Shown here one piece after another: positions 1-59,374 of a DNA stretch of 59,374 nucleotides; position 1 is the stretch's first letter; each line of letters starts with the position of its first letter. The notes under the pieces are model-generated. The model was not told where the DNA came from. It made no database searches and saw only the letters and a program-made list of their open reading frames with translations. The stretch covers positions 1 to 59,374 of the IMG/VR virus record IMGVR_UViG_3300036791_000807, one strand, 5' to 3'. The stretch is from a virus. The translations under genes were made by a program, and so were the position numbers.

Positions 1-96
1 ACTGGTGTCTCAGTTGCTAGCGCAGGTGGCAGTAACCAGCATGAGAATATGCCGCCGACGGTCGCTATTCCATACATCGTCAAGATGGACGATTAA
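1..96 (+). CDS. C-terminal end of the tail-collar protein (split by the circle)
   Basis: This is the last 31 codons and stop of the collar-domain protein that begins at 58441. The reading frame enters at base 1 and stops at TAA 94-96. The stop shares its last A with the ATG of the collagen-like fibre gene at 96, so the two are translationally coupled. It is not a separate gene. Confidence 0.95.
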
Positions 97-127
97 TGTC
101 TCAGCATCTCGTCATCGATCCTGCTAC
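1..127. repeat. Direct terminal repeat, left copy
   Basis: The first 127 bases are identical to bases 59248-59374. An exact overlap of this size at both ends is what an assembler leaves when it closes a circular or terminally redundant genome, so this probably marks completeness rather than a biological end. The overlap lies inside the tail-collar gene, which would be an odd place for a packaging end. Confidence 0.97.
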
Positions 128-1031
128 GGCCGTCCGCGTAGATAGCGGAATCCCGCCAAACGCTCTTGGCGAAGATACTGACCTGTTTATTGATCAAGAC
201 AGTGGTATCTGGTATCTGCGCGAGACCGGGGCATACATTTCCATCTCAGGGGCCACTAGTAGTTCAATCGCTTACAGCGGACATTGGGCTTGGCAGGCTG
301 GGATTGGAGCGCCCTCAACAGGAGCCATCAATATTGATGCGACGACTTGGGCTGCTGCGACGCATGTACTCATCAATAAGATAAACACGGCTGGCACCGA
401 TGTCTCACGTTCGCTTGAGTTGATCAATGTCGGAGATGATGTTGATCTTCAAGATGCAGCTGACTCAGCGAACTGGGCCCGCTATGACATCACCGCGCTA
501 CCGACTGACTATGGCACGTATCTGTCATACCCTGTTACTTATGTTGATGGCACCGGAGCAATCCCTGGCAACAATCGAGATACCACACTCTCACTGATCA
601 CGCAGGGAGCGGTACAAGGTCCATCAGGCCCTACTGGACCAGTAGGGCCAGTCGGGCCGCAAGGACCACAAGGTGTTGCAGGACCGACAGGTCCAGCAGG
701 CCCGACAGGTCCAATAGGTAACACTGGTCTGCAGGGGCCACAAGGTACGCCGGGCGCAACTGGTTCAACAGGTCCAGCTGGTCCAACCGGACCACAAGGA
801 CCCAAAGGTGCGGATAGCACCGTACCAGGACCAGCAGGTCCGGCTGGCGCTACTGGGCCAGCAGGCCCGCAGGGTACACCCGGCGTCTTCTCCGTCTATG
901 AGCAAGTGGCCGAGCCAGTTGGCGCAGTCGTCGGCTCGATCTGGATCAGCAGCGATCCGCCGCCTGTTGCAGTCGGCCCGGTTGCACCTGTACCGTACAG
1001 TTCTCTCTCCGGAAGCACGAGCGGACCATGA
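96..1031 (+). CDS. Collagen-like tail fibre protein
   Basis: 311 aa. Residues about 1-170 form a non-repetitive N-terminal part, presumably for attachment to the baseplate or collar. Residues about 172-262 are an almost unbroken run of Gly-X-Y triplets ([16 protein letters not shown] and similar), followed by a C-terminal region of about 50 residues rich in Pro, Val and Ser. Collagen-like repeats in phage fibres form trimeric triple helices that act as stalks for receptor-binding tips. It starts on ATG 96, overlapping the collar stop, and its own stop overlaps the next ATG at 1028, so collar and fibres form one coupled string. The role is inferred from the repeat and position; the receptor is unknown. 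Confidence 0.88.
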
Positions 1032-1948
1032 GTGGACCAATCGTAGAGCCGCAGTACACAAAAGCGAATCCAACCGCGATTCGCGTCAAGACCTCGACGG
1101 GCTGGGCAGATCTCGTCATTCAGGGACCACCCGGCGTGCCTGGCTACCCAACACCGGTCGTTAACGGCCAGTGGCTCAAGGGCGTCGGCAATGCGGCCGT
1201 ATGGCAGCCAATCGCAGCGAGCGACGTGTCAGGTCTCGTCGCGAAGACGCAGACCGCGCTCGCTGCGGTGAACACTGACGTCGGGTGGGCAGGTGCGAGC
1301 GCGCCCTCACTGCTTGATGAAGTCACCCCATCGGTGGGTGGGTACAGCCTGCGCTCGTACGGAGCACCCGCAGCGGGCAACGGTACAAGGCTCACGCTGC
1401 GCAACAACGGTCAGCCGTTCACGGTGTTGCACGCGACGACGGGCGGCAGTGGCGTCCCGTTCTGGCTCTACAGTTACAACCAGCCGACGCCGAGCGTCGT
1501 CGTCGGGATCGGTGAGACGATTGAATTCGTCTACGACTCGCAGTACCCGTACTGGTTGCAGGTGACGCGCGGTGTGGCCGCACTCGTCACGCCCGACCAA
1601 CAGTGGCGCTCGATCTCGTCGCTCGGCTACGGGGCCGGCATCGCTGACTATAGCGCTCCGTTCGGTCCTGCCCGCTTCCGCAAGCTCGCGAGCGGTCTCG
1701 TCGTGTGTGACGGCTTGATCCAGGCGACGTCGTTCACGGGCGGGAACGGTGCGTGGACGATGCCCGTCGGCTACCGGCCGCTCGCGACGGGCGGTGGCGC
1801 TCGCCAACTGATCTTCGGCGGTGCGAGCAGCGTGTCACCGGCTCCGAGCGAGTTGTGGCGTATCGCGGAGACAGGAGGGGTGTCTCTGATGGCCTCGGGC
1901 AGCCCGTGGGTGTCAACGGCTTCGATCCACTACTACGCAGACGGATGA
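1028..1948 (+). CDS. Tail fibre / receptor-binding protein with fibre-linker motif
   Basis: 306 aa, start ATG 1028 overlapping the previous stop (ATGA). The N-terminal part has a short collagen-like remnant (GPPGVPGYP) and then the segment [20 protein letters not shown], which recurs in the next gene. The rest is rich in Gly, Ser and aromatic residues, like beta-rich fibre tips. The shared linker suggests that the two proteins use a common module and differ in their C-terminal tips. No enzymatic motif is visible. The fibre assignment comes from position after the collar and from the shared module. Confidence 0.75.
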
Positions 1949-1952
1949 TCTG

Positions 1953-2714
1953 ATGGCTGGACAGACCGCAAAGTATCAGCTACCGTATCCGCAACAACCG
2001 GACAATGCGAATGTGCCCGTTAATATCAAGGCGCTCTGCGACAGGCTGGAGATTGTTCTCAGTCCTGTCCCGACCCCCGTAGTCAATGGGCAATGGGTCA
2101 AAGGTGTTGGCGGTGCGGCGGTTTGGTCAGCGATTGCCGACGCCGACGTTCCTTCGCTCGTGAGCGGACCAGGTCGCCTTGGACCGAACCCCTGCTACCT
2201 CGGCAGTGCTGGTGCTCCGTCTGATTGGAACGCAATCGTCGCAAGCGGCTGGTACATGGGGTCAAGCATCGCGAACGCGCCCGATGGAAACTGGTACATC
2301 GGGGAATGTATTGTCCATAACACTGCGTGGCAGATTCAGCGCGTCTGGCAATTCACGACAAACCCGGCACCGTACTTCCAGCGGCAGATGATCAACGGTG
2401 CTTGGCAGCCCTGGGCTCGCAACACCGCAGGCGTATCGGCTGGCCAAAGGCATCAGGGAGGGAGCGTCGTTCAAGCAACAGACGCGAATGGTTGGATGTG
2501 GATCACCTTCCCAGTAGCGTTCAGCGGAACTCCGGCAGCCGTTTTCGGGATGAACGGCGACAACTCCGTCGCGGCTTTCGTCGTCGATACGCAAGCTGTC
2601 AACTGGAACGCGAGTTCGGCTGCTCTGCGGGCCATAACGGTCTATACCGGGGCCTGGGCACCGCTCGCGAATGCCACGGTACGGATGAACTGGATGGCAA
2701 TTGGTCCAGCCTAG
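1953..2714 (+). CDS. Tail fibre protein with pyocin-knob-like domain
   Basis: 253 aa, ATG 1953, four bases after the previous stop. Residues about 40-75 repeat the linker module of the upstream fibre ([19 protein letters not shown]). Residues about 90-155 (DWNAIVASGWYMGSS ... NGAWQPWAR) have the spacing of aromatic, Gly and Asn residues typical of the pyocin knob fold found at receptor-binding ends of R-pyocins and many phage fibres. The C-terminal about 95 residues look like a beta-rich tip (GMNGDNSVAAF and similar). It is the last fibre gene before the small membrane proteins and the lysin. Confidence 0.8.
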   Translation: MAGQTAKYQLPYPQQPDNANVPVNIKALCDRLEIVLSPVPTPVVNGQWVKGVGGAAVWSAIADADVPSLVSGPGRLGPNPCYLGSAGAPSDWNAIVASGWYMGSSIANAPDGNWYIGECIVHNTAWQIQRVWQFTTNPAPYFQRQMINGAWQPWARNTAGVSAGQRHQGGSVVQATDANGWMWITFPVAFSGTPAAVFGMNGDNSVAAFVVDTQAVNWNASSAALRAITVYTGAWAPLANATVRMNWMAIGPA

Positions 2715-2726
2715 AAGGGAGAACAA

Positions 2727-2903
2727 ATGCAGGTTCAAGTCAATGTGACGATCACACCCGACGATCAGTGGACGCTGTCGGGAGATGAAGCGGCGGCTGC
2801 CGTGTTGGATGCGCTGGGCGGCGATCCTGACAAGGATCTCTGCAGCGTGATGGTGCACGGGAGTGGCCAAGCTGGGACTCAACCCGCTCCGCCTACTCCG
2901 TGA
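2727..2903 (+). CDS. Small hypothetical protein after the fibre genes
   Basis: 58 aa, ATG 2727, preceded by GAAGGGAG at a good distance. The protein begins MQVQVNVTITPDDQW, a possible beta strand, followed by an acidic helix, and ends in a Pro-rich tail. I do not recognise it. It stops at 2903, six bases before the next gene, in the string leading to the endolysin. It could be a fibre accessory protein or part of the lysis cassette. Confidence 0.7.
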   Translation: MQVQVNVTITPDDQWTLSGDEAAAAVLDALGGDPDKDLCSVMVHGSGQAGTQPAPPTP

Positions 2904-2909
2904 GACTTG

Positions 2910-3068
2910 ATGAATGGCCAGATCCTGGAATCTCTTGGCGCATTCCTGTCAGGGTTTGGCAGCGTGCTCACCGCCTATCTTGCACTCAGGTATGAACGTC
3001 AACGAAGCAAAGAAGAGTGTGACAAGCGGATGGCCGCGTTTCGCGAAGGTCTGAAGAGAGGTCGATGA
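2910..3068 (+). CDS. Small membrane protein, holin candidate
   Basis: 52 aa, ATG 2910. The N-terminal half (ESLGAFLSGFGSVLTAYLAL) is one transmembrane segment of about 20 residues; the C-terminal half is highly charged (RYERQRSKEECDKRM). One membrane span with a charged cytoplasmic tail directly upstream of an endolysin is a usual arrangement for small holins or holin-like proteins. The stop overlaps the start of the next membrane protein (ATGA at 3065). The function is inferred from topology and neighbourhood only. Confidence 0.7.
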   Translation: MNGQILESLGAFLSGFGSVLTAYLALRYERQRSKEECDKRMAAFREGLKRGR

Positions 3069-3205
3069 GGAGAACGGACATATTCCTCGTTGCTGCGCTT
3101 GTGTTGTCTGGAGTGACTGGATATCTGACCTCGCAGGCTGTCAATGGGCCTAGACAATCGACGACGACAGTCACGATTCATGTGACAACTGAGAGGAACA
3201 AATGA
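3065..3205 (+). CDS. Small signal-anchored membrane protein next to the lysin
   Basis: 46 aa, ATG 3065 overlapping the previous stop. It starts MRRTDIFLVAALVLSGVTG, a positively charged start plus a hydrophobic segment, followed by a short polar Thr-rich tail. It resembles a signal anchor, with the tail probably outside the cytoplasm. The stop overlaps the lysin ATG at 3202. It may be a second holin, an antiholin or a spanin-like accessory; the sequence does not decide. Confidence 0.68.
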   Translation: MRRTDIFLVAALVLSGVTGYLTSQAVNGPRQSTTTVTIHVTTERNK

Positions 3206-4107
3206 CAGAATGGTGGGAGAAGGGCTATCCCGGAGGGCCGATGGTCGCGGTCAGGGGCTTCCCACGTCCACTCTATCCGCCCGATGCAAAACCTGGACAT
3301 ACGCCATCTGTTGACGGTAGTGATGTCGAAGGTTACAAGCGAACCGTCTCACGGGCAGGTCGTTGGGAATGGCAGGCCTTTGACCAGGCGTTCAGTAACG
3401 GCTTCAGTCATGGCAAGGCGGGTGGGATGGTTCCGGAGACCGGGATCGCCGGAGTGCAGAGACAGGGCAAGATCCAGCCGACCGGTTGGGTCGGTCAGGA
3501 GACGTTCAACCTGCTCCGCTCGATCCGCATCCCGGCAGGTCTGCCGCACGCAGGCGAGCCCGCGATGGACGCCCGGGCAGTCGAGTTGATCAACGCGGCC
3601 TGGGATCGGTTCGGCGGCAAGGAACCTTCTGCACCGCCTGCTACCACAAGCGCCAAGGCTCGGCTCGCCAAAGCTCAGACGCAGATCGGCATCAAGGAGT
3701 CACCGGCCAACTCGAACCAGGTTAAGTACTGCGATTGGTACAACATGGTCGGCCCCTGGTGCGCGATGTTCGTTACCTGGTGCGACCAGCTGTCAGCAAC
3801 TCCATCAAGCTCCTTCAAGAAGGGCTCCAAGTACGCCTACGTGCCGTACATCGTCAACGACGCGCGACTCGGCGTGAACGGCCTTGCCATTACCTCGTCA
3901 CCGAAGCCGGGCGATCTCGTCTGCTATGACTGGGGCTGGGACGGCGAGTATGACCACATCGGCGTCTTTGAGGATGGCAGCGCAGCTTCGTTCGATGCCA
4001 TTGAAGGGAACACCAGTGTTGACAACAACAGCAATGGCGGTGAGGTGATGCGACGGCGCAGACTTTCCGGCGATGCCAGCATAGTGTTCGTCAGAGTCGC
4101 GGAGTGA
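3202..4107 (+). CDS. Endolysin, CHAP-type peptidase or amidase
   Basis: 301 aa, ATG 3202. The N-terminal region (about 1-140) resembles the peptidoglycan-binding or processing half of actinophage lysins, with a possible binding repeat (GIAGVQRQGKIQPTGWVGQETF). After a Pro/Ala/Thr linker at about 143-152, the C-terminal half is a CHAP domain: Cys187 in PWCAMFVTWC, His252 in YDHIGVF and the downstream polar residue in IEGNTS form the expected catalytic set. CHAP enzymes cut peptide or amide bonds in peptidoglycan. It lies directly after two small membrane proteins, making a compact lysis cassette. There is no signal peptide, so release would depend on the holin. Confidence 0.9.
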   Translation: MTEWWEKGYPGGPMVAVRGFPRPLYPPDAKPGHTPSVDGSDVEGYKRTVSRAGRWEWQAFDQAFSNGFSHGKAGGMVPETGIAGVQRQGKIQPTGWVGQETFNLLRSIRIPAGLPHAGEPAMDARAVELINAAWDRFGGKEPSAPPATTSAKARLAKAQTQIGIKESPANSNQVKYCDWYNMVGPWCAMFVTWCDQLSATPSSSFKKGSKYAYVPYIVNDARLGVNGLAITSSPKPGDLVCYDWGWDGEYDHIGVFEDGSAASFDAIEGNTSVDNNSNGGEVMRRRRLSGDASIVFVRVAE

Positions 4108-4118
4108 AAGGGGTTGAC

Positions 4119-4214
4119 ATGAGTGAGCAGGAAGAGGAGACGCAGACGGAGGAGACAGACAATGACGAGTCAACCGCCACAGACGACAACGAGGACGAGG
4201 ACGAAGATGGTTAA
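4119..4214 (+). CDS. Very acidic 31-residue peptide
   Basis: ATG 4119 gives a peptide made almost wholly of Glu, Asp, Thr, Ser and Asn (MSEQEEETQTEETDNDEST and so on). It lies 11 bases after the lysin and overlaps the start of the next small gene at 4207. The upstream GTGAAAGGGG can serve as a ribosome site. Function unknown; it could be a charge-mimic or simply a short leader for the downstream membrane peptide. Confidence 0.5.
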   Translation: MSEQEEETQTEETDNDESTATDDNEDEDEDG

Positions 4215-4287
4215 CCCCAACTATGGCACGCTTGCCGAGATCGCGATTGCGGTTGTTCTCCTGATCGGCCTGATCCACTTCTGGTAG
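4207..4287 (+). CDS. Tiny membrane peptide, last gene of the late operon
   Basis: 26 aa, MVNPNYGTLAEIAIAVVLLIGLIHFW: a single hydrophobic span that ends at the C terminus. The ATG overlaps the end of the acidic peptide in another frame. Being next to the lysin, it is another possible holin-type or membrane-stress peptide. It is followed after 11 bases by the hairpin that closes the rightward unit. Confidence 0.55.
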   Translation: MVNPNYGTLAEIAIAVVLLIGLIHFW

Positions 4288-4298
4288 GCCCGCATGAG

Positions 4299-4332
4299 AC
4301 CGGCGGGTACGCAGGGGCGCAAACCCGCCGGT
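4299..4332. terminator. Hairpin between converging operons
   Basis: Perfect 10-bp arms ACCGGCGGGT (4299-4308) and ACCCGCCGGT (4323-4332) with a 14-nt loop sit exactly where the rightward late unit ends (4287) and the leftward unit ends (4334). The T tract is weak in both directions, so it may act as a bidirectional or factor-assisted terminator. Confidence 0.7.
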
Positions 4333-4333
4333 T

Positions 4334-4804
4334 TCACCTCAAGGCGTAGTCTACCCAGCGGTGTTCGTTGTCGAGCCGGTGGAGCGCTTGATTGCTCCAC
4401 TTGACGTCGTCAAAGCGAACGGCATACGTCGCGACAAAGCGCATACTGCCGAGGATCTCGGTCAGGTGAGACGGCCCCCACGCTTCCCAGATCAAATGGA
4501 CGGCGTTGAGCCGGATCTCGTCGTCAAGCGGCAGACGGCTGTGACGGCGATCCCATGAGCCGAGACTCTTCTCCAGCGCATACCTGACGCGCCGCGCTCG
4601 CTGCTTGTCATCCGCTAGCTCGCGTGGACCGGCATCGGCCCCGAGTCGGCGCGGGATCGCCTCAGCCAGGGTCACAATGGAGAGCCGTCGGAGGATCCGC
4701 TCTACCTCCTGCTTTGAGATGATGCCCCTGTCCAGATGGGACGGCAGAGTCAAGCCGCTATCGAAGTAGCGTTCAATGAAACCGTTGTCTCCGACCCTGC
4801 TCAA
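4334..4804 (-). CDS. Hypothetical protein, distal gene of the leftward operon
   Basis: 156 aa starting on TTG 4804; the stop touches the hairpin at 4299-4332. An AGGAG lies about 12 nt upstream, a little far. The protein is mostly helical and charged, with WEAWGPSHLTEILGSMRF in the C-terminal half. I do not recognise a family. It is separated by 165 bp from the zinc-ribbon gene upstream. Confidence 0.7.
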   Translation of the reverse strand: MSRVGDNGFIERYFDSGLTLPSHLDRGIISKQEVERILRRLSIVTLAEAIPRRLGADAGPRELADDKQRARRVRYALEKSLGSWDRRHSRLPLDDEIRLNAVHLIWEAWGPSHLTEILGSMRFVATYAVRFDDVKWSNQALHRLDNEHRWVDYALR

Positions 4805-4948
4805 CGTCGATTCCCGCTCCTAAGCCCTAGCGACGGAGCCGAGAAACACTCCGAGGCTTTGTACGGTGGACGCTCACGCCCTCCGACGGTATCGGGGCGG
4901 TCGGTATACCCCTTTCGGCTCCTACACCATTCTACGGCGTGAGAGGCT

Positions 4949-4972
4949 TGAAATATAAACTCGTATATTTCA
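4949..4972. promoter_or_regulatory. AT-rich perfect inverted repeat
   Basis: TGAAATATA, a 6-nt spacer AACTCG, then TATATTTCA. The 9-bp arms are perfect, and the site stands out as AT-rich in a GC-rich genome. It overlaps the stop of the zinc-ribbon gene and lies 145 bp upstream of the last leftward gene. It could be an operator, a processing hairpin or an attenuator; the lack of a T run argues against a classical terminator. Confidence 0.5.
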
Positions 4973-5131
4973 AACATACGGCCGAGGGGCTGGCACTGGT
5001 CCTAGCGGATCCCGGATCAGGCGACCTGGGATCTTGCAAGATGGACAGCGGTCTTGGTCTATGAACGTAATCACCTTACATCCAGGAACTTGACAGAACA
5101 TAAGACGATGGTTACGGGACTTCTTGTACAT
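4970..5131 (-). CDS. Zinc-ribbon-like small protein
   Basis: 53 aa from ATG 5131, which overlaps the upstream stop (TAATG). An in-frame ATG farther upstream exists but would overlap the HTH gene more. Two cysteine pairs, CQVPGC and CPSC, are 11 residues apart, the pattern of a small zinc ribbon. The N terminus is basic (MYKKSRNHRLMF). It is probably a nucleic-acid or protein-binding accessory to the replication operon. Confidence 0.65.
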   Translation of the reverse strand: MYKKSRNHRLMFCQVPGCKVITFIDQDRCPSCKIPGRLIRDPLGPVPAPRPYV

Positions 5132-5544
5132 TAGGCGCATCCGCGCTCCCTCAAGTATTCGATCCATTTCTCATTCGACCAGTTTGGATTCGGTGAGACC
5201 CAAAGACTGGTGAAGAGATCCGTCCGTTCAATCGCTGAGAGCAGGGCATCCGCTTGGGAGACCCCCACGGTTGAATATTCTCCGTTGCAGATGCCCTGCA
5301 CTCGGCGAGGATTGATACCTGTCTTCTCTGCGAGCCAGCCGATTGGACCCACGAAGTCCTTTCCAATGGGCCGCTCCGCGATGTAGGCCCGGACCCAGGT
5401 GAGCATGATTTCACTCAATTGGAATCCGGGCACTACCTCTGCCTCTCCGACGCCATTGTAGTGCTCCCGGAGTTCAGATGGCCGCATTCTCTCGGCGTGC
5501 CGTCTTTGTGTATGCTCACTCCACCTGTACTCCGGGATGCCCAT
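5131..5544 (-). CDS. HTH DNA-binding protein
   Basis: 137 aa from ATG 5544. The reading frame stays open upstream, but that part antiparallels the ThyX gene and is not used; the ATG overlaps the ThyX stop (TAATG). Residues about 70-112 (GPIGWLAEKTGINPRRVQGIC ... SQADALLSAI) have the layout of a Cro/XRE-type helix-turn-helix: the first helix carries the LAEKTG turn and RRVQGI is the recognition helix. The C terminus is aromatic-rich (LWVSPNPNWSNEKWIEYL). It could be a transcriptional regulator of the phage. A lysogeny repressor is less likely since no integrase is present. Confidence 0.75.
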   Translation of the reverse strand: MGIPEYRWSEHTQRRHAERMRPSELREHYNGVGEAEVVPGFQLSEIMLTWVRAYIAERPIGKDFVGPIGWLAEKTGINPRRVQGICNGEYSTVGVSQADALLSAIERTDLFTSLWVSPNPNWSNEKWIEYLRERGCA

Positions 5545-6464
5545 TACTTCCTCTCGATCCGATGGTGCTCTGAACGGAATTGCCGATTGCTCTCCCGCGC
5601 CCAGGGGAACGGGCACTGCCCCTCGACTGACTCCCATCCCTGGAACGTACAGGCGTGAGCCCCAGCCTGAACCGATACCTTGTCGATATCGATGTTGTCG
5701 ATAGACCCGTGTGTCTTCTCGCAGCTGATCTTGACGTAGGGATCGAGCCAAGGGTAGACGCCAACGAGGATCTCGCGGGCCATCCGCATGACCGAGACGA
5801 TCTCCCACTGGAACATGGAACAGCCCCGGTAGGCATAGACGTTGATGAACTCGCGGAGTGGGTACTCCAGCATGATGTAGTTCGTCGTGCCCTCGGGGAG
5901 GATGTAACGAGCGTCCTGGTAACCCACGTCTGCCTCACAGGCCAGGGTGTAGGCATGATGGCAGGCCATCATCGCCTCGATCCACTTCTGTCTGACCTCT
6001 TCTGGCAGACGCCAGACTGACTCAGGTATGCGGAACTCCGGCCGGTCACCGTAGAAGCTCGCCCGCATCGACTGCTGGTGGAACGCGGCTCGTCGTGAGC
6101 GGACCAACTGATGGGTACAGGCACGGCTGACACCGGAGACCTCAAAGACGACCACCTGCGACTCTAGGGCCGTCTGGAGCCCGCCTTTGAGCATCTCCTC
6201 CCAGTCGCGGTCGTCCTCGTCTGGCAGGGACAGGTCGATGCCGATGGTGGCACGCTGTGCTTTCGACAGGACCTGTTTGAACTCAGGATTGAGTCCCTGG
6301 ACGAGCTTGACTGTGATCCCGTCGTCGCCCACCATGATGCGACCGTTATCGTTCGGCGATAGATGTTTGCCGTCCTGCATCGAGTGGCGATTGAAGCTCA
6401 CGTCGCGCAGTAGTGGCGTCTCCTCTTGGTTGTCCCACTCTCGCGATGCGGTGTACGGGTTCAC
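5544..6464 (-). CDS. thyX: Flavin-dependent thymidylate synthase ThyX, variant signature
   Basis: 306 aa from GTG 6464, overlapping the HU-like gene stop (GTGA). ThyX converts dUMP to dTMP with methylene-tetrahydrofolate, FAD and NADPH. Family hallmarks are GVSRACTHQLVRSR at about 111-124 and DARYILPEGTTNYIML at about 183-198. The usual RHR-x7-S signature is here R122-S123-R124-x7-S132, so the central His is Ser. The lineup is otherwise exact (HQLVRxRxAxxxxQSMR). The length is in the upper part of the family range, with a C-terminal extension ending in many charged residues. It is coupled to HU-like and HTH genes. Likely an active or altered-specificity nucleotide enzyme. Confidence 0.9.
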   Translation of the reverse strand: MNPYTASREWDNQEETPLLRDVSFNRHSMQDGKHLSPNDNGRIMVGDDGITVKLVQGLNPEFKQVLSKAQRATIGIDLSLPDEDDRDWEEMLKGGLQTALESQVVVFEVSGVSRACTHQLVRSRRAAFHQQSMRASFYGDRPEFRIPESVWRLPEEVRQKWIEAMMACHHAYTLACEADVGYQDARYILPEGTTNYIMLEYPLREFINVYAYRGCSMFQWEIVSVMRMAREILVGVYPWLDPYVKISCEKTHGSIDNIDIDKVSVQAGAHACTFQGWESVEGQCPFPWARESNRQFRSEHHRIERK

Positions 6465-6817
6465 TTACTCTTCGCCGCCTTGATGGTCCGGCCGACCTTG
6501 CTCGTCGCGCTCGGAGTCGCGTTCTTGAGCTTGGCGAGCGGTCGAGCCTTGACGGTGATCTTGGCGGGTGTCGCTGCTTCCAACTTCCGCTCGGTGCCAT
6601 CGAACGGGTTGCGGACGGTCTCGCCCTTTCTCCGTCCAGGCCGGTATCCGAACTTGAGTGAGAGGTATCCCGACACCGTGACTTCCTCGCCTTTGTTGAG
6701 TCGGTCGGCCATGGTCTCAAAGAATGTGGTTACAACTTCCTTGATCTCGATACGTGTGTAGCCGCCGTCGAGAGATTCAGCGACATCGGCGATCAGCTGA
6801 GTGGTGCTTACGGCCAT
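6461..6817 (-). CDS. HU/IHF-family DNA-binding protein
   Basis: 118 aa from ATG 6817, chosen for a strong GGAGGGAGC just before it; upstream in-frame codons lie in the neighbouring gene. MAVSTTQLIADVAESLDGGYTRIEIKEVV is the helical dimerisation half and GEEVTVSGYLSLKFGYRPGRRKGETVRNPFDGTE is the beta-arm half, with RNP near the arm tip. A basic Lys/Ala-rich tail follows (KLKNATPSATSKVGRTIKAAKSK), resembling tailed HU of actinobacteria. It bends or packs DNA. It is coupled to ThyX downstream. Confidence 0.88.
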   Translation of the reverse strand: MAVSTTQLIADVAESLDGGYTRIEIKEVVTTFFETMADRLNKGEEVTVSGYLSLKFGYRPGRRKGETVRNPFDGTERKLEAATPAKITVKARPLAKLKNATPSATSKVGRTIKAAKSK

Positions 6818-6834
6818 GCTCCCTCCATTCAGGG

Positions 6835-7341
6835 TTAAAGGAAATAACCGGCGCAGGGCGGATAGGTGTTCGGCCACTGGTGCCGCATCCATCCGTCGTT
6901 GTAGCCGTGTTCCCTAGCAACTTCGTCTGCGACTGCGATCTGCTCATTGGCTGAGAGGAGGGCAGCATTGCTGACCTTGCCCGCCCAGCCATAGGACATT
7001 TGCAGACCGCCATAGTAGCCATTACCAGTTTGAGAATCCCACGCTCCTTCCCCAGAGTGAATACACATCCACCCGCCGTAGTGAGACGACACCGCCACCG
7101 GATGTAGCGCTGTCATGGTCTGGTTGTACTCGCGCTTGAGCCACTTGACTGCTGTACATGACCACTTCTTCGCGTAGTGTCTGCCGTGCTGGCAGACGTA
7201 CCGAGCGTGTTTCAAGTTCATCAGTTGCGAATGCGCCCTGCACGAGAGCTTCGCGCAGTTCGGCTTCGCTACAAGTTGTGCCTTTGCGTCCGCTGTCCCA
7301 GCCAGGACAAAAGCGGCACAGGTGGCGATAAGAAGTTTCAC
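6835..7341 (-). CDS. Secreted Rpf/transglycosylase-like protein
   Basis: 168 aa from GTG 7341 (GGAG five bases upstream; the nearby ATG is out of frame). MKLLIATCAAFVLAGTADA is a clear signal peptide. Residues about 90-168 (MCIHSGEGAWDSQTGNGYYGGLQMSYGW ... ANEQIAVADEVAREHG) match the resuscitation-promoting-factor / lysozyme-like fold: catalytic Glu in HSGEGAW, then the GYYGGLQ motif. Several Cys in the middle may form disulphides. Such proteins cut glycan strands of actinobacterial walls. Its place in the replication operon, away from the lysis cassette, suggests an early-expressed cell-wall function such as blocking superinfection or remodelling the wall. Confidence 0.85.
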   Translation of the reverse strand: MKLLIATCAAFVLAGTADAKAQLVAKPNCAKLSCRAHSQLMNLKHARYVCQHGRHYAKKWSCTAVKWLKREYNQTMTALHPVAVSSHYGGWMCIHSGEGAWDSQTGNGYYGGLQMSYGWAGKVSNAALLSANEQIAVADEVAREHGYNDGWMRHQWPNTYPPCAGYFL

Positions 7342-7424
7342 ATGGACTCCGTAGTGGATGACTGGCCTCGCTGATTTGCGGCGCAGCGGCTACGCCGACT
7401 TGCGGCTCATGATATGGCTTCCTC

Positions 7425-10400
7425 CTAGACTTGGGCATCTAACACCCAGATGTCGCTGACCTGAATCTCTCGCGCGGCTCGCCAGCCGCGCTTGACTCCA
7501 CGGACGACAAGCACGTCCTCATTGAGTACAATTCTCCAGAGCTTATCTTTCATGACGGGATAGCGCCAGCGCGTGACTCGGAGACTGAGGAGATCGGTAC
7601 CATCGTACCCGGCCATCAACATCCATTCGTTTAACTCCGGATCTCTGACCGTCGTTGGGTCTAGCTCCTCGCCTGTTCGCGCTCGGTTCACCTCAAAGAT
7701 GTCGCGGAGGTTCTTGTGGACGACGACCCCTACCCAAACAACTTCGGTATCCTCACCGCGCTCGTACGGGACATCGATGGCCTGGTGCGTCGGCTCCGGT
7801 AACTCAAGACGTGGGATGTCATCCTTGACCGCCTGGATCATACGCTCTAGCCGGTAGACGCCGAAAGGATCCTCAGCCGTCGCATGATCTACGATCCTGT
7901 CGATGGTCTTCTCGCCAATCCCCTTGACCATGATCAGAGATGACCAGCCGTACCCGCGCCAGTCTCGTATGCCATCGCGCCACTCGATGATTTTGCCGGC
8001 CATCGACGGACCGACACCCTCGATCTGATCAAACCCCGGACGCAGCCCTCGTACGCCCTCATTCTTCCAAGTCATGTCAGACTCGCGCAGGTCGTACGGC
8101 AGGATCTCAAAGTTGTGTGAGATCGCATCGCGGAGCATAATGACCTGTCCGTCGAGCTTGGCCTTGCTCGTAACGGTCGCTTTGGCATTCGCGCTTCCGC
8201 CCGCGCCGCCGCCCTGAGCCGTCTTCTTGTCGGCACGGTCGAGCATGGCCGCGTAGAAGAATTCAGGATGATGCTGCTTGAACCACATCGTCCACCAGGC
8301 TATGTACCCATAGCTGACCGAGTGGGCGAAGTTGAAGGCGTACGATCCGGCGGTTGTACAGAGACCCCAGATGCCCTTTGCGGTCTCCTCGTCCATATCC
8401 GGATGAAGCTCCTGGGCTCCTTCCCAGAACCGCTCCCATTGCCGGTTGAACTCCTGGTCTCCGAGCTTACGGGAGATGATCTTGCGAATGTAGGCGGCGT
8501 GTGTCCAGTCGAAGTTGCCGACCTCGCGGACAATACGCAAGATTTGCTCCTGATAGACGACCTGCCACTGGGTGAAGGCGGTGATGCCATCGAGCGCGGG
8601 ATGGGCGAGCGAGGGACGCTTGATCCCGCGCTTGATGTCCACGTAGTCCGAGACCGCGCCATTGTGCAGCGGGCCAGGACGAGCGAGCGCAGTTATGTGA
8701 CAGACTTCGTTGAAGTCGTCTGGCTTCACGGCGCCATTGACCATTCGCATAGCCCGTCCCTCAAACTGGAAGATCCCTACCACATCGTTCCTCTTGAATC
8801 CCTCGATGACAGTATCATCGATGATCGGGATATCGTAGAGAAATGACGGTCTCTCGCCCAGCATACGACACATCGAGACGAGCGCGTCGATAGCGGAGAG
8901 CCCCAGCAGGTCAATCTTGAGGATACCTAGTTGTTCCGCATCGTACTTGTCGATAGCGATAACTTGTACCGCTCGCTTCTTGACCTCACGTTCCAGTATC
9001 GACGTCACGCTCGTGATCGGCTGATTGGAGACCGCAACCCCGGCCGCATGAACGCCAAATCCTCGGACGTTTCCTTCTAGCTGCGTAGCCTTCATGATGT
9101 CGGGATGGCGCTCTACAACAGCCCGCGCCTGGTCAAACTCAGAGATGGTGTCCTCGATGGTCGCGCTCGCTCGTAGGTCGCCGGATGAACGCTCTAGGAG
9201 GACATCCTTGATCGCATCCACTTCAAACTTCGGGATCCGATAGACGCGAGCGACGTCATCGAGTGCGATTCTAGATTTGTAGGTGGCAAAGGTGCCGATG
9301 TTGGAGACATACTCTCGACCGTACTTTTGAACGAGATGATCAACGACTTCTCCACGCCTGGTGGATTCAAAGTCAAGATCAATGTCCGGTAGATCCTGAC
9401 GGGTGATGTCGATGAACCTGTCGAAGACGAGAAACGGGAAGAGCATCGGGTTGACTTCGGTGATGCGTAGGCAGTAGCAGACCAGACTCGCCGCCGCCGA
9501 CCCTCTAGCCGGACCAACTCCAATGTCCGCATCTTTGGCGTATCGAACAAGGTCAGAAACGACAAGGAAGTAATCGGCAAAGTCTTTCTCCTTGATCATG
9601 TGCATCTCGTAGCGGAGCCGCGCCTTGTACTCGCGCTGCTCCCGCAGGGTGAGTCGGTCGAAGCCTCGATACTGCCATCCCTCGCGAATCCAGTCCTCAA
9701 ACAGCTGCCAGCCGGTCTCGTATCCGGGTGGGAGCGGATAGCGGACCATTGGGAGATGAGGCAAGGTCACTTTGCAGTCCTCGGCTAACTCGGCCGTCAG
9801 GTTGATGGCCTTGATGGCCTGGTCGCGAGGGATCCCGGTCTCGACCAGAAGCTTGAGCAAGTAGCGGTCGTTCATGGGCGGGCAGAGATCGGCCGCATAA
9901 CCCCAACTGCGAGCCTGTTCCTCGGGTGTCTGCTTTCCGCCCCCGCGAATCGAGTGCAGTACCTGCTGCATCTCCTTCTCGGTCGGCATTGTGTAGTGGC
10001 AGTCGAGCGTTGCTACCATTGGGATCCCTAGCTCGCGGCTGATCCGTGCGATCATCGGGTTCGCCTGTCTGGTCTTTACGAGCGATGGGAATGCTTGCAC
10101 CTCAAGCACGTAAGAATCGCCAAGGGAGCGATGAAAACGCCAAGCGACATCTCTGCCTCGCTGATATCCTGCCCCGTCTTCAGGAATATGTTTCCCGCCC
10201 ACCAGCGAAGTGAAGAGCAAACTGCCCTGGCATCCGCTGAGTACAATAAGTCCGGCTCCATGTTCCCGGAGCATAGATCCAGAGACAGTTGGCTCGTAGT
10301 AGAACCCCTCGGAGTGGCTCCGTGAGACGAGTTGAAGGACATTCTGATACCCCTCCCGATCTTTGGCGATCACGGTCAGATGGTTCTTCAACTGTGTCCT

Positions 10401-10808
10401 GCGTTCCGGGTCGATCTCGCCGCAGTAAAGCTCGATGCCGAAGATCGGTTTGACCCCTGTCTTCTGAGCCGCCTGCTCGAACTTCACGTGGCTCATAACG
10501 TTTCCATGCTCAGTAAGAGCCAGCGCGGAGCCATTGAGTTCGCCAATTCGCCGGCAATGCGCTTCGGGTAGTGCATATCCGTCGAGGAAGGAATAGGTAC
10601 TGTGATGATGCAGTGAGACGAACCGCATCGGTCTGCAAAGACGAGGATTGCGACGGGTTTTGGTTTCCTTGCGAACAAGCGCCGGATCATCATGCTTATG
10701 CCCATATGCTCCTAGCTTTGCGTGTTCAGGGGATTCGCCGCGCTCAATGCGCCCGGTGGCCCCGAGCTTCGCATGGCCTGGTGACTCGCCTCGTTGAACC
10801 TCAGTCAT
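7425..10808 (-). CDS. dnaE: DNA polymerase III alpha subunit (DnaE-type)
   Basis: 1127 aa from ATG 10808, which has GGGAGA upstream; an alternative ATG at 10631 has no ribosome site. PHP domain: RFVSLHHHSTYSFLDG. Catalytic aspartates: PDIDLDF and KIDLLGL. A conserved GPARGSAAASLV motif precedes them. The C-terminal third has helix-hairpin-helix segments (IEGVGPSMAGKI and VKGIGEKTIDRI) and an OB-like end. It is the replicative polymerase; no separate proofreading exonuclease is seen. Odd feature: the first about 58 residues precede the PHP domain and contain two copies of RGESP-HAKLGA, not part of ordinary DnaE. It is the main gene of the leftward operon. Confidence 0.95.
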   Translation of the reverse strand: MTEVQRGESPGHAKLGATGRIERGESPEHAKLGAYGHKHDDPALVRKETKTRRNPRLCRPMRFVSLHHHSTYSFLDGYALPEAHCRRIGELNGSALALTEHGNVMSHVKFEQAAQKTGVKPIFGIELYCGEIDPERRTQLKNHLTVIAKDREGYQNVLQLVSRSHSEGFYYEPTVSGSMLREHGAGLIVLSGCQGSLLFTSLVGGKHIPEDGAGYQRGRDVAWRFHRSLGDSYVLEVQAFPSLVKTRQANPMIARISRELGIPMVATLDCHYTMPTEKEMQQVLHSIRGGGKQTPEEQARSWGYAADLCPPMNDRYLLKLLVETGIPRDQAIKAINLTAELAEDCKVTLPHLPMVRYPLPPGYETGWQLFEDWIREGWQYRGFDRLTLREQREYKARLRYEMHMIKEKDFADYFLVVSDLVRYAKDADIGVGPARGSAAASLVCYCLRITEVNPMLFPFLVFDRFIDITRQDLPDIDLDFESTRRGEVVDHLVQKYGREYVSNIGTFATYKSRIALDDVARVYRIPKFEVDAIKDVLLERSSGDLRASATIEDTISEFDQARAVVERHPDIMKATQLEGNVRGFGVHAAGVAVSNQPITSVTSILEREVKKRAVQVIAIDKYDAEQLGILKIDLLGLSAIDALVSMCRMLGERPSFLYDIPIIDDTVIEGFKRNDVVGIFQFEGRAMRMVNGAVKPDDFNEVCHITALARPGPLHNGAVSDYVDIKRGIKRPSLAHPALDGITAFTQWQVVYQEQILRIVREVGNFDWTHAAYIRKIISRKLGDQEFNRQWERFWEGAQELHPDMDEETAKGIWGLCTTAGSYAFNFAHSVSYGYIAWWTMWFKQHHPEFFYAAMLDRADKKTAQGGGAGGSANAKATVTSKAKLDGQVIMLRDAISHNFEILPYDLRESDMTWKNEGVRGLRPGFDQIEGVGPSMAGKIIEWRDGIRDWRGYGWSSLIMVKGIGEKTIDRIVDHATAEDPFGVYRLERMIQAVKDDIPRLELPEPTHQAIDVPYERGEDTEVVWVGVVVHKNLRDIFEVNRARTGEELDPTTVRDPELNEWMLMAGYDGTDLLSLRVTRWRYPVMKDKLWRIVLNEDVLVVRGVKRGWRAAREIQVSDIWVLDAQV

Positions 10809-10910
10809 AGACTCTCCCGACCCAGGCCCATTCGCCCCAGCGAGCATAGCTAGACCAGACAAGTGATGACCAGTAGCACCAGGGGCAGTTCTCGGCCATG
10901 AACAAGGTAA

Positions 10911-11207
10911 TCATCCCGACATTCCTCGTTCGATCTGCTTAACCAAAAAGTCGATGTAGTTGATGAGGTCAATGCCGTCCTCGATAATGACGCGGTCGAG
11001 ACCTTCATGATCGTGACCTTGTTTGATCAGCCGCTCGCGGTTCGCGTAAGCAGCTTCGATCCTCATGATGCGTTCGCGCATCTCGCGAATCTTGTCGGAT
11101 GGCGGCCACTCTAGCCACATCTGTCCGCGAACGGACGACTTGGCTTTGAAGAGGTTCATCGCTTGGGTTAGCACCTTCTGGTGCTCGGCTGCAAAGTCTT
11201 CAACCAA
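10911..11207 (-). CDS. Small helical protein, possibly DUF1599-like
   Basis: 98 aa from TTG 11207, preceded by GGAGGGTACCCA, the start motif otherwise typical of the accessory block. The protein is all helix: DFAAEHQKVLTQAMNLF, IREMRERIMRIEAAY, then IIEDGIDLINYIDFLVKQIE. The last segment resembles the ED-LLDLANYA ending of DUF1599, named nucleotide-modification-associated domain 1, but the match is partial. It overlaps the HAD gene by 8 bases and lies 102 bases upstream of the polymerase start. Confidence 0.65.
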   Translation of the reverse strand: MVEDFAAEHQKVLTQAMNLFKAKSSVRGQMWLEWPPSDKIREMRERIMRIEAAYANRERLIKQGHDHEGLDRVIIEDGIDLINYIDFLVKQIERGMSG

Positions 11208-11850
11208 TGGGTACCCTCCAATGCTGGATCTGCGCCACCATGATTTCGAGGGCGGCGTCTAGGGTTGTCGTGATCGCCGCCGGATCCATAACATTGTACG
11301 GTGTCGCGGCCTGGAACACCTTACCGGGGAATAGCTCCTCAGCAGCTTCGCACATCTCCGCGAGATCGTCCAGGATCATGATGACGCGACTAGGCTCTAC
11401 TCTCTCCGCCAACTGAGCGTACTTCAACTCATCGAAGAGCAGACCATCGTACTCGATCCCGTGACGCCTGAGCCATTCGACTGTATCCGGCACGACGTTG
11501 TCGAGTGAGAGGTAGGGTCGAGTTGTCGTCATCCAAAGTTCAGCACTCATGCCCTTCGCCGTCTCACAAAGCTCGACCGCGCCTGGACGGATCGGCATGG
11601 TACGCTTCATACCTCCCTGTCGGTAGGCGAGCTTGATCTGCCGGTAGGTCTCTAGCTCGATCATGTAAGCACCCATGCACCATGTGCTAAACGGAATCGA
11701 GCCATCATACTGTTCCATGTTCTCGTCGGGATCATACCCCAGCCAATCCTCGGCGAAGCTCAGGAAGTGGTTGTGGTAGTCGCCTAACGTGCCATCAATG
11801 TCAATAGCTACTACTGGCCTGATGATTCGTCCGCAGTCGCTGCAGCGCAT
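11200..11850 (-). CDS. HAD-superfamily phosphatase / 5'-nucleotidase-like
   Basis: 216 aa from ATG 11850, chosen because GAAGGAG lies six bases upstream; an earlier ATG at 11871 lacks this. HAD motif I is VVAIDIDGTLGDYH, motif II is WMTTTRPYLS, motif III is VIMILDDLAEM. A CSDC cysteine pair stands at the N terminus. Phage enzymes of this class remove phosphates from nucleotides or nucleic-acid ends. Its N terminus overlaps the C terminus of the FAD oxidoreductase gene by 50 bases, a tight coupling. Substrate unknown. Confidence 0.82.
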   Translation of the reverse strand: MRCSDCGRIIRPVVAIDIDGTLGDYHNHFLSFAEDWLGYDPDENMEQYDGSIPFSTWCMGAYMIELETYRQIKLAYRQGGMKRTMPIRPGAVELCETAKGMSAELWMTTTRPYLSLDNVVPDTVEWLRRHGIEYDGLLFDELKYAQLAERVEPSRVIMILDDLAEMCEAAEELFPGKVFQAATPYNVMDPAAITTTLDAALEIMVAQIQHWRVPIG

Positions 11851-12598
11851 TGAATGCTCCTTCGTAGACATGGTGAGTCAGGATCTGCTTCTCCCAGACT
11901 CCAAAGCGCCCTAGTTTGACAACATCCGGGTAGCACACGCAGTTTGTCTCTGTTGGCTTGTACCCTTTCGTCAGAATGCAGCCGGCAAGCTCGCCCTTCG
12001 GCTCAAAGCTGTACTCCCAGGACCGATAGCCGTTGATCTCAGAGTAGCGGTAGTAATCCCCCAGATCGCTACCGTTGTAGACCATCATGTCTTGTCCACC
12101 AAGTCGTCCACTCGATGGTCCATGCTTGACCCAGATGTTTTGAGATCTGAACTTGTGTCCCTGGTAGCAGATGGCCGGTCTCGGAATTGTTGAGAAGACG
12201 AGATCGTGTTTCTGAGCCAGCATAGTTATGGTGAGGGGTGCTATTTGCACGTCCATGATACGGTGCGAGTAGAGGTTCCAGAGTCGGTCATAGGCGCTGG
12301 ACAAGTTCCAAGCCTTGATCGTACCTGGCTCAAACTTGTCCCAGGAAACCGGATGCTTCGGGTCACCGTAGACCTTTTCTGCGTATCCTTCGCGAGTACC
12401 CCGCTTGAAGATGCGAATGTTCAATTCCGGTTCGTCGGGGCAGATCACCGGAATGAACTTGTGCAAGAACATCGCCGCGTAGATCTGTGACTTCTCTTTG
12501 CGTGAGTAAATGACCGGATCGAGGCCTGCCCGGACACAGGCATGCATGACCATCAGACCGGATGGCCCACAGCCGAGAATTGCAACCGATGGCGTCAC
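11801..12598 (-). CDS. FAD/NAD(P)-binding oxidoreductase
   Basis: 265 aa from GTG 12598, overlapping the primase stop (GTGA). The N terminus SVAILGCGPSGLMVMHACVRAGLDPVIYSR is a classical dinucleotide-binding Rossmann fingerprint (GxGxxG, then a basic residue at the end of strand 2). The middle and C-terminal parts do not match a specific enzyme I can name. There is a possible metal or disulphide site (CYQGH, NCVCYPD). Position between primase and a HAD phosphatase, near ThyX, suggests nucleotide or base metabolism. It could act on a modified base; this is inference. Confidence 0.78.
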   Translation of the reverse strand: MTPSVAILGCGPSGLMVMHACVRAGLDPVIYSRKEKSQIYAAMFLHKFIPVICPDEPELNIRIFKRGTREGYAEKVYGDPKHPVSWDKFEPGTIKAWNLSSAYDRLWNLYSHRIMDVQIAPLTITMLAQKHDLVFSTIPRPAICYQGHKFRSQNIWVKHGPSSGRLGGQDMMVYNGSDLGDYYRYSEINGYRSWEYSFEPKGELAGCILTKGYKPTETNCVCYPDVVKLGRFGVWEKQILTHHVYEGAFNALQRLRTNHQASSSY

Positions 12599-15372
12599 CA
12601 GTGTACGTCCCTAATGACGCTTTGCAGAGTAGGAGATACCACCGAGTCCGCTCCTTCCTTTGAGATCATTCTCATGTTCCACAGCTTGTTGATAACTGCA
12701 TTCGCCTGTTCGCGATCTACATTCAGTGCTTCCTCAAGATCCTGTCGGCGGAAGCGGCTCTTGGTTCGCAAGAGCTTCGACAGACCTCTTCGCTCCAACA
12801 ACAATCTGCGAGCTTCGTCGCGGTGCTCCTCTGCCTCTTCCATCTCTAGGAGCCGTTCGCGTGAGTGCTCGGCATATCCGAACGCTGGCATCTCATAAAG
12901 CATGTTGGTGAATCGAGCCGCGTCTTCGACATGCTCCTTGGTAACGACGACCTTCTCGCATTTTGCGTCAGTACTGAATGTTCTCGCGGCGAGTGCGCAG
13001 GCAACACGAGCGATCTTGATGCGGACGTTCGCGCCCTGGACGAGCGGCGGATCCTCGATGTACTTGTTGCCTAGCTCTAGAGCGAGCCTGTAGACTGCAT
13101 CCTCCGCGCCGCGAGCCCAGACGATCTGTTCTGGTTGTCTCGTCCAGACCCACATGAGAAGAGTGTGACAAGCCTCGCTCGTAAATCTGAGTACGCCTTT
13201 CGGCACCAACGGCTGATTGATTCTCTCGCGAGCTACATCACGCATCGTCACCGACATCGCGAGATCGAAGCGTGCTATGTCCTCGGGGTTACCAATCATC
13301 GGGCCGAGCGCGTCTACGCCGTACGTGTATTGATCCATCGAGCCGGAGCGCGGGTTGCCCATCCAGATAAGCCTTGTGCGGGCAGACGTTGCATCCTGCT
13401 CGATCTTGGTGAGCCTGGCGATACCTGAAGATCGTATGTCAGACATCTTCGATATGTCTTCCGGTCTCAGGCCGCTGATCTCATCAATGACGACGGCTCG
13501 CCGGTCGTTGATCGGGATTACACCCCATGTGATGATCCACTGCTGTCCCGCAACTTGCTGTAGACCACCGACCAAACCGGCGAATGTGGCCGCTTCCCCT
13601 CCGACGATCTCCCCCGCGCCGTAGTGCCGTACAAGTCTCTCAGCTGCTTCGGACTTTCCAGTTCGCGTATCACCCGCGATGATACTCTCAAGCCATCCAT
13701 GATGTTCAACTTTGCCTCCGAATTTGAACGAGAGGACGCTGTGGAACGTTAGGTCGATGAGGGCATGCATCTCGGGTCGGCCGACGATATGCGTTACATG
13801 GTCGGCCAGCTGGCGATTAATCTCGCCAAGCTTCTTGAGCGGACGCTGCCCCTTACGAGGCTTGAACCGCGACATGAGCCTGATAGCCTCGGGCGTGACA
13901 TCAAAGTGATCCACGCTCGTCTCCTGGCGCACGATGTCCCAGACGAGGAACTCGTTGCTCTGGTCGCGAGGATTTGGGTAGAGGGATCCCGTCAATAAGA
14001 CGGTCGAATTGCTAGGAGTGTTGTGTCTTCCGACGCTTGTGATTCGGAGCGTCTTGTACTCGTGAGCTTTTGTCCCGTCGCTGTGGTCGATGGACGGACG
14101 GCCGTAGAGGATCTCAACCGCCTGGTGCTCCTCGATGACGATCTCTAGCCGGTTGCACTTGACTGCCCCGTACTCCTCGCGGATCGCGTCGTGGACCTTC
14201 TCCTTCGATGACTCCATCAGCGAGAGGATCCGGGGAGAGGATGGGTTGACCTCAACTTCGTCCTCGCCTCCGGCCGCGAAGAGAGGACAGATGGGGCATT
14301 TGGTAGGGCCGGCATCCCTGGTACAAACTAGCTTAGCCTTCATTGGGATCGAGTAACCCGGCTCCTTGCGACCCTTGATTGTGACTTGAACTTTGGCTGG
14401 CTCGGCTACCCGCTTGGAGTCAAAGGTGTCCAAGACGGTGATGACTTCTGGCTCTTTTGTTCGAGTCGCGTTCCATGTCCTCGCGTCCGACAGCAATGAC
14501 TCGAAGTCGGCACGGTCGTGTTCCAGCCAGTAGTCGGTCAGATCCTTCCCATGCTTGGGCTCGATCTCGTAGGGCAGGTCAACAACTCGTACGTCAGCGA
14601 TGCGTGAGAGAGCGCGAGCGATCTTACGCATCCCGGCCTGCCCCTCGGCGTCTCGATCCTGGCAGATGTAGACAAGCTTGTCCTTGAAGCTGATGTTCCA
14701 GCGAGGGTACCAGGTCCCAGCGCCAGACGTTCGTGTGACGGTTGGGAAGCCCATTTGTATAGTTAGCAGTGCGTCCCATTCACCTTCGCAAATGACGATA
14801 CGTTCGGCGTCAGCGAGGATCCCGAACGGGTACAACTCTGTCGGTCGCATACCGGCGATGTTCCAGATCTTGGTCGAGCCCTTGGGATGAGGCGTGTACC
14901 GACGGACGTTCCAAATCTCATCCTTGTCACCGTAGACCGGGATGGTGTATACCTCTCGACCGTCATCCCAGCCAATGTCAAAGTCCATAAGTGTCTTGGT
15001 ATGGATTCCGCGCTCGGTGACGAGGTAGTCCAGCGCATACTCGTTCGACAGTAGAGCCGACGCCCAGCCCTTAATCGTAGAGATGTTGACTGATTCAATT
15101 GCCCGGCTGTGTAGCTTATGGCGGTGTCCGCCGTTTGTCGCCGCGACCCCTGGTGGGAACCAACGTGACTTGGCGCGGATGAGGTCAAGTACGCCGCCGC
15201 CACCGCAGCCGCCAAAGCAATACCAGGCTCCCGTAAGCACGTTGATTGATGCTGATCGTTTCTTGTCTTCGTGAATGGGACAGTACATATCCCACTCACC
15301 ATTCTCCTTCGGGCCATTACCGACGAGGTACGGTCGCAGCTGTTTGATGTGCCGCTCACTTACACGTGGCAT
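12595..15372 (-). CDS. Primase fused to an AAA+ (MCM-like) helicase
   Basis: 925 aa from ATG 15372 (AGGG eight bases upstream); the longer upstream frame lacks coding look. N terminus: CHC2-type zinc finger CPIHEDKKRSASINVLTGAWYC-FGGC. Then a TOPRIM domain: IVICEGEWDALLTIQ and LVYICQDRDAEGQAG, with the metal-binding Glu and DxD. The second half has Walker A GDTRTGKSE, Walker B AVVIDEISGL and an arginine-finger area, in an MCM-like/AAA+ context, plus a cysteine set (CTRDAGPTKCPICPLF) between halves. A C-terminal winged-helix-like region follows. A single protein thus makes primers and probably unwinds DNA, replacing DnaB-type helicase. Confidence 0.88.
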   Translation of the reverse strand: MPRVSERHIKQLRPYLVGNGPKENGEWDMYCPIHEDKKRSASINVLTGAWYCFGGCGGGGVLDLIRAKSRWFPPGVAATNGGHRHKLHSRAIESVNISTIKGWASALLSNEYALDYLVTERGIHTKTLMDFDIGWDDGREVYTIPVYGDKDEIWNVRRYTPHPKGSTKIWNIAGMRPTELYPFGILADAERIVICEGEWDALLTIQMGFPTVTRTSGAGTWYPRWNISFKDKLVYICQDRDAEGQAGMRKIARALSRIADVRVVDLPYEIEPKHGKDLTDYWLEHDRADFESLLSDARTWNATRTKEPEVITVLDTFDSKRVAEPAKVQVTIKGRKEPGYSIPMKAKLVCTRDAGPTKCPICPLFAAGGEDEVEVNPSSPRILSLMESSKEKVHDAIREEYGAVKCNRLEIVIEEHQAVEILYGRPSIDHSDGTKAHEYKTLRITSVGRHNTPSNSTVLLTGSLYPNPRDQSNEFLVWDIVRQETSVDHFDVTPEAIRLMSRFKPRKGQRPLKKLGEINRQLADHVTHIVGRPEMHALIDLTFHSVLSFKFGGKVEHHGWLESIIAGDTRTGKSEAAERLVRHYGAGEIVGGEAATFAGLVGGLQQVAGQQWIITWGVIPINDRRAVVIDEISGLRPEDISKMSDIRSSGIARLTKIEQDATSARTRLIWMGNPRSGSMDQYTYGVDALGPMIGNPEDIARFDLAMSVTMRDVARERINQPLVPKGVLRFTSEACHTLLMWVWTRQPEQIVWARGAEDAVYRLALELGNKYIEDPPLVQGANVRIKIARVACALAARTFSTDAKCEKVVVTKEHVEDAARFTNMLYEMPAFGYAEHSRERLLEMEEAEEHRDEARRLLLERRGLSKLLRTKSRFRRQDLEEALNVDREQANAVINKLWNMRMISKEGADSVVSPTLQSVIRDVHW

Positions 15373-15448
15373 GATCATTACCCTGGTTAGAAGCGAGGCG
15401 GGTGCGTGTGCACCCGCGCTCGCCAATGGCCTGCTGGCCCATCGGGGA

Positions 15449-16420
15449 TCAGAAAGGCTCGCCCGATGAATCGTCCGCGCGCAGGGCCGCAATCATCTTG
15501 TCCTTCGTCTTGCGGCCGCTGATCTTCAGTTCCGCTCCCTGCTCAAGTCGGGTGTTGATCTCGTCCTTGAGGTCGTCGTCGGGCCACTCGTCGTAATCGT
15601 CGGTTGTCTCACCCTTCTCGGTAGCCGTCGCGCCGTTCTGCGACTCCGCGAAGGAGACGATGTGCTCGATCATCTTCGCTCGCGTCTTGCGTCCGGTCAG
15701 GTTGCCCGAGATCCCGAGGTCATCGATGAACTGCTTGATGTCTTCGTCATCCCACTCCTCGTAGTAGTCGGCATCCGCCTTGAGTTCTTCGAGCAGTTCG
15801 GCATCGATGTCAGCCTGGCCATTGCCTTCGGCTTCGGTCTCCTCTTCTGCCTCGGCCTCGCCTTGGTCTTCCAGGATGGCGTCGATGGCCTTGGCGGAAG
15901 CGAACCGCCCAGAGAGCTTCAGACCGCGAGCTTCCAACTCCTCTTTGAGGTCGTCGATGCTCCAGTCCTCAAGCTCCTCGCGGGTGAGCGGCTCCTCACT
16001 CTCGGACTCGTCTGGAGCCTCATCTTCGCTGACCGTCTCGGATCCCGGCTTGAAGAGGTTCTTGACGCGACCCCGGTAGTTGCCGTCCAGGTCGGTGTCC
16101 GCGGAGACCTTGACCGTGACAGGCTTGCCCTTCAACTTCGCAGGATCGATGTTGCCCTTGGGGGGCAGACCCATCGCGTCGGTAAACTCACGGAGCTTCC
16201 AGGCCGACGCAGGGTTGTCCAGCTGAACGTACGTCCAGAGGCGAGCAAAATCGTCGCCTACGTCAACGATGATTTCCATATCGTTGACGGCTTCGCCACG
16301 GACGTTCTTCGTCCGGTGGGTGACCGAGACGATCTTGCCCTTGTACAGAGCAGGTTGCGGCTGTTCTTGCCCGCCACCCGACTCGACATCAGATACGTCA
16401 TACTTGATTACAGGACTCAA
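15449..16420 (-). CDS. Putative ssDNA-binding protein with three SAP-like repeats and SSB-type tip
   Basis: 323 aa from TTG 16420 (GGGAG four bases upstream). Residues 1-123 are beta-rich and fit the DUF669/SSB-like proteins found beside phage recombinases (QPALYKGKIVSVTHRTKN ... GNYRGRVKNLF). Three repeats follow: 153-183 (WSIDDLKEELEARGLKLSG), 223-254 (WDDEDIKQFIDDLGISGN) and 279-312 (WPDDDLKDEINTRL), each ending in a basic helix; they look like SAP/HeH nucleic-acid-binding motifs in acidic linkers. The last nine residues, ADDSSGEPF, resemble the acidic Pro-Phe tip with which SSB recruits partners. Confidence 0.8.
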   Translation of the reverse strand: MSPVIKYDVSDVESGGGQEQPQPALYKGKIVSVTHRTKNVRGEAVNDMEIIVDVGDDFARLWTYVQLDNPASAWKLREFTDAMGLPPKGNIDPAKLKGKPVTVKVSADTDLDGNYRGRVKNLFKPGSETVSEDEAPDESESEEPLTREELEDWSIDDLKEELEARGLKLSGRFASAKAIDAILEDQGEAEAEEETEAEGNGQADIDAELLEELKADADYYEEWDDEDIKQFIDDLGISGNLTGRKTRAKMIEHIVSFAESQNGATATEKGETTDDYDEWPDDDLKDEINTRLEQGAELKISGRKTKDKMIAALRADDSSGEPF

Positions 16421-16454
16421 ATTGCTCCCTTCATCGTCTTTGACCTACGCACCT

Positions 16455-17300
16455 TCATTGTTGTCTTGATGGCTCCTCCTTCCTGCGGCGTCTCCTGCGA
16501 GCGATGGGCTGTCCGTTCCGCGCGGGGCGTGCTGGCGCTAGAGCTTCCATCATCTTTGGCAGGGTTGGGTTGATGAGATCTCCGTCACCGAATGGACTCT
16601 TCCCATCCGGCAATTTGAACTGACACTTCGCGTAGTAGCGTTCGGACTTGTTGGTATGCATGACCCGCTGCGTCATCTTCCGGCCGTTCCGCTCGCGCTC
16701 TCTCGTATCCATGAAGGCGACGATGTTCATCATCCCGGAGATCTTGCTGGGCATGTTCTTGCCCTGGATCCAGGGATAGAGCGCCGGTATCGTTAGCTCA
16801 TCGAGCGGGTTGTTCGGCTCGTACCAGAAGCTGTGAGCCGTGATCCCAAGGTTGACGACGCCCGCGCCGACGATGTGACGGATGTACTGCGCGAGTCGCC
16901 ACATATTGACGCGGTACTCGCCGCGATCCGGGCCGAACTGCTCCCGATCCTTACGGGCCTGTGAGCCTGGCGGTCCCTTCTTGTCGAGGACACCCGTGTA
17001 GACGTCATCGAGTCCTACGTCCTGGAGCAGGCTGATCGAGTCGAGCCAACACCAATCCCACTCATGACCCTCGTGGCGGACGTACTCCAGTGTCTCAAAG
17101 ATCTCTTCCCAATCGCGAACGATTGTCTCCTGGACACCGCTGCCTATGATCGGATCGGTATGGTCAATGGGCGGACGGATGAGTAGGATTTTGTAGTCCT
17201 TTCCACCTGTGCCGATAAAGCTTGTTTTGCCGACGCCGATGTCCGCATGGATCATCATGTTGACCTTACTCGACGCGCCGACGGGGTTGATGCTAGGCAT
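16455..17300 (-). CDS. RecA-like ATPase (Sak4-type recombinase)
   Basis: 281 aa from ATG 17300, with GGAG five bases upstream. Walker A: IHADIGVGKTSFIG; Walker B: WDWCWLDSISLL. Single-domain RecA-fold ATPases of about this size that sit next to a single-strand-binding protein and a Cas4/RecB-like nuclease are the Sak4-type recombinases of phages, which help annealing and recombination. Length is normal plus a basic Arg-rich tail (RPARNGQPIARRRRRRKEE). It overlaps the small gene upstream by eight bases. Confidence 0.82.
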   Translation of the reverse strand: MPSINPVGASSKVNMMIHADIGVGKTSFIGTGGKDYKILLIRPPIDHTDPIIGSGVQETIVRDWEEIFETLEYVRHEGHEWDWCWLDSISLLQDVGLDDVYTGVLDKKGPPGSQARKDREQFGPDRGEYRVNMWRLAQYIRHIVGAGVVNLGITAHSFWYEPNNPLDELTIPALYPWIQGKNMPSKISGMMNIVAFMDTRERERNGRKMTQRVMHTNKSERYYAKCQFKLPDGKSPFGDGDLINPTLPKMMEALAPARPARNGQPIARRRRRRKEEPSRQQ

Positions 17301-17484
17301 CCGACTCCGCCCACTCATCCGCCAGGAGCGCGATCTTCTCCTGGTTTTGTATCAGCTGCTCAACGAGGTCCTGCTGCGCCGCCGGGTCCATCATCTGTCG
17401 CTGCTCGGCGTATCGAGTGAGATCATTTGACATCACAACCGCAGCGAGGAACTCAGGGGCGATCTCTAAGCGTGACCTTGCCAT
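17293..17484 (-). CDS. Small helical hypothetical protein
   Basis: 63 aa from ATG 17484, overlapping the nuclease stop (TGATG). A GTG one codon earlier is the other option. Highly helical, Gln/Glu-rich (QQDLVEQLIQNQEKIALLADEW), without known motif. Being coupled on both sides to the nuclease and the RecA-like ATPase, it probably works with them. Confidence 0.7.
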   Translation of the reverse strand: MARSRLEIAPEFLAAVVMSNDLTRYAEQRQMMDPAAQQDLVEQLIQNQEKIALLADEWAESDA

Positions 17485-18662
17485 CACCGAGTCTCCTCTG
17501 TGTAGACTTCATGTTCTGAATACGGCAACCACTCTCGGGTTGAATGGTCTAGCATCTCATGCCAGTCGCCTCCCATCTCGTGAACCTCGCAAGTATCAAA
17601 GAGCCAGCACCCTGGGCAGGTGAACATACCTGGGTTCTTGTATGCCTCGGGTGGCGGTGGACTCGTTCCGTCCCGCTCGTTGAGAGAGCGGAGTTCTTCG
17701 ATGTCCTTGAATTCTGCGAACGCTGACTCTCTGGCTAGCTCGCGCTCGTTCCAGTCGCGATAGATGGGCGTGCGAGAGAAGTACGGGGTGGGCTGCTTCT
17801 TGGAGAAGCTCCCGTCCTTGTTGAGGTGAACGCGCTTCCCGTTGACGACTTCAAACGGGCGCTCGTCCGGCATCGCCTTACGGAGATGGTTGTAGAGCAT
17901 GCCCGCCGGTTTCTCGCGGGGAGAGAGCAGCCCCTGCTCATACACCCAATCGAGTCCCCAGGTCCAGTACGCGGTTGCCTGCGCATCGAGAGCGAGGTAC
18001 ATGACCTGGATGGCTTTTGCAGTCTTATGATCGACGATGCTCAGCTTCTTCGACCGACGGTTGCGCCAGATCCCATCGAGGATCCCAACGTAGATGAACC
18101 AAGGCTCAGCGTTTTGCTGAGCCTTAGCGGGGTGATTTGGATCGACCGTCTCCGGGCGATAGATGATCTGTTCAAACGGCTGCTCCGTGACGATGACCTC
18201 CCACTCGTCGTCCGAGCCCCAGAAGTCAACATAGTTGTTGAGCATCGCTTCACCCAGCGTTCCCGCCTCAACCCAAGTCTCATCGTCCTCGATGTCCCGA
18301 ACCTTGAAGCCGAACTGCTCCTGCAGCTTCAACTCCGCGTCGTAGTGCTTGCGAAAAGAAGCGGCCGGATGAGGGCCGCGCTTCTGACCTGGTATGTAGT
18401 AGTCGGCCAACGCTTTGTGGACGAGCGAGCCGAACCTGAGGGGAGGTACATCGGTCGTGGGCTTGAGGGTCTCCTCAAACTCAAACCACCACTTCCAACG
18501 GCAACGCTTGAACGTCGAACGCTCTGACGTACGAAGCATAGGGAGACCGGCAGCGGTCGGGCGGCCGTTGCCAGTCCCCACACTCGCAAGGCTGACACTA
18601 CTACCGGTCTCCTTATGCCTCGCACGTCGTTGCGCTCGCGTCCTGTTCCGCGTCACGGACAA
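17484..18662 (-). CDS. Cas4/RecB-like PD-(D/E)XK nuclease with iron-sulphur Cys pattern
   Basis: 392 aa from TTG 18662 (GGGGA six bases upstream). The nuclease core has the GSLVHKAL motif, then DGIWRNRRSKKLSIVDHKTAK (Asp plus D-x-K) and QATAYWTW. One Cys in STFKRCRWKWW near the N terminus and three in FTCPGCWLFDTCEVHE near the C terminus (C-x2-C-x5-C) form the four-cysteine pattern that holds a 4Fe-4S cluster in Cas4 and AddB. Such enzymes resect DNA ends. It heads the RecA-like/SSB recombination set. No CRISPR array is present, so a recombination role is more likely than spacer capture. Confidence 0.87.
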   Translation of the reverse strand: MSVTRNRTRAQRRARHKETGSSVSLASVGTGNGRPTAAGLPMLRTSERSTFKRCRWKWWFEFEETLKPTTDVPPLRFGSLVHKALADYYIPGQKRGPHPAASFRKHYDAELKLQEQFGFKVRDIEDDETWVEAGTLGEAMLNNYVDFWGSDDEWEVIVTEQPFEQIIYRPETVDPNHPAKAQQNAEPWFIYVGILDGIWRNRRSKKLSIVDHKTAKAIQVMYLALDAQATAYWTWGLDWVYEQGLLSPREKPAGMLYNHLRKAMPDERPFEVVNGKRVHLNKDGSFSKKQPTPYFSRTPIYRDWNERELARESAFAEFKDIEELRSLNERDGTSPPPPEAYKNPGMFTCPGCWLFDTCEVHEMGGDWHEMLDHSTREWLPYSEHEVYTEETR

Positions 18663-18798
18663 TTCAAATCCCCTTTGGTTTGCTGGCCCTGCCCCGGAGT
18701 CGAAATGGCTGGGGAATCCGGAGGAGGGAATAGCCTACCGGATCCGAGATGTGAAGTAAAGCCCGGTTTTTCCCGGTATTTCCGCTCGCAGGATGGCC

Positions 18799-19077
18799 CT
18801 AGTCGCGGCCGAAGCCGAGCGGCAACTCGATCCCTTCTGCCTCATCAATCGCGGTCTCTGCCTCACTCAGGCAGTCAAAGTCGAGATCCACAACTGCACT
18901 GAGCTTCTCTCCGAGCGCGGAGTTGGCGAGGTTCTCTGGCAGATTGCCCTGCCAGTCCTCGTACTCGGATTTGATCTCATCCAAGGTCTCCATCGCGGCC
19001 CTGAGGTTGTCCAATGCAACACGAGCCTCACCTGCCGCAGTCAACCAGCGGGTGGAACGGCTTAGTGGTTTTGGCAT
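18799..19077 (-). CDS. Hypothetical helical protein
   Basis: 92 aa from ATG 19077 with AAGGAGGACAC just upstream. Largely helical and acidic (ARVALDNLRAAMETLDEIKSEYEDW), perhaps a coiled coil. Not recognised. The 136-bp gap to the nuclease gene downstream contains no gene or clear tRNA. Confidence 0.68.
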   Translation of the reverse strand: MPKPLSRSTRWLTAAGEARVALDNLRAAMETLDEIKSEYEDWQGNLPENLANSALGEKLSAVVDLDFDCLSEAETAIDEAEGIELPLGFGRD

Positions 19078-19086
19078 GTGTCCTCC

Positions 19087-19293
19087 TTAGCAGGCACATT
19101 CAGTCGTCAGAGCTTTGAACATCGCTGACGGTTCTTGTTCGTCGGAGTATGTAGCTGTGATCCACCAGTTCGTCGGGGTCCCATCGATGGGTCCGAAGTC
19201 AACCATGTCAAGAACTACCTTGACATTTCGCGCTTCTGCCTTCTCTCGCATCCTCATGTAGGTATTGAAGTTGCAAGGTGTTAGATCGCTCAT
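19087..19293 (-). CDS. Hypothetical small protein
   Basis: 68 aa from ATG 19293 with AGGAGAACGCG upstream. Alternating basic helix (YMRMREKAEARNVKVVLDMV) and a beta-like segment (NWWITATYSDEQEP), ending in TTECAC. Family unknown. Spaced nine bases from genes on both sides. Confidence 0.65.
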   Translation of the reverse strand: MSDLTPCNFNTYMRMREKAEARNVKVVLDMVDFGPIDGTPTNWWITATYSDEQEPSAMFKALTTECAC

Positions 19294-19302
19294 CGCGTTC
19301 TC

Positions 19303-19503
19303 CTATCTCATCTTGAGATGAACAAGCGCATTCCCAGTCACCTCAACCTTTCCCATGTTCGTGAACGATAAGTAGCTGCCGCAGCCTGGGCAGTAGTCCA
19401 CGCCGCAGCTAGCGTCATGTGCGTGCGCGTCGTCTGGCACCTGCACGATGACGACGCCTTCATCGGTATCGCAGTCAGAGCAAATAAACAACTGCCACTG
19501 CAT
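19303..19503 (-). CDS. Small zinc-ribbon-like protein
   Basis: 66 aa from ATG 19503 with AAAGGAGG upstream. Two Cys pairs, CSDC near the N terminus and CPGC in DYCPGCGSYLSF, bracket an acidic stretch with two His; this looks like a zinc ribbon. It is the first gene after the palindromic control element at 19521-19622. Confidence 0.68.
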   Translation of the reverse strand: MQWQLFICSDCDTDEGVVIVQVPDDAHAHDASCGVDYCPGCGSYLSFTNMGKVEVTGNALVHLKMR

Positions 19504-19520
19504 GCAAAACCTCCTTTACT

Positions 19521-19622
19521 ACGGACGCCCGCGACCCCAGCCTATATGAAAAGTCCTCTCCTACGCGGACGCGTGCGCGAACGCGAACAGAGTTCATGGG
19601 TAGCTGCCTCGCGGGCGTCCGT
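19521..19622 (-). promoter_or_regulatory. Palindromic control element, leftward copy
   Basis: Outer perfect 14-bp arms ACGGACGCCCGCGA (19521-19534) and TCGCGGGCGTCCGT (19609-19622) enclose GCGTGCGC (19571-19578). Read on the minus strand, the order of blocks (ATACGGACGC-GCGAGGC, GCGCACGC, GGAGAGG, TCGCGGGCGTCCGT) is the same as at 35624-35755 on the plus strand. It lies directly downstream of a TATAAT on the minus strand and ahead of the 19303-19503 gene. It may be the leader of a shared regulon, bound as DNA or folded as RNA. Confidence 0.7.
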
Positions 19623-19628
19623 ATTATA
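19623..19628 (-). promoter_or_regulatory. Candidate -10 box of a leftward promoter
   Basis: The minus strand reads TATAAT at 19628-19623, right at the entry of the palindromic element. No convincing -35 box is visible 16-18 bases upstream (GGTCTG is the nearest), so it may need an activator. It would drive the gene set from 19503 downward. Confidence 0.45.
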
Positions 19629-19655
19629 GGTGTTCATGATTTGGCCAGACCTATA

Positions 19656-19676
19656 AGCTCCCCCTTCGGGGGAGCT
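19656..19676 (-). terminator. Strong hairpin upstream of the leftward promoter
   Basis: AGCTCCCCC (19656-19664), loop TTC, GGGGGAGCT (19668-19676): a perfect 9-bp GC-rich stem 20 bases after the end of the 19696-19902 gene. The tail on the minus strand is TATAGGTC, short of U residues. It probably ends or attenuates transcription from the accessory block before the next promoter. Confidence 0.6.
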
Positions 19677-19695
19677 ATATAGGGCTGACTCCTTG

Positions 19696-19902
19696 TCATT
19701 TCGATCTGTCGCGCTTGCGGACCAGAAGTTCAACCGGAATCGAGAATGCCCGCTTCGTCGGAGCATGGTAGACTTCAGGCTCTTCAGCGATCTCTAGGCC
19801 AATGATGACCACCTGAGTATTCGGCGACCATTCACCGAACGACTTGCGGATCAGGCAGACATCACCGATCTTCGGCGGTGTGTAACCCTTCAGCGATGCC
19901 AT
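19696..19902 (-). CDS. Hypothetical small basic protein
   Basis: 68 aa from ATG 19902 with AAAGGAGGAACG. Sequence such as YTPPKIGDVCLIRKSFGEW and TQVVIIGLEIAEEPEVY suggests a small beta barrel (SH3- or KOW-like), ending in a basic tail VRKRDRSK. Similar short beta-barrel genes occur at 25553-25861 and 30252-30437. Function unknown. Confidence 0.68.
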   Translation of the reverse strand: MASLKGYTPPKIGDVCLIRKSFGEWSPNTQVVIIGLEIAEEPEVYHAPTKRAFSIPVELLVRKRDRSK

Positions 19903-19926
19903 CGTTCCTCCTTTGGGATTGGTACC

Positions 19927-20178
19927 CTATTCATAGTCTTCAGGTCTGGTACCCTCTGAAAACCATTCCTCCATCTCGTTCAGGTCCTCCTTGGAGAGGA
20001 CTTTCGGACTCGAAACGACGCTCAGGTGCCGTTTCGCACGGCCGCTAGTGGTGCTAGGATGGCCTCTCACCGGCCGGGAGACTCCGGACGGCTCCTTTTC
20101 CTTCTTCGTGCTGAACTCGGCGCAGGCCCTGGCGGTGCCAAGGATGACGCACACTGCGAGGAGGATCCAGAACATCAT
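19927..20178 (-). CDS. Small membrane-anchored protein
   Basis: 83 aa from ATG 20178, overlapping the helicase stop. MMFWILLAVCVILGTARACA is a hydrophobic anchor or signal, possibly with a lipoprotein-like Cys; a basic, Ser/Pro-rich stretch and an acidic C terminus (DLNEMEEWFSEGTRPEDYE) follow. Function unknown. A membrane protein coupled to a helicase is unusual and may be only transcriptional convenience. Confidence 0.6.
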   Translation of the reverse strand: MMFWILLAVCVILGTARACAEFSTKKEKEPSGVSRPVRGHPSTTSGRAKRHLSVVSSPKVLSKEDLNEMEEWFSEGTRPEDYE

Positions 20179-21971
20179 CCGGATCCCTTCAGAGCGCGGA
20201 ATCCCTGGCGCCGCAGGTCGAGGATGTTCTTGTTAATATCCCACTTCTCATCGTTCACTTCCTTGATATACTGCTCAACCGTGCCACGGCTTCGGTAGAC
20301 AAACGCCGTAACCTGATGGTAACGGTTCGTGTCAACGGCTCGGTCGGTTAGCTGCTCCTGGTCGTCCGGGTTCCACGTCTCATCGAGAACGTGAACCGAA
20401 TCCGCACGGTTCAGGGTGATGCCGACTCCAGCCGCTGATGTTACGATCACCATCACGCGGAGCTTGCCACTCTGGAACTCAGCCTGCAATCGGTTGCGCT
20501 CCTTCTGTGACACTCTGCCGCTGATGATCTCACAGCCGATCCCCTGCGACACCAGGTGTCGCTGGATCATCTCGGCGGTCTCGCGGAACTGACTGGCAAC
20601 GATGGCCTGCTCATCACCTTCCGGCTCCTCAGGGTCAATCCCTGCCTCATAGAGGCGTTCAAGTAGCTCTGGGATCTTGCCCGATTCCTCGGTCGCTCTG
20701 AGCTTCATCTCAACCTTGCCGGTCTCCTCGTCCACCTTCATCACCTCAATCGTATTCCGGTGATTCGCGAACTGCTTGAGGCGGACATACTCCGCGAGGA
20801 TTGACGTCGCAGACAGGTGGTACTCGTCGATGCGGATCTCTGCCTGCTTGGCGAACTCGTTGTACTGAGCCGCCTGCTTGGGCACCATCTCACACCATAC
20901 ATCCACCCACTGCTTCTCGGGGATCTGAGGTAGCACCTCAGTCCTCAGCCGTCGTACTGTGTGCTTCGCAAGCATACGGTAGAAGTGATCCTCCAAACCG
21001 CGCTTGATGCCACCGATCTCCTTGTGGTTGCCCCACACTGTATTGATCACCAGCCACTGGGAAGCCCACGTCCACTTCGACGTATACTGCTGCGGCTCGA
21101 TGAAGTGCAGAGCGCCCCACAACTTGATCGGCTTGCCGCCCATCGGTGTTCCGCTGAGGGCATACTTCCGTTCAGCCTTGATCTTGCCAACTGCCTTCGG
21201 AAACACGTTCTTGATCTCGGGCAGGCCGGTCTTGTGGAACTCGTCAATGGTCAACGAGCCCCACTCCTTCACCTGCGGGTACGACTCGCGCCGGATCATG
21301 TCCGGCGTCGTGACGAACCAGAACGGCTTGTCCTTGTCGAGACATCGCTCCACGGTTCTCTCAGCCTCCGCTTTCTCGCGGATGTTGAGGTCACCGTGAT
21401 ACGAGACGACAACGTGATCCGTCCACCGCTCGATCTCCATCCTCCAGACAGAGTCGATGGTAGACTTCGGCGCGACGACGAGATGAGGCATGTTCTCGAT
21501 ACCGGCCTCAAAGACCGCACCGATGACCTCTGTCGTCTTGCCCAGACGCGGCTCGTTCAGGTTCAGGCAGTTAGCCGTCGCCATGAACTTGACGTCTGCA
21601 CGCTGATACGGACGGAACCATTCAACCAGATCGGGGAGCTTCTTCGCTATCACCAGATCATCGATGGCCACATCGTCCATGACCGACAATGACTGGAGAC
21701 TCTGCTCCTTCTGGACCTGCCCCCGACCCCACGCCTTGATTCCACTTCCCAGTTCAAGTCCGTTGCCGAACTCTCTGCGAAGTGATCTCATGACGTCAAG
21801 GTCGAGAGGCAGAGTCCAGTGGGCCTGGCCTACATCTCCCGCCTTATCTTTCGGGACAAACCGAGCACCAGGAACGCGCTTGATTGCAGCGACAGCATCT
21901 TCGCTGTAACGGAAGATGACCAGACATCGGTCACCAGGGCCGTTCAACTCTAGGAACGCTGCGAGAGCCAC
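20175..21971 (-). CDS. SNF2-family (superfamily 2) helicase
   Basis: 598 aa from GTG 21971, with AGGAGG 11 bases upstream; an earlier ATG at 22064 would overlap the preceding gene by 134 bases and add 31 residues of low coding look. Motif I NEPRLGKTTEV, motif II LTIDEFHKTG, motif III ALSGTPMGG, then the second lobe with IVASQFRETAEMI, VTSAAGVGITLNRAD and QLTDRAVDTNRYHQV. The whole resembles phage SNF2 translocases that unwind or remodel DNA in replication. The N-terminal about 120 residues (RFVPKDKAGDVGQAHWTLP) look like the substrate-binding region seen in HARP-type helicases. First large gene of the replication operon. Confidence 0.9.
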   Translation of the reverse strand: MALAAFLELNGPGDRCLVIFRYSEDAVAAIKRVPGARFVPKDKAGDVGQAHWTLPLDLDVMRSLRREFGNGLELGSGIKAWGRGQVQKEQSLQSLSVMDDVAIDDLVIAKKLPDLVEWFRPYQRADVKFMATANCLNLNEPRLGKTTEVIGAVFEAGIENMPHLVVAPKSTIDSVWRMEIERWTDHVVVSYHGDLNIREKAEAERTVERCLDKDKPFWFVTTPDMIRRESYPQVKEWGSLTIDEFHKTGLPEIKNVFPKAVGKIKAERKYALSGTPMGGKPIKLWGALHFIEPQQYTSKWTWASQWLVINTVWGNHKEIGGIKRGLEDHFYRMLAKHTVRRLRTEVLPQIPEKQWVDVWCEMVPKQAAQYNEFAKQAEIRIDEYHLSATSILAEYVRLKQFANHRNTIEVMKVDEETGKVEMKLRATEESGKIPELLERLYEAGIDPEEPEGDEQAIVASQFRETAEMIQRHLVSQGIGCEIISGRVSQKERNRLQAEFQSGKLRVMVIVTSAAGVGITLNRADSVHVLDETWNPDDQEQLTDRAVDTNRYHQVTAFVYRSRGTVEQYIKEVNDEKWDINKNILDLRRQGFRALKGSG

Positions 21972-22287
21972 GTCTCTTCTTGCCTCCTCTGAAGATTGCG
22001 AAGAGTGAACAGTCGCGTGCTGCGAACTCCCACTCTCCTTCTTCCATCGGGATGCGAACTCCATTTCTGGCTCGCCCCGCTAGGTTGCTCTGGGCGTTGT
22101 TAGCCTGTTCGGGTGAGTCAAACACCGCGACTTCGGCCCATTCGCCCGGAGTGTTAACCAACGGCGCCAGCCTGATGGCCCATGTAATCCCAGGACCACC
22201 CTTCTGAGGAAGTTCACCAACAAACGTGACCTCTTGCGATTCAATCCTGCGATTGAACCGTTCCTTTTCCTTTCGGGTTCTTGGCAT
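21931..22287 (-). CDS. Hypothetical protein coupled to the helicase
   Basis: 118 aa from ATG 22287, which follows AAAGGAGTGGGGT; the longer upstream frame runs through the hairpin gap and is not coding. Basic start (MPRTRKEKERFNRRIES), a beta-like core (WAIRLAPLVNTPGEWAEVAVF) and a very basic C terminus (FRGGKKRRGSRSVPRVERP). It overlaps the helicase start. Probably nucleic-acid binding; not recognised. Confidence 0.68.
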   Translation of the reverse strand: MPRTRKEKERFNRRIESQEVTFVGELPQKGGPGITWAIRLAPLVNTPGEWAEVAVFDSPEQANNAQSNLAGRARNGVRIPMEEGEWEFAARDCSLFAIFRGGKKRRGSRSVPRVERPW

Positions 22288-22423
22288 ACCCCACTCCTTT
22301 CTGTATACGGCCAAGCTTGTGTGTGGTGGGGAGCCCAGGCGGAGGGTACCACCGACGCCCAGGCTCCCCCATCGCGCCAAGAGCAGATCCGCTGCTCGGC
22401 GCGAACTTGCACGCGCGTCGATC
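22288..22423 (-). promoter_or_regulatory. Structured intergenic gap with two long hairpins
   Basis: The first hairpin pairs GGGGAGCC-CAGGCG with CGCC-CAGGCTCCCC; the second pairs GCGCC-A-GAGCAG with CTGCTC-GGCGC. A GGTACC lies in the loop of the first, in the reverse sense from the other gaps. The ribosome site here is AAAGGAGTGGGG rather than the GGTACC form. It is the leftmost of the series of structured gaps. Confidence 0.65.
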
Positions 22424-22693
22424 CTATTGGATCTCGCTGCGCTTCGGAAGACGACCTGCCCTAAAGCAATATGGACAAGATCTTCCAATGATCACAATCG
22501 GTTGTTTCGGCCTGGTTGGCGACTCGCGGATCAGGCGGTTGGGCCTCATCCACTCGCGCTCCGCTACCAGGAATGGTCTGCCCGCCTTGGTGCCAGGACA
22601 GTCCGCGTATCCACAGGTGACGACCAAGAAGGCAGGGAATGTCTCGCTGCGCTTCGCGGTGTACACCGGCAATCTACTCTCGATTGCTTCCAT
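22424..22693 (-). CDS. Hypothetical protein with two Cys pairs
   Basis: 89 aa from ATG 22693, with GGAGG ten bases upstream inside the preceding tiny gene. CGYADC and CPYC at about 27-32 and 73-76 may bind zinc, with basic residues between (EREWMRPNRLIRESPTRPK). It looks like a divergent zinc-finger protein. Separated from the helicase set by a double-hairpin gap. Confidence 0.65.
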   Translation of the reverse strand: MEAIESRLPVYTAKRSETFPAFLVVTCGYADCPGTKAGRPFLVAEREWMRPNRLIRESPTRPKQPIVIIGRSCPYCFRAGRLPKRSEIQ

Positions 22694-22694
22694 C

Positions 22695-22793
22695 TCAACT
22701 AAACCTCCATCTGAAGATAAGTGTCAAGATGACCAGCACCAGGATGATTAGGATCAGCTTGATCCAGCCTAGCACTGGTGGCTCATCGTGCAA
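22695..22793 (-). CDS. Tiny membrane peptide
   Basis: 32 aa from TTG 22793. The start follows AAGGAGGGTACCAA exactly as the other genes of the accessory block, which is the main support for it being real. Sequence: MHDEPPVLGW, then the span IKLILIILVLVILTLIF and a basic end RWRFS. One membrane span, N terminus acidic, C terminus basic. The stop lies two bases before the ATG of the next gene. Confidence 0.65.
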   Translation of the reverse strand: MHDEPPVLGWIKLILIILVLVILTLIFRWRFS

Positions 22794-22852
22794 TTGGTAC
22801 CCTCCTTATGAGACTTCGGGATGCGCAGGTCGAACCTGCGGCACCCGCAATC
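22794..22852 (-). promoter_or_regulatory. Structured gap with start motif (accessory block)
   Basis: On the minus strand: TGAGA, GCAGGT, loop TCG, ACCTGC, TCTCA nested into one long stem, then AAGGAGGGTACCAA and the TTG start at 22793. The inner part looks like a tRNA T-arm (GCAGGTTCGACCTGC), but no tRNA surrounds it. Confidence 0.7.
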
Positions 22853-23059
22853 TCACTTCTTGGCCCTACCTGGATCCTTCAGTCGAATGTCAGCGACGGC
22901 TACCGTGCGAAGCCCACCAGGATCGGTGTAGACTTGTACGAGCGTACGTGCGCGCTCACCGACAATCTCATCATCGATCTTGATTGGTCCTCGCGGCAGG
23001 AGCTTCTTGAGTGACAATACTCGACCCGCATCGTAGACTAGAGCGGGCATATGCCACAT
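22853..23059 (-). CDS. Hypothetical basic protein, start uncertain
   Basis: 68 aa if ATG 23059 is the start. LLPRGPIKIDDEIVGERARTL and LRTVAVADIRLKDPGRAKK give a mixed beta/basic protein of unknown family. The frame stays open upstream to 23191 and reads well (LSELQQLLEGHRIWLDFKP, DERPNPDTGRMWHMP), yet has no ATG, GTG or TTG there. An ATA at 23182 overlaps the previous stop (ATAG). Either a non-canonical start is used or the upstream part is untranslated and holds the hairpin at 23111-23154. Confidence 0.6.
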   Translation of the reverse strand: MWHMPALVYDAGRVLSLKKLLPRGPIKIDDEIVGERARTLVQVYTDPGGLRTVAVADIRLKDPGRAKK

Positions 23060-23110
23060 CCTGCCTGTATCCGGATTGGGTCTTTCGTCCGGCTTGAAGT
23101 CCAGCCAGAT

Positions 23111-23154
23111 CCGGTGACCTTCCAGAAGCTGTTGAAGCTCTGAAAGGTCACCGG
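23111..23154. repeat. Long perfect hairpin
   Basis: CCGGTGACCTT (23111-23121) pairs with AAGGTCACCGG (23144-23154), and CAGAAGCT / AGCTCTG continue the stem inside with one bulge. It lies between two leftward genes whose spacing is 119 bases. It could stop or slow transcription, or cover a start site. Confidence 0.7.
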
Positions 23155-23178
23155 TCTGACTAGCTTCGGTGGCCGCCG

Positions 23179-23697
23179 CTATGAGGGGTTTTCAGACCGC
23201 GCAGCGCGACGCTGAGCCAGAGTGCGGGCACGTCCGCGAGGACGCGCAGCCGCCGACTTGCTCTTGGTCTTGCTGCCCGACTTCGCAGCCGACGACTTCT
23301 TGGAAGAAGCCTTGGTTGCGGTGCCGGTCTTGCGGGCCGGACCCGACTTGCGATTGCCCCGACTGGGTGCCTCGTCCGCCTCACCATTCAGGGGCGGCAG
23401 AGGAGCGCTGGCGTCTCCGCCAGCCTCCTCGTACAACTCCTTGGCACGAGCGACGGACTCGCCGATGCGAGCGGCGATCAGTTCCCAGCGGTTCCGTTCG
23501 TTGTCCCGCAGGTTCATGACCGACTTCGCGGTTGCCGGCGCACTGTCCTCTCGTCCGGAATCGACGAGTGCCTGCGAGAATGCCAGCGAGGAGATCCCGC
23601 TGACGGGCAGCCCCAACTCTTCGGCGGCTGCCGAGTGCCCGATGTCCTGCTTCTGCAGCAGTTTCACGAGCTTGTCGTAGTAATCACCAACGGCCAT
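23179..23697 (-). CDS. Histone-H1-like protein with basic tail
   Basis: 172 aa from ATG 23697 with AAAGGAGGGAGCAG. The N-terminal about 100 residues are helical (DYYDKLVKLLQKQDIG, NRWELIAARIGESVARAKELY). The C-terminal part is a Lys/Ala/Ser/Arg-rich low-complexity tail (KTGTATKASSKKSSAAKSGS, then RPRGRARTLAQRRAAR), like the tails of actinobacterial DNA-binding proteins. It probably binds DNA or RNA without sequence specificity. Cargo unknown. Confidence 0.7.
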   Translation of the reverse strand: MAVGDYYDKLVKLLQKQDIGHSAAAEELGLPVSGISSLAFSQALVDSGREDSAPATAKSVMNLRDNERNRWELIAARIGESVARAKELYEEAGGDASAPLPPLNGEADEAPSRGNRKSGPARKTGTATKASSKKSSAAKSGSKTKSKSAAARPRGRARTLAQRRAARSENPS

Positions 23698-23838
23698 TCT
23701 GCTCCCTCCTTTGTAGGATAACGGCCATTAAGGGTGAGTATATAGGTAACTCACCCCCGCGTCTACCCCAAATTTCCAGGGTAAACGGGAGCCATGGGGG
23801 CTCCGGGCGGTGGCAGCTGACGCCGCCCCACCCGCAAC
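23698..23838 (-). promoter_or_regulatory. Longest structured gap of the accessory block
   Basis: 141 bases with three hairpins: GGGTGAGT/ACTCACCC (23732-23756) with TATATA in its loop, GGAGCC/GGCTCC (23788-23804) and GGGCGG/CCGCCC (23805-23828). The start motif here is AAAGGAGGGAGCAG without GGTACC. The AT-rich loop could also be a promoter. Confidence 0.6.
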
Positions 23839-24423
23839 TCACAGCTTCTCGAACGCGCTCCGATATGTGCAGAGGAAGTCTTCAACATCATCCGGCTCTC
23901 GATGCGAGATCGGCCGGGGCAGCTTGTTCATCGGGATGACCTTCTTCTTCCTGACGTCGATGCCGATGGCCTCCAGCCCCGCTCTTGTCCCAGCATGGAC
24001 ATAGATAGCTTCAGGCTTCAGCCCGAGGTACGCGCCGAACCTGACCGCGACATCGTAGACTGTCATCGGTCCGATTCCACTCGTCTTCAGGAACTCAAAC
24101 CCCGCATGAAGCGTGGCGAAGTCTCGCGATCTCATCAGCATCGGTAGATGACTGACCACTCGTCTGCGGTAGCGCGGCAGAGCCGGGCTGACCTTCGACT
24201 GGTGATTGTGCATCCTTCCGTTCGGTCGAATGCTCATCACCGCTCGATGGGCAGCGACGACCGGCGTTGGAGCTTCAGCGCACCAGGCCGGGATGTTGTC
24301 TGAGTAGCGACGAATGGGAGAGTCAGGATCGTCTCGCCTCCAGACGAAGTCACGCCACAACGCGTGCATGCTCGTCATCGGTTCCAGCGGTGGATTCTGC
24401 TCCCACACTCGCTCAATGTTCAT
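23839..24423 (-). CDS. Conserved-type protein with helix-hairpin-helix-like segment
   Basis: 194 aa from ATG 24423 after AAGGAGGGTACCA. The C-terminal half contains TSGIGPMTVYDVAVRFGAYLG, which has the GIG hairpin and following helix of DNA-glycosylase or HhH folds, and then YVHAGTRAGLEAIGI. The N-terminal half has IRPNGRMHNHQSKVS. This combination suggests a DNA-glycosylase-fold protein; a predicted family that acts on hypermodified thymines has this fold, but nothing here proves it. It is one of the larger genes in the accessory block. Confidence 0.65.
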   Translation of the reverse strand: MNIERVWEQNPPLEPMTSMHALWRDFVWRRDDPDSPIRRYSDNIPAWCAEAPTPVVAAHRAVMSIRPNGRMHNHQSKVSPALPRYRRRVVSHLPMLMRSRDFATLHAGFEFLKTSGIGPMTVYDVAVRFGAYLGLKPEAIYVHAGTRAGLEAIGIDVRKKKVIPMNKLPRPISHREPDDVEDFLCTYRSAFEKL

Positions 24424-24493
24424 TGGTACCCTCCTTTGGTGAATCGACAGGATTGTCGATTCGGAGGGGCAGCTAGGCTGCCCTACCGGATCG
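24424..24493 (-). promoter_or_regulatory. Structured gap with start motif (accessory block)
   Basis: Two perfect hairpins: GAATCGACA/TGTCGATTC (24441-24462) and GGGCAGC/GCTGCCC (24467-24483). The sequence nearest the start is AAGGAGGGTACCA then ATG 24423. This is the clearest example of the two-hairpin layout. Confidence 0.78.
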
Positions 24494-25465
24494 TCAACTA
24501 CCGATCTGCTTCCCGGATCCCGGCTTGACGCCGCGACCGGGGTGGCTGCTGATGTTGGCCCGATTGCCGGCCGACTGTCCGCTGTTGTAGGCAGCGGTGT
24601 CGAACTTGCGGCTGTTGCCTTTCACCAGTGTCCCGCGCTGTCCCATATCCGGGAACATCTGTCTCATGAACTCGCGGTTGATATCGCGCTGCTCGCGCAG
24701 AACGAGATCCATCCCGGTTCCATCGACCTTCACCTTGTTCTGAGCGTCACGCATCTCGCTCAGCCGCGAGGCTACCCGCGTTGCGAAGCCGTCCGCGAAG
24801 TTGCGGCGGTACGTCTTCCAGTTGGCGTAGTCCTGCGGGACATTCATGCGCTTGCACCAGCGGCGGTACGCATGAGCGGTCAGATGCCGAGCCTTGTCTG
24901 TCGTGACGTCCGTATGGAAGCCATGATCCTGCATGATCTTGGCCGTCTCCAGCCAATTCCATCCAGCTTCCCTGAACGTCTGAAGGTTCCGATAGTAGTC
25001 CTTGTCCGGATCGTAATGCGGACGAACCTTCTCGATCAGCTGCGTCATGAGAGATGAGAAGAGAAGCTCCATGTACGCCAGGTCGGTCTCGGTGCCGATC
25101 ACCGGAATGACGTTGGACACATACTGCTTCCGTTCTCCGCTGTAGTGCTGCTTGTGGAAGACGAGGATGCAGTTCGTGTACGATCCCACCGAGTAGAACA
25201 GACGCCACAAGGCGTCGTGGATCTCGGGGAATGGTCCGGACTCAAAGGCGAAGCCGTAATCAAAATCCTTGACAATCGGCTCGCGCTCGGAGATCCGGCC
25301 TACCTGATGCTGCTGAAGCTCCCACATCTCGATGCGGTACTTCATCATCAGTTCCTCCGCCTTGGCGAAGAAAGCGTCACGCTCACCTTCATGCGTGGAC
25401 GATTCCGCCTTGGCCAGGAGTCCCTGAATCTTGCGCATCAGGTCGTCCTTCCTGGTTTCTTTCAT
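24494..25465 (-). CDS. DUF2786-domain protein
   Basis: 323 aa from ATG 25465, which follows TGGAGGGTACCAA; a longer open frame upstream is untranslated leader. Residues about 10-50 (MRKIQGLLAKAESSTHEGERDAFFAKAEELMMKYRI) are a DUF2786 domain, a helical module found in phage and bacterial proteins of unknown function and often linked to nucleic acids. The rest is helical and basic (HLTAHAYRRWCKRMNVP), with a Gly/Ser/Asn-rich disordered C terminus. Largest protein of the accessory block. Confidence 0.8.
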   Translation of the reverse strand: MKETRKDDLMRKIQGLLAKAESSTHEGERDAFFAKAEELMMKYRIEMWELQQHQVGRISEREPIVKDFDYGFAFESGPFPEIHDALWRLFYSVGSYTNCILVFHKQHYSGERKQYVSNVIPVIGTETDLAYMELLFSSLMTQLIEKVRPHYDPDKDYYRNLQTFREAGWNWLETAKIMQDHGFHTDVTTDKARHLTAHAYRRWCKRMNVPQDYANWKTYRRNFADGFATRVASRLSEMRDAQNKVKVDGTGMDLVLREQRDINREFMRQMFPDMGQRGTLVKGNSRKFDTAAYNSGQSAGNRANISSHPGRGVKPGSGKQIGS

Positions 25466-25552
25466 TTGGTACCCTCCATTCGGCTTTCGGAACATACACC
25501 ACGTAGGTTCCAGACCGCGCCCGCCACCGCAGAGGCGGGCACGACCTGCGAC
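25466..25552 (-). promoter_or_regulatory. Structured gap with start motif (accessory block)
   Basis: Hairpins GGAAC/GTTCC and GCCCGCC/GGCGGGC, then on the minus strand TGGAGGGTACCAA and ATG 25465. Loops are longer than in the neighbouring gaps. Confidence 0.72.
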
Positions 25553-25861
25553 CTACTTGGACGCGATGCTACCAACTTCGTATGAAGCGACGACCCATTC
25601 ATCGGCGTCGTTTTGAGGATCAACTGCGAGCGCGTACCAGTGGCCGCGCCAGCCGATATCCTCATTCCGATCACGCATCTTCCAAGCATGTTCACCGATC
25701 GGATCCCAACTCTCGGCGAGCGAGTCCCAGATGTGTTCGACTCGCAACATCATCGGGATTCCTTCGGTGCCTTCCATGAGCTTCAGGTAGACGATGTCAC
25801 CCACCTTCGGCTTGGGCAGGTTGTCGTGCGGGTCGAACGGCTGAGGACTGTCCTCAAACAT
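25553..25861 (-). CDS. Hypothetical small beta-barrel-like protein
   Basis: 102 aa from ATG 25861, overlapping the stop of the upstream gene. The segment LPKPKVGDIVYLKLMEG followed by MLRVEHIWDSLAESW and WYALAVDPQNDADEWVVASYEV suggests an SH3/KOW-like fold. A longer frame upstream is only the shadow of the neighbour. Function unknown. Confidence 0.68.
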   Translation of the reverse strand: MFEDSPQPFDPHDNLPKPKVGDIVYLKLMEGTEGIPMMLRVEHIWDSLAESWDPIGEHAWKMRDRNEDIGWRGHWYALAVDPQNDADEWVVASYEVGSIASK

Positions 25862-26105
25862 CGAGCCGCAGGAGCCCTTCTTCAACCAGAAGAGCCTCAT
25901 AGGCAGCAAACACTGCCTTCTTTGTTCGTCCCGGATTGGGTCTACCAACCCCAACCAGCAGTTGACGAGCTTGCTTGGCAGGGCTGACCCGCCAGGTCGG
26001 GCCATCCGGCTTCTCGACCTCCAGCTTCAGCTTGTGATAGATCTGAAGCAGAGCGAACGCCTGAATGGCATGGGGGTTGTCAAGGATGATCGGTTGTTCG
26101 CTCAC
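25854..26105 (-). CDS. Hypothetical small protein
   Basis: 83 aa from GTG 26105, overlapping the previous stop (GTGA). Helical N terminus (NPHAIQAFALLQIYHKLKLEVE), then a basic middle (RPNPGRTKKAVFAAYEALL). Not recognised. Part of a three-gene coupled set 26341-25553. Confidence 0.65.
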   Translation of the reverse strand: MSEQPIILDNPHAIQAFALLQIYHKLKLEVEKPDGPTWRVSPAKQARQLLVGVGRPNPGRTKKAVFAAYEALLVEEGLLRLDV

Positions 26106-26341
26106 AGGTCCTCATCCTCGTCGAACGACGACGACTCCCTGACAATGTAGATCAGGTCGGTCCGGAACAGGTGCTCCTTGGAGGAGTTGTACCCATTACG
26201 CGGGAAGAACTTGATCCACTGGAAGCCATGTTCGTCCTTGAACACGATAGCGCCGTCGGCGTAGAAGTGCTCATCCTTGAAAACGACGATCAGCCGGTAG
26301 TCCAACTGGATATTGTCCTCTGAGAGAGGATCTTCGTCCAT
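26102..26341 (-). CDS. Hypothetical acidic protein
   Basis: 79 aa from ATG 26341 after AAGGAGGGTACCA. Two short echoes of FKDEH (VVFKDEHFYADG and IVFKDEHGFQW) suggest an internal duplication of a beta hairpin. Acidic C terminus (ESSSFDEDEDL). Function unknown; first of a coupled set of three genes. Confidence 0.65.
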   Translation of the reverse strand: MDEDPLSEDNIQLDYRLIVVFKDEHFYADGAIVFKDEHGFQWIKFFPRNGYNSSKEHLFRTDLIYIVRESSSFDEDEDL

Positions 26342-26411
26342 TGGTACCCTCCTTTGGTCCGTGCTCAGTCATCTGAACACGAGGCAGGGATTTCTCATCC
26401 CTGCTTCCTGC
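26342..26411 (-). promoter_or_regulatory. Structured gap, family A (GCAGGAA...CCTCGTG)
   Basis: On the minus strand: GAGCAGGAA, stem GCAGGGAT/ATCCCTGC, CTC, second stem GTGTTCAG/CTGAGCAC, then GGACC, AAAGGAGGGTACCA and ATG 26341. The block GAGCAGGAA and the linker CTC are the same in the gaps at 29270 and 30182 while the stem arms differ and still pair. Confidence 0.82.
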
Positions 26412-26684
26412 TCAGCCTGAAGGTCGCAGATCGTCTGCGGCATCCGGGTCATCCTGAAGTTCCAGGGGCAGACTCGCGATCTCCTGCATGATGTTGAAGT
26501 AGAGGAACAACATATGCTGGTTGAGAAGGGAGATGTCGGTCAGTGTCGCTGCGTTCAGAAAGTTCTGAAGCGCAACGCCAGCTGCCTCCGACGAGACGAC
26601 GAAGCCGCCGCCATCATGATCGATGGCGTGAACAATTCTACCGTCGTCCATGATCTGTTGATGGTAGAGTGCTCTGGCCTTCAT
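26412..26684 (-). CDS. Hypothetical protein
   Basis: 90 aa from ATG 26684, overlapping the previous stop. Contains GRIVHAIDHDGGGFVVSSEA and a helical half (FLNAATLTDISLLNQHMLF). No family recognised. It is coupled to the 26681-27067 gene. Confidence 0.63.
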   Translation of the reverse strand: MKARALYHQQIMDDGRIVHAIDHDGGGFVVSSEAAGVALQNFLNAATLTDISLLNQHMLFLYFNIMQEIASLPLELQDDPDAADDLRPSG

Positions 26685-27067
26685 GTTCTCACGCTCCAGT
26701 CGTCGTCCTTGCGCTCGTGCGTCTTGCCACGAGCGAAGAAGTCCTCCAGAGCATCGACAATCGTGTCGTGGTATTCACCCCACGAGCACGTGTCCACGAT
26801 CTGGTAGCCTCCGGTCGCCAGTGGCGAGTCGCTGGTCACCCAGCGATCCCAAGTCGCAAACGACTGCTGTGACTGCGGGCAGAGGCAGAGCACGATGGAC
26901 TGACGCCTGACGACGTTGCCGTTGTCATCCGTCTGCTCCGCGTAGACGTTCTCATCGATGATGATCGTGCCATTCGGGAGCTTCTGCCCAGGCTTCTTGG
27001 GGAAGCGGCTCCTATCGAGATCCAGCGGGATCTCAGACCGCTCGCCCAAGTAGGCGAACTCTTTCAT
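26681..27067 (-). CDS. Hypothetical protein
   Basis: 128 aa from ATG 27067 after GGAGGGTACCA. Mixed beta/helix: GQKLPNGTIIIDENVYAE, RRQSIVLCLCPQSQQ, IVDTCSWGEYHDTIVDALEDF, with a basic C terminus (GKTHERKDDDW). Three Cys without a clear pattern. Function unknown. Confidence 0.65.
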   Translation of the reverse strand: MKEFAYLGERSEIPLDLDRSRFPKKPGQKLPNGTIIIDENVYAEQTDDNGNVVRRQSIVLCLCPQSQQSFATWDRWVTSDSPLATGGYQIVDTCSWGEYHDTIVDALEDFFARGKTHERKDDDWSVRT

Positions 27068-27139
27068 TGGTACCCTCCTGTTCGGTCTGAAGCCAGGATT
27101 GACTTCGGCGCAGGGTTGCTTTCACAACCCTCGCCGCAA
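27068..27139 (-). promoter_or_regulatory. Structured gap with start motif (accessory block)
   Basis: Hairpins GAAG-CCAGGATTGA-CTTC and AGGGTTG/CAACCCT, then on the minus strand AGGAGGGTACCA and ATG 27067. The second stem is perfect with a short loop. Confidence 0.72.
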
Positions 27140-27421
27140 TCACCTGAGCTTAGCTACCTCATAGTGAGGCTTGATGTACTTGGCCAGGTATGCACCGCTC
27201 GACTCGGCTCGCGCCAAGGCGTTCGCCCGTTGTCGGCTGACGCCGACATAAGCGTAGCGGCTGCCATCAGCGAACTGGACGACCATCGTTTTGTTCCCGT
27301 TCTGGGGCCATCCAACCCAGTCGATATTGCTGCTTTCGACTCGGCGGATATTGAGCTTGATCGGCCCGGCTTCGGAGATGATCGTGTGCTCGTCCTTCGG
27401 CTCCCATTCACTGAGAGGCAC
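27140..27421 (-). CDS. KTSC-domain protein
   Basis: 93 aa from GTG 27421, overlapping the ParB-like gene stop (TAGTG). The stretch VESSNIDWVGW-MVVQFADGSRYAYVGVS-NALARAESSGAYLAKYIKP carries the features of the KTSC domain (Ser near the start, F-dG-Y-Y-V core, and a helix ending in A-S-G-Y-K-I). KTSC domains occur in phage and lysyl-tRNA-synthetase-associated proteins and are thought to bind RNA or proteins. Small and probably single-domain. Confidence 0.78.
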   Translation of the reverse strand: MPLSEWEPKDEHTIISEAGPIKLNIRRVESSNIDWVGWPQNGNKTMVVQFADGSRYAYVGVSRQRANALARAESSGAYLAKYIKPHYEVAKLR

Positions 27422-28230
27422 TACTTCGCTCCCTCGATGTAGCGGATCTGGAGCTTGCCGGTCTTGCGACCTCGGTTGTACATCTCGCAGATGTCCCGTG
27501 CCATCCAGTACATACGCGGGTGCCGCGAGTTGTACGCCTTGTCCTCGGCCCGACCGAGCAGGACTTGCGGGTTCTGTCCAGCAAGTATGTCGGTCAACCA
27601 GGCCATGTCCACGTCTTCGTCGCCAAAGCTCTGGAAGAACTTGCCGAGTCCACGAATCAACTCGCCTTCCTTGCCTTGCTTGCGGCCGAAGAAGCAGGCG
27701 CGCAGGACATGCAACGTTGGACTGAGGCTCTGCTTCCGCGCCAAACTACTCATGCGGTAAGCATCCTCGACGGCACGGATCGCCTGGAGCATGTTCTCCT
27801 GGCCTGCGCCGATGCCGAGCTTGTAGTCTTCCGACTCGACAATCCGATTGATGTCCATAGCCTCCCTGTTGCCGGTGACCAGGAGTGCGCGGAACTGGTA
27901 GAACGGGTGTACGCTGCGGCGATTGCGATTCTTCTTGTAGAAGAACATCGCCTCATCCGCGAGCGACATCCCCTTGTACACTGCGCACCAAGCTGCGTTC
28001 TTGAACTTCGTGCAGGCTTGGTAGCGCTGTGCTCCATCGAGGATGGCGTGTGTCCCGTTCTTCCGTTCAGCTACATCCAGCGCACCGACAAGAGTCTCGT
28101 CGAATTCAGCGATCAGCTTCTCGACAAAGACTTCCTGGGGTGGCCTCTGATATCGCAGATCGACTATAAGGTCATCGAGCGATATCAACTCGACCGTGAA
28201 CGGCCAATTGTTCACGATTCTTGTTGCCAT
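27421..28230 (-). CDS. ParB/Srx-like protein
   Basis: 269 aa from ATG 28230 after AAGGAGGGTACCAA; the upstream in-frame sequence is leader. Residues about 15-80 (ISLDDLIVDLRYQRPP ... LVGALDVAERKNGTHAILDGAQRYQAC) match the ParB N-terminal / sulfiredoxin-like fold, including the DGAQRYQA signature. The rest is helical with a Tyr/Arg-rich C terminus (YNRGRKTGKLQIRYIEG). Such proteins can be nucleases, CTP-binding switches or host-attack factors. No ParA partner is present, so plasmid-type partition is unlikely. Confidence 0.8.
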   Translation of the reverse strand: MATRIVNNWPFTVELISLDDLIVDLRYQRPPQEVFVEKLIAEFDETLVGALDVAERKNGTHAILDGAQRYQACTKFKNAAWCAVYKGMSLADEAMFFYKKNRNRRSVHPFYQFRALLVTGNREAMDINRIVESEDYKLGIGAGQENMLQAIRAVEDAYRMSSLARKQSLSPTLHVLRACFFGRKQGKEGELIRGLGKFFQSFGDEDVDMAWLTDILAGQNPQVLLGRAEDKAYNSRHPRMYWMARDICEMYNRGRKTGKLQIRYIEGAK

Positions 28231-28300
28231 TTGGTACCCTCCTTTCGGGTCTGGACATGATGTCCGGGCGGCGCAGCTTGGTGTCTGCGTCCGCCGCACA
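28231..28300 (-). promoter_or_regulatory. Structured gap with start motif (accessory block)
   Basis: Hairpins around GGACATGATGTCC (short) and GCGGCGCAG/CTGCG-CCGC (long loop), then AAAGGAGGGTACCAA and ATG 28230 on the minus strand. Confidence 0.7.
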
Positions 28301-28537
28301 TCAGGTTCGTTCCTTCTCGTCCAAGAGGACGATGACACTGACTTCTCCGGCGATGAAGGCTTCATACGAGGCTGTGGCCTCAGCTTCTGTCGCGTAGTAG
28401 CAGTTGACCTTGCCGAACTCGTCCATGAACTCCAGACGAATTGTCTCGTCTGGATCTCCTGGTCTGTACCACTTGACTCGCCTGGAGTCTGGCTTCAGCG
28501 GCCGGTCACTCTGCCAGCTTTTGTGATACGCTCTCAT
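28301..28537 (-). CDS. Hypothetical protein
   Basis: 78 aa from ATG 28537, overlapping the previous stop. Basic start (MRAYHKSWQSDRPLKPDSRR) then beta-like LEFMDEFGKVNCYYATEAEATASYEAF. Not recognised; last gene of a coupled set of four starting at 29269. Confidence 0.63.
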   Translation of the reverse strand: MRAYHKSWQSDRPLKPDSRRVKWYRPGDPDETIRLEFMDEFGKVNCYYATEAEATASYEAFIAGEVSVIVLLDEKERT

Positions 28538-28731
28538 CGATTGCTCGGCGGGTTGTTCGCGAGGTCGTGAGCAGCCGCATCGTCTTCTGCCGGGTTGCGT
28601 GCGAGTCGATTCTCACCGACCCATCCACAAGCATCGCAGTGAGCGACATAGCCGACGAAGTTGTTGGCCACATTCACAACTCGACTTACTTCAGCGAGAT
28701 GGTAATCGTAGCCGACGCCGATGTCAGTCAT
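28534..28731 (-). CDS. Hypothetical protein with CxxC
   Basis: 65 aa from ATG 28731, overlapping the previous stop. AHCDACGWVGENRLARNP carries one Cys pair of the sort seen in short zinc knuckles; the second pair is missing, though His residues could complete a site. Function unknown. Confidence 0.63.
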   Translation of the reverse strand: MTDIGVGYDYHLAEVSRVVNVANNFVGYVAHCDACGWVGENRLARNPAEDDAAAHDLANNPPSNR

Positions 28732-29087
28732 GACTTCCTCAACTTATGACGGATCTCGGCCCGCTTGGCGAGGTATGTCCGAGCGCTGCAGTCTTGGTTC
28801 TCATAGAACCAGGGCTGCAACTCCTCTTCGATGTCGCTCTCCAGGCTGCTGATTGCCATATCGGCTTCGGCCTTGCCGTCGTTGAGACCTTCGGCATAGG
28901 CCAAATCATGAGTGATCTGGACGAGCTTGACGATGCCGTCGGTATCGTCCCACCACTCTTCGGGTAGGTGATCATCCGGTGCATGGTCAATCAAGACTTC
29001 CCAGAAATGTTCTTGCCGGAAGTCCTCTGGCCGGTTGCCAGGGACCATGGATTCTGAGACCCCTGGCGGTAGGTTTGAGCCTGTCAC
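28728..29087 (-). CDS. Hypothetical acidic protein
   Basis: 119 aa from ATG 29087, overlapping the previous stop. Acidic helices (HAPDDHLPEEWWDDTDG, EADMAISSLESDIEEELQPW) and a basic end (AKRAEIRHKLRKS). Not recognised. Confidence 0.65.
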   Translation of the reverse strand: MTGSNLPPGVSESMVPGNRPEDFRQEHFWEVLIDHAPDDHLPEEWWDDTDGIVKLVQITHDLAYAEGLNDGKAEADMAISSLESDIEEELQPWFYENQDCSARTYLAKRAEIRHKLRKS

Positions 29088-29269
29088 GGTGTCACCATAT
29101 AGCCACCAGTGAACCGTGAGACGATGTGACCATCAACCGTCACGCCGTCCTCGGCGATGGCTTCCACGACAGCGTCGAGGTCGTCATACGCCCGATCAGC
29201 AACCTCAACGATTCTACAATCCTTGAGTGCCGAGTAGGTCTTGCCATCAGACAAAACCATTACATACAT
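29084..29269 (-). CDS. Hypothetical small protein
   Basis: 61 aa from ATG 29269 after AAAGGAGGGTACCAAT. VMVLSDGKTYSALKDCRIVEV suggests a small beta fold. First of a set of four overlapping genes. Confidence 0.63.
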   Translation of the reverse strand: MYVMVLSDGKTYSALKDCRIVEVADRAYDDLDAVVEAIAEDGVTVDGHIVSRFTGGYMVTP

Positions 29270-29344
29270 ATTGGTACCCTCCTTTCGTCCATGTTCAGTT
29301 TATCTGAACACGAGGCAATCCGGGTGACCCGGACTGCTTCCTGC
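29270..29344 (-). promoter_or_regulatory. Structured gap, family A
   Basis: GAGCAGGAA, stem GCAGTCCGGG/CCCGGATTGC (with a G-T pair), CTC, stem GTGTTCAG/CTGAACAT, then AAAGGAGGGTACCAAT and ATG 29269 on the minus strand. Same fixed blocks as the 26342 gap, with different stem arms that still pair. Confidence 0.82.
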
Positions 29345-29551
29345 TCAGAGCCTGGAGACGATCTTGATTGGCTTCTCGCCAATCGAGCCATCCTCCTGCT
29401 CTGTGACCTCATCGACGACAACGGTCATCAGCAAGCTATCGTTCTTCTGCTGTTCGATCCTACATGAGAATCGCAACTCACTTCTGAACCAGATATCAAC
29501 AATGCTGAGATCGTCGTCGAGATCGACGGTGTAGTGAGAGACCTCGGTCAT
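29345..29551 (-). CDS. Hypothetical small protein
   Basis: 68 aa from ATG 29551, overlapping the previous stop (TAATG). Acidic beta-like sequence (YTVDLDDDLSIVDIWFRSEL). Not recognised. Confidence 0.63.
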   Translation of the reverse strand: MTEVSHYTVDLDDDLSIVDIWFRSELRFSCRIEQQKNDSLLMTVVVDEVTEQEDGSIGEKPIKIVSRL

Positions 29552-29907
29552 TAGAAGCCCATCAGGTTCATGAGGTCGTCCTCGGTTGCGCCGATCTCGT
29601 CCAGCCGCTTGTTGGCGGTCTCATCGTCAACCAGGCCGGTCTCGATCTCGACCATGAGAGCTTGAAGCTGAGCTTTCTTGGTCGGCCTTGCTTCCGGCTC
29701 AGCCTGGTCCTCTGTGATCCAGAGTTGGCCAGAGCCGGTGCCGAGATTTGGACTGGCTCGGTAGAGCTTCCAGTGCGTCTCGCAGCCGTTGGCCCAAGGC
29801 CCCATGATCGTTGCGAAGTCGTACGGGCCTGGCGTTCCATCCTCGCAGAAGTTGCAAGCAGGGATAGACGAGACTAGGATGACTTCGTGCGGAATCAGCT
29901 TCGGCAT
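29551..29907 (-). CDS. Actinophage-type conserved protein with CxxC
   Basis: 118 aa from ATG 29907; an in-frame ATG 12 bases earlier lies inside the preceding gene. The N-terminal half (ILVSSIPACNFCEDGTPGPY, DFATIMGPWANGCETHW, RASPNLGTG) resembles a small family of zinc-binding proteins common in actinophages, with Cys-x2-Cys and a later Cys-x2-His. The C-terminal half is helical and acidic. Function unknown. Confidence 0.7.
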   Translation of the reverse strand: MPKLIPHEVILVSSIPACNFCEDGTPGPYDFATIMGPWANGCETHWKLYRASPNLGTGSGQLWITEDQAEPEARPTKKAQLQALMVEIETGLVDDETANKRLDEIGATEDDLMNLMGF

Positions 29908-29908
29908 G

Positions 29909-30181
29909 TCAGTCAACAACCCAGCCGTCAGCCTGAATGGCCTTGACGTCGGCGTAGACGATCTTCTTGCTTTCGTCCTTCATGTCGATTGTGCTGTACA
30001 TCGACTGCAGGAAGACCGTTGTCAGATGCCCTTCGACGGCCATCATGACGCCGACCTCGATCTGACCTTCCCACTTGGGATCGCTCCGCTTGACGGGCAG
30101 ACGCGGCCAGTAGGGCCACTCTATCGGAGAGGACATCATTTCCATGTCCTTCTCCGCGCCGTACATTGGCGTTAGTGCCAT
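29909..30181 (-). CDS. Hypothetical protein
   Basis: 90 aa from ATG 30181, which directly follows GGAGGGTACC. Many Met residues near the start; beta-like EGQIEVGVMMAVEGHLTTVFL. Not recognised; first of three close-packed genes. Confidence 0.63.
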   Translation of the reverse strand: MALTPMYGAEKDMEMMSSPIEWPYWPRLPVKRSDPKWEGQIEVGVMMAVEGHLTTVFLQSMYSTIDMKDESKKIVYADVKAIQADGWVVD

Positions 30182-30251
30182 GGTACCCTCCTTTGGCCGT
30201 GTTCAGGTTATTCTGAACACGAGGCAACCGTTCGTGACGGCTGCTTCCTGC
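30182..30251 (-). promoter_or_regulatory. Structured gap, family A
   Basis: GAGCAGGAA, stem GCAGCCGT/ACGGTTGC, CTC, stem GTGTTCAG/CTGAACAC, GGCC, AAAGGAGGGTACC then ATG 30181 on the minus strand. The third member of the closely matched family with the 26342 and 29270 gaps. Confidence 0.82.
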
Positions 30252-30437
30252 TCAGATGACGCGAAGTTCATCCATTACAACTTTATACTCGATGCCGTAG
30301 CGGGTGACGATAACTGCGTCGCCTGTACTTTTGCTAACGGCTTCACCTTCCCATTGAGCATGAATGTGTCTGACCTTGGAGCCGACGTAGATCGGCTCCA
30401 GGTCAGCGTCATACCCTATTGAGGAGTCTTGCGGCAT
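30252..30437 (-). CDS. Hypothetical small beta protein
   Basis: 61 aa from ATG 30437 (GGAGG nine bases upstream). IGYDADLEPIYVGSKVRHI and GDAVIVTRYGIEYKVVMDELRV look like an SH3/KOW-like barrel. It overlaps the upstream gene by 29 bases. An earlier ATG at 30470 would add 11 residues. Confidence 0.62.
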   Translation of the reverse strand: MPQDSSIGYDADLEPIYVGSKVRHIHAQWEGEAVSKSTGDAVIVTRYGIEYKVVMDELRVI

Positions 30438-30693
30438 TGCCAAGTGCCTCCCGCTTGAGGCGGTGGACACTGTAGGTATGCGTATTGACGTGACCGCGAT
30501 GTCCCTTCACGACGTACTTGTTACGCAGGGAGTCATCTTCGGTATGGCAACCGTGAGTCTCGATCACCATCACGTCCTTGCCGTTCTTCTGAATCGCCGT
30601 GCCCCAGACCGGCGGCCAACCCTCGATGAAGTATTCCTCGATGGTGTAGCCCAACGCGGCGAATGCATCGCGATGTCTTTTGCGAGTTGCCAT
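30409..30693 (-). CDS. Hypothetical protein, His-rich
   Basis: 94 aa from ATG 30693, overlapping the previous stop (TAATG). HGCHTEDDSLRNKYVVKGHRG and HTYSVHRLKREALG; several His but no clear metal site. Not recognised. Confidence 0.63.
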   Translation of the reverse strand: MATRKRHRDAFAALGYTIEEYFIEGWPPVWGTAIQKNGKDVMVIETHGCHTEDDSLRNKYVVKGHRGHVNTHTYSVHRLKREALGNAARLLNRV

Positions 30694-31238
30694 TACTGGT
30701 CACCTCGGCAGACCGGGCCAATGCCCAGTTCTCTCGATGTCTCGTCTGTGAGAGTGCGACCGCAGACATAGCAGCGGCCGATCTCGCGTCCGAACCTGGG
30801 TCCGGCATCGTCGTCCTTTTCGATGGCTGTGAGAATCCGCAGCCGCTCGGCGAGGTTCTGAACCGGCCAACGAGCATCGCTCGCCCATACATCGACAAAC
30901 GTCTTGCTGTGCCCGTTCTTGATCGAGTAGAACATCAGCGTGCCATCCTCTTTCTCGATGGCGTAGCGTCCGTCAGCGACCTGCGGCCAACCCTTCTGGG
31001 GTGAACCGGCCTGCTTGTCCTTCGGCTTCCAGGGCAGAGCGACGAGTTGCTCGATGACCGAGCTTGCTCGCCGCTTCGGCACTGTTGCGAAGTCCGTATT
31101 GCAGAGCCAGCTGATCTGCTCCTGCGTCAAGCTGGAGAGATCCTTGCCATCCCGCAATGCACTCATGTAGCTTATCTGAGGCTCTGTTGCGAGCGGTTCC
31201 TCATTTCTGAGGTGGTCTGGTATTGCAGACCTCTTCAT
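30693..31238 (-). CDS. DUF6011-type protein with C-terminal zinc knuckle
   Basis: 181 aa from ATG 31238 after TGGAGGGTACCAA. The end IGRCYVCGRTLTDETSRELG-IGPVC is the typical Cys-rich ending of DUF6011 proteins, common in actinophages (C-x2-C then GIGP-x-C). The N-terminal half (ISYMSALRDGKDLSSLTQE) is helical and may bind nucleic acid; the middle (YAIEKEDGTLMFYSIKNG) is beta-like. Probably binds zinc and DNA or RNA. Confidence 0.78.
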   Translation of the reverse strand: MKRSAIPDHLRNEEPLATEPQISYMSALRDGKDLSSLTQEQISWLCNTDFATVPKRRASSVIEQLVALPWKPKDKQAGSPQKGWPQVADGRYAIEKEDGTLMFYSIKNGHSKTFVDVWASDARWPVQNLAERLRILTAIEKDDDAGPRFGREIGRCYVCGRTLTDETSRELGIGPVCRGDQ

Positions 31239-31309
31239 TTGGTACCCTCCATTCGGTCCGCACTCATTATTGAGTACGAGGAGGCCATCTTGCGATGGCT
31301 ACCTCCTAC
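31239..31309 (-). promoter_or_regulatory. Structured gap, family A variant
   Basis: GAGTAGGAG, stem GTAGCCATC/GATGGC-TC, CTC, stem GTACTCA/TGAGTGC, then GGACCGAATGGAGGGTACCAA and ATG 31238 on the minus strand. AGTAGGAG replaces AGCAGGAA, and the right arm changes in step. Confidence 0.75.
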
Positions 31310-31408
31310 TCAGGCCTTTTTGGCGGCCTTGACCATTGCTGCGCCGACGTTGCCGAAGTTCGACTGCTTCGGATGGATGATCTGGTCGGCGATCTTGTTC
31401 TTCGTCAT
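31310..31408 (-). CDS. Tiny basic peptide
   Basis: 32 aa from ATG 31408, directly after AAGGAGGGTACCGAA, which is its main support. MTKNKIADQIIHPKQSNFG then NVGAAMVKAAKKA: short, basic, amphipathic. It stops one base before the preceding structured gap. Function unknown. Confidence 0.65.
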   Translation of the reverse strand: MTKNKIADQIIHPKQSNFGNVGAAMVKAAKKA

Positions 31409-31475
31409 TTCGGTACCCTCCTTGTAATCGTGCCCAGATGAGCACGAGGCAACGGGGGATGCCCGTTGCTTCCTG
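31409..31475 (-). promoter_or_regulatory. Structured gap, family A
   Basis: GCAGGAA, stem GCAACGGG/CCCGTTGC, CTC, stem GTGCTCA/TGGGCAC, then GATTACAAGGAGGGTACCGAA and ATG 31408 on the minus strand. Confidence 0.78.
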
Positions 31476-31556
31476 CTACCGAGCGGCTATTGCGAGCCAG
31501 GCGAACACAATCGTGAGCCACGGGGTCATAAGGCAGATCCACATGACATCGGTCAT
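31476..31556 (-). CDS. Tiny membrane peptide
   Basis: 26 aa from ATG 31556, overlapping the previous stop (ATGA). MTDVMWICLMTPW then LTIVFAWLAIAAR: one hydrophobic span. Not recognised. The stop is one base before the gap at 31409-31475. Confidence 0.55.
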   Translation of the reverse strand: MTDVMWICLMTPWLTIVFAWLAIAAR

Positions 31557-31729
31557 GACTCGTTCAATCCGAACGCCGTTGGGTCGGACTCGACAACGTC
31601 GAGATCGACGACGTCACCTTCCTTGAGGTTTGGGTGCTTCTTCGGATCCAACGTTCGGACTTCGTTGAAGCCGTCCTTGACGAAGATAACTTCATCGCGG
31701 ACCTGGATGACGGTCGCGTTGTACGTCAC
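31553..31729 (-). CDS. Hypothetical small acidic protein
   Basis: 58 aa from GTG 31729, overlapping the stop of the gene before it (GTGA). VTYNATVIQVRDEVIFVKDG then LKEGDVVDLDVVESDP suggests a small beta barrel. The frame remains open upstream but there is read through another gene. Confidence 0.62.
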   Translation of the reverse strand: MTYNATVIQVRDEVIFVKDGFNEVRTLDPKKHPNLKEGDVVDLDVVESDPTAFGLNES

Positions 31730-31875
31730 GAGATGCGGCCCATCATGAAGTCGCCATACCAGCGAGGCATGCTCGTCCACTTGATGACGCCGAAGTGGCT
31801 CGTGAGCGTGCGGCTGTTGAGGACGCGCTTCTGGATGGGGCGCTTGGTCGCGACCCTGCGGTGATGAACTCTCAT
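31726..31875 (-). CDS. Small basic protein
   Basis: 49 aa from ATG 31875 after AAGGAGGGTACCGAA. MRVHHRRVATKRPIQKRVLN then SRTLTSHFGVIKWTS: very basic N terminus, possible nucleic-acid binder. Overlaps the next gene by four bases. Easily missed because a longer open frame overlaps it in another phase. Confidence 0.68.
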   Translation of the reverse strand: MRVHHRRVATKRPIQKRVLNSRTLTSHFGVIKWTSMPRWYGDFMMGRIS

Positions 31876-31944
31876 TTCGGTACCCTCCTTGTATTGGCAG
31901 CCTTTTGGCTACCGGGATGTCGCTCGGTGAGCGACTCCCGCTAG
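31876..31944 (-). promoter_or_regulatory. Structured gap, family B
   Basis: On the minus strand: CTAGCGGGA, stem GTCGCT/AGCGAC, CCCG-GTAGCC, stem AGCC/GGCT, then AAGGAGGGTACCGAA and ATG 31875. It shares CTAGCGG and CGGTAG with the 32167 gap. Confidence 0.75.
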
Positions 31945-32166
31945 TCAACTAGCCTTGAGCTTCGGGTTGATCCTGCCGAGCGCGGCGTTGATCTTGCCGA
32001 GCGTATGCTCGTGGTTATCAACTGCCTCGTCGATCAACATGGCCGGAATGCCGTTCTTGGGTAGCTTACGTTTTGACGCTTTTGCGTCCTTGATCCTGGC
32101 CTCGATGAGAGACCTGATGTTGAGAAGGTCAAGCGCGTCGAGCGTAATGCTCGTCTCTTTGTACAT
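31945..32166 (-). CDS. Hypothetical helical protein
   Basis: 73 aa from ATG 32166 after AAGGAGGGTACCGAA. Strongly helical and basic (ALDLLNIRSLIEARIKDAKA, HEHTLGKINAALGRINPKLK). Perhaps a coiled coil. Family unknown. Confidence 0.65.
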   Translation of the reverse strand: MYKETSITLDALDLLNIRSLIEARIKDAKASKRKLPKNGIPAMLIDEAVDNHEHTLGKINAALGRINPKLKAS

Positions 32167-32240
32167 TTCGGTACCCTCCTTATTTTGATAGCCGGTTGAC
32201 TACCGGGCGGCATCGCTTGGTTATCGATGACCGCCGCTAG
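32167..32240 (-). promoter_or_regulatory. Structured gap, family B
   Basis: CTAGCGGCGG-TCATCG, loop, GCGATG-CCGCC, then CGGTAGTC/GGCTATC stem and AAGGAGGGTACCGAA with ATG 32166 on the minus strand. Arms differ from the 31876 gap but keep pairing. Confidence 0.75.
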
Positions 32241-32510
32241 TCACGACTTGATCGACTTGATCCAGTCAAATATCGAGCGAACTGCCGCTCCGATGTCGTT
32301 CTCCAACTCCATCGCAGCGTCGCCGCCGGTCTCGGTATGGGGCTCGTACAACTCCCAATCGTTGCCTCTTCCCATCGCAGAGTAGAGCTTGCCGTCGCGT
32401 TCTTCCCAACGGATCTTGCCGTACTCGGCATCGTTCGAGGTGACTTCGATCCATCCGTCGGTCAGGTCGATCTCGATGCCTAGCAGATATGAAGTAAATG
32501 GCGTCTTCAT
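32241..32510 (-). CDS. Hypothetical acidic protein
   Basis: 89 aa from ATG 32510, overlapping the previous stop (ATGA). FTSYLLGIEIDLTDGWIEVT, then WELYEPHTETGGDAAMELEN and a C-terminal helix SIFDWIKSIKS. Not recognised. Confidence 0.65.
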   Translation of the reverse strand: MKTPFTSYLLGIEIDLTDGWIEVTSNDAEYGKIRWEERDGKLYSAMGRGNDWELYEPHTETGGDAAMELENDIGAAVRSIFDWIKSIKS

Positions 32511-32905
32511 TCGCTTTTGGCCTCGTTGTAGTCCGCGAGCAACTGCTCGACATTGTAACCGTACGGATGGAACCCGAGGTCCCATTGCGCGTTGAAGGAG
32601 CGGCGTAGCACCGGCTCAAGCAGATCGCAGCCGGCATACGCAACCCAAGCGCCTTCTTTGGGGTTCTCGGTCTCGTCGATGATCGCCGAGATCCAATCGC
32701 GGATCTCCTTGAGCATGTCAAGATCGTTCTTCTTGAGTCCGCCCTCATCGCGGATCGTCGTCATACCCGAGAACGGGTATTGGGCGGCTGCCATGAGGCC
32801 GCTTCCCGGTTGCGAATCGCGATATTGATCTGAGCCTACCTCGTTGCCGAGGTAGTTGTCGAGCGCCCATTTCTTCACTTCTTGAGGTAGCTCCTCGATC
32901 TTCAT
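32507..32905 (-). CDS. Hypothetical protein
   Basis: 132 aa from ATG 32905 after TGGAGGGTACCAAA; the in-frame upstream part is leader. Acidic helices (LPQEVKKWALDNYLGNEVG, LKEIRDWISAIIDETENP) and aromatic C terminus (WDLGFHPYGYNVEQLLADY). Family unknown. Confidence 0.67.
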   Translation of the reverse strand: MKIEELPQEVKKWALDNYLGNEVGSDQYRDSQPGSGLMAAAQYPFSGMTTIRDEGGLKKNDLDMLKEIRDWISAIIDETENPKEGAWVAYAGCDLLEPVLRRSFNAQWDLGFHPYGYNVEQLLADYNEAKSE

Positions 32906-32976
32906 TTTGGTACCCTCCATTTCGGCTTTTCGCACTCGGTTGAGTACGAGGAGGGGCGGATTTGCCGCCCTACCTC
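32906..32976 (-). promoter_or_regulatory. Structured gap, family A variant
   Basis: CTAGGAGG, stem GTAGGGCGG/CCGCCC-C, CTC, stem GTACTCA/GAGTGC, AAATGGAGGGTACCAAA and ATG 32905 on the minus strand. Confidence 0.72.
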
Positions 32977-33270
32977 CTAGTCTCCGATGTGCGCGAGGCA
33001 CAAGTGTTTTGAACCTTTCTTCACTTGCGCTCTCGCTTTACATCTCGTTCCGCCTACTTGGATCATCAAGGTGTAATGCGTTCCGTCCTTCCGCTTGCGC
33101 CGGATCGGGACTTTCTTGCCGCCCTCGACATGAGCGCAGATTGAATTCGGAAGCCGCTCGGACGGCTTGTTCTTCCGTCCAACGAACTTCGGAGCCATCG
33201 GGCTAAGTTGCCCTCTTGGCGTTACGTCCGCCTTGATCTGCGCGCGGAGCTTTCTTGTCGCTTTGTCCAT
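32977..33270 (-). CDS. Hypothetical basic Cys/His protein, first gene of the accessory block
   Basis: 97 aa from ATG 33270 after AGGAGGGTACCG. Basic N terminus (MDKATRKLRAQIKADVTPRG), a middle VPIRRKRKDGTHYTLMIQ and Cys and His residues (ICAHVEGG, RCKARAQVKKGSKHLCLAH) that could hold a zinc ion. It is the first gene of the leftward unit after the control region. Confidence 0.67.
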   Translation of the reverse strand: MDKATRKLRAQIKADVTPRGQLSPMAPKFVGRKNKPSERLPNSICAHVEGGKKVPIRRKRKDGTHYTLMIQVGGTRCKARAQVKKGSKHLCLAHIGD

Positions 33271-33420
33271 CGGTACCCTCCTTTTTGAACGGGGATCCGT
33301 TCATCCAGCGGGGGTTTCGCGTTCGCGATTTGCCCGCTCGATGAACGGAGGGATGACGTCGGGATGACGCCTTCCCTCCGTTCGGCCGTAAGGAGGGGGT
33401 ACCAATCCCCTCAAGTCCGC
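33271..33420 (-). promoter_or_regulatory. Leader of the accessory operon with two long hairpins
   Basis: TCCGTTCATC-AGCGGG pairs with CCCGCT-GATGAACGGA (33296-33357) and GAACGGAGGG pairs with CCCTCCGTTC (33352-33382); the two share GAACGGA, so they may be mutually exclusive. AGGAGGGTACCG precedes ATG 33270. A second GGTACC at 33398-33403 occurs in the opposite sense (AAGGAGGGGGTACC). Confidence 0.65.
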
Positions 33421-33960
33421 CCGTAGCTCCCTGCGATGTACGGTTGCGCGTTTCTCTCTCCTTCGGTTCGCGTCCTCATCCTCCGTTACTCGGTTCTTCA
33501 AGAGTTCTTTTCACGGCCCTTTGGTGGCGGATTGTCTACCGCGCTCGCTCGCCTCGGAGTACGCGGCCCCGATGTTGTCGAGGGCGCTACGTCCGGACTT
33601 GGGTTCTCGTTTTCAAAGATCGGCGATCTTTGTAGCTCGGATCTAACCTCTTCCGCCAACTTTCGGCGGCCCTCGCGTCCCGGCGTTTCAACCTAGCTTG
33701 AAAGGATTCGGGTCTCTTCCCGCACATCCGTACCTAATCATCTTTCGGCGGTTCTATGCGGTAGTCGGGGGTTCTCGGGCCTCGCGTGGCGAGGACTTGT
33801 CGAGTATGCCCTACCGGGTATCGGGGGTCTACGCGCGACGAAATGTCGTCCTTTTTCGGGGCGACTCGCGCGGATCCAAGTTTTCAAAGTTCGGGGTTCC
33901 GGGGCGTCCTCGGGAGGACTCCCCTACGGGGAGTCTACCGGAATCAATACGTGACGTCTA
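33421..33960. ncRNA. Candidate structured RNA: dense stem-loops, no gene
   Basis: This 0.5-kb stretch has no credible ORF with a ribosome site but many short perfect hairpins: CAAAGATC/GATCTTTG (33614-33632), TTTCAA/TTGAAA (33686-33703), CCTCGC/GCGAGG (33780-33794), GTCCTC/GAGGAC (33906-33919) and CTCCCC/GGGGAG, the last two enclosed by TTCCGG (33897-33902) and CCGGAA (33938-33943) as a branched junction. CTTTCGGCGG and GTTTTCAAAG each occur twice. Strand and ends are unknown. Large phage RNAs such as GOLLD and ROOL are of this kind. Confidence 0.45.
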
Positions 33961-34701
33961 GTCGATCAACTACTGAGTTTCGCGTGTGGCGGGAAAGCTT
34001 GAGTTGGTTGTGAGAGAGGCTGAAAATGTGGCAAATGTGGGTGTTTCGACATGAATTGTCGTCCTTTACACACGATTGTCGTCCTTTTTGGTGGGTGTTA
34101 CGTGGTCAATATACACCCTCATCTAGCTTCTTTGACTTGATATGATATGGATCAGACGATTTACACGTTCATGTGGTCATTAAAATGCCGGTTTCGCAGG
34201 CTTCTGATGTCTTGAGTTGTCGCTCGGGCTGGTCACATTGACATGAGTTGTGATGTGGGGTGGGGGTCTGGTTCTGTCACATGTCAAGTCATTGGACACG
34301 CCTCGGCTGGTCGAGGTGTCGCATGACTTGAGTTGTGACGCTCGACCATGGCCGAGGCGATGGTTGAACAGCCGTCTGGTCCTTGTCGGGCGTTCAATGT
34401 TCACCCGCATGGTCATTCAATTGCCAGTTTTGCAGGCTTCTGATGACTTGAGTTGAGCGTTGAGTTGAGTTGACTTGAGTTGTCACGGGCCCAAGCCTCA
34501 CGCCGCCAAACCATCTCAAGCCCCGAACCATTTCAACTCAAAACAATTCGCGCGGCAAAACATCTCGACGCCAAATCAACCTCGCGCGAACTAAACGAAA
34601 GTCTAGTAAAACCCCCCGTACGGGGGAGGCGGCTACGGACTCCCTACCGGTACCCTACGGTCGTAGGGCGGATCCGCCGCCCCGAGTAAAGGAGAAAGAC
34701 G
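33961..34701. repeat. Control region with TTGAGTTG repeats (candidate origin)
   Basis: Nothing codes here. TTGAGTTG occurs at 33999, 34212, 34328, 34448, 34460, 34465 and 34475, and in reverse (CAACTCAA) at 34534. A 46-bp block at 34174-34219 recurs at 34410-34455 with about five changes. TGTCGTCCTTT occurs twice (about 34057-34090) and once more at 33843. The last 100 bases before the next gene have palindromes CCCCCGTACGGGGG, CCCTACG/CGTAGGG and GGCGGATCCGCC. Repeat arrays of this kind are typical of replication origins or operator clusters. Confidence 0.6.
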
Positions 34702-35169
34702 ATGGAAAAGCTCGAACTAGCCCGCCGCGAAGCCCGCCGCTACTACCGGGCGACGGAGAAGAAGGACGGCGGCGAGGGGTACCCGTACTCGCCCGCCGAC
34801 GCGACGAAAAGCGCCGCGCGGAAAAGCGGTCTCCCCGCGTCGCGCCTCGTCCCGGTCGTCGCGGCCGTTTACTACGAGGAGAACGGCTCCCGCTCCCCGC
34901 TCCCCGCGTCGGCCGCGAAGGGCGCCGCCGCCCTCGCCCGCGCGATCCGCTCCCGCCGCGACGCGGGCGGCCGTCTCGGACGCTGGGAGGTCGTCGCAGC
35001 GTCCGCCGCCGCGACCCTCGGCCGTCCCGTCCCGGTCGCGGCCGTCCGCGCCCTCTACGAGAAGGGCGGCGGGGATCTCGCCCTCTCGTATACGGGTCGC
35101 GGTACTCGCGTCGGCGCTCCGGCGACGCGCGAGGACGAGACCGCCGAAATCGAGGCGACGCTAAGCTAG
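34702..35169 (+). CDS. Isolated GC-rich hypothetical protein
   Basis: 155 aa from ATG 34702 with AAAGGAGAAAGACG. Rich in Arg, Ala and Gly (ELARREARRYYRATEKK, AAALARAIRSRRDAG, AATLGRPVPVAAVRALYEKG). Third codon positions are almost all G or C, far more than in the neighbours, which suggests a different origin or high expression. It stands alone between the repeat region and a strong terminator. The helical, basic composition would fit a nucleic-acid-binding regulator; there is no recognised family. Confidence 0.72.
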   Translation: MEKLELARREARRYYRATEKKDGGEGYPYSPADATKSAARKSGLPASRLVPVVAAVYYEENGSRSPLPASAAKGAAALARAIRSRRDAGGRLGRWEVVAASAAATLGRPVPVAAVRALYEKGGGDLALSYTGRGTRVGAPATREDETAEIEATLS

Positions 35170-35275
35170 CGGCGTCGCCCCGGTCGCGGACTCCCTTCCC
35201 GCCGAAGCCTCTCTACCCTCCGCGCGACGCGCGACCTCGGAGGCGAGACGCGAGGAGAGAGACCGCCGAACCGAA

Positions 35276-35302
35276 GCCGCCCCCTCCGGGGGCGGCTTTT
35301 TT
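35276..35302 (+). terminator. Strong rho-independent terminator
   Basis: GCCGCCCCC (35276-35284), loop TCC, GGGGGCGGC (35288-35296), then six T residues. It is the best intrinsic terminator in the window. It isolates the 34702-35169 gene from the late operon. Confidence 0.92.
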
Positions 35303-35623
35303 CCGGCCGGGACTCCGGCGGTGCGGGTGCGCCCCCGCATGCTGAATGAACAGTTCAAAAACAACCACACAAACCTGCCCCCGAGAGCAAATTTCACACA
35401 CACCCGCTCCCTACCACACACCCTAATCCAATGGCGAGTCGTCGAGCGAAACACCTGCATACACCCACTTTCTGCCGCACAAGTACCTGAATTTCTGCCC
35501 CACACCTCTCGGAAAACACACATCCTACGGCATCTCAACCGCCGCGTCTACGGCATCTCAACTGAAATCCGCACAACCAATACACATAACCACACAAAAA
35601 AATCAAACACCTCGCGCGAAGAT
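35303..35623 (+). other. Non-coding, G-poor C/A-rich stretch
   Basis: No gene is visible on either strand. From about 35345 to 35620 the plus strand is rich in C and A and strikingly poor in G, with many CACACA and ACCC runs. CTACGGCATCTCAAC is repeated directly at 35525-35539 and 35548-35562. Strong strand asymmetry without coding could be a DNA-unwinding region, a primase template or an RNA that must stay unfolded. Confidence 0.55.
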
Positions 35624-35755
35624 ACGGACGCGAGGCCCAGAACAGACCCTCCATTCCATTCCTCTCGATCGCGCACGCCTTTTAGTATAATCGGGAATTC
35701 AACGCGTGCGCGGAGGAGAGGCTGATGGGTTGAAGCTCGGCTCGCGGGCGTCCGT
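35624..35755 (+). promoter_or_regulatory. Palindromic control element, rightward copy, with TATAAT
   Basis: ACGGACGCGAGG (35624-35635) and CTCGCGGGCGTCCGT (35741-35755) form the outer arms; GCGCACGC (35671-35678) and GCGTGCGC (35704-35711) form inner arms with TATAAT (35686-35691) in the loop, followed by GGAGGAGAGG. The same order of blocks occurs on the minus strand at 19521-19622. The TATAAT has no clear -35 box. Confidence 0.7.
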
Positions 35756-35765
35756 AAATAGGGAC

Positions 35766-35794
35766 TAGACTTCACACCTGAACTCCGGTAGAAT
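35766..35794 (+). promoter_or_regulatory. Candidate late promoter
   Basis: TAGACT (35766-35771), a 17-base spacer and TAGAAT (35789-35794) give a reasonable sigma-70-type promoter 70 bases upstream of the first gene of the rightward unit (35864). A hairpin GCGACCCC/GGGGTCGC (about 35819-35838) lies in the untranslated leader. It is the best promoter for the whole late operon. Confidence 0.55.
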
Positions 35795-35863
35795 CCCCGA
35801 GAACCCAACCATATCGGGGCGACCCCTTTAGGGGTCGCAACCTGAACAAACCAAGGAGGGAGC

Positions 35864-36214
35864 ATGGCACGAGCAAGACAAGCCCCCGGACAAGCAAAGC
35901 CAACTAACGACCAGTTGTTGAAGTTGGCGGGCTTTGTCCAGGGCACGTTCAACTTCGTCGGCACGGACGACATCCATCCGGTCGCGGTCAACAAGACAGA
36001 GTTCTATCCGCAGGCCTTGTCCAAGATGTATGGTGGAGAGGCAAAGCCGTTTGTGACAAAGAACGGCAAGCACATGCAAGGCTGGTTCGTACCACTCAAC
36101 ATGCGCCTCTCGTACCTCAAGCAGATGGAGAAGGAAGGTCTGCTCACAGAGATCGACCCCGACCAGCTGCTCGTGTACATCGACAGACTTGAGAAGATTG
36201 TTGGCGCGAAATGA
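35864..36214 (+). CDS. Hypothetical protein, first gene of the late unit
   Basis: 116 aa from ATG 35864 with AAGGAGGGAGC. Basic start (MARARQAPGQAKPTNDQLL) then FVQGTFNFVGTDDIHPVAVN and a helical end (LSYLKQMEKEGLLTEIDPDQ). Not recognised. It overlaps the next gene (ATGA at 36211). Confidence 0.7.
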   Translation: MARARQAPGQAKPTNDQLLKLAGFVQGTFNFVGTDDIHPVAVNKTEFYPQALSKMYGGEAKPFVTKNGKHMQGWFVPLNMRLSYLKQMEKEGLLTEIDPDQLLVYIDRLEKIVGAK

Positions 36215-36438
36215 AGCTCGCCATACAAATGGCGGACAAGATCGAGGACATCATCATCGAGGACGTGACCTGCGTCACGGCAGACATGCTGGATGATGAC
36301 CAAACAAGCTTCAGAATCGAGGACCCAGGATTTCAATTCCTGGTGATGATGGAGACTCGTAACCCCTTCACCGGTGAGATGGATGAACAATGTCTGCAAG
36401 CCTGCACTCCGGAGAACGAGCCCCATGACCAGGACTAG
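36211..36438 (+). CDS. Hypothetical acidic protein
   Basis: 75 aa from ATG 36211. Acidic, Met-rich: MADKIEDIIIEDVTCVTADM, FLVMMETRNPFTGEMDEQC. Could form a small beta fold. Not recognised. Confidence 0.6.
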   Translation: MKLAIQMADKIEDIIIEDVTCVTADMLDDDQTSFRIEDPGFQFLVMMETRNPFTGEMDEQCLQACTPENEPHDQD

Positions 36439-36586
36439 CCCCACATGTCCATACGTCCTGGAAGGCACATGGGCAGCCTGGCCCTGCCAGGCAACCAAGC
36501 CCCGCCCGAAACCGAAGAAACCATCCAGCCCGAAAAACCCCCGGAAACGACCCCCTAGCGCGGCCGAGCGGGATCCGGTAGACTAG
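36425..36586 (+). CDS. Small Pro/Lys-rich protein
   Basis: 53 aa from ATG 36425, overlapping the previous gene by 14 bases, with GGAG ten bases upstream. CPYVLEGTWAAWPCQ holds two Cys, followed by a Pro/Lys/Arg tail (RPKPKKPSSPKNPRKRPPS). The codon pattern is less convincing than in its neighbours. Confidence 0.45.
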   Translation: MTRTSPTCPYVLEGTWAAWPCQATKPRPKPKKPSSPKNPRKRPPSAAERDPVD

Positions 36587-36705
36587 GAGGCGAGGGAAGC
36601 CGCGGTTCACGTCCGGTCGGCTCCTCTCCCCGGCGGCGGTGGTGGGTGTCGGATTGCGCGGTATACCTGCCACCGCCGCCTTCAAGAACACGACAGGGAG
36701 GTAAC
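36587..36705 (+). other. Gap with long GC hairpin
   Basis: GGCGGCGGTGG and CCACCGCCGCC form an 11-bp perfect pair (about 36632-36681) with a 27-base loop; no T run follows, so it is not a typical terminator. GGGAGGTAAC before 36706 is the ribosome site of the next gene. Confidence 0.6.
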
Positions 36706-36906
36706 ATGGACCTGAGCGTGTACAGAGGCAAGGCGCAGGTCGAGTTCCTCACCAACGCCACCCGCGCCGAGACAGTGATGGTGGTACACGGTGAGGAGCA
36801 GTACAAGGTCTTCATACTGGACGCAGATGACAGCCTTGACGTAGTGGTGCACTATCCTTCCGGGGAGCGAGAAATTGTCTGGAGCCTGATCAAGGACACC
36901 GTATGA
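36706..36906 (+). CDS. Hypothetical small protein
   Basis: 66 aa from ATG 36706. Beta-rich: SVYRGKAQVEFLTNATRAE, YKVFILDADDSLDVVVHYPS. It may be a small beta sandwich. Overlaps the next gene (ATGA). Confidence 0.65.
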   Translation: MDLSVYRGKAQVEFLTNATRAETVMVVHGEEQYKVFILDADDSLDVVVHYPSGEREIVWSLIKDTV

Positions 36907-37244
36907 GTGAGGCAGACGAATATGGGCCAGGAGGTTTCTATGAGTCTGGCCCCAACACCGAGTACGACAGACCAGACATCGAGTTCAAGCCATGGCGGTA
37001 TCGCAAGAAACCAGTGGTGATAGAAGCACGGCAGCTGGGGCAAGACTACGACACTGACTGCGAGATCGTCCGCTGGTGTGGCGGCAAAGCTACGGGCGAA
37101 CACGGGTACCTCTTGTACATCAAGACGCTTGAGGGGACCATGGGTGCCGGTCCCGGCGATTGGATCATCAAGGGCGTCAATGGCGAGTTCTACCCATGCA
37201 AGGACAACATCTTCAAACAGACCTACGAACAGGTTGGCCCGTGA
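36903..37244 (+). CDS. Conserved phage protein of the PGDWI...GEFYPCK type
   Basis: 113 aa from ATG 36903. The C-terminal half (GAGPGDWIIKGVNGEFYPCK then DNIFKQTYEQV) is a widespread phage motif of unknown function; the middle has RKKPVVIEARQLG. The family occurs in many phages, often among small early or middle genes. Confidence 0.75.
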   Translation: MSEADEYGPGGFYESGPNTEYDRPDIEFKPWRYRKKPVVIEARQLGQDYDTDCEIVRWCGGKATGEHGYLLYIKTLEGTMGAGPGDWIIKGVNGEFYPCKDNIFKQTYEQVGP

Positions 37245-37654
37245 AAAGCAGCAAGGCGCGGATCTGGTACGGGAAGATCCCCGGCTCGCACGAGCCAGGT
37301 TTCAAAGAACAGAAGATCATCCAGAGGGCGATGCCGCAGGCGGCCAGGGCGCTCGTGCACGGTGTTGCGGACTTACAGCTTTACCGATTCAAAATGGGCG
37401 AGTGCACAATTCTGCTCGCACACGAGCCGGGAGGCATTCACGGTGAGATGCGCTGGCATCTTTCAATCAGCTGTCCCGACCGACACCCGACCTGGGACGA
37501 GATCAAGGTCGCCCGCTACCGTCTGCTTGGGCCAGACATGGTGGCCGCGATGATTCTGCCGCCGACAAAGGACTACGTGAATATGCCTCAGCAAGATCAC
37601 GTCTTCCACCTACACGAGATCGTAGACACCGCCGAAGTCTGGAGATCCCTATAA
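37241..37654 (+). CDS. Conserved phage protein (DUF7694-like)
   Basis: 137 aa from GTG 37241, overlapping the previous stop (GTGA). MRWHLSISCPDRHPTWDEIK, RYRLLGPDM and VFHLHEI recall a conserved phage family (DUF7694-like), here named only by memory of the motif. A longer frame upstream is a shadow. No enzymatic residues are evident. Confidence 0.7.
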   Translation: MKSSKARIWYGKIPGSHEPGFKEQKIIQRAMPQAARALVHGVADLQLYRFKMGECTILLAHEPGGIHGEMRWHLSISCPDRHPTWDEIKVARYRLLGPDMVAAMILPPTKDYVNMPQQDHVFHLHEIVDTAEVWRSL

Positions 37655-37815
37655 TGTGCCGTCTGATCGTGCATGGTAGGATCACCCGCACCTGGGCCAA
37701 ACTTCAACTCGATGCGGTCAAGATCTTCAACCCGGAGACCATCATCAAGTATGAGCCGTGGATGCCGCCAAACACAATCATGGTAGTGGAGCCGCCGCCA
37801 AATGAGACTGTTTAG
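37654..37815 (+). CDS. Hypothetical small protein
   Basis: 53 aa from ATG 37654, overlapping the previous stop (TAATG). Basic N terminus (MCRLIVHGRITRTWAKLQL), then FNPETIIKYEPWMPP and a Pro/acidic end. Overlaps the next gene by 14 bases. Not recognised. Confidence 0.6.
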   Translation: MCRLIVHGRITRTWAKLQLDAVKIFNPETIIKYEPWMPPNTIMVVEPPPNETV

Positions 37816-37942
37816 CTACGACAAATACAGGTCGAAGGAGGAACGCATCTGGCTCGGCGCGTTCTGGATCGGCATCCTCCTCTTCATCCTCTGGTGTGAG
37901 ATCGTCATCGGGGTCGCGGTCGCGAGGTTGCTCCTCCGATGA
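37802..37942 (+). CDS. Small membrane protein
   Basis: 46 aa from ATG 37802. A charged start (MRLFSYDKYRSKEER) is followed by a long hydrophobic segment (IWLGAFWIGILLFILW, IVIGVAVARLLL), one or two spans. Overlaps the next membrane peptide (ATGA at 37939). Confidence 0.62.
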   Translation: MRLFSYDKYRSKEERIWLGAFWIGILLFILWCEIVIGVAVARLLLR

Positions 37943-38016
37943 GCATTGCAGCCATGGCCATAGGTCTCGTCATCTGGGTTTTGATCATCGCCGTGATCAT
38001 TTTGATATGGTTCTGA
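37939..38016 (+). CDS. Tiny membrane peptide
   Basis: 25 aa, MSIAAMAIGLVIWVLIIAVI then ILIWF: nearly all hydrophobic. Overlaps the previous stop. It may form a pair with the gene before it. Confidence 0.55.
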   Translation: MSIAAMAIGLVIWVLIIAVIILIWF

Positions 38017-38028
38017 AGGGAGCGCACA

Positions 38029-38562
38029 ATGAACGTTGGTATCTTCGCAATTGACCCCGGTGAGTACACCGGTCTCGCCTGGGTGATCGTCAACCCGCAT
38101 GAACGACTCGCGGCAGACGTGCTGAAAAATTCTCTACGCAAGGGCTCGATTACCATCCAGGGTGACCCCATGGAACAGGCACGCAAGATTTGGAACCTCT
38201 GGTCCAAGTTCAAGACAGAGGCCGTCTCTGTCTCGCTTCTGCCGGCTGACAACATCTACCTGGTCTGCGAAGACTTCCGGCTCGTGCCCAACGCGACTCC
38301 TGGTAAGCGGACGACCGCACCAGAGCGCGTGGCCTGGGCTTTTGAGGGATACAGGAATGGACGTCACGACACGTACAGACAACTGCGTCACTTCAGCAAT
38401 GTCATCTGGCAAGACCCAGGGGCGGCCCACAGGTTCAACGACAGGAACCTTTTGGGACCGGCGGGCTGCTGGATCTCTGGCAAGCAGCATGAGCGTTCTG
38501 CCTTTGCCCACGTTTACCTATATATAGCTCGGCTCCTCGACCGGCAGCCTATACGCGCGTAA
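38029..38562 (+). CDS. RuvC-like Holliday-junction nuclease
   Basis: 177 aa from ATG 38029 with GAAGGGAG. GIFAIDPGEYTGLAWVIV carries the first catalytic Asp of the RuvC/RNase-H fold; YLVCEDFRL gives the central acidic residue; the C-terminal HERSAFAHVYLYIARLL helix is usual. Such enzymes resolve branched DNA before packaging, and the gene is close to the terminase as in many phages. No Mg-site residue seems missing. Confidence 0.82.
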   Translation: MNVGIFAIDPGEYTGLAWVIVNPHERLAADVLKNSLRKGSITIQGDPMEQARKIWNLWSKFKTEAVSVSLLPADNIYLVCEDFRLVPNATPGKRTTAPERVAWAFEGYRNGRHDTYRQLRHFSNVIWQDPGAAHRFNDRNLLGPAGCWISGKQHERSAFAHVYLYIARLLDRQPIRA

Positions 38563-38648
38563 CGCGCACGCCTAACGCGTGCGCGGAGGAGTGCCACGAT
38601 TCGTGGCAGCTAGACGAACCGGCTCGGATCGGTTAGGCTTCTCGACGG
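38563..38648 (+). promoter_or_regulatory. Palindromic gap sharing blocks with the control elements
   Basis: GCGCACGC-CTAAC-GCGTGCGC (38564-38584) followed by GGAGGAG, then TGCCACG/CGTGGCA (38592-38608) and AACCG/CGGTT hairpins. GCGTGCGCGGAGGAG is the same 15 bases as at 35704-35718. It may regulate or process the transcript before terminase. Confidence 0.6.
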
Positions 38649-38849
38649 ATGTCCTCCGACCCATTCCGCCTCCGCTCCGACGCCGTTGAGGGCACACTCT
38701 ACCGTGAGCCCGAGTGGGAGCCTGTTGAGCCGGGCATTGGGCAGCCTCCCACCATGCGTGAATACTTCTTTGATCCCATCCATGGCTGGTACTATTCCAC
38801 CGGCCCCAAGGTCGTGGTTGTACGCTGGCCACCGGTGGCGCCGCCATGA
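38649..38849 (+). CDS. Hypothetical small protein before terminase
   Basis: 66 aa from ATG 38649; no strong ribosome site. DPFRLRSDAVEGTLYREPEW, EYFFDPIHGWYYSTGPKVVV. The stop overlaps the small-terminase ATG (ATGA at 38846). Not recognised. Confidence 0.6.
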   Translation: MSSDPFRLRSDAVEGTLYREPEWEPVEPGIGQPPTMREYFFDPIHGWYYSTGPKVVVVRWPPVAPP

Positions 38850-39658
38850 GCAACAACCCGAGCATGCAGGGGATGAACAACCACAATGGCAAGGGGCCAG
38901 GCCGTCCTCGCCGCCGCAAGAAAGTAGTTGACGCGCAGACCATCAATGGCACAGCAAAGCTCGACGCCATCCGCAGTAAGACAGGCAAGAATGCATGGGG
39001 CGTCAAGAGCCGTGACCCGGTGACCTCGGCGCAACTCAAAGCACTAGGCTACTGTGGCGCCAAGAAGCGGAAGCGCGAAGAGGATGAAGGTATCACCTAC
39101 TGCCGGCAGAAGGCAGGATTTGGAACGACTCATCCCGGCGTCGGCCGCTGCAAATATCACGGCGGCAACCGTGCCATGGAGCGTGCCAAGCTCGAACGGG
39201 ACAGGCAGATCGAGTTTATGGGACGGCCGAAGGACATCAACCCGATTGATGCCATCGTCTGGGCCATCAAGATCACCGCCGGTGAAGTCGAGTTCCTCGG
39301 ATCGCAGATCGTTGAGATCAACAAGAAGGACGAGTGGATTGAGAACACGTTGCAGGGCAAGCAGCTGCATGTCTTCCAGCGAGCGCGGGCGGACGCCATG
39401 GACCGGCTCGTACGGTACAGCAAGGACGCCATCGCGCTCGGACTCGCGGAGAGGGCAGTCCGGCTGGCCGAGCAATTCGGTGCGACGATTGCGAGACTCC
39501 TGGAGAACGTGGCGCAGGATCTCGTGCTGACCGAGAAGCAGCAGAAGCTCTGGCCCATCATCGTACGCAATCAACTGATCCTTCTGGAGGGCGGGCTGAG
39601 CGAAGCGCAGAAGGAAATGAAAGACCAACTCCCGGTGATCCAGCATGCCAGCCGCTAA
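38846..39658 (+). CDS. terS: Terminase small subunit with zinc finger
   Basis: 270 aa from ATG 38846. The N-terminal region is basic (KGPGRPRRRKKVVDAQ) and has the Cys/His finger typical of actinophage small terminases: YCGAKKRK-YCRQKAGFGTTHPGVG-RCKYHGG. The C-terminal half is helical (AMDRLVRYSKDAIALGL, EQFGATIARLLENVAQDL) and likely oligomerises. It recognises the packaging site. Its end overlaps the large-subunit start by 14 bases. Confidence 0.87.
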   Translation: MSNNPSMQGMNNHNGKGPGRPRRRKKVVDAQTINGTAKLDAIRSKTGKNAWGVKSRDPVTSAQLKALGYCGAKKRKREEDEGITYCRQKAGFGTTHPGVGRCKYHGGNRAMERAKLERDRQIEFMGRPKDINPIDAIVWAIKITAGEVEFLGSQIVEINKKDEWIENTLQGKQLHVFQRARADAMDRLVRYSKDAIALGLAERAVRLAEQFGATIARLLENVAQDLVLTEKQQKLWPIIVRNQLILLEGGLSEAQKEMKDQLPVIQHASR

Positions 39659-41192
39659 GCCAAGTGGAAGACCTGTCCCCAAGGCCCGGAGGGCAAAGGA
39701 GCCCGTGGCCGCCCAAGCTCTCTCCCCGGATGGCTATGGTGCAGCTTTGCCCTCCGGTTCCGCAGCTGCGGCTCTGCGGATCATGTTCCCGGAGCCGCAG
39801 CCATATTTGGACAGCCCTGCCGTCTGGGTCGAGGAGCGCCTGGGCGAGTTCATCTGGAGCAAGCAAGAGGAGATCTGTCAGTCTGTTGTCGAAAATCAAT
39901 ACACGGCGGTTAAGGCATGTCATGGCCCCGGCAAGTCTTTCATCGCCGCGAGGATCGCGCTTTGGTGGCTCGATGTTCATGAGCTAGGTGATGCCTTCGT
40001 CATCACGACCGCGCCGTCATGGCCGCAGGTCCAGGCGATCCTCTGGAGGGAGATGCGCCGGGCTCACCGACGCGGACGGCTACCCGGCCGCATCACCCTC
40101 GACTGTCAGATGTACATGGGAGAGGGGAACAGGAACGAAGAGTTGATCGCAATGGGCCGGAAACCGGCAGACTATGACGACACAGCATTCCAGGGTCTGC
40201 ACGCCCGGTTCATTCTGATCCTCTTTGACGAGGCGTGCGGGATCCCGGAGCAGTTGTGGGTTGCAGCGTTGACGCTGATGACGAACGACAACGCTCGATT
40301 CCTGGCCATAGGAAACCCTGACGATCCGGGATCCCGTTTCGCACATTACTGTAAGCATGGCTCCGGTTGGAATGTCATCAAGATCGCTGCGTATGACACT
40401 CCAAACTTCACCGGTGAGCCGGTCCCAGAGCGGGTTGCGGAAGAACTCGTGAGCCAACACTGGGTGGAGGATCGAACGCGAGACTGGGGAGAGGGCAGCC
40501 CGCTCTGGACATCCAAGATCATGGCGGAGTTCCCCGACGTCAGCGACGAGTACCTGATCACGCCGAAGATGATCGAGACCGGGATCAACACTGATCTGCC
40601 TGGCTTCGACAGCGGTAGGTACGGCATCGATGTCGCTCGTATGGGACAGGACAAGTCGGTCGTGTACAGGAACCGGGGTGGCCGGATACGCTTTGTGCAG
40701 GCCTGGGGTCATACCGACACGATGCAATCGACCGGCAAGATCAAGAACATCCTCGACAACAACCATCTCTCAATCAATATGCCGCCGTCGGTGATCGATG
40801 TGGTGGGGCTCGGCGCTGGTCCATTTGACCGGTTGCGCGAGCAGGGCTACCCGGTGGTGCCGTTCTCGGGAGGCGAGCGGGCATACCGCCCGGACAAGTT
40901 CAAGAACCGCCGCGCCGAGGCATACTGGCAGTTCAGGATGGACTTAGAGGCGGGCCTGGTTGACCTGGATCCAAAGGACGAGATTCTTCACAAGCAACTA
41001 CAGACGGTCAAGTGGTTCGTGGACTCAACCGGCAGGATTCAGATGGAGTCCAAGGACGACATGCGAGCGCGAGGCGTCGATTCACCAGACTTTGCCGACG
41101 CGGCTATCATGTCATGCCAGGGTCGGCCTCCATTTGTCCAGATGAATTTGGAAGGATCGTTAGCGGCCGATCTGCTAGACAAGGCGATGTAG
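39645..41192 (+). CDS. terL: Terminase large subunit
   Basis: 515 aa from ATG 39645. ATPase: Walker A VKACHGPGKSFIAARI, Walker B FILILFDEACGI. Nuclease (RNase-H-like): YGIDVARMGQDKSVVYRN with the first Asp, then VIDVVGLGAGPFD, and DFADAAIMS near the end. Drives DNA into the head and cuts it. Length is normal. It is followed after seven bases by the portal. Confidence 0.95.
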   Translation: MPAAKPSGRPVPKARRAKEPVAAQALSPDGYGAALPSGSAAAALRIMFPEPQPYLDSPAVWVEERLGEFIWSKQEEICQSVVENQYTAVKACHGPGKSFIAARIALWWLDVHELGDAFVITTAPSWPQVQAILWREMRRAHRRGRLPGRITLDCQMYMGEGNRNEELIAMGRKPADYDDTAFQGLHARFILILFDEACGIPEQLWVAALTLMTNDNARFLAIGNPDDPGSRFAHYCKHGSGWNVIKIAAYDTPNFTGEPVPERVAEELVSQHWVEDRTRDWGEGSPLWTSKIMAEFPDVSDEYLITPKMIETGINTDLPGFDSGRYGIDVARMGQDKSVVYRNRGGRIRFVQAWGHTDTMQSTGKIKNILDNNHLSINMPPSVIDVVGLGAGPFDRLREQGYPVVPFSGGERAYRPDKFKNRRAEAYWQFRMDLEAGLVDLDPKDEILHKQLQTVKWFVDSTGRIQMESKDDMRARGVDSPDFADAAIMSCQGRPPFVQMNLEGSLAADLLDKAM

Positions 41193-41199
41193 GAGGACC

Positions 41200-42567
41200 A
41201 TGGCGCCACCGATAGTCAAAACGCAAACTGGATCGCGGCCTCCCACCAACGAGATTGGTGCCGTCGTCAACTCTGGGGTTGCTATTGGCGGTCTTGCCGG
41301 TTGGACAACCTTCGTTGATCTTGACGAGTACGTGCCGGAGTTGATCTGGCCGACCTCCGTTCGCACATACGACAGGATGAAAACTGACGGGCAGGTCGCT
41401 GCTTTGTACCAAGCGACGGTTATGGCGATCCGGCGCTTCGACTGGTACATTGACCCAAACGGGGCAGAGCGCCCCATGGTCGAGAAGCTGTCAAAAGACT
41501 ACAACCTGCCGATCCTCGGTGATCCGCCGCGCAACCGTCTACGGTTCAAGGGCCGCTTCCAGTTCGACGACCACCTGCGTAAGGCGCTCAAGGCTGGTCT
41601 CTATGGTCACTACTACTTTGAGCAGGTCGGAGAGATCGACCCTGTGGACCGGATGTGGCACCTGCGTAAGCTCGCGGAGAGACCGCCACGGACCATCTCC
41701 CAGTTCCGGATCGCTGAGGATGGCGGTCTGATCTCGATTGTCCAAAACATAACATCCCAACAGTACGCCCCCGGTGGTAGCTGGATGGGCCTGCCGGAGA
41801 TCCCGATAGATCGTTTGGTTGGCTACGTCTGGGATCAGGAGGGAGCAAACTGGACCGGTCGATCCTGGCTTCGTGACATCTACAAGAACTGGCTGATCAA
41901 GGATCGTCTGATCAGAATCGATGCCGTCAACCACGAGCGAGCCGGTGGTGTACCATACATCGAGGCTCATCCTGGGGCGACGACCGATGAGATCAAGGCG
42001 CTGAACGAGATGGCGCAGGGATTCAGGATTGGCGATACCTCGGGTGGCGCGGTACCGGCAGGAGCGAAGCTCAATGTGGCTCGTGGGACAAACAGCACCG
42101 TCGTCAACTCGATTGAGTACCACGATCAGGCGATGGCCCGTCGTTTCATGCTCATGGTCATGCAGCTGGGTCAGACTCAAACCGGCTCTCGCGCTCTCGG
42201 CTCGACGTTCATCGACTTCTGGCGCTTTGGTCTCCTTACCATAGCTGGTTGGATCTGTGATACTTTCAACGAGCATGTGATCGAGGATGACATTGACTGG
42301 AACTGGGGTCCAGATGTCGATCAGGTCCCACTACTTGATTTTGAGTACGATCCTGAGTTCGTACCTCTGGACTTCGCCAATATGGTGAAGGCCACTGCAC
42401 TCGTCATGGACGACACACTTGAGGCGTTTGTCCGAGACGAGATGGGATTGCCGGAGAAGGATCCGGCGACAGCTAGACCGCTTCCCGCAGTACATATGGG
42501 AAACGAGCCACCCAATCCCGGCGACACGTCACCAGGTGGCGGCGGGAGCGCTGGTGTCGGTGGGTGA
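41200..42567 (+). CDS. Portal protein (DUF935/gp29-like)
   Basis: 455 aa from ATG 41200 with GGAGGACC. YDRMKTDGQVAALYQATVMA and FDWYIDPNG are characteristic of Mu gp29-like portals; HYYFEQVGEIDPVDRMWHLR and GSALGSTF-type segments follow, and a Gly/Pro-rich C terminus ends it. Twelve copies form the DNA channel at one vertex. Confidence 0.85.
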   Translation: MAPPIVKTQTGSRPPTNEIGAVVNSGVAIGGLAGWTTFVDLDEYVPELIWPTSVRTYDRMKTDGQVAALYQATVMAIRRFDWYIDPNGAERPMVEKLSKDYNLPILGDPPRNRLRFKGRFQFDDHLRKALKAGLYGHYYFEQVGEIDPVDRMWHLRKLAERPPRTISQFRIAEDGGLISIVQNITSQQYAPGGSWMGLPEIPIDRLVGYVWDQEGANWTGRSWLRDIYKNWLIKDRLIRIDAVNHERAGGVPYIEAHPGATTDEIKALNEMAQGFRIGDTSGGAVPAGAKLNVARGTNSTVVNSIEYHDQAMARRFMLMVMQLGQTQTGSRALGSTFIDFWRFGLLTIAGWICDTFNEHVIEDDIDWNWGPDVDQVPLLDFEYDPEFVPLDFANMVKATALVMDDTLEAFVRDEMGLPEKDPATARPLPAVHMGNEPPNPGDTSPGGGGSAGVGG

Positions 42568-42622
42568 GGACAGGGTGCTCCCTCCATCCAAACCCGCCGA
42601 CACCACAAAGAAGGAGGAGTAG

Positions 42623-42829
42623 ATGGCAGACAATCTGCTAGGGCCAGCAAGTGACGGCAAGAGCAACATCAAGGGCGCGAATGCGTGGCAGGCCAATCCT
42701 GGCGATCCGGCCATGGGGTATCTGGGCGGCCAGCCGGACAACCTGTCCCGCATGAACGCCAACTCGACCGGCAAGCTGCTCTCGGTTCAGCTGAAGAAGA
42801 ACAAGAGCACCGGGCTGAAGGTGCCGTAG
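42623..42829 (+). CDS. Small hypothetical structural-region protein
   Basis: 68 aa from ATG 42623 with AAGGAGGAGTAG. SDGKSNIKGANAWQANPGDP, SRMNANSTGKLLSVQLKKNK: polar, basic end. Located between portal and the basic peptides. Function unknown. The stop overlaps the next start (TAGTG). Confidence 0.68.
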   Translation: MADNLLGPASDGKSNIKGANAWQANPGDPAMGYLGGQPDNLSRMNANSTGKLLSVQLKKNKSTGLKVP

Positions 42830-42951
42830 TGCCCGCGAGGTCCCAAAAGCAGCGAGCCTGGGCATATGCTGTGAAGGGGCCAGCTTGGGCCAAGCGGCAT
42901 CACTTCAACAACAAGGGCAAGCTGCCGAAGAGAGCCAGAAAGAAGAAGTGA
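42829..42951 (+). CDS. Small basic peptide 1
   Basis: 40 aa from GTG 42829. RSQKQRAWAYAVKGPAWAKR then FNNKGKLPKRARKKK. Very basic, with a Trp-rich middle. Probably packaged or bound to DNA or scaffold. Overlaps the next ATG (GTGATGG). Confidence 0.65.
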   Translation: MPARSQKQRAWAYAVKGPAWAKRHHFNNKGKLPKRARKKK

Positions 42952-43055
42952 TGGCCAAAAGCAAAAGCAAATCCTTCGGGGGCAAGAAAGCTGCGCCATT
43001 CAAGAAGGGCGGCGGCAGATCCAAAAGCAAGACCAGTTCCAAAAAGGCGAAGTAA
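42951..43055 (+). CDS. Small basic peptide 2
   Basis: 34 aa from ATG 42951, almost only Lys, Ser, Gly and Ala (MAKSKSKSFGGKKAAPFKKG). Stop overlaps the next ATG (TAATG). Such composition fits a nucleic-acid-condensing peptide. Confidence 0.6.
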   Translation: MAKSKSKSFGGKKAAPFKKGGGRSKSKTSSKKAK

Positions 43056-43261
43056 TGGCACGCAAGGGTAGAGCGCCGATCAAGATCAAGAAGTCGAATC
43101 GGGGCAAGCTCCGGAAGACTGCTGGTGTCAAGAAAGGCAACAAGATTCCGGTCTCCAAGCTTCAGCAGATGAAGCGCAGCAAGAACCCAACCACTCGCAA
43201 GCGTGCGACGTTCGCGCTGAACGCTCGCAAGTGGAAGAAGGGAGGCAGGAGAAAGCACTAA
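43055..43261 (+). CDS. Small basic protein 3
   Basis: 68 aa from ATG 43055. MARKGRAPIKIKKSNRGKLR, VKKGNKIPVSKLQQMKRSKN, then KRATFALNARKWKKGGRRKH. Extremely basic. Stop overlaps the protease ATG at 43261. Third in a coupled run. Confidence 0.7.
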   Translation: MARKGRAPIKIKKSNRGKLRKTAGVKKGNKIPVSKLQQMKRSKNPTTRKRATFALNARKWKKGGRRKH

Positions 43262-44703
43262 TGAAACCGTACAAGGATGAGAACGGTGTCTGGCATTTCG
43301 ACGATATCCCGATTTGTTCAACCGGGATTGAGTACCCGCTTGGCACCGGCAAGCATACCTTCACCCAAAAGGAGTTGGAGGATGCGGTCCAAGCTGCGTC
43401 GGGGAGCGACGTGGCCGTCAACGCGCCCCGGTTGAAGCTCGGGCACAAGTCGAAAGCCAACGATCTCTTCCTTGGCGAAGACGAGCCTGCCTTCGGCCGG
43501 GTCGAAGGCATGCACCTCAGCGACAACAAGCAGACGATCATCGGCAACTATGTCGGTACGCCGGAGTGGTTGGCCAAAGTCCTGCCTACCGCCTACCCCA
43601 ACCGTTCGGTCGATGCGCAGTTGGGGGTTAACACGGTGACTGGCAAGCAGTATGAAATGGTCATCACTGATGTGTCCCTGCTCGGGGTGCGGTGGCCCGG
43701 TTGCACGGTTCTGGAGGACTTGCCTCTCTGGTATGGAGATGAGACTCCGGAGGATGTCGAGATCGCCGCCGCGCTCGATGTCTCCTCGATCCGGCGCAAG
43801 TTCTACCGCGAAGGGCCGGGCAAAGAGAATGTAGCATGGTGGATCCGAGGGGAGCGGTTCGACTCCCAGCATGGCTACAATCTCATCGTGGACGAGGGGA
43901 ACGGTGACATTTGTCGTATCCCTGTCACGGTCGATGACGATGCGGTGGAGTTCGGTGATGCGATGCAAGTCACCGAGGAGTACCCAGACAAGGCGGTCGC
44001 GGCTGCGGCTGTCATCGCAGGGATGAAGATGGCGGATCCCGCCATGGTCATCTATGCATCCAGGGCAGACAGCCCTGATCAACCGACCAGGGAGGGCATG
44101 ATGGACGAGGCAACTCGTACTTCGCTCGCCGCCAAGCTTGGCCTGCCCGAGGATGCCACCGAGGGCCAGATCAACGCGAAGATGGCCGAGCAGGTCATGG
44201 CCGAGGCACCCGAGACCGAAGAGGGTGACGAGACAGAGACCGAGACAGAGACCGAGACAGAGACAGAGACCGAGACCGAGACGGAGACCGAAGAGGGCAA
44301 CGGCGACGAGGCGAATGCCAGCGCAACCGTCACCCTCGACCGTGCGACGTTCGAGCGGATCAAGGCCGGATCCGAACTCGCAACTAGGCACGAGAAGGAG
44401 CGGCAGGGCAACCTGATCCGTGACACCGTCGAAGCGGCCGTCGATGATGGCCGCATCCCTCCCGCCCGTCGCGAGCATTGGCGCAAGGCGCTCGCGGCCG
44501 ACTACGAGGGCAGCAAGGCCGTTCTGGACAAGCTGGAGAAGGGGCTCGTGCCTCTCCGGGAGCGCGGTGCGTCCGGCGGTGAAGCAGAGGGAGTCGAGGC
44601 AGGGGCAGCGATTGGTCTGCCCGAGGCATGGTTCCCGGAAATCGCCGTCATGCGACAGACTGCGGCTGCTGGCCGTCCTGTCGTCCAGGCAAAGGAGGGC
44701 TAG
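43261..44703 (+). CDS. Head maturation protease fused to scaffold (Mu gpI-like)
   Basis: 480 aa from ATG 43261; the frame is open upstream, but this ATG overlaps the previous stop. N-terminal half: GVWHFDDIPICSTGIEYP, RLKLGHKSKAND, AYPNRSVDAQLG and EMVITDVSLLGVRWPG recall Mu gpI-type proteases. The C-terminal part resembles a scaffold, starting with LPEDATEGQINAKM and an uninterrupted Glu-Thr repeat of about ten units (44229-44291) and helices (RDTVEAAVDDGRIPPARREHW). It would cut itself and scaffold from the maturing head. Confidence 0.8.
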   Translation: MKPYKDENGVWHFDDIPICSTGIEYPLGTGKHTFTQKELEDAVQAASGSDVAVNAPRLKLGHKSKANDLFLGEDEPAFGRVEGMHLSDNKQTIIGNYVGTPEWLAKVLPTAYPNRSVDAQLGVNTVTGKQYEMVITDVSLLGVRWPGCTVLEDLPLWYGDETPEDVEIAAALDVSSIRRKFYREGPGKENVAWWIRGERFDSQHGYNLIVDEGNGDICRIPVTVDDDAVEFGDAMQVTEEYPDKAVAAAAVIAGMKMADPAMVIYASRADSPDQPTREGMMDEATRTSLAAKLGLPEDATEGQINAKMAEQVMAEAPETEEGDETETETETETETETETETETEEGNGDEANASATVTLDRATFERIKAGSELATRHEKERQGNLIRDTVEAAVDDGRIPPARREHWRKALAADYEGSKAVLDKLEKGLVPLRERGASGGEAEGVEAGAAIGLPEAWFPEIAVMRQTAAAGRPVVQAKEG

Positions 44704-44706
44704 GGG

Positions 44707-45141
44707 ATGGCCAACGATCTCATCCCGTTCAAGCTACCAGGTGACGATATCACCGGAGTGGCAACGGCCGCAATCACCGGCAAGAAGTGTGTCCAGATCA
44801 CGGCAGCCAAGCCGGCAGGTCCGTCTGGCACACTCGCGGCCACCGCCGACACCGGTCATCTCTACCAGGTCGGGCATCCGGGTGCAGGAGGTCGGGCACT
44901 TGGAGCGGGCAAGCGCATCTTCGGAGTCGCGAAGTGGGATGCGCCAATCGGCGGCAAAGTCGGCATCGCCAAGGACGGCATCGTGCCGATCACGTGCAGT
45001 GCCGCTGTTCTAGCAGGGGCGGAAGTGGAGGTCGCCGCCGATGGGAGCATCATCCCCAATGCGGCAGGGGTTGCCATCGGCCTCTGTCTCAACGACGCGG
45101 CAATCAACACCGACGCCGAAATCGACCTGTACGAGATCTAG
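44707..45141 (+). CDS. Capsid decoration protein (DUF2190-like)
   Basis: 144 aa from ATG 44707. Ala/Gly-rich beta fold: ITGKKCVQITAAKPAG, RIFGVAKWDAPIGGKVGIAK, AGAEVEVAADGSIIPN. Position between protease and capsid and composition fit the DUF2190 or cement-type head proteins. It would bind the capsid surface. Confidence 0.78.
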   Translation: MANDLIPFKLPGDDITGVATAAITGKKCVQITAAKPAGPSGTLAATADTGHLYQVGHPGAGGRALGAGKRIFGVAKWDAPIGGKVGIAKDGIVPITCSAAVLAGAEVEVAADGSIIPNAAGVAIGLCLNDAAINTDAEIDLYEI

Positions 45142-45152
45142 GGAGGAGGAAC

Positions 45153-46130
45153 ATGAGAATCGAGTCCGACATCGTCTGGGTCCCTGGGCAGCCTGGGATC
45201 CTTCGTGCGGGCGAGGCGATTGAGGCGCAGTTGGTTCCGAACCCCGTCGCCCATCCGCTCGGCCCGCCGACCGTCAACCAGACTTTGATCACGGTTGACA
45301 CCGCTCTGAACGCGCCAACGCGCGTGACACGAACGTTGATGGACCTCACGCTCCAGAGGTTCTTCGCAGATCGTGTCTTCACGAACTCGGGAGGAGTGAC
45401 CGGCGGGGCAGTCATCTATGACGACCTGCAGGCCAATGACCTCTTCACGGATCGTGACATCCAGCTGATCTCGCCTGGCGAAGAGTTCCCGCTCATCGTC
45501 TCAAGTCGGCGCTTCCCGAAGGTCGCCGAGGTTGAGAAGTGGGGCGGCAAGTTCTTCGTCACGGTCGAGGCTCGTGACCGCAACGATGTGTCTGTGTTCG
45601 TGCGGAACACTCGCATGCTCGGGAACACCATCGTTCGCAAGATCAATCAGCGGGCGGTCGGCGTATTGGAAGCGGCCGTTCAGGTTGCGCCGACCCGCGT
45701 CATCACTGGCAACAACTGGTCAACGGTCATCACCGCCGGTGCTTCAGCGTCCAACTCGACTCTGTGGCCTGGGTACGACTTCGCCCGCGCCCAGTCCATC
45801 GCAGAAGTCGAGGAACTCGGCATCGTGTACGACCTGTGGATCATGAATCCGCAGGAGTTCCTGCAGCTGACGCGGATCTACGGGCCTGCCCTGAACGATC
45901 TGCTGGCATCGCTCTCACTCAGCGTCTTCGTGACGAACCGGGTGACGGCGGGTACGGCATACGTCGTGCAGGCGGGGCAGCCCGGCCAGATGCGGGTCGA
46001 GCAGCCGCTCGCAACCGAGCAGTGGTACGAGCAGGAGACGCAGCGCTACTGGACACAGTCCAGCGTGCGGCCTCTCATGTTCGTAGACAACCGATTCGCC
46101 GTCCTGAAGTTCCAGGGACTGGCGGGCTAG
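45153..46130 (+). CDS. Major capsid protein
   Basis: 325 aa from ATG 45153 with GGGAGGAGGAAC; the longer upstream frame is in the decoration gene. FFVTVEARDRNDVSVFVRN, IVYDLWIMNPQEFLQLTRIY and SLSVFVTNRVTAGTAYVVQAG look like the spine helix, A-domain and P-domain of HK97-fold capsids. Location after protease and decoration protein supports it. Length is normal for a mature or slightly processed shell protein. Confidence 0.85.
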   Translation: MRIESDIVWVPGQPGILRAGEAIEAQLVPNPVAHPLGPPTVNQTLITVDTALNAPTRVTRTLMDLTLQRFFADRVFTNSGGVTGGAVIYDDLQANDLFTDRDIQLISPGEEFPLIVSSRRFPKVAEVEKWGGKFFVTVEARDRNDVSVFVRNTRMLGNTIVRKINQRAVGVLEAAVQVAPTRVITGNNWSTVITAGASASNSTLWPGYDFARAQSIAEVEELGIVYDLWIMNPQEFLQLTRIYGPALNDLLASLSLSVFVTNRVTAGTAYVVQAGQPGQMRVEQPLATEQWYEQETQRYWTQSSVRPLMFVDNRFAVLKFQGLAG

Positions 46131-46140
46131 GAGGGGCAAC

Positions 46141-46668
46141 GTGGCTGAGCTTCATGGCAAGCCGCTGACTGCTCGGGTGGAGGAGTACGAAAGCCCTGAG
46201 GAGTACAGCGGGCAGGGCGACACGCGGATTGTACGTGATCTCATGTTCGCCTACACAACGTCGTCGGAAGACGCGGCGGGCTTCGCAACAATCGACACCG
46301 TCGATGTCACTCGTGGAACCGAGTTGTCGGTCGATGACATGGGTCTCCTTGCCCTGGCGAAGGGCGAGAAGAACCATTCATTCTACACCGACGACGAGCG
46401 CGAGGCTCTGGAGTCCGGACAAAACCCTGATGCACCCCAGAGCCTGGCTGGGGAGTCCGAAGTGTCCGAGATGGGCGAGTACGAGCTTGCCGAGTACATC
46501 AAGGGCAACAACCCGTCGGGGAAGCAACTGACGGTGGATGAGACCATCGCTCTTGCAGGCGATGACAAAGATCTTGCTCATCGTCTGCTCCAGGCCGAGA
46601 ACATCGCCACCGACGGCGATCCTCGCAAGGGCGTCGAAACGGGCCTGACCTCGGTCATCGAGAGTTAG
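46141..46668 (+). CDS. Head-region hypothetical protein
   Basis: 175 aa from GTG 46141 with GGAGGGGCAAC. Acidic N-terminal half; C-terminal GEYELAEYIKGNNPSGKQLT then DETIALAGDDKDLAHRLLQAE is a helical module often seen after actinophage capsid genes. It could be an additional head or connector protein. Confidence 0.7.
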   Translation: MAELHGKPLTARVEEYESPEEYSGQGDTRIVRDLMFAYTTSSEDAAGFATIDTVDVTRGTELSVDDMGLLALAKGEKNHSFYTDDEREALESGQNPDAPQSLAGESEVSEMGEYELAEYIKGNNPSGKQLTVDETIALAGDDKDLAHRLLQAENIATDGDPRKGVETGLTSVIES

Positions 46669-46681
46669 GAGGGATCTGAAC

Positions 46682-47149
46682 GTGCCGGTTGACGATTACC
46701 GCCCGACGTTGGAACAGGTGGGAGAGATCGACGCAGCACGTACCGTCGATGAGTCAGGCAACATAACCGGCACGTTCAGCGACCCAGCAGGCAGTTCTCA
46801 GGGTACAAAGCCGACAGCAACTCAGGTCAACGACCTAATCGACCGTTCGCTCCAGGAAGTGGAGATCTTCTTTGGGACGGATATCCCGGACGTTCTCTTC
46901 GACAACGCTGCGTACGTGGTGGCGATTCGGACGGCGTTCTGGATTGAGTTGACGTACTACGCGGCCGAGGTCATGCTCAACCGTTCACCATATCCTGAGT
47001 ACAAGCTCTTGTTTGACGAACTGAGACAGGAACTTGTAAACGCAATTCAGGCAGTTGAGGGCGGCGGCGACATCGGAGATACTCTGAGTCAGAACATGCC
47101 CCAATGGGCGTTTCCAGCGGACATCGACATCCTGGAGAGACCGTTCTGA
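46682..47149 (+). CDS. Head-tail connector (gp6-like)
   Basis: 155 aa from GTG 46682 (GGAGGGATCTGAAC). VNDLIDRSLQEVEIFFGTDIP, then VVAIRTAFWIELTYYAAEVM and KLLFDELRQEL are the long helices of gp6/gp15-type adaptors. It joins portal and tail. The stop overlaps the next gene (TGATGG). Confidence 0.75.
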   Translation: MPVDDYRPTLEQVGEIDAARTVDESGNITGTFSDPAGSSQGTKPTATQVNDLIDRSLQEVEIFFGTDIPDVLFDNAAYVVAIRTAFWIELTYYAAEVMLNRSPYPEYKLLFDELRQELVNAIQAVEGGGDIGDTLSQNMPQWAFPADIDILERPF

Positions 47150-47616
47150 TGGCCATCAAAGTTACGATCTTTGGCGACAATGCAGTCGAGGCCAATCTCA
47201 TTCATGGAGCCGAAGCTCTGGCTAACATGGAGCCTGTCCTGACTGAGGTAGCCAAGGACGTAATGCGGGTCATCAGGGTGACTATTGAGGGGCAGGGTCG
47301 GCGCTACGGAGGTAGCTGGCATGCGCTTGACCCGGCGTATCTTGCCAGGAAAATCAAGAAAGGGCTCGATCCAAGGATTCTGATTGCTACGAAGAAGATG
47401 TTGAATGCGTACAGCGAGTTCGGGAATGAGAATCAGGCGTTGCAGATTCTTCCTCACAGTCTGTTCCTTGGGTCACACCTTGACTATCCTGGGTATCACG
47501 AATACGGGACTAGCAAAATGCCGGCACGCCCCTTCCTGGAGTTTTATCCACAGGATCGGAAGCGCTGGTCAACTATGGTCTCTGAGTACATAACTGTGGC
47601 GATGGGTCTACCATGA
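47149..47616 (+). CDS. Phage virion morphogenesis protein (Mu gpG / HK97 gp10-like)
   Basis: 155 aa from ATG 47149. GAEALANMEPVLTEVAKDVM, YGGSWHALDPAYLARKIKKG, HEYGTSKMPARPFLEFY match the tail-completion family (including the G-T-x-MPARPF ending). It helps the head-tail joint. Overlaps both neighbours. Confidence 0.82.
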   Translation: MAIKVTIFGDNAVEANLIHGAEALANMEPVLTEVAKDVMRVIRVTIEGQGRRYGGSWHALDPAYLARKIKKGLDPRILIATKKMLNAYSEFGNENQALQILPHSLFLGSHLDYPGYHEYGTSKMPARPFLEFYPQDRKRWSTMVSEYITVAMGLP

Positions 47617-48257
47617 GCACAGTCGTCAATGACATCTTTGGTCCAATCTTCAGCGCGGACGTTCTGGAGGAAGCGGTCATGGCGACTCTAGGTGAATGGA
47701 TGCCAACGTACATCCAGGAGATGGAACATCAGCGAAACATCCGACGTGGTACGATCCCGCCGCCTCGACTCTACACCACTCGTAATGAGTTCTCTGCCTT
47801 CCCTGATGAGCAGATGCCGCTCTGCGTAGTTGTCTCTCCTGGAATGGCAGCGATCCATAGCGAGAGTAGTGGCATTCTCATGGCTTGGTACGGAATCGGG
47901 GTTGGTGTCGTTGCTCGGGCGAACACCGAGGTCAACACGAATAAGATGACAAAGGTCTATGGTGCTGCGGTTCGCGCCGTCATGTTGCAGAAGCAAGCAC
48001 TAGACGGATCTTGGAACTACGCGGGCGTCGAACTGATGGACGAGACGTTTGTGGATATCCCCACTCCAGAGCGCGAGCGGTCTATGCGTTCTGTTCAGGT
48101 CATCTTTCGTGTTCTTGTTGACAACATCGTCACCCGGTACGGTGGACCACCATATCCGACCGACCCAGATCCCATGACCCAACCGGGAACGCAATGGCCG
48201 GACGCAGAGACGGCTGATGTCACAGTCGTAATTGAAGGCGAAGGAGAGTTGCCTTGA
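47613..48257 (+). CDS. Tail terminator or head-tail joining protein
   Basis: 214 aa from ATG 47613. DVLEEAVMATLGEWMPTYIQ, PLCVVVSPGMAAIHSESSG, AVRAVMLQKQALDGSWNYAG. The size, beta/alpha alternation and position just before the sheath fit a tail terminator. No sequence hallmark is certain. Confidence 0.7.
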   Translation: MSTVVNDIFGPIFSADVLEEAVMATLGEWMPTYIQEMEHQRNIRRGTIPPPRLYTTRNEFSAFPDEQMPLCVVVSPGMAAIHSESSGILMAWYGIGVGVVARANTEVNTNKMTKVYGAAVRAVMLQKQALDGSWNYAGVELMDETFVDIPTPERERSMRSVQVIFRVLVDNIVTRYGGPPYPTDPDPMTQPGTQWPDAETADVTVVIEGEGELP

Positions 48258-48448
48258 CAGAATACAGGTATGTTGGCAGTTATGCCACCGCACTTAGGAG
48301 CGGCCGTCCAGTCGGGCCGGGTGAGACGATGGAGTTGACCGACGAAGAAGTCAACGCCAACGGAGCCATGATCGAGGACGGTCTCTTGCTCGAAGTCCAG
48401 CCAACCAAATCGAGTAGGCAAAAGAAGTCCGCAGGAGAGGAGGAGTAG
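48254..48448 (+). CDS. Small hypothetical protein before sheath
   Basis: 64 aa from TTG 48254, overlapping the previous stop (TTGA). YVGSYATALRSGRPVGPGET recalls the small SH3-like proteins next to tail genes. Ends in Lys/Glu-rich residues. Directly precedes the sheath. Confidence 0.65.
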   Translation: MTEYRYVGSYATALRSGRPVGPGETMELTDEEVNANGAMIEDGLLLEVQPTKSSRQKKSAGEEE

Positions 48449-49882
48449 ATGACCCGTCCTGGCACTGTTGTTCTTCAGCGCTCTACTCCGCCAGTCCGTT
48501 CTGCTCCCACAGATACCGGCGTTTGGTATGTAGTCGGTCTCACGGATGCTGGACCGACAGTTCCGACTCTCATTCGGAGCATGGCGGATTACGAGAGCAT
48601 CTTCGGCGCGAGAGTCTCGTACAGCATCTTGTACGACGCGCTCGACGTGTACTTCCACGAGGGAGGCAACCGAGCCTACGTCTCGCGTGTTGTTGGTTCG
48701 GCTGCTGCCGTCGCCACCCTCAACCTTCAGGACTCAGCCGCCGCCACATCGCTGGTTGTGTCGGCGCTTGGGCCAGGGGCCGTTACCTGGGAGGTAGGCG
48801 TTCGCGCTGGTCTCGCGGCCAATTCGTTCGTCATCTTCACCACCGACGGCACCAACGAGGTCGAAGCCAGTCCCGACATGATGACACAGGGGGATGCGGT
48901 CGCCTGGGGGCAGGGCAGCCAGTACATCAGAGTCGCTCTTGGAGCCAGTTCCGAGGTTCCTGCGGTGGCTGCGGCCGTCGCACTCGCGGGCGGCGACGAC
49001 GACCGTGCCAACATCACCGACGCCGACTGGCAATCGGCGCTCGATCACATCACCACCGACTACGGCATTGGGCAGGTCTCGGCTCCGGGTCGAACGAGTG
49101 ATCTGGGGCACCAGCAGCTTCTGCAGCATGCGAACGACATGCGTCGAGTCGCGATCCTCGATGCGCCAAACGTCGCATCCCAAGGTGCTCTGATCACTTC
49201 ATCGCATGCCTGTCGCGTCGGCAATCAAAGGTACGGCGGGATGTTCTGGCCCTGGTTGATCGTTCCGGGCGTCGTCTCGGGGACAACGCGGGTTGTTCCG
49301 CCATCCGCGTTGGTAGCCGGCAAGTCATCGGGCAACGATGCCGCCGGTCTCGGCCCTGCGACCCCTGCTGCCGGAGTCAACGGAGTCAGCGCGTTTGCGA
49401 CAGGGCTAACGCAGGATCCGACGAGCCTGGACACCGAGACGTTGAACGACAATGGCGTCGATGTCGTCCGTCAGCTGTACGGGACGATTCGTGTCTACGG
49501 CTGGCGCTCACTCGTCGATCCTGTCCAGGACCCAAACTGGGTCAACCTCGGCAACGTTCGTCTCTACATGGGGATCGCGGGGGAGGGCGCGGCGATTGCC
49601 GAGCAGTATCTCTTCACCAAGATCGACGGGCAGGGTCTCACGATCTCGTCGTTCAACGGAGCCCTGGCAGCGATGCTCAGTCGGTACTACAACAATGGAG
49701 ACCTCTACGGCCCTTCGGCCGCAGATGCCTTCTTCGTCGATACAGGGCCGACGGTGAACACTCCAACCACTCTCGCGAACAACGAGCTTCACGCCGTGCT
49801 CTACGTCGTGATGAGCCCGTTCGCCGAGTACGTCGTCATCGAGATCTACAAGCGTGCAGTGACAGAGGGGGTGAGCGGCTAA
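48449..49882 (+). CDS. Tail sheath protein
   Basis: 477 aa from ATG 48449 with GGAGGAGTAG. MTRPGTVVLQRSTPPVRSA, TGVWYVVGLTDAGP, MADYESIFG and YDALDVYFHEGGNRAYVSRV are classical for the phage sheath family, as is the C-terminal YVVIEIYKRAVTEG. It contracts around the tube on infection. This gene defines the myovirus type. Confidence 0.93.
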   Translation: MTRPGTVVLQRSTPPVRSAPTDTGVWYVVGLTDAGPTVPTLIRSMADYESIFGARVSYSILYDALDVYFHEGGNRAYVSRVVGSAAAVATLNLQDSAAATSLVVSALGPGAVTWEVGVRAGLAANSFVIFTTDGTNEVEASPDMMTQGDAVAWGQGSQYIRVALGASSEVPAVAAAVALAGGDDDRANITDADWQSALDHITTDYGIGQVSAPGRTSDLGHQQLLQHANDMRRVAILDAPNVASQGALITSSHACRVGNQRYGGMFWPWLIVPGVVSGTTRVVPPSALVAGKSSGNDAAGLGPATPAAGVNGVSAFATGLTQDPTSLDTETLNDNGVDVVRQLYGTIRVYGWRSLVDPVQDPNWVNLGNVRLYMGIAGEGAAIAEQYLFTKIDGQGLTISSFNGALAAMLSRYYNNGDLYGPSAADAFFVDTGPTVNTPTTLANNELHAVLYVVMSPFAEYVVIEIYKRAVTEGVSG

Positions 49883-49883
49883 C

Positions 49884-50345
49884 ATGGCAGTAATCCTGAG
49901 TCCTGGACCAACCCGTAAGGACACATGGAAGATCACCCTTCGGGTTGAGCATCCGCACAATCCCGGCAGCATGATCGACTATGGAATCTGGGACAAGAAG
50001 ACGGGTGGCGCCATCGACTCCGAGGAGCGCATCTACTACCCAGGAGCGATGGCAAGCGCCATTTCGCTCGGCGGTCGTAAGACGGTCAGCGAAGTTGTGC
50101 TGTCAAGGCTCTATCGTCTACAGAGGGATCACGACCCGATCCAGCAACTGATCGACGCAGCCGGTAGAAGTGCCATCGAGATCCACCAACAGCCAATGGA
50201 CATCCATGGGAACGTCTATGGATCGCCTATCGTCTACGGTGGCACCCTGAAGACGGTCACCCTGCCGGAGCACGACTCGGAGTCAAACGATCCGGCTCTG
50301 CTGGAGATCACCTGCACGATTCCTGCACCGCCGACAAGCACGTGA
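49884..50345 (+). CDS. Tail tube protein
   Basis: 153 aa from ATG 49884, one base after the sheath stop. DTWKITLRVEHPHNPGSMID, YYPGAMASAISLGGRKTVSE, SNDPALLEITCTIPAP fit the single-domain tube proteins of contractile tails. Size is typical. Confidence 0.85.
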   Translation: MAVILSPGPTRKDTWKITLRVEHPHNPGSMIDYGIWDKKTGGAIDSEERIYYPGAMASAISLGGRKTVSEVVLSRLYRLQRDHDPIQQLIDAAGRSAIEIHQQPMDIHGNVYGSPIVYGGTLKTVTLPEHDSESNDPALLEITCTIPAPPTST

Positions 50346-50366
50346 TTGTAACCGGAGGGAGCAAGC

Positions 50367-50921
50367 ATGAGTGAGCAAGAGACAGAAATCAACGAGCCGC
50401 TGATTCACGATCTCGTCAGCGGCGAGGCGCAAGGCCCGCAATCGCTACATGAGCAGTTGCGGGCCAAGCGCGAAGAGATCGCGGAAACTCGCGACACTCT
50501 GATCGGCATCATCGGGTACACCGAGCCGTTGCTGCTCACCAGGCACGGTCTCATGGACCGTGTTGAGGTTGAGCAGATCGGCAAACGAATCCTTCGTGAG
50601 ACCAAGGATCGTGGTGAGCGTAACATGCGTCTGGTTTGCGATCAGATCATCAACTCGACCAAGGCGTTCTTCTTCCAGCGGGCGACTGACATCGAACCGA
50701 TCCTGCTGGAGGACGAACATGGGACGCCAATCGAGCGCTGGGATCAACTGGCGACCTATCTCGGCTGGGAACAGGCCGGAAACGGAACCGCTCGTGCGGC
50801 TCTGTACTTCGTCTTCGGTGACAACGAGTTCGCCATTGGCCAGTACGCCATCAAGCTTAACCGCTGGATGGGGAACACGGCTTACGATGTGGATACGGAG
50901 CTATTGGGGGAAGGGGTGTAA
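50367..50921 (+). CDS. Tail assembly chaperone, short form
   Basis: 184 aa from ATG 50367 with GGAGGGAGC. Acidic N terminus, then TLIGIIGYTEPLLLTRHGLM and VEVEQIGKRILRETKDRGER; position between tube and tape measure is the standard chaperone slot. The stop TAA 50919-50921 follows a G-rich run (50906-50916), a good site for a -1 frameshift into the next frame. Confidence 0.82.
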   Translation: MSEQETEINEPLIHDLVSGEAQGPQSLHEQLRAKREEIAETRDTLIGIIGYTEPLLLTRHGLMDRVEVEQIGKRILRETKDRGERNMRLVCDQIINSTKAFFFQRATDIEPILLEDEHGTPIERWDQLATYLGWEQAGNGTARAALYFVFGDNEFAIGQYAIKLNRWMGNTAYDVDTELLGEGV

Positions 50922-51124
50922 GCCCGCAAGGTGAGGTTGAGAGCGCTGTGCTTGTTGCCCTCTCCGGGCAGGATCCATTCACCTACCTTCACACGAAGGA
51001 CCCGGAGGAACGGGCACTTATGCTCAAGATCGCTATGCGGGCTGCGGAAGTGCGCTCCGACGAACGTGAAGATCAAGCGGTGCGAACCATCAATCGTCTA
51101 TCGCAAGCGATGAAAGCGAAGTAA
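50367..51124 (+). CDS. Tail assembly chaperone, frameshifted long form
   Basis: Downstream of the short form there is an open frame to TAA 51122-51124 in the -1 phase, about 68 codons without a start (SPQGEVESAVLVALSGQDPF, HTKDPEERALMLKIAMRAAE). It can be reached by a -1 slip at GGGGGAAGGGG (50906-50916), giving a fusion of about 250 residues, as with lambda G/GT. The exact slip codon is not certain: it does not fit a perfect X-XXY-YYZ heptamer. The tape-measure ATG overlaps the end. Confidence 0.78.
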
Positions 51125-53169
51125 TGTCAGCCAGCGAGAGATCGACCATTCGTATCGTCCTGACAGGGGCGAGAGAGGCAATGGCTGGCCTCATTGGAGT
51201 CTCCGAGGGGGTCGTGAGACTCGGAGAAGCCGAGAACATGCAAGGTGCTGCCGCTCTCAGAGCGGCAGAGAAGGAATGGCTTCATACACAGGCAATCTTC
51301 ACCTTGCGTCGTTATGCCTACGGAGCTACCCTGGCCCTGACTGCCATGATTGCTGAGACACTTCGCTGGGGTTACACGTTCGATCAGACGATGGCCTCCT
51401 CGCGTGCCGCGCTCTCTCCGGTGATCACTGGTGCCCAAGATCTGAATGCCGAACTGTTTCATCTCTTCAACTTCGCGAAGTACACCCCGTTCCAGTTCAA
51501 GGATATCACGACTGCCTTCCGGCAGATGTATCTTGGGTTTCGGCCATTCGGGATCTCGGTTGGCGAAACGAACAATGTAATTCAGGCCATGGTCGATAAC
51601 TTGTCGGCTACAGGCAGAACAACTCCTGGCGCTCTTAACCGAGTCGCGGTCGCTCTACAGCATATGGCGAACCTCGGGCATTTGACCGGGCAGGCGGTAC
51701 AGCAGCTAGCTCGTGACGGAATTCAAATCATGCCAGCCCTGCGAAAAGAACTCCATCTGACTGGCGACGATATGCATCGAATCGGTGCGCTCGGGATTCC
51801 GGTTCAACAGGTTTTGGATGCGATTGTCAAATACACAGAAACGACTCCGGGGCTTATGAATGCGGCGTACCGTCAGTCGCAGACGTTTGGTGGATCTCTA
51901 ACGACGTTGAAGGACAACATCTCTGAAGTGATGGGCGCTATGATCTCTGGACCGTTCAGTCATGGGCCTAGTTTCATATCAGGTATCAATAAGACATTCG
52001 ACACAATTACCAATCAGATTGAGGCGAATGTACGTGCAGGGAAGGGCATGGGCATCACCTGGAACTATGTCGCTGGCGTCTTTGAGAGTCGGTATCCAGT
52101 CTTGAGAGGATTCTTCACCGCTCTCAATCTTGCCTTCCAGTATGCCAAGGCGCTCGCAAACATTATCGCCAACTCTCTTCTACCAGCGATCAAGAACGCG
52201 GCATATACGCTCCTGCCGCTCTACATTCTACTCAAGCTCTTTGCCGATATCCTCTCGCTTGTAGGGCATCATGGAACGGTTCTTACATGGATCTTGACAA
52301 TCCTGATCGGGAACTGGCTCGTCTATCGGCAGATACTGATACTTGTGGCAATCAAACAGGCTATCATGACTGCCTTGACTTGGGCTCAAGTAACGGCCAC
52401 CTTGGTTCTCACTGCTTGGAATGAAAGATTGATTCTTTCAGAAGAGGGCGTAGTTGCCGGGGCAGGCTCGATGGGCAGGGCGCAAAAGGCATTGGTTCTA
52501 GTCACTATGGCTCTTGGTGCCGCAGTTGCTTGGGTAACAGAAACTGTGACGCTCATGTACTATGCCTTTGGATATGCTGAGGGGATTATTCCTGGACTGG
52601 CGGCCGCTTTTGAAGTCCTCTGGGCCGCCATGGGCCCGGTTGGCTGGATCATCCTCATCATCTCCGCTATTGCCATACTTGGGATCCTCTACTGGAGGGT
52701 GAAGTCGTTCCGCGATCTTGTCAACGATACTGTGACATGGATCTGGCGCCATGGGTGGATGCTTGGAATTGTCTTCCTCGGTATGATTGGTCCTATTTTG
52801 CTTGTGGCCAAGGCTATCGAATTGCTGGTGAAGCATTTCCAGACTCTCGTTCGTTGGGCGAAGGAGGCCTGGAAGTACACAGGTGGTGCAGTTGTCGGTG
52901 CTGCATCCGATACCTGGAAATTCTTGGGTCTGCAAGAGGGTGGCACCGTCTCGCGGTCGGGCATCTTCTTGGTCGGAGAACGCGGGCCGGAACTTGTGGC
53001 GCTGCCGGGTGGAGCGTCTGTCACCCCAGGAGCGGGGATGGCAATCAATACTGGCGGCGGCGGGATCTCTCTCCCGGACATCAACTTGAGGTCGATCATT
53101 CAGATTGATGGCAAGCAGGTTGCTGAGGCTGTCAGTAGACACAGACTCGATGCGGCGGCGAGAGCATGA
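51124..53169 (+). CDS. Tape measure protein
   Basis: 681 aa from ATG 51124, overlapping the chaperone stop (TAATG). Long helical protein with several hydrophobic segments in the middle (SLLPAIKNAAYTLLPLYILL, LTWILTILIGNWLVYRQILI, WIILIISAIAILGILYW) and the conserved-type opening (AREAMAGLIGVSEGVVRLGE, FNFAKYTPFQFKDITTAFRQ). A C-terminal EGGTVSRSGIFLVGERGPEL motif is common in tape measures. Sets tail length. Confidence 0.9.
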   Translation: MSASERSTIRIVLTGAREAMAGLIGVSEGVVRLGEAENMQGAAALRAAEKEWLHTQAIFTLRRYAYGATLALTAMIAETLRWGYTFDQTMASSRAALSPVITGAQDLNAELFHLFNFAKYTPFQFKDITTAFRQMYLGFRPFGISVGETNNVIQAMVDNLSATGRTTPGALNRVAVALQHMANLGHLTGQAVQQLARDGIQIMPALRKELHLTGDDMHRIGALGIPVQQVLDAIVKYTETTPGLMNAAYRQSQTFGGSLTTLKDNISEVMGAMISGPFSHGPSFISGINKTFDTITNQIEANVRAGKGMGITWNYVAGVFESRYPVLRGFFTALNLAFQYAKALANIIANSLLPAIKNAAYTLLPLYILLKLFADILSLVGHHGTVLTWILTILIGNWLVYRQILILVAIKQAIMTALTWAQVTATLVLTAWNERLILSEEGVVAGAGSMGRAQKALVLVTMALGAAVAWVTETVTLMYYAFGYAEGIIPGLAAAFEVLWAAMGPVGWIILIISAIAILGILYWRVKSFRDLVNDTVTWIWRHGWMLGIVFLGMIGPILLVAKAIELLVKHFQTLVRWAKEAWKYTGGAVVGAASDTWKFLGLQEGGTVSRSGIFLVGERGPELVALPGGASVTPGAGMAINTGGGGISLPDINLRSIIQIDGKQVAEAVSRHRLDAAARA

Positions 53170-53819
53170 ACATACCAGGGGCATTTGGGCAGATCCCGAC
53201 TAGACACTTCTACGTCTTTCAGTCATCCGACGGACATCAGGTTCAAGTGCTTCGTGGCGCAGATGCGCCTAAGGCTACGGACGGTATGGGAGGCTGGACG
53301 GTTGTAGCGCGTCCGCGCAGGACTGCGCTCACCCAATGGGACGGTAGAAACCCATACGCGATGGATGTCCCAGTCCTGTTCGATGGATGGTCTGAACGGA
53401 TCAATCTTGAGTCCGCGATCTCGACGCTCTTTCAAATGAGCGTTGGTAGTGACTATAGCCCGCCGCCAACCGTCAAGATCACCGGAGGCGTTCCGATCAA
53501 GAATGCCACCTGGGTCATCAATGGGATCGACTGGGGTACTGATGTCATCTGGGGAACTGATGGACCTGGCACACCGTATCGGCTACGACAGGATGCCGTC
53601 GTTCATTTGATCCAGTACAACCCGGAGAGGGATGTCAAGATCCTGACGACCAAATCCCTGCCCAACATCTACATCGTCCATCGAAAGGGCGAGACGATGC
53701 GGACAATCGCCAAGGCGATGTATGGAGACGCGAGACGATGGACAAAGATCAAGGCGGCCAATCCGAGTCATCGTGATCCGAACCATCTCAAGGTCGGCAC
53801 AAAGCTGAGGATCCCGTGA
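53166..53819 (+). CDS. LysM baseplate/tail protein (gp53-like)
   Basis: 217 aa from ATG 53166. N-terminal beta-rich segment (VVARPRRTALTQWDGRNPYA); C-terminal LysM domain IYIVHRKGETMRTIAKAMYG, RWTKIKAANPSHRDPNHLKV and GTKLRIP. Gene of this kind follow the tape measure in contractile tails and attach the hub to the tube. Stop overlaps the next GTG. Confidence 0.85.
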   Translation: MNIPGAFGQIPTRHFYVFQSSDGHQVQVLRGADAPKATDGMGGWTVVARPRRTALTQWDGRNPYAMDVPVLFDGWSERINLESAISTLFQMSVGSDYSPPPTVKITGGVPIKNATWVINGIDWGTDVIWGTDGPGTPYRLRQDAVVHLIQYNPERDVKILTTKSLPNIYIVHRKGETMRTIAKAMYGDARRWTKIKAANPSHRDPNHLKVGTKLRIP

Positions 53820-55951
53820 CGAAATCTGCTGCGACCGCCGTACACAAGCTTGAGTTAAGTCAACTCGATCCCAAGTCAATTCAGCAGGAGTTGATGGGAG
53901 ACGATCTTGACCTTGAGAAGCTTGTCGTCTATCTCAAGAGTCAGATCAAGTTTGATGCTGCGGAGCAGGTGATCGACGTTCAGATTCAGAGGTCGATTGA
54001 TCAGTCGTCTACCGTCGTCGTCAGCCTTCATGACTACGAGCGGTCGATACTGAACAGTGGCCTCCTCAACTCTCGTCTCGACATTCAGATTGATGGTCTC
54101 TGGTTCCGGCTCGTCAAGGTCAGTCGGAATGCCGGGTCTTCCCAACTCGATTTGACGTTTGAGGATCGCGAGATTGCTCTGCTACGGAGCTACCCCAAGA
54201 AGGGTGTCGCGCACAATGGTCTGAAGTTTGCACATCGCTCGAAGACTACACGAGCGGAGTTCATCCTGAACCTGATTCGGGAAGTGAAGGAAGTTCATAT
54301 CCCGGTTGTGATCCCGGAACTCCACAAGGTGCTGCCAATCGAGAAGACAACCGACGCGCCTGCGGCAACTCCTGTTAGCGGGCAGGGTGGGATCCCCACT
54401 CATGTGAACCAAGTGACCGAGGCTCATCTCAACCCAAGAATGAATATCCCCGGAGTAGCCGCTCAGTACTTTCTGACCGTCAAGGGTGTCCCGGCTACAA
54501 AGGAACAGATCACCAACGCCAATACCATTATCGCCGTCGGGCAGCAGATGAACGTCCCGCGTAAGCTCCTCGTTTGCGCCATCATGACGGCAACCACGGA
54601 ATCGACACTTCACAATTACTCGGGCGGCGATCTCGATTCCGTCGGTTTGTTTCAACAGCGAGCTAGCTGGGGTTCGTATCGAGACCGTCATGATCCGGCG
54701 ACGTCAGCGAGGATGTTCTTCAACGCTGCGATCAAGACGTACAATGAAGAGCCCAATGCCCCCTTCTGGCAGATCTGTGCCGACACTCAGCATCCGCGTC
54801 AAGACTTGCGTCGTGAATATGACCGCTGGCATGTTGAGGCGGATCGTACCGTGACGGCATCTGGCGATACAACCGATGTTGCCGGCGCCAACCTGATGAA
54901 TCCGACGGCGTTCAGCGGCACGGCAGCAGATTACATTTTCTATCGTGGCATCCCGACATTCCGAGGGAAGATCTGGAAGCGCGAGGACAGCTGGACGTGT
55001 ATCAAGAGGCTGGCCAATGAAGTCAATTGGCGGGCGTTCATGGTGAGCGGGGTGTTCTACCTGATTACTGATCAGGATCTGATCAAGATGCAGCCGATCA
55101 TGATTATCGATGAGACCAGCCCTGGTGTAGAGGGGATTGGTTTCGACTACGACATCGGCAAGAAGATGGCAACGGTCAGTATCAACGCTCACGTTGGTCG
55201 CTGGCTCGCGCCGCCCGGAGCGGTCATCGCCCTGCAGCATATGGGGCCGGTCAACGGTCGCTGGCTCGTTAATGACTTCAGCCGGTCTCTCTTCAATCCG
55301 AGCGCGCAGATCAACTGCAGCAAGCAACAACCGCTGCTTCCGGAACCGGCCACCGAGGCGATCCAAGCCGCCAACATTCCTACTTGGGCAAGTGGTTCAG
55401 GAAAGACCACCGTAACTGACCCGACTGTTGACACCAGTAGTGGACCGCTTGCGAGTGCTGCATCCAATGCTGAAAAGCTCCTTCACGATCCTCACTGGCA
55501 TGATGACAATGGTCAGGGTCGCGGTCAGCTAATGAAAGTTGCTTTAGGATCGCAATTGTTTGGGGCCGTCGGGCCGGTTAACCTCGATCCGCGAGTACCC
55601 GGTGTCATTCTCTGGCTCATCCAAAAGGGATACAGAATTGGAACGTATGCCTGGTGCACCGATCACAGCAATGATGGGCTTCACGGTCATGCCGGAGGAT
55701 TCGCGGTTGACATCTCCTCGATCAACGGCATCTCGATCAACACCGATAGCTTGCAGGCTCGTTCCCTCGTGCTTGAGGTCGGTACTCTGCTCCATAACCT
55801 TCAAGGGCCGCTCCATCCGCGTCAGCTGATCACCGGCGGCTACGGCAACCATGCCGATCTTCAAATCGCAGAGAACACGATCCCCAATCCTGGCTACTAT
55901 GGTGCGACGACGATGTCGGAGCATTGTAACCATATTCATGTAGGGTACTGA
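53816..55951 (+). CDS. Baseplate hub protein with internal lytic domains
   Basis: 711 aa from GTG 53816. The first about 130 residues are hub-like (QVIDVQIQRSIDQSSTVVVS, GLWFRLVKVSRN). Residues about 245-330 resemble a lysozyme/transglycosylase domain (AIMTATTESTLHNYSGGDLD, SVGLFQQRASWGSYRDRHDP). A second hub part follows (TFRGKIWKREDSWTCIKRLA). The C-terminal about 180 residues contain GLHGHAGGFAVDIS, a peptidase-like His/Asp site. It punctures and locally opens the cell wall. Confidence 0.85.
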   Translation: MTKSAATAVHKLELSQLDPKSIQQELMGDDLDLEKLVVYLKSQIKFDAAEQVIDVQIQRSIDQSSTVVVSLHDYERSILNSGLLNSRLDIQIDGLWFRLVKVSRNAGSSQLDLTFEDREIALLRSYPKKGVAHNGLKFAHRSKTTRAEFILNLIREVKEVHIPVVIPELHKVLPIEKTTDAPAATPVSGQGGIPTHVNQVTEAHLNPRMNIPGVAAQYFLTVKGVPATKEQITNANTIIAVGQQMNVPRKLLVCAIMTATTESTLHNYSGGDLDSVGLFQQRASWGSYRDRHDPATSARMFFNAAIKTYNEEPNAPFWQICADTQHPRQDLRREYDRWHVEADRTVTASGDTTDVAGANLMNPTAFSGTAADYIFYRGIPTFRGKIWKREDSWTCIKRLANEVNWRAFMVSGVFYLITDQDLIKMQPIMIIDETSPGVEGIGFDYDIGKKMATVSINAHVGRWLAPPGAVIALQHMGPVNGRWLVNDFSRSLFNPSAQINCSKQQPLLPEPATEAIQAANIPTWASGSGKTTVTDPTVDTSSGPLASAASNAEKLLHDPHWHDDNGQGRGQLMKVALGSQLFGAVGPVNLDPRVPGVILWLIQKGYRIGTYAWCTDHSNDGLHGHAGGFAVDISSINGISINTDSLQARSLVLEVGTLLHNLQGPLHPRQLITGGYGNHADLQIAENTIPNPGYYGATTMSEHCNHIHVGY

Positions 55952-56220
55952 TGAGCTACGTTACTCAAGACCTACCAGCACCGCCCGCTCTCGGAGATAT
56001 ATGGAGAGGCTTGGTCAACCGCGCTCCGGTAGACTTCGCGGATCGACTCGACATTCGGATCCCGGAGATGAACGACTTGCTCGTCTTTCCTGACTTGAGA
56101 TGGATGCCTCGTGGTAACACAACTCTGCCAAGTGTGGGTGATCATTGTCTTGTCGTCTTTGATAACGACTACGAGCCGTGGGTGATCGCATGGTGGCCCT
56201 TCGATAACCTGGAGACGTGA
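55951..56220 (+). CDS. Baseplate spike-like OB-fold protein
   Basis: 89 aa from ATG 55951, overlapping the hub stop. RIPEMNDLLVFPDLRWMPRG, LPSVGDHCLVVFDNDYEPWV: the beta pattern of the OB domain in gp45/gpV-like spikes, here without the long needle. It may be a truncated or minimal spike. Confidence 0.72.
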   Translation: MSYVTQDLPAPPALGDIWRGLVNRAPVDFADRLDIRIPEMNDLLVFPDLRWMPRGNTTLPSVGDHCLVVFDNDYEPWVIAWWPFDNLET

Positions 56221-56553
56221 ATGAGTACAGTCAATACGCCACACTTCAACTTTCCGTTTACATTGACCTCTGCTGGGGCGCAGGTGGTCGAGCAGGATTC
56301 GGAAGATGACATCACAAACTGTGTGAGGGCCATCCTCAGTACTCCAAAGGGATGGAGAGACGAAGTGCCCGAGTTCGGGATCGACCCTCCCACCTTCTCA
56401 CTACAACCCCTTGGCGCGGAAGAGATCGCTGCTGAAGTGATGATGCAAGAGCCCCGTGCGGATTTGGTTGCGACAGAACATCCGGGTTATTTGGATGAGC
56501 TAGTTGCCGACCTCAATATCATGGTCTCTCCCATCAAGGAGAGTGAAGCATGA
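56221..56553 (+). CDS. Baseplate wedge protein (gp25/W-like)
   Basis: 110 aa from ATG 56221, right after the previous stop. VEQDSEDDITNCVRAILSTP then KGWRDEVPEFGIDPPTFSLQ carry the gp25 features: the acidic D-I motif and EFGID. Starts sheath assembly at the baseplate. Overlaps gene J (ATGA). Confidence 0.85.
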   Translation: MSTVNTPHFNFPFTLTSAGAQVVEQDSEDDITNCVRAILSTPKGWRDEVPEFGIDPPTFSLQPLGAEEIAAEVMMQEPRADLVATEHPGYLDELVADLNIMVSPIKESEA

Positions 56554-57746
56554 GTTCAACCTTTGGATACGTCGGCTACCCAATCGAGGTCAACCCTACG
56601 GATCTCCTTGACGAGGCGGTCAGTTACATTCAGTCCCTTGCCCCCGCTTGGGTTCCGAATGATGGGAACCTCGATACTTGGATCCTTCAGGTCCTGACGT
56701 CGCAGGATGCCGATCTGCGCATGACAGCATCGGATGTTCCCGACACGATCTTCCGTTACTTCGGGAGCACTCTACTCAACATCATGCCGATTGATGCAAC
56801 TCCGGCTCGTTGCACCTCGACCTGGATTGTCAATGACGCGGCTGGGTACGTCATCCCGGATAGCACATTCGTCACGATTCGGAGTAGTACCGGTGTTGAT
56901 ACACCGTTCCAGACTGATGGCGATACAACCATTCCGCCCGGATCGACACAGACGCAGACCGGGCAAGTTCAACTGGTCGCCGTCAGTCCAGGGGCAGATA
57001 CTTCGGGTCTGGGCTCGATTGGAGGAATCATTGTCCTGCTCGATACACTGGACTATGTCGCCTCCATCACCCAAGAAGAGGTAACGACCGGCGGCGTCGA
57101 TGCGGAGACATCATCCCAGTACAATGATCGGCTTGCTCGTCACCTGCGCCGTCTCTCCACCCGTCCGATCCTGCCCGACGATTTTGCGCTCCTGACCTTT
57201 GACGTATCTCCCGCTGTTGCCCGAGCTATCGCCATTGACCTGTACAATCCGGCTGATAACACGTACAACAATGCAAGGATGGTTACGGTCTCCGCCATTG
57301 ACGAAAACGGAAACAATCTCGACGGCGCGACCAAGACATTGATCCAACAGGCCATTGCTGCGAACCGGGAAGTCAACTTCATCGTCAACATCATGGACCC
57401 GAATCGGACTCAAGTTGACGTGACCTTCACGGCGATCTCTGTTCAGGGGGCCGACCCTGCTGTTGTGCAGGCGGATGCTATCACCGGACTTCAGAATTAC
57501 TTGAGTCCGTCGGTTTGGGGCAGAGATCCGCGTTACTTGGATAACCAGGCTACATGGATTCAGGTAGACAAAGCCTACTACTTTGAGATCGCCGAGGTCA
57601 TCAATACAACTCAGGATCTTGACAGGATTGTGAGCCTGCAGATTGGGCCGCACGGAGGAACGATGGCGACAACCGATGTTCCGCTGGCGACTCCGGCAAC
57701 GTTGGGTATCGCAGGAACGATCACAGGCACGGTGACGTCGTCATGA
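56550..57746 (+). CDS. Baseplate J-like protein
   Basis: 398 aa from ATG 56550. LLDEAVSYIQSLAPAWVPND, ASDVPDTIFRYFGSTLLNIM, VPDSTFVTIRS-type core, ATTGGVDAETSSQYNDRLARHLR: the gpJ/gp6-like baseplate wedge family (GG-D-E-S-YR-R motif). Overlaps the next gene (ATGA). Confidence 0.88.
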   Translation: MSSTFGYVGYPIEVNPTDLLDEAVSYIQSLAPAWVPNDGNLDTWILQVLTSQDADLRMTASDVPDTIFRYFGSTLLNIMPIDATPARCTSTWIVNDAAGYVIPDSTFVTIRSSTGVDTPFQTDGDTTIPPGSTQTQTGQVQLVAVSPGADTSGLGSIGGIIVLLDTLDYVASITQEEVTTGGVDAETSSQYNDRLARHLRRLSTRPILPDDFALLTFDVSPAVARAIAIDLYNPADNTYNNARMVTVSAIDENGNNLDGATKTLIQQAIAANREVNFIVNIMDPNRTQVDVTFTAISVQGADPAVVQADAITGLQNYLSPSVWGRDPRYLDNQATWIQVDKAYYFEIAEVINTTQDLDRIVSLQIGPHGGTMATTDVPLATPATLGIAGTITGTVTSS

Positions 57747-58435
57747 GCACTCTAAGTCCGTCACTGCAGTTGAGCATTTCCTCGATGGATCCCCATATCG
57801 TCCTGCCCTACCCGGTCGATCCGGTTGCCGAGCGTGTCTACAACATCCTTGCTCCGATGGCCGTCTATGATCCAGCGGCTTCCTACAGCTTGCTCGCGTA
57901 TATTGCGATGCTTGCGTACAATATGGAAGAGGTTGCGAATCTGGCGGAGACGGATACGGATGGCGAGGTCGGCTGGTCTAAGATCATCGACATCACTCGT
58001 TGCCCGGACAAGGCTCTGCCATGGCTGGCGCAGTTCGTCGGTGTCTATCTGCCTCCGGGGATCTCGGCCGATGATCAGCGGCAAAGGATCCAGGCGACCG
58101 ATGGATGGAATCGAGGAACGCCAGCAGCCATCATGGCCGCTCCTGCGCCATTTCTGACCGGGACCAAATCTGTTCTCATGCGTGAACGATTCGATCCGGG
58201 GGCTGGCGCCGATCCATACCATCTTCAGGTTGTCACGAAGACCAGCGAGACTCCAGATACCAGTACGGTACTTGCTGCTCTCATGGCGCAGAAACCAGCC
58301 GGGATCGTTCTCCACTATTCGACGATGGTTGGGCAAGACTTTGAGATTCTCTGGGAGAATCATGCGAGCTTCCAGGCAGTGTTCACGTACTACGCGACCT
58401 TTGAAGGAGTTTACACCGATACGCAAGGAGCGTAA
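57743..58435 (+). CDS. Tail protein I-like
   Basis: 230 aa from ATG 57743. PDKALPWLAQFVGVYLPPGI, RQRIQATDGWNRGTPAAIMA are typical for P2 gpI-type baseplate proteins. Links the wedge to the fibres. Confidence 0.82.
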   Translation: MSTLSPSLQLSISSMDPHIVLPYPVDPVAERVYNILAPMAVYDPAASYSLLAYIAMLAYNMEEVANLAETDTDGEVGWSKIIDITRCPDKALPWLAQFVGVYLPPGISADDQRQRIQATDGWNRGTPAAIMAAPAPFLTGTKSVLMRERFDPGAGADPYHLQVVTKTSETPDTSTVLAALMAQKPAGIVLHYSTMVGQDFEILWENHASFQAVFTYYATFEGVYTDTQGA

Positions 58436-58440
58436 GGATC

Positions 58441-59343
58441 ATGCCAGACGCACCATCAGCAAGATTCGGGATTGTTGCGCCAGCGGCGGATCGCTCCGAC
58501 CCGGCTGACGTCCCTGTCTATGATCGTAACCTACTTGCGGGGTTGGAATCGCTTGGGGCGATCTACTCGCAGGGGTCGATGGCCTCTCGTCCGATCAGTA
58601 CTCCCGCGAGCCCAGGCAAGCAGGGACGGTTCTACTTCGCGAATGACACCAACATCATGTGGTACGACTATGGGACAGGTTGGGCACAACTGACGAGCAC
58701 GGTCAAAGCGTCAGCTGGAACCATCCCCGGAGAAATCAGGGCCTGGTCGGGATCTGCGGTGCCCGATCAACCTACTTATGGGCACTGGGTCTTTGCCGAT
58801 GGGACGGTCTACCCAGTTGCTACATATCCACTTGCGGCCGCGAACATCGCGAGTCAATGGCGCACCGCCCATGGAGCGGCAGATCCGGGCGCTAGCAACT
58901 TCCGTGTTCCTGACCTTCGCGGGATGAACCTGATGGGGCTTGATCAGATGCCAGGTGGAGTTCGTGCCAATCGCGTCACCCGTCCTTCCGCTATCATCAT
59001 CGCGACGCGCTTCGGAGAGGAGTACCATATCCTCGCGACCGCCGAGATGCCATCTCATGCTCACACCGTGAGTGACCCCGGTCACAATCACGGCGTCAAT
59101 GACCCTGGTCATGCACACGGGTTCCCAGGGCAGACAGTGGTACAGCAGGCCGCTGGTGCGCCAGGTGGCTATGAGAACGGCTTTGTCATGAGTGGCGCTG
59201 CTGGCACGTACGGTGCTGGGACTGGTATCTACCTGGGCGCATCCGGCACTGGTGTCTCAGTTGCTAGCGCAGGTGGCAGTAACCAGCATGAGAATATGCC
59301 GCCGACGGTCGCTATTCCATACATCGTCAAGATGGACGATTAA
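58441..59343 (+). CDS. Tail collar-domain protein
   Basis: 300 aa from ATG 58441. The middle (GEIRAWSGSAVPDQPTYGHW, VFADGTVYPVATYPLAA, NFRVPDLRGMNLMGLDQ) is the phage tail-collar domain. A His-rich region (HILATAEMPSHAHTVSDPGH, NHGVNDPGHAHGFPG) can bind metal, and the C-terminal [13 protein letters not shown] is usual. It is probably a fibre or fibre-assembly part. The last 96 bases are repeated at 1-96. Confidence 0.88.
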   Translation: MPDAPSARFGIVAPAADRSDPADVPVYDRNLLAGLESLGAIYSQGSMASRPISTPASPGKQGRFYFANDTNIMWYDYGTGWAQLTSTVKASAGTIPGEIRAWSGSAVPDQPTYGHWVFADGTVYPVATYPLAAANIASQWRTAHGAADPGASNFRVPDLRGMNLMGLDQMPGGVRANRVTRPSAIIIATRFGEEYHILATAEMPSHAHTVSDPGHNHGVNDPGHAHGFPGQTVVQQAAGAPGGYENGFVMSGAAGTYGAGTGIYLGASGTGVSVASAGGSNQHENMPPTVAIPYIVKMDD

Positions 59344-59374
59344 TGTCTCAGCATCTCGTCATCGATCCTGCTAC
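59248..59374. repeat. Direct terminal repeat, right copy
   Basis: Identical to bases 1-127; it includes the end of the collar gene and the first 32 bases of the collagen-like fibre gene. One copy should be removed to obtain the circle of about 59,247 bp. Confidence 0.97.

Follow-up and report, generated by a model that had tools for sequence, protein, structure and literature searches.

A motif-complementary hairpin and structured intercistronic spacers in the accessory gene block of an uncultured phage

Start-associated elements and regulatory RNAs in phages

The closest described counterparts of the locus reported here are the start-associated sequences (SAS) and the extended ones (ESAS) known from mycobacteriophages of cluster K (Pope 2011, PMC3203893) and from Microbacterium phages of cluster EF (PMC7302621). 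The cluster K authors argued against RNA pairing of the extended repeats (PMC3203893), and in Adephagia the ESAS contain SigA-like promoters (PMC11373665). No antisense partner for SAS is previously described in the literature on clusters K and EF. Trans-acting small RNAs are known from phages, including VpdS of VP882, PreS of lambda and sar of P22 (reviewed in PMC12197685). These are phage noncoding RNAs, and the RNA we propose would likewise be expected to pair with mRNAs; pairing with a repeated motif across a gene block is not described for them, whereas in the present case a single target motif is common to 10-15 starts. Staphylococcal RNAIII and RsaE use C-rich hairpin loops that pair with the Shine-Dalgarno regions of many mRNAs, relying on a short generic UCCC seed that acts on host genes. 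The loop described below is also C-rich and matches several ribosome-binding sites, but it is complementary to a dedicated phage motif in its entirety. In translational-coupling hairpins and transcription attenuators, three strands form mutually exclusive pairings, one of which embraces a stop codon.

We analysed IMG/VR record IMGVR_UViG_3300036791_000807 over 59,374 nucleotides (positions 1 to 59,374, hereafter the window). Like the SAS of clusters K and EF, its repeated motif is present in the range of 10-20 copies at the ribosome-binding position of non-structural accessory genes, with large gaps and upstream repeats, and as in cluster K it lies a few nucleotides from the gene starts in one orientation. 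The sequence itself differs (GGGATAGGAGCCC / GGGAAAGGACCCC there, GGAGGGTACC here); the motif here is thus not the 13-bp cluster K motif GGGATAGGAGCCC with up to two mismatches near starts, and in place of the conserved 17-bp imperfect inverted repeat that lies upstream in cluster K with its pairing unsupported there are stems that vary in sequence and covary. An earlier note on this DNA had drawn the cluster K comparison, and it is apt; the difference is that RNA pairing is unsupported for the ESAS, while the spacers here covary strongly.

A start motif behind covarying spacers

The ten-letter sequence GGAGGGTACC occurs in 16 exact copies in the window, against 0.05 expected by chance. Fourteen belong to the minus-strand accessory block, each behind a two-hairpin spacer (Table 1) and 0-5 nt before an ATG or TTG in gaps running from 33281 to 22796. 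A fifteenth sense copy (11219-11210) precedes a TTG and lacks a structured spacer. The earlier note had all gaps except 22288 and 23698 carrying the motif; this stands for 14 gaps, and the sense motif is indeed absent from those two, but the 22288 gap holds its exact reverse complement. The 23698 gap contains a promoter-like, palindromic stretch. The motif overlaps the Shine-Dalgarno core, and its GTACC extends beyond the core; because local folds predict it to be unpaired with a probability of only about 0.47-0.49, we make no claim for its accessibility. Eleven other uncultured phage records contain 2-15 copies each in the same architecture, and in other phages the elements recur in front of homologous genes as well as unrelated ones.

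Table 1. Coordinates of spacers, hairpins and associated features in the window.
Feature	Coordinates	Strand	Basis
Structured spacer and start motif before gene 33270, first of block	33272..33345	-	folding
Structured spacer (H1, H2) and start motif	32909..32983	-	folding
Structured spacer and start motif	32170..32243	-	folding
Structured spacer and start motif	31879..31947	-	folding
Structured spacer and start motif, TAGCAGGAAG class	31412..31480	-	folding
Structured spacer and start motif, GAGTAGGAGG class, before DUF6011 gene	31241..31312	-	
Structured spacer and start motif, GAGCAGGAAG class	30182..30254	-	
Structured spacer and start motif, GAGCAGGAAG class	29273..29347	-	
Structured spacer and start motif, stop-codon helix TGATGT/ACATCA, before DUF6551 gene	28233..28303	-	
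Structured spacer and start motif, stop-codon helix class	27069..27142	-	
Structured spacer and start motif, GAGCAGGAAG class	26343..26414	-	
Structured spacer and start motif before DUF2786 gene	25468..25555	-	folding
Structured spacer and start motif	24425..24496	-	folding
Structured spacer and start motif, TTG start; upstream TGA within first strand	22796..22855	-	folding
Small CxxC protein gene, 89 aa, no Pfam family, directly upstream of antisense hairpin	22424..22693	-	
Noncoding gap with putative antisense RNA	22288..22423	-	
Hairpin A, same noncoding RNA region, CGCGCCgAGCAG/CTGCTcTTGGCGCG	22373..22403	-	
Anti-start hairpin, stem GGGGAGCCTGGGCG/CGCCTGGGCTCCCC, GGTACCCTCC in apical loop (22350-22341)	22328..22369	-	
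Lone start motif before TTG, no structured spacer	11210..11219	-	fold z -0.4

The 75 nt 5' of each of the 14 motifs fold with z-scores of -2.6 to -7.0 relative to dinucleotide shuffles, and for 13 of the 14 spacers none of 100 shuffles folds as well; the median for control windows is -0.3. The spacers are placed exactly between the upstream stop codon and the next start, and their stems pair throughout despite sequences that vary between gaps. Across relatives, and with shuffles that do not remove shared ancestry, hairpin 1 (H1) is 91.8% paired (55.7% shuffled) with a covariation of 0.90 (0.22 shuffled), pairing is 91.3 for hairpin 2 (H2) and 97.0 for the stop-strand helix (82.9 and 91.9 shuffled), and the complementarity of the stop-codon prefix to strand 2 exceeds that in all 2000 shuffles. 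The upstream stop codon is embedded in an alternative helix that is mutually exclusive with hairpin 2. This arrangement shares with attenuators and coupling hairpins the three strands, the mutually exclusive pairings and the stop codon within one of them; it differs in lacking a terminator U-run and in being repeated before many genes, and no leader peptide was seen. None of the intrinsic terminators (a GC hairpin followed by a T run) listed on the minus strand coincides with a spacer or with the anti-start hairpin, and Rfam gave no relevant match at either gathering or permissive thresholds. An integron attC-like origin was dropped because conserved terminal core sites are lacking and because the elements lie between stop and start in runs of cistrons.

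The covariation anticipated in the earlier note is strong across relatives, the hairpins have not vanished to leave the motif alone, and the stem arms that it quoted are found at 26352, 30191 and 31421. Its fixed flanks, GAGCAGGAA before and CTC after the first stem, do not hold up: exact GAGCAGGAA occurs in just three gaps (26405, 29338 and 30245), TAGCAGGAA is found at 31470, a related TAGGAGG form at 31250 and 32918, and the remaining gaps have different flanks, such as TGATGTGCGG...CCGGACATCA.

A single hairpin displaying the motif complement

The sequence GGTACCCTCC in the 22288 gap is the exact reverse complement of the start motif and lies in a hairpin of 14 bp, in the apical loop. Each of nine records contains exactly one opposite-strand copy of the motif, always in an apical hairpin loop, whereas a reversed-pattern control gave 0 copies on either strand in all 15 records. 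The hairpin is GC-rich and is found at the same genomic position in its records; its stem covaries across genomes (12/12 positions pair with the genome's own arm, compared with an average of 9.0/12 with arms from other genomes) while the loop is invariant. A tenth, more distant record (G006) has the same arrangement with a 9/10 loop copy. Motif and hairpin co-occur: seven records that encode the neighbouring CxxC protein and have no motif also have no anti-motif copy and no hairpin, and in a scan of IMG/VR the strongest matches to the hairpin pattern were confined to records of this phage family.

In relatives the noncoding region of hairpin A begins with AAGCTCGCGGCG, and a tRNA-like arm follows the anti-start hairpin. 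This arm is missing from the 22288..22423 gap, where CAAGC-TTGGCCGT remains. ARAGORN made no tRNA call on the relatives' arm, which has an acceptor and T arm only; in one record (G004) the arm gives a weak tRNA-Sec match of 16.5 bits. No clear promoter for the hairpin RNA was found; a TAGNNT-like hexamer overlapping the upstream stop codon in most records has no -35 element and is not a convincing candidate. We found no cultured relatives at the DNA level and none for the protein beside the hairpin, and scanning IMG/VR with the helicase and DUF2786 proteins as queries returned no matches.

Predicted duplexes between the loop and the 15 motif starts, in energies that leave loop strain out, range from -22 to -28 kcal/mol, compared with -19 at best and a median of -14 at other starts; the 16S anti-Shine-Dalgarno sequence is predicted to reach just -12 with the motif. 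Because the motif overlaps the Shine-Dalgarno core, the loop is predicted to pair with other starts too, but its complement extends over all of the motif, GTACC included, as would be expected if the motif is its main target. The putative RNA thus has two hallmarks of phage trans-acting small RNAs, predicted extended complementarity to its targets and a predicted conserved fold with an exposed seed.

From these sequence comparisons we consider it probable that a phage-encoded antisense hairpin RNA controls the accessory block by pairing with its ribosome-binding sites, the spacers serving to insulate the genes. Each accessory cistron or short cistron group would be translated from an extended ribosome-binding motif (AAGGAGGGTACC plus the start codon), and one hairpin RNA, presumably transcribed from the strand of the block itself, at its downstream end, would expose the exact complement UGGUACCCUCC in its loop. 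Pairing over 10-11 bp with every motif in the cell would block 30S loading, so that accumulating hairpin RNA would shut off the whole block together as a delayed negative feedback. The spacer, with hairpin 1, hairpin 2 and the stop-trapping alternative helix, would prevent re-initiation or run-on into the next gene, so that every gene depends on its own motif for initiation and the antisense RNA can still act on it. The common RNA-level control suggested in the earlier note is in keeping with the shared structure, but the agents it proposed, a binding protein or RNase III, have no specific support; its idea of loop contacts through GGTACC came close, the partner being a separate conserved hairpin that carries the motif complement.

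Alternative readings and the wider family

Strongly folded spacers lying exactly between stop and next start would also be expected if the elements act only in cis, as RNase III-type or decay-blocking hairpins that split the polycistronic mRNA into single-gene messages. The motif would then simply be a ribosome-binding site of high strength, and the hairpin with the anti-motif would regulate the next gene locally. Consistent with the last point, several records show a near-motif, GGAGGGTACT, at the gene that follows the hairpin. We nevertheless regard this as unlikely: it leaves the conservation of GTACC beyond the Shine-Dalgarno core unexplained, and to our knowledge neither the conserved G-G mismatch nor stop-codon pairing is a feature of known RNase III sites. 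Moreover, three records (G000, G001 and G011) keep the ten-base loop complement although the gene after the hairpin has no motif, so that control of the next gene alone was rejected as the main role of the hairpin.

In an alignment hand-picked from one spacer class (A1), conserved unpaired or mismatched positions (columns 9/47 and 12/44) lie beside variable stems and resemble protein contacts, as they would if the RNA elements were sites for a phage or host RNA-binding translational regulator and the reverse copy a decoy. A decoy should bear the sense motif rather than its complement, and none of the block genes tested was found to encode an RNA-binding protein, most block genes being without a family; this reading appears distinctly improbable. 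We give still less credence to an antisense RNA that acts positively by stabilising motif mRNAs, or to motifs that sponge an RNA with another main target. The motif copies do outnumber the single hairpin and the loop includes the general anti-Shine-Dalgarno core CCUCC, but the extension of the complement through GTACC argues for the motif as the main target. The slightest chance falls to GGAGGGTACC as a double-stranded operator or promoter element, as is now proposed for the cluster K ESAS: the SigA-like promoters within the Adephagia ESAS (PMC11373665) and the promoter-like stretch of the 23698 gap favour it, but stems vary between gaps while pairing persists, the motif keeps one orientation and a near-fixed distance to starts, and promoter-like matches are few with none consistently at the motif.

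Pairing of a loop with the motif, as we favour for this phage, may have a parallel in cluster K. In cluster K1 one complementary-strand copy of the K motif is located in a hairpin loop, and K1 and K5 phages have a motif-complementary loop at one conserved place; in Adephagia (GGCCTCCTATCCC, region 58.60-58.88 kb) it lies in the gap where late transcription appears to start (PMC11373665). The hairpin is absent from TM4, Pixie and the cluster EF phage Crestdrop, the loops of K4/K6 phages are degenerate, and DarthP and Unicorn keep the K motif but likewise have degenerate loops; universality of motif and loop pairing is therefore not upheld. More tentatively, a single antisense RNA could command a regulon of 10-15 or more genes through a shared motif, with stop-codon spacers insulating them, and the same principle may operate in K1 and K5 and explain their SAS.

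The role of SAS in phages has been open since 2011, and one loop-held complement per genome offers a first concrete partner. Adephagia, a laboratory phage growing on M. smegmatis, offers a place to test antisense pairing. If the proposal is true, it would suggest itself as a scheme by which one orthogonal antisense RNA switches many genes, and would be a compact wiring of one RNA to exchangeable accessory genes, in which a new gene would join the regulon by gaining a spacer and motif.

The start motif and its distribution

The window, 59,374 bp from an uncultured virus, is the record of a contractile-tailed phage. Its plus strand carries genes for terminase, portal, tail sheath and tape measure; those for DNA polymerase, primase and a helicase are on the minus strand, along with a block of small accessory genes. 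Two proteins were tested, and their closest counterparts in isolates are ~30-42% identical, many being from actinobacteriophages, and the block has no DNA-level relative in the phage collection searched.

There are 16 exact copies of the start motif GGAGGGTACC in the window (0.05 expected), 14 of which lie within the block 0-5 nt 5' of an ATG or TTG. Scanning for the motif plus a start identified 11 other IMG/VR records that share the arrangement, with 2-15 copies each, which confirms and extends the earlier note's claim of a common start motif in gaps before accessory genes; a GTDB scan for the motif found single copies only. The set of sites extracted comprises 118 motif sites from 12 records, excluding a near-duplicate (G007). 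The 5' part of the motif is a Shine-Dalgarno sequence, and the conserved GTACC reaches past it; the duplex with the 16S anti-Shine-Dalgarno is only -12.1 kcal/mol, versus -22.4 kcal/mol for a consensus Shine-Dalgarno. ACC(N)AAA stands before many motifs, and pairing in ACC...GGT could enclose the Shine-Dalgarno core in a tiny hairpin. One relative (G012, locus L240) has 10 exact motifs and 16 near-motif copies (GGAGGGTACT, GGAGGGTGCC, GGAGGGTATC and others), and its motif may be diversifying.

The gap at 23698 does lack the motif, as had been claimed. Within it, GGGTGAGTTACCTATATACTCACCC is a near-perfect palindrome spanning a TATACT hexamer, and a -35-like TAGACG lies 17 nt from the hexamer; by sequence, this resembles a promoter plus operator serving the gene at 23697.

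Features of the window
Feature	Position	Strand	Remark
Motif copy without spacer	11219		
Putative antisense hairpin	22369-22328	minus	14-bp stem; reverse complement of motif in loop
Sixteenth exact motif copy	22341-22350	opposite to the other copies	
ACC(N)AAA 5' of many motifs	22796-33281		
Motif-less gap	23698-23838	minus	promoter-like
Spacer with predicted switch	28303-28233		
Near anti-motif GGTACCCCCTCCTT	33391-33409	minus	directly 5' of the block's first gene, at the end opposite the antisense hairpin; no clear loop around it

Folding and covariation of the spacers

In every record at least 75% of the 75-nt stretches 5' of the motif fold with z < -2, and median z is -3.7 to -5.4 across records, compared to -0.3 in control windows of the window genome. 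In A1, a hand-chosen alignment of 29 spacers of one class, hairpin 1 is paired in 91.8% of cells (shuffled 55.7%, slides 37-47%), and 7 of its 8 pairs show changes on both sides, so that the covariation proposed from the window is borne out in relatives. Hairpin 2 is 91.3% paired versus 82.9% shuffled, and a third helix, formed between the strand carrying the upstream stop codon and hairpin 2's 5' arm, is 97.0% paired (shuffled 91.9%, slides 17-59%). Hairpin 2 and the outer part of the third helix are mutually exclusive, and both are conserved. When 90 spacers from all classes are compared, complementarity between the six bases starting at the stop codon and the region of that 5' arm exceeds that in all 2000 shuffles, also when shuffling is restricted to spacers of the same stop codon.

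The predicted ground state of one spacer (28303-28233) is the stop-codon helix TGATGT/ACATCA, with a predicted switch to hairpin 2 when the first 12 nt are kept open, mimicking a terminating ribosome; in GAGCAGG-class spacers the two-hairpin state is already favoured. A covariance model of this class, the check suggested previously, also detects spacers of other classes and, in relatives, those of near-motif sites; only a few weak matches came from control contigs, the best (24.3 bits) in the range of weaker spacers. Where accessory genes are homologous between phages, they usually have the motif, often with a different spacer class, suggesting from sequence comparison that spacers are exchanged independently of genes.

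A hairpin presenting the complement of the motif

The 22288 gap had also been described as motif-less; it contains the motif's reverse complement, in a hairpin loop. Exactly one opposite-strand copy is present in each of nine records (G000-G005, G008, G010, G011), located 3' of a small CxxC protein gene at the block's downstream end, and a reversed-pattern control found zero copies on either strand in all 15 records scanned. Three that lack it (G007, G009, G012) stop inside or near the block; in G012 the hairpin would fall beyond the contig end. In the distant G006, a stable hairpin has a 9/10 copy in its loop. The stems differ in sequence and all pair 12/12 (one bulged base in G001 set aside), versus a mean of 9.0 between genomes, and the loop bases GGTACCCTCC are unchanged across the nine. 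The strongest hairpins in an IMG/VR pattern scan are restricted to this motif-bearing family, and neither motif nor anti-motif occurs in seven records encoding a relative of the CxxC protein.

A tRNA-like acceptor/T-arm lies 3' of the hairpin in five records (G002, G003, G008, G010, G011; loci L229, L230, L236, L238, L239), is fuller in G004 (L231) and displaced downstream in G005; in the window and G001 only its edges remain. The element has an acceptor stem, a T arm and, as a D-loop-like part, a TGG stretch; the anticodon arm is missing, and ARAGORN calls no tRNA there. It may be a 3'-end processing signal.

Cluster K phages and a possible antisense control

At starts, cluster K mycobacteriophages carry GGGATAGGAGCCC in 11-19 copies, of which roughly half have 17-bp repeats upstream, and a single complementary-strand copy was pointed out in K1 genomes (PMC3203893). 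In Adephagia and Anaya we find that this copy makes up the loop of a long hairpin lying in a ~390-430-bp noncoding gap, and across eight K1/K5-type genomes the loop is conserved and the stems variable. The likeness is a repeated start motif with one complement in a hairpin loop; however, the authors judged that the 17-bp repeats give no support for RNA pairing (PMC3203893), whereas the spacers here covary. Generalisation is only partial, because loops are imperfect in the K4 and K6 phages, which have the motif (9 pairs with a bulge; 8/10 pairs), and TM4, Pixie and one cluster EF phage (10 motifs) have no such hairpin. Late transcription in Adephagia appears to begin in the hairpin-bearing gap (PMC11373665), so antisense production would be timed to the early-late switch.

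Predicted loop:motif duplexes of 10-11 bp have energies of -22 to -28 kcal/mol at 15 motif starts; at other starts the best is -19 and the median -14 kcal/mol. Start-associated sequences and phage antisense RNAs are known as kinds; the literature searches turned up no antisense partner for the former, and as far as we could find, the combination of the two, one RNA aimed at a motif repeated at ribosome sites, is undescribed. The simplest reading, with direction and mechanism inferred, is an antisense RNA that would shut ribosomes off the motif genes, blocking loading at all of them simultaneously. Insulating spacers are consistent with such control, because ribosomes from the gene before would otherwise bypass it, and the spacers would prevent this.
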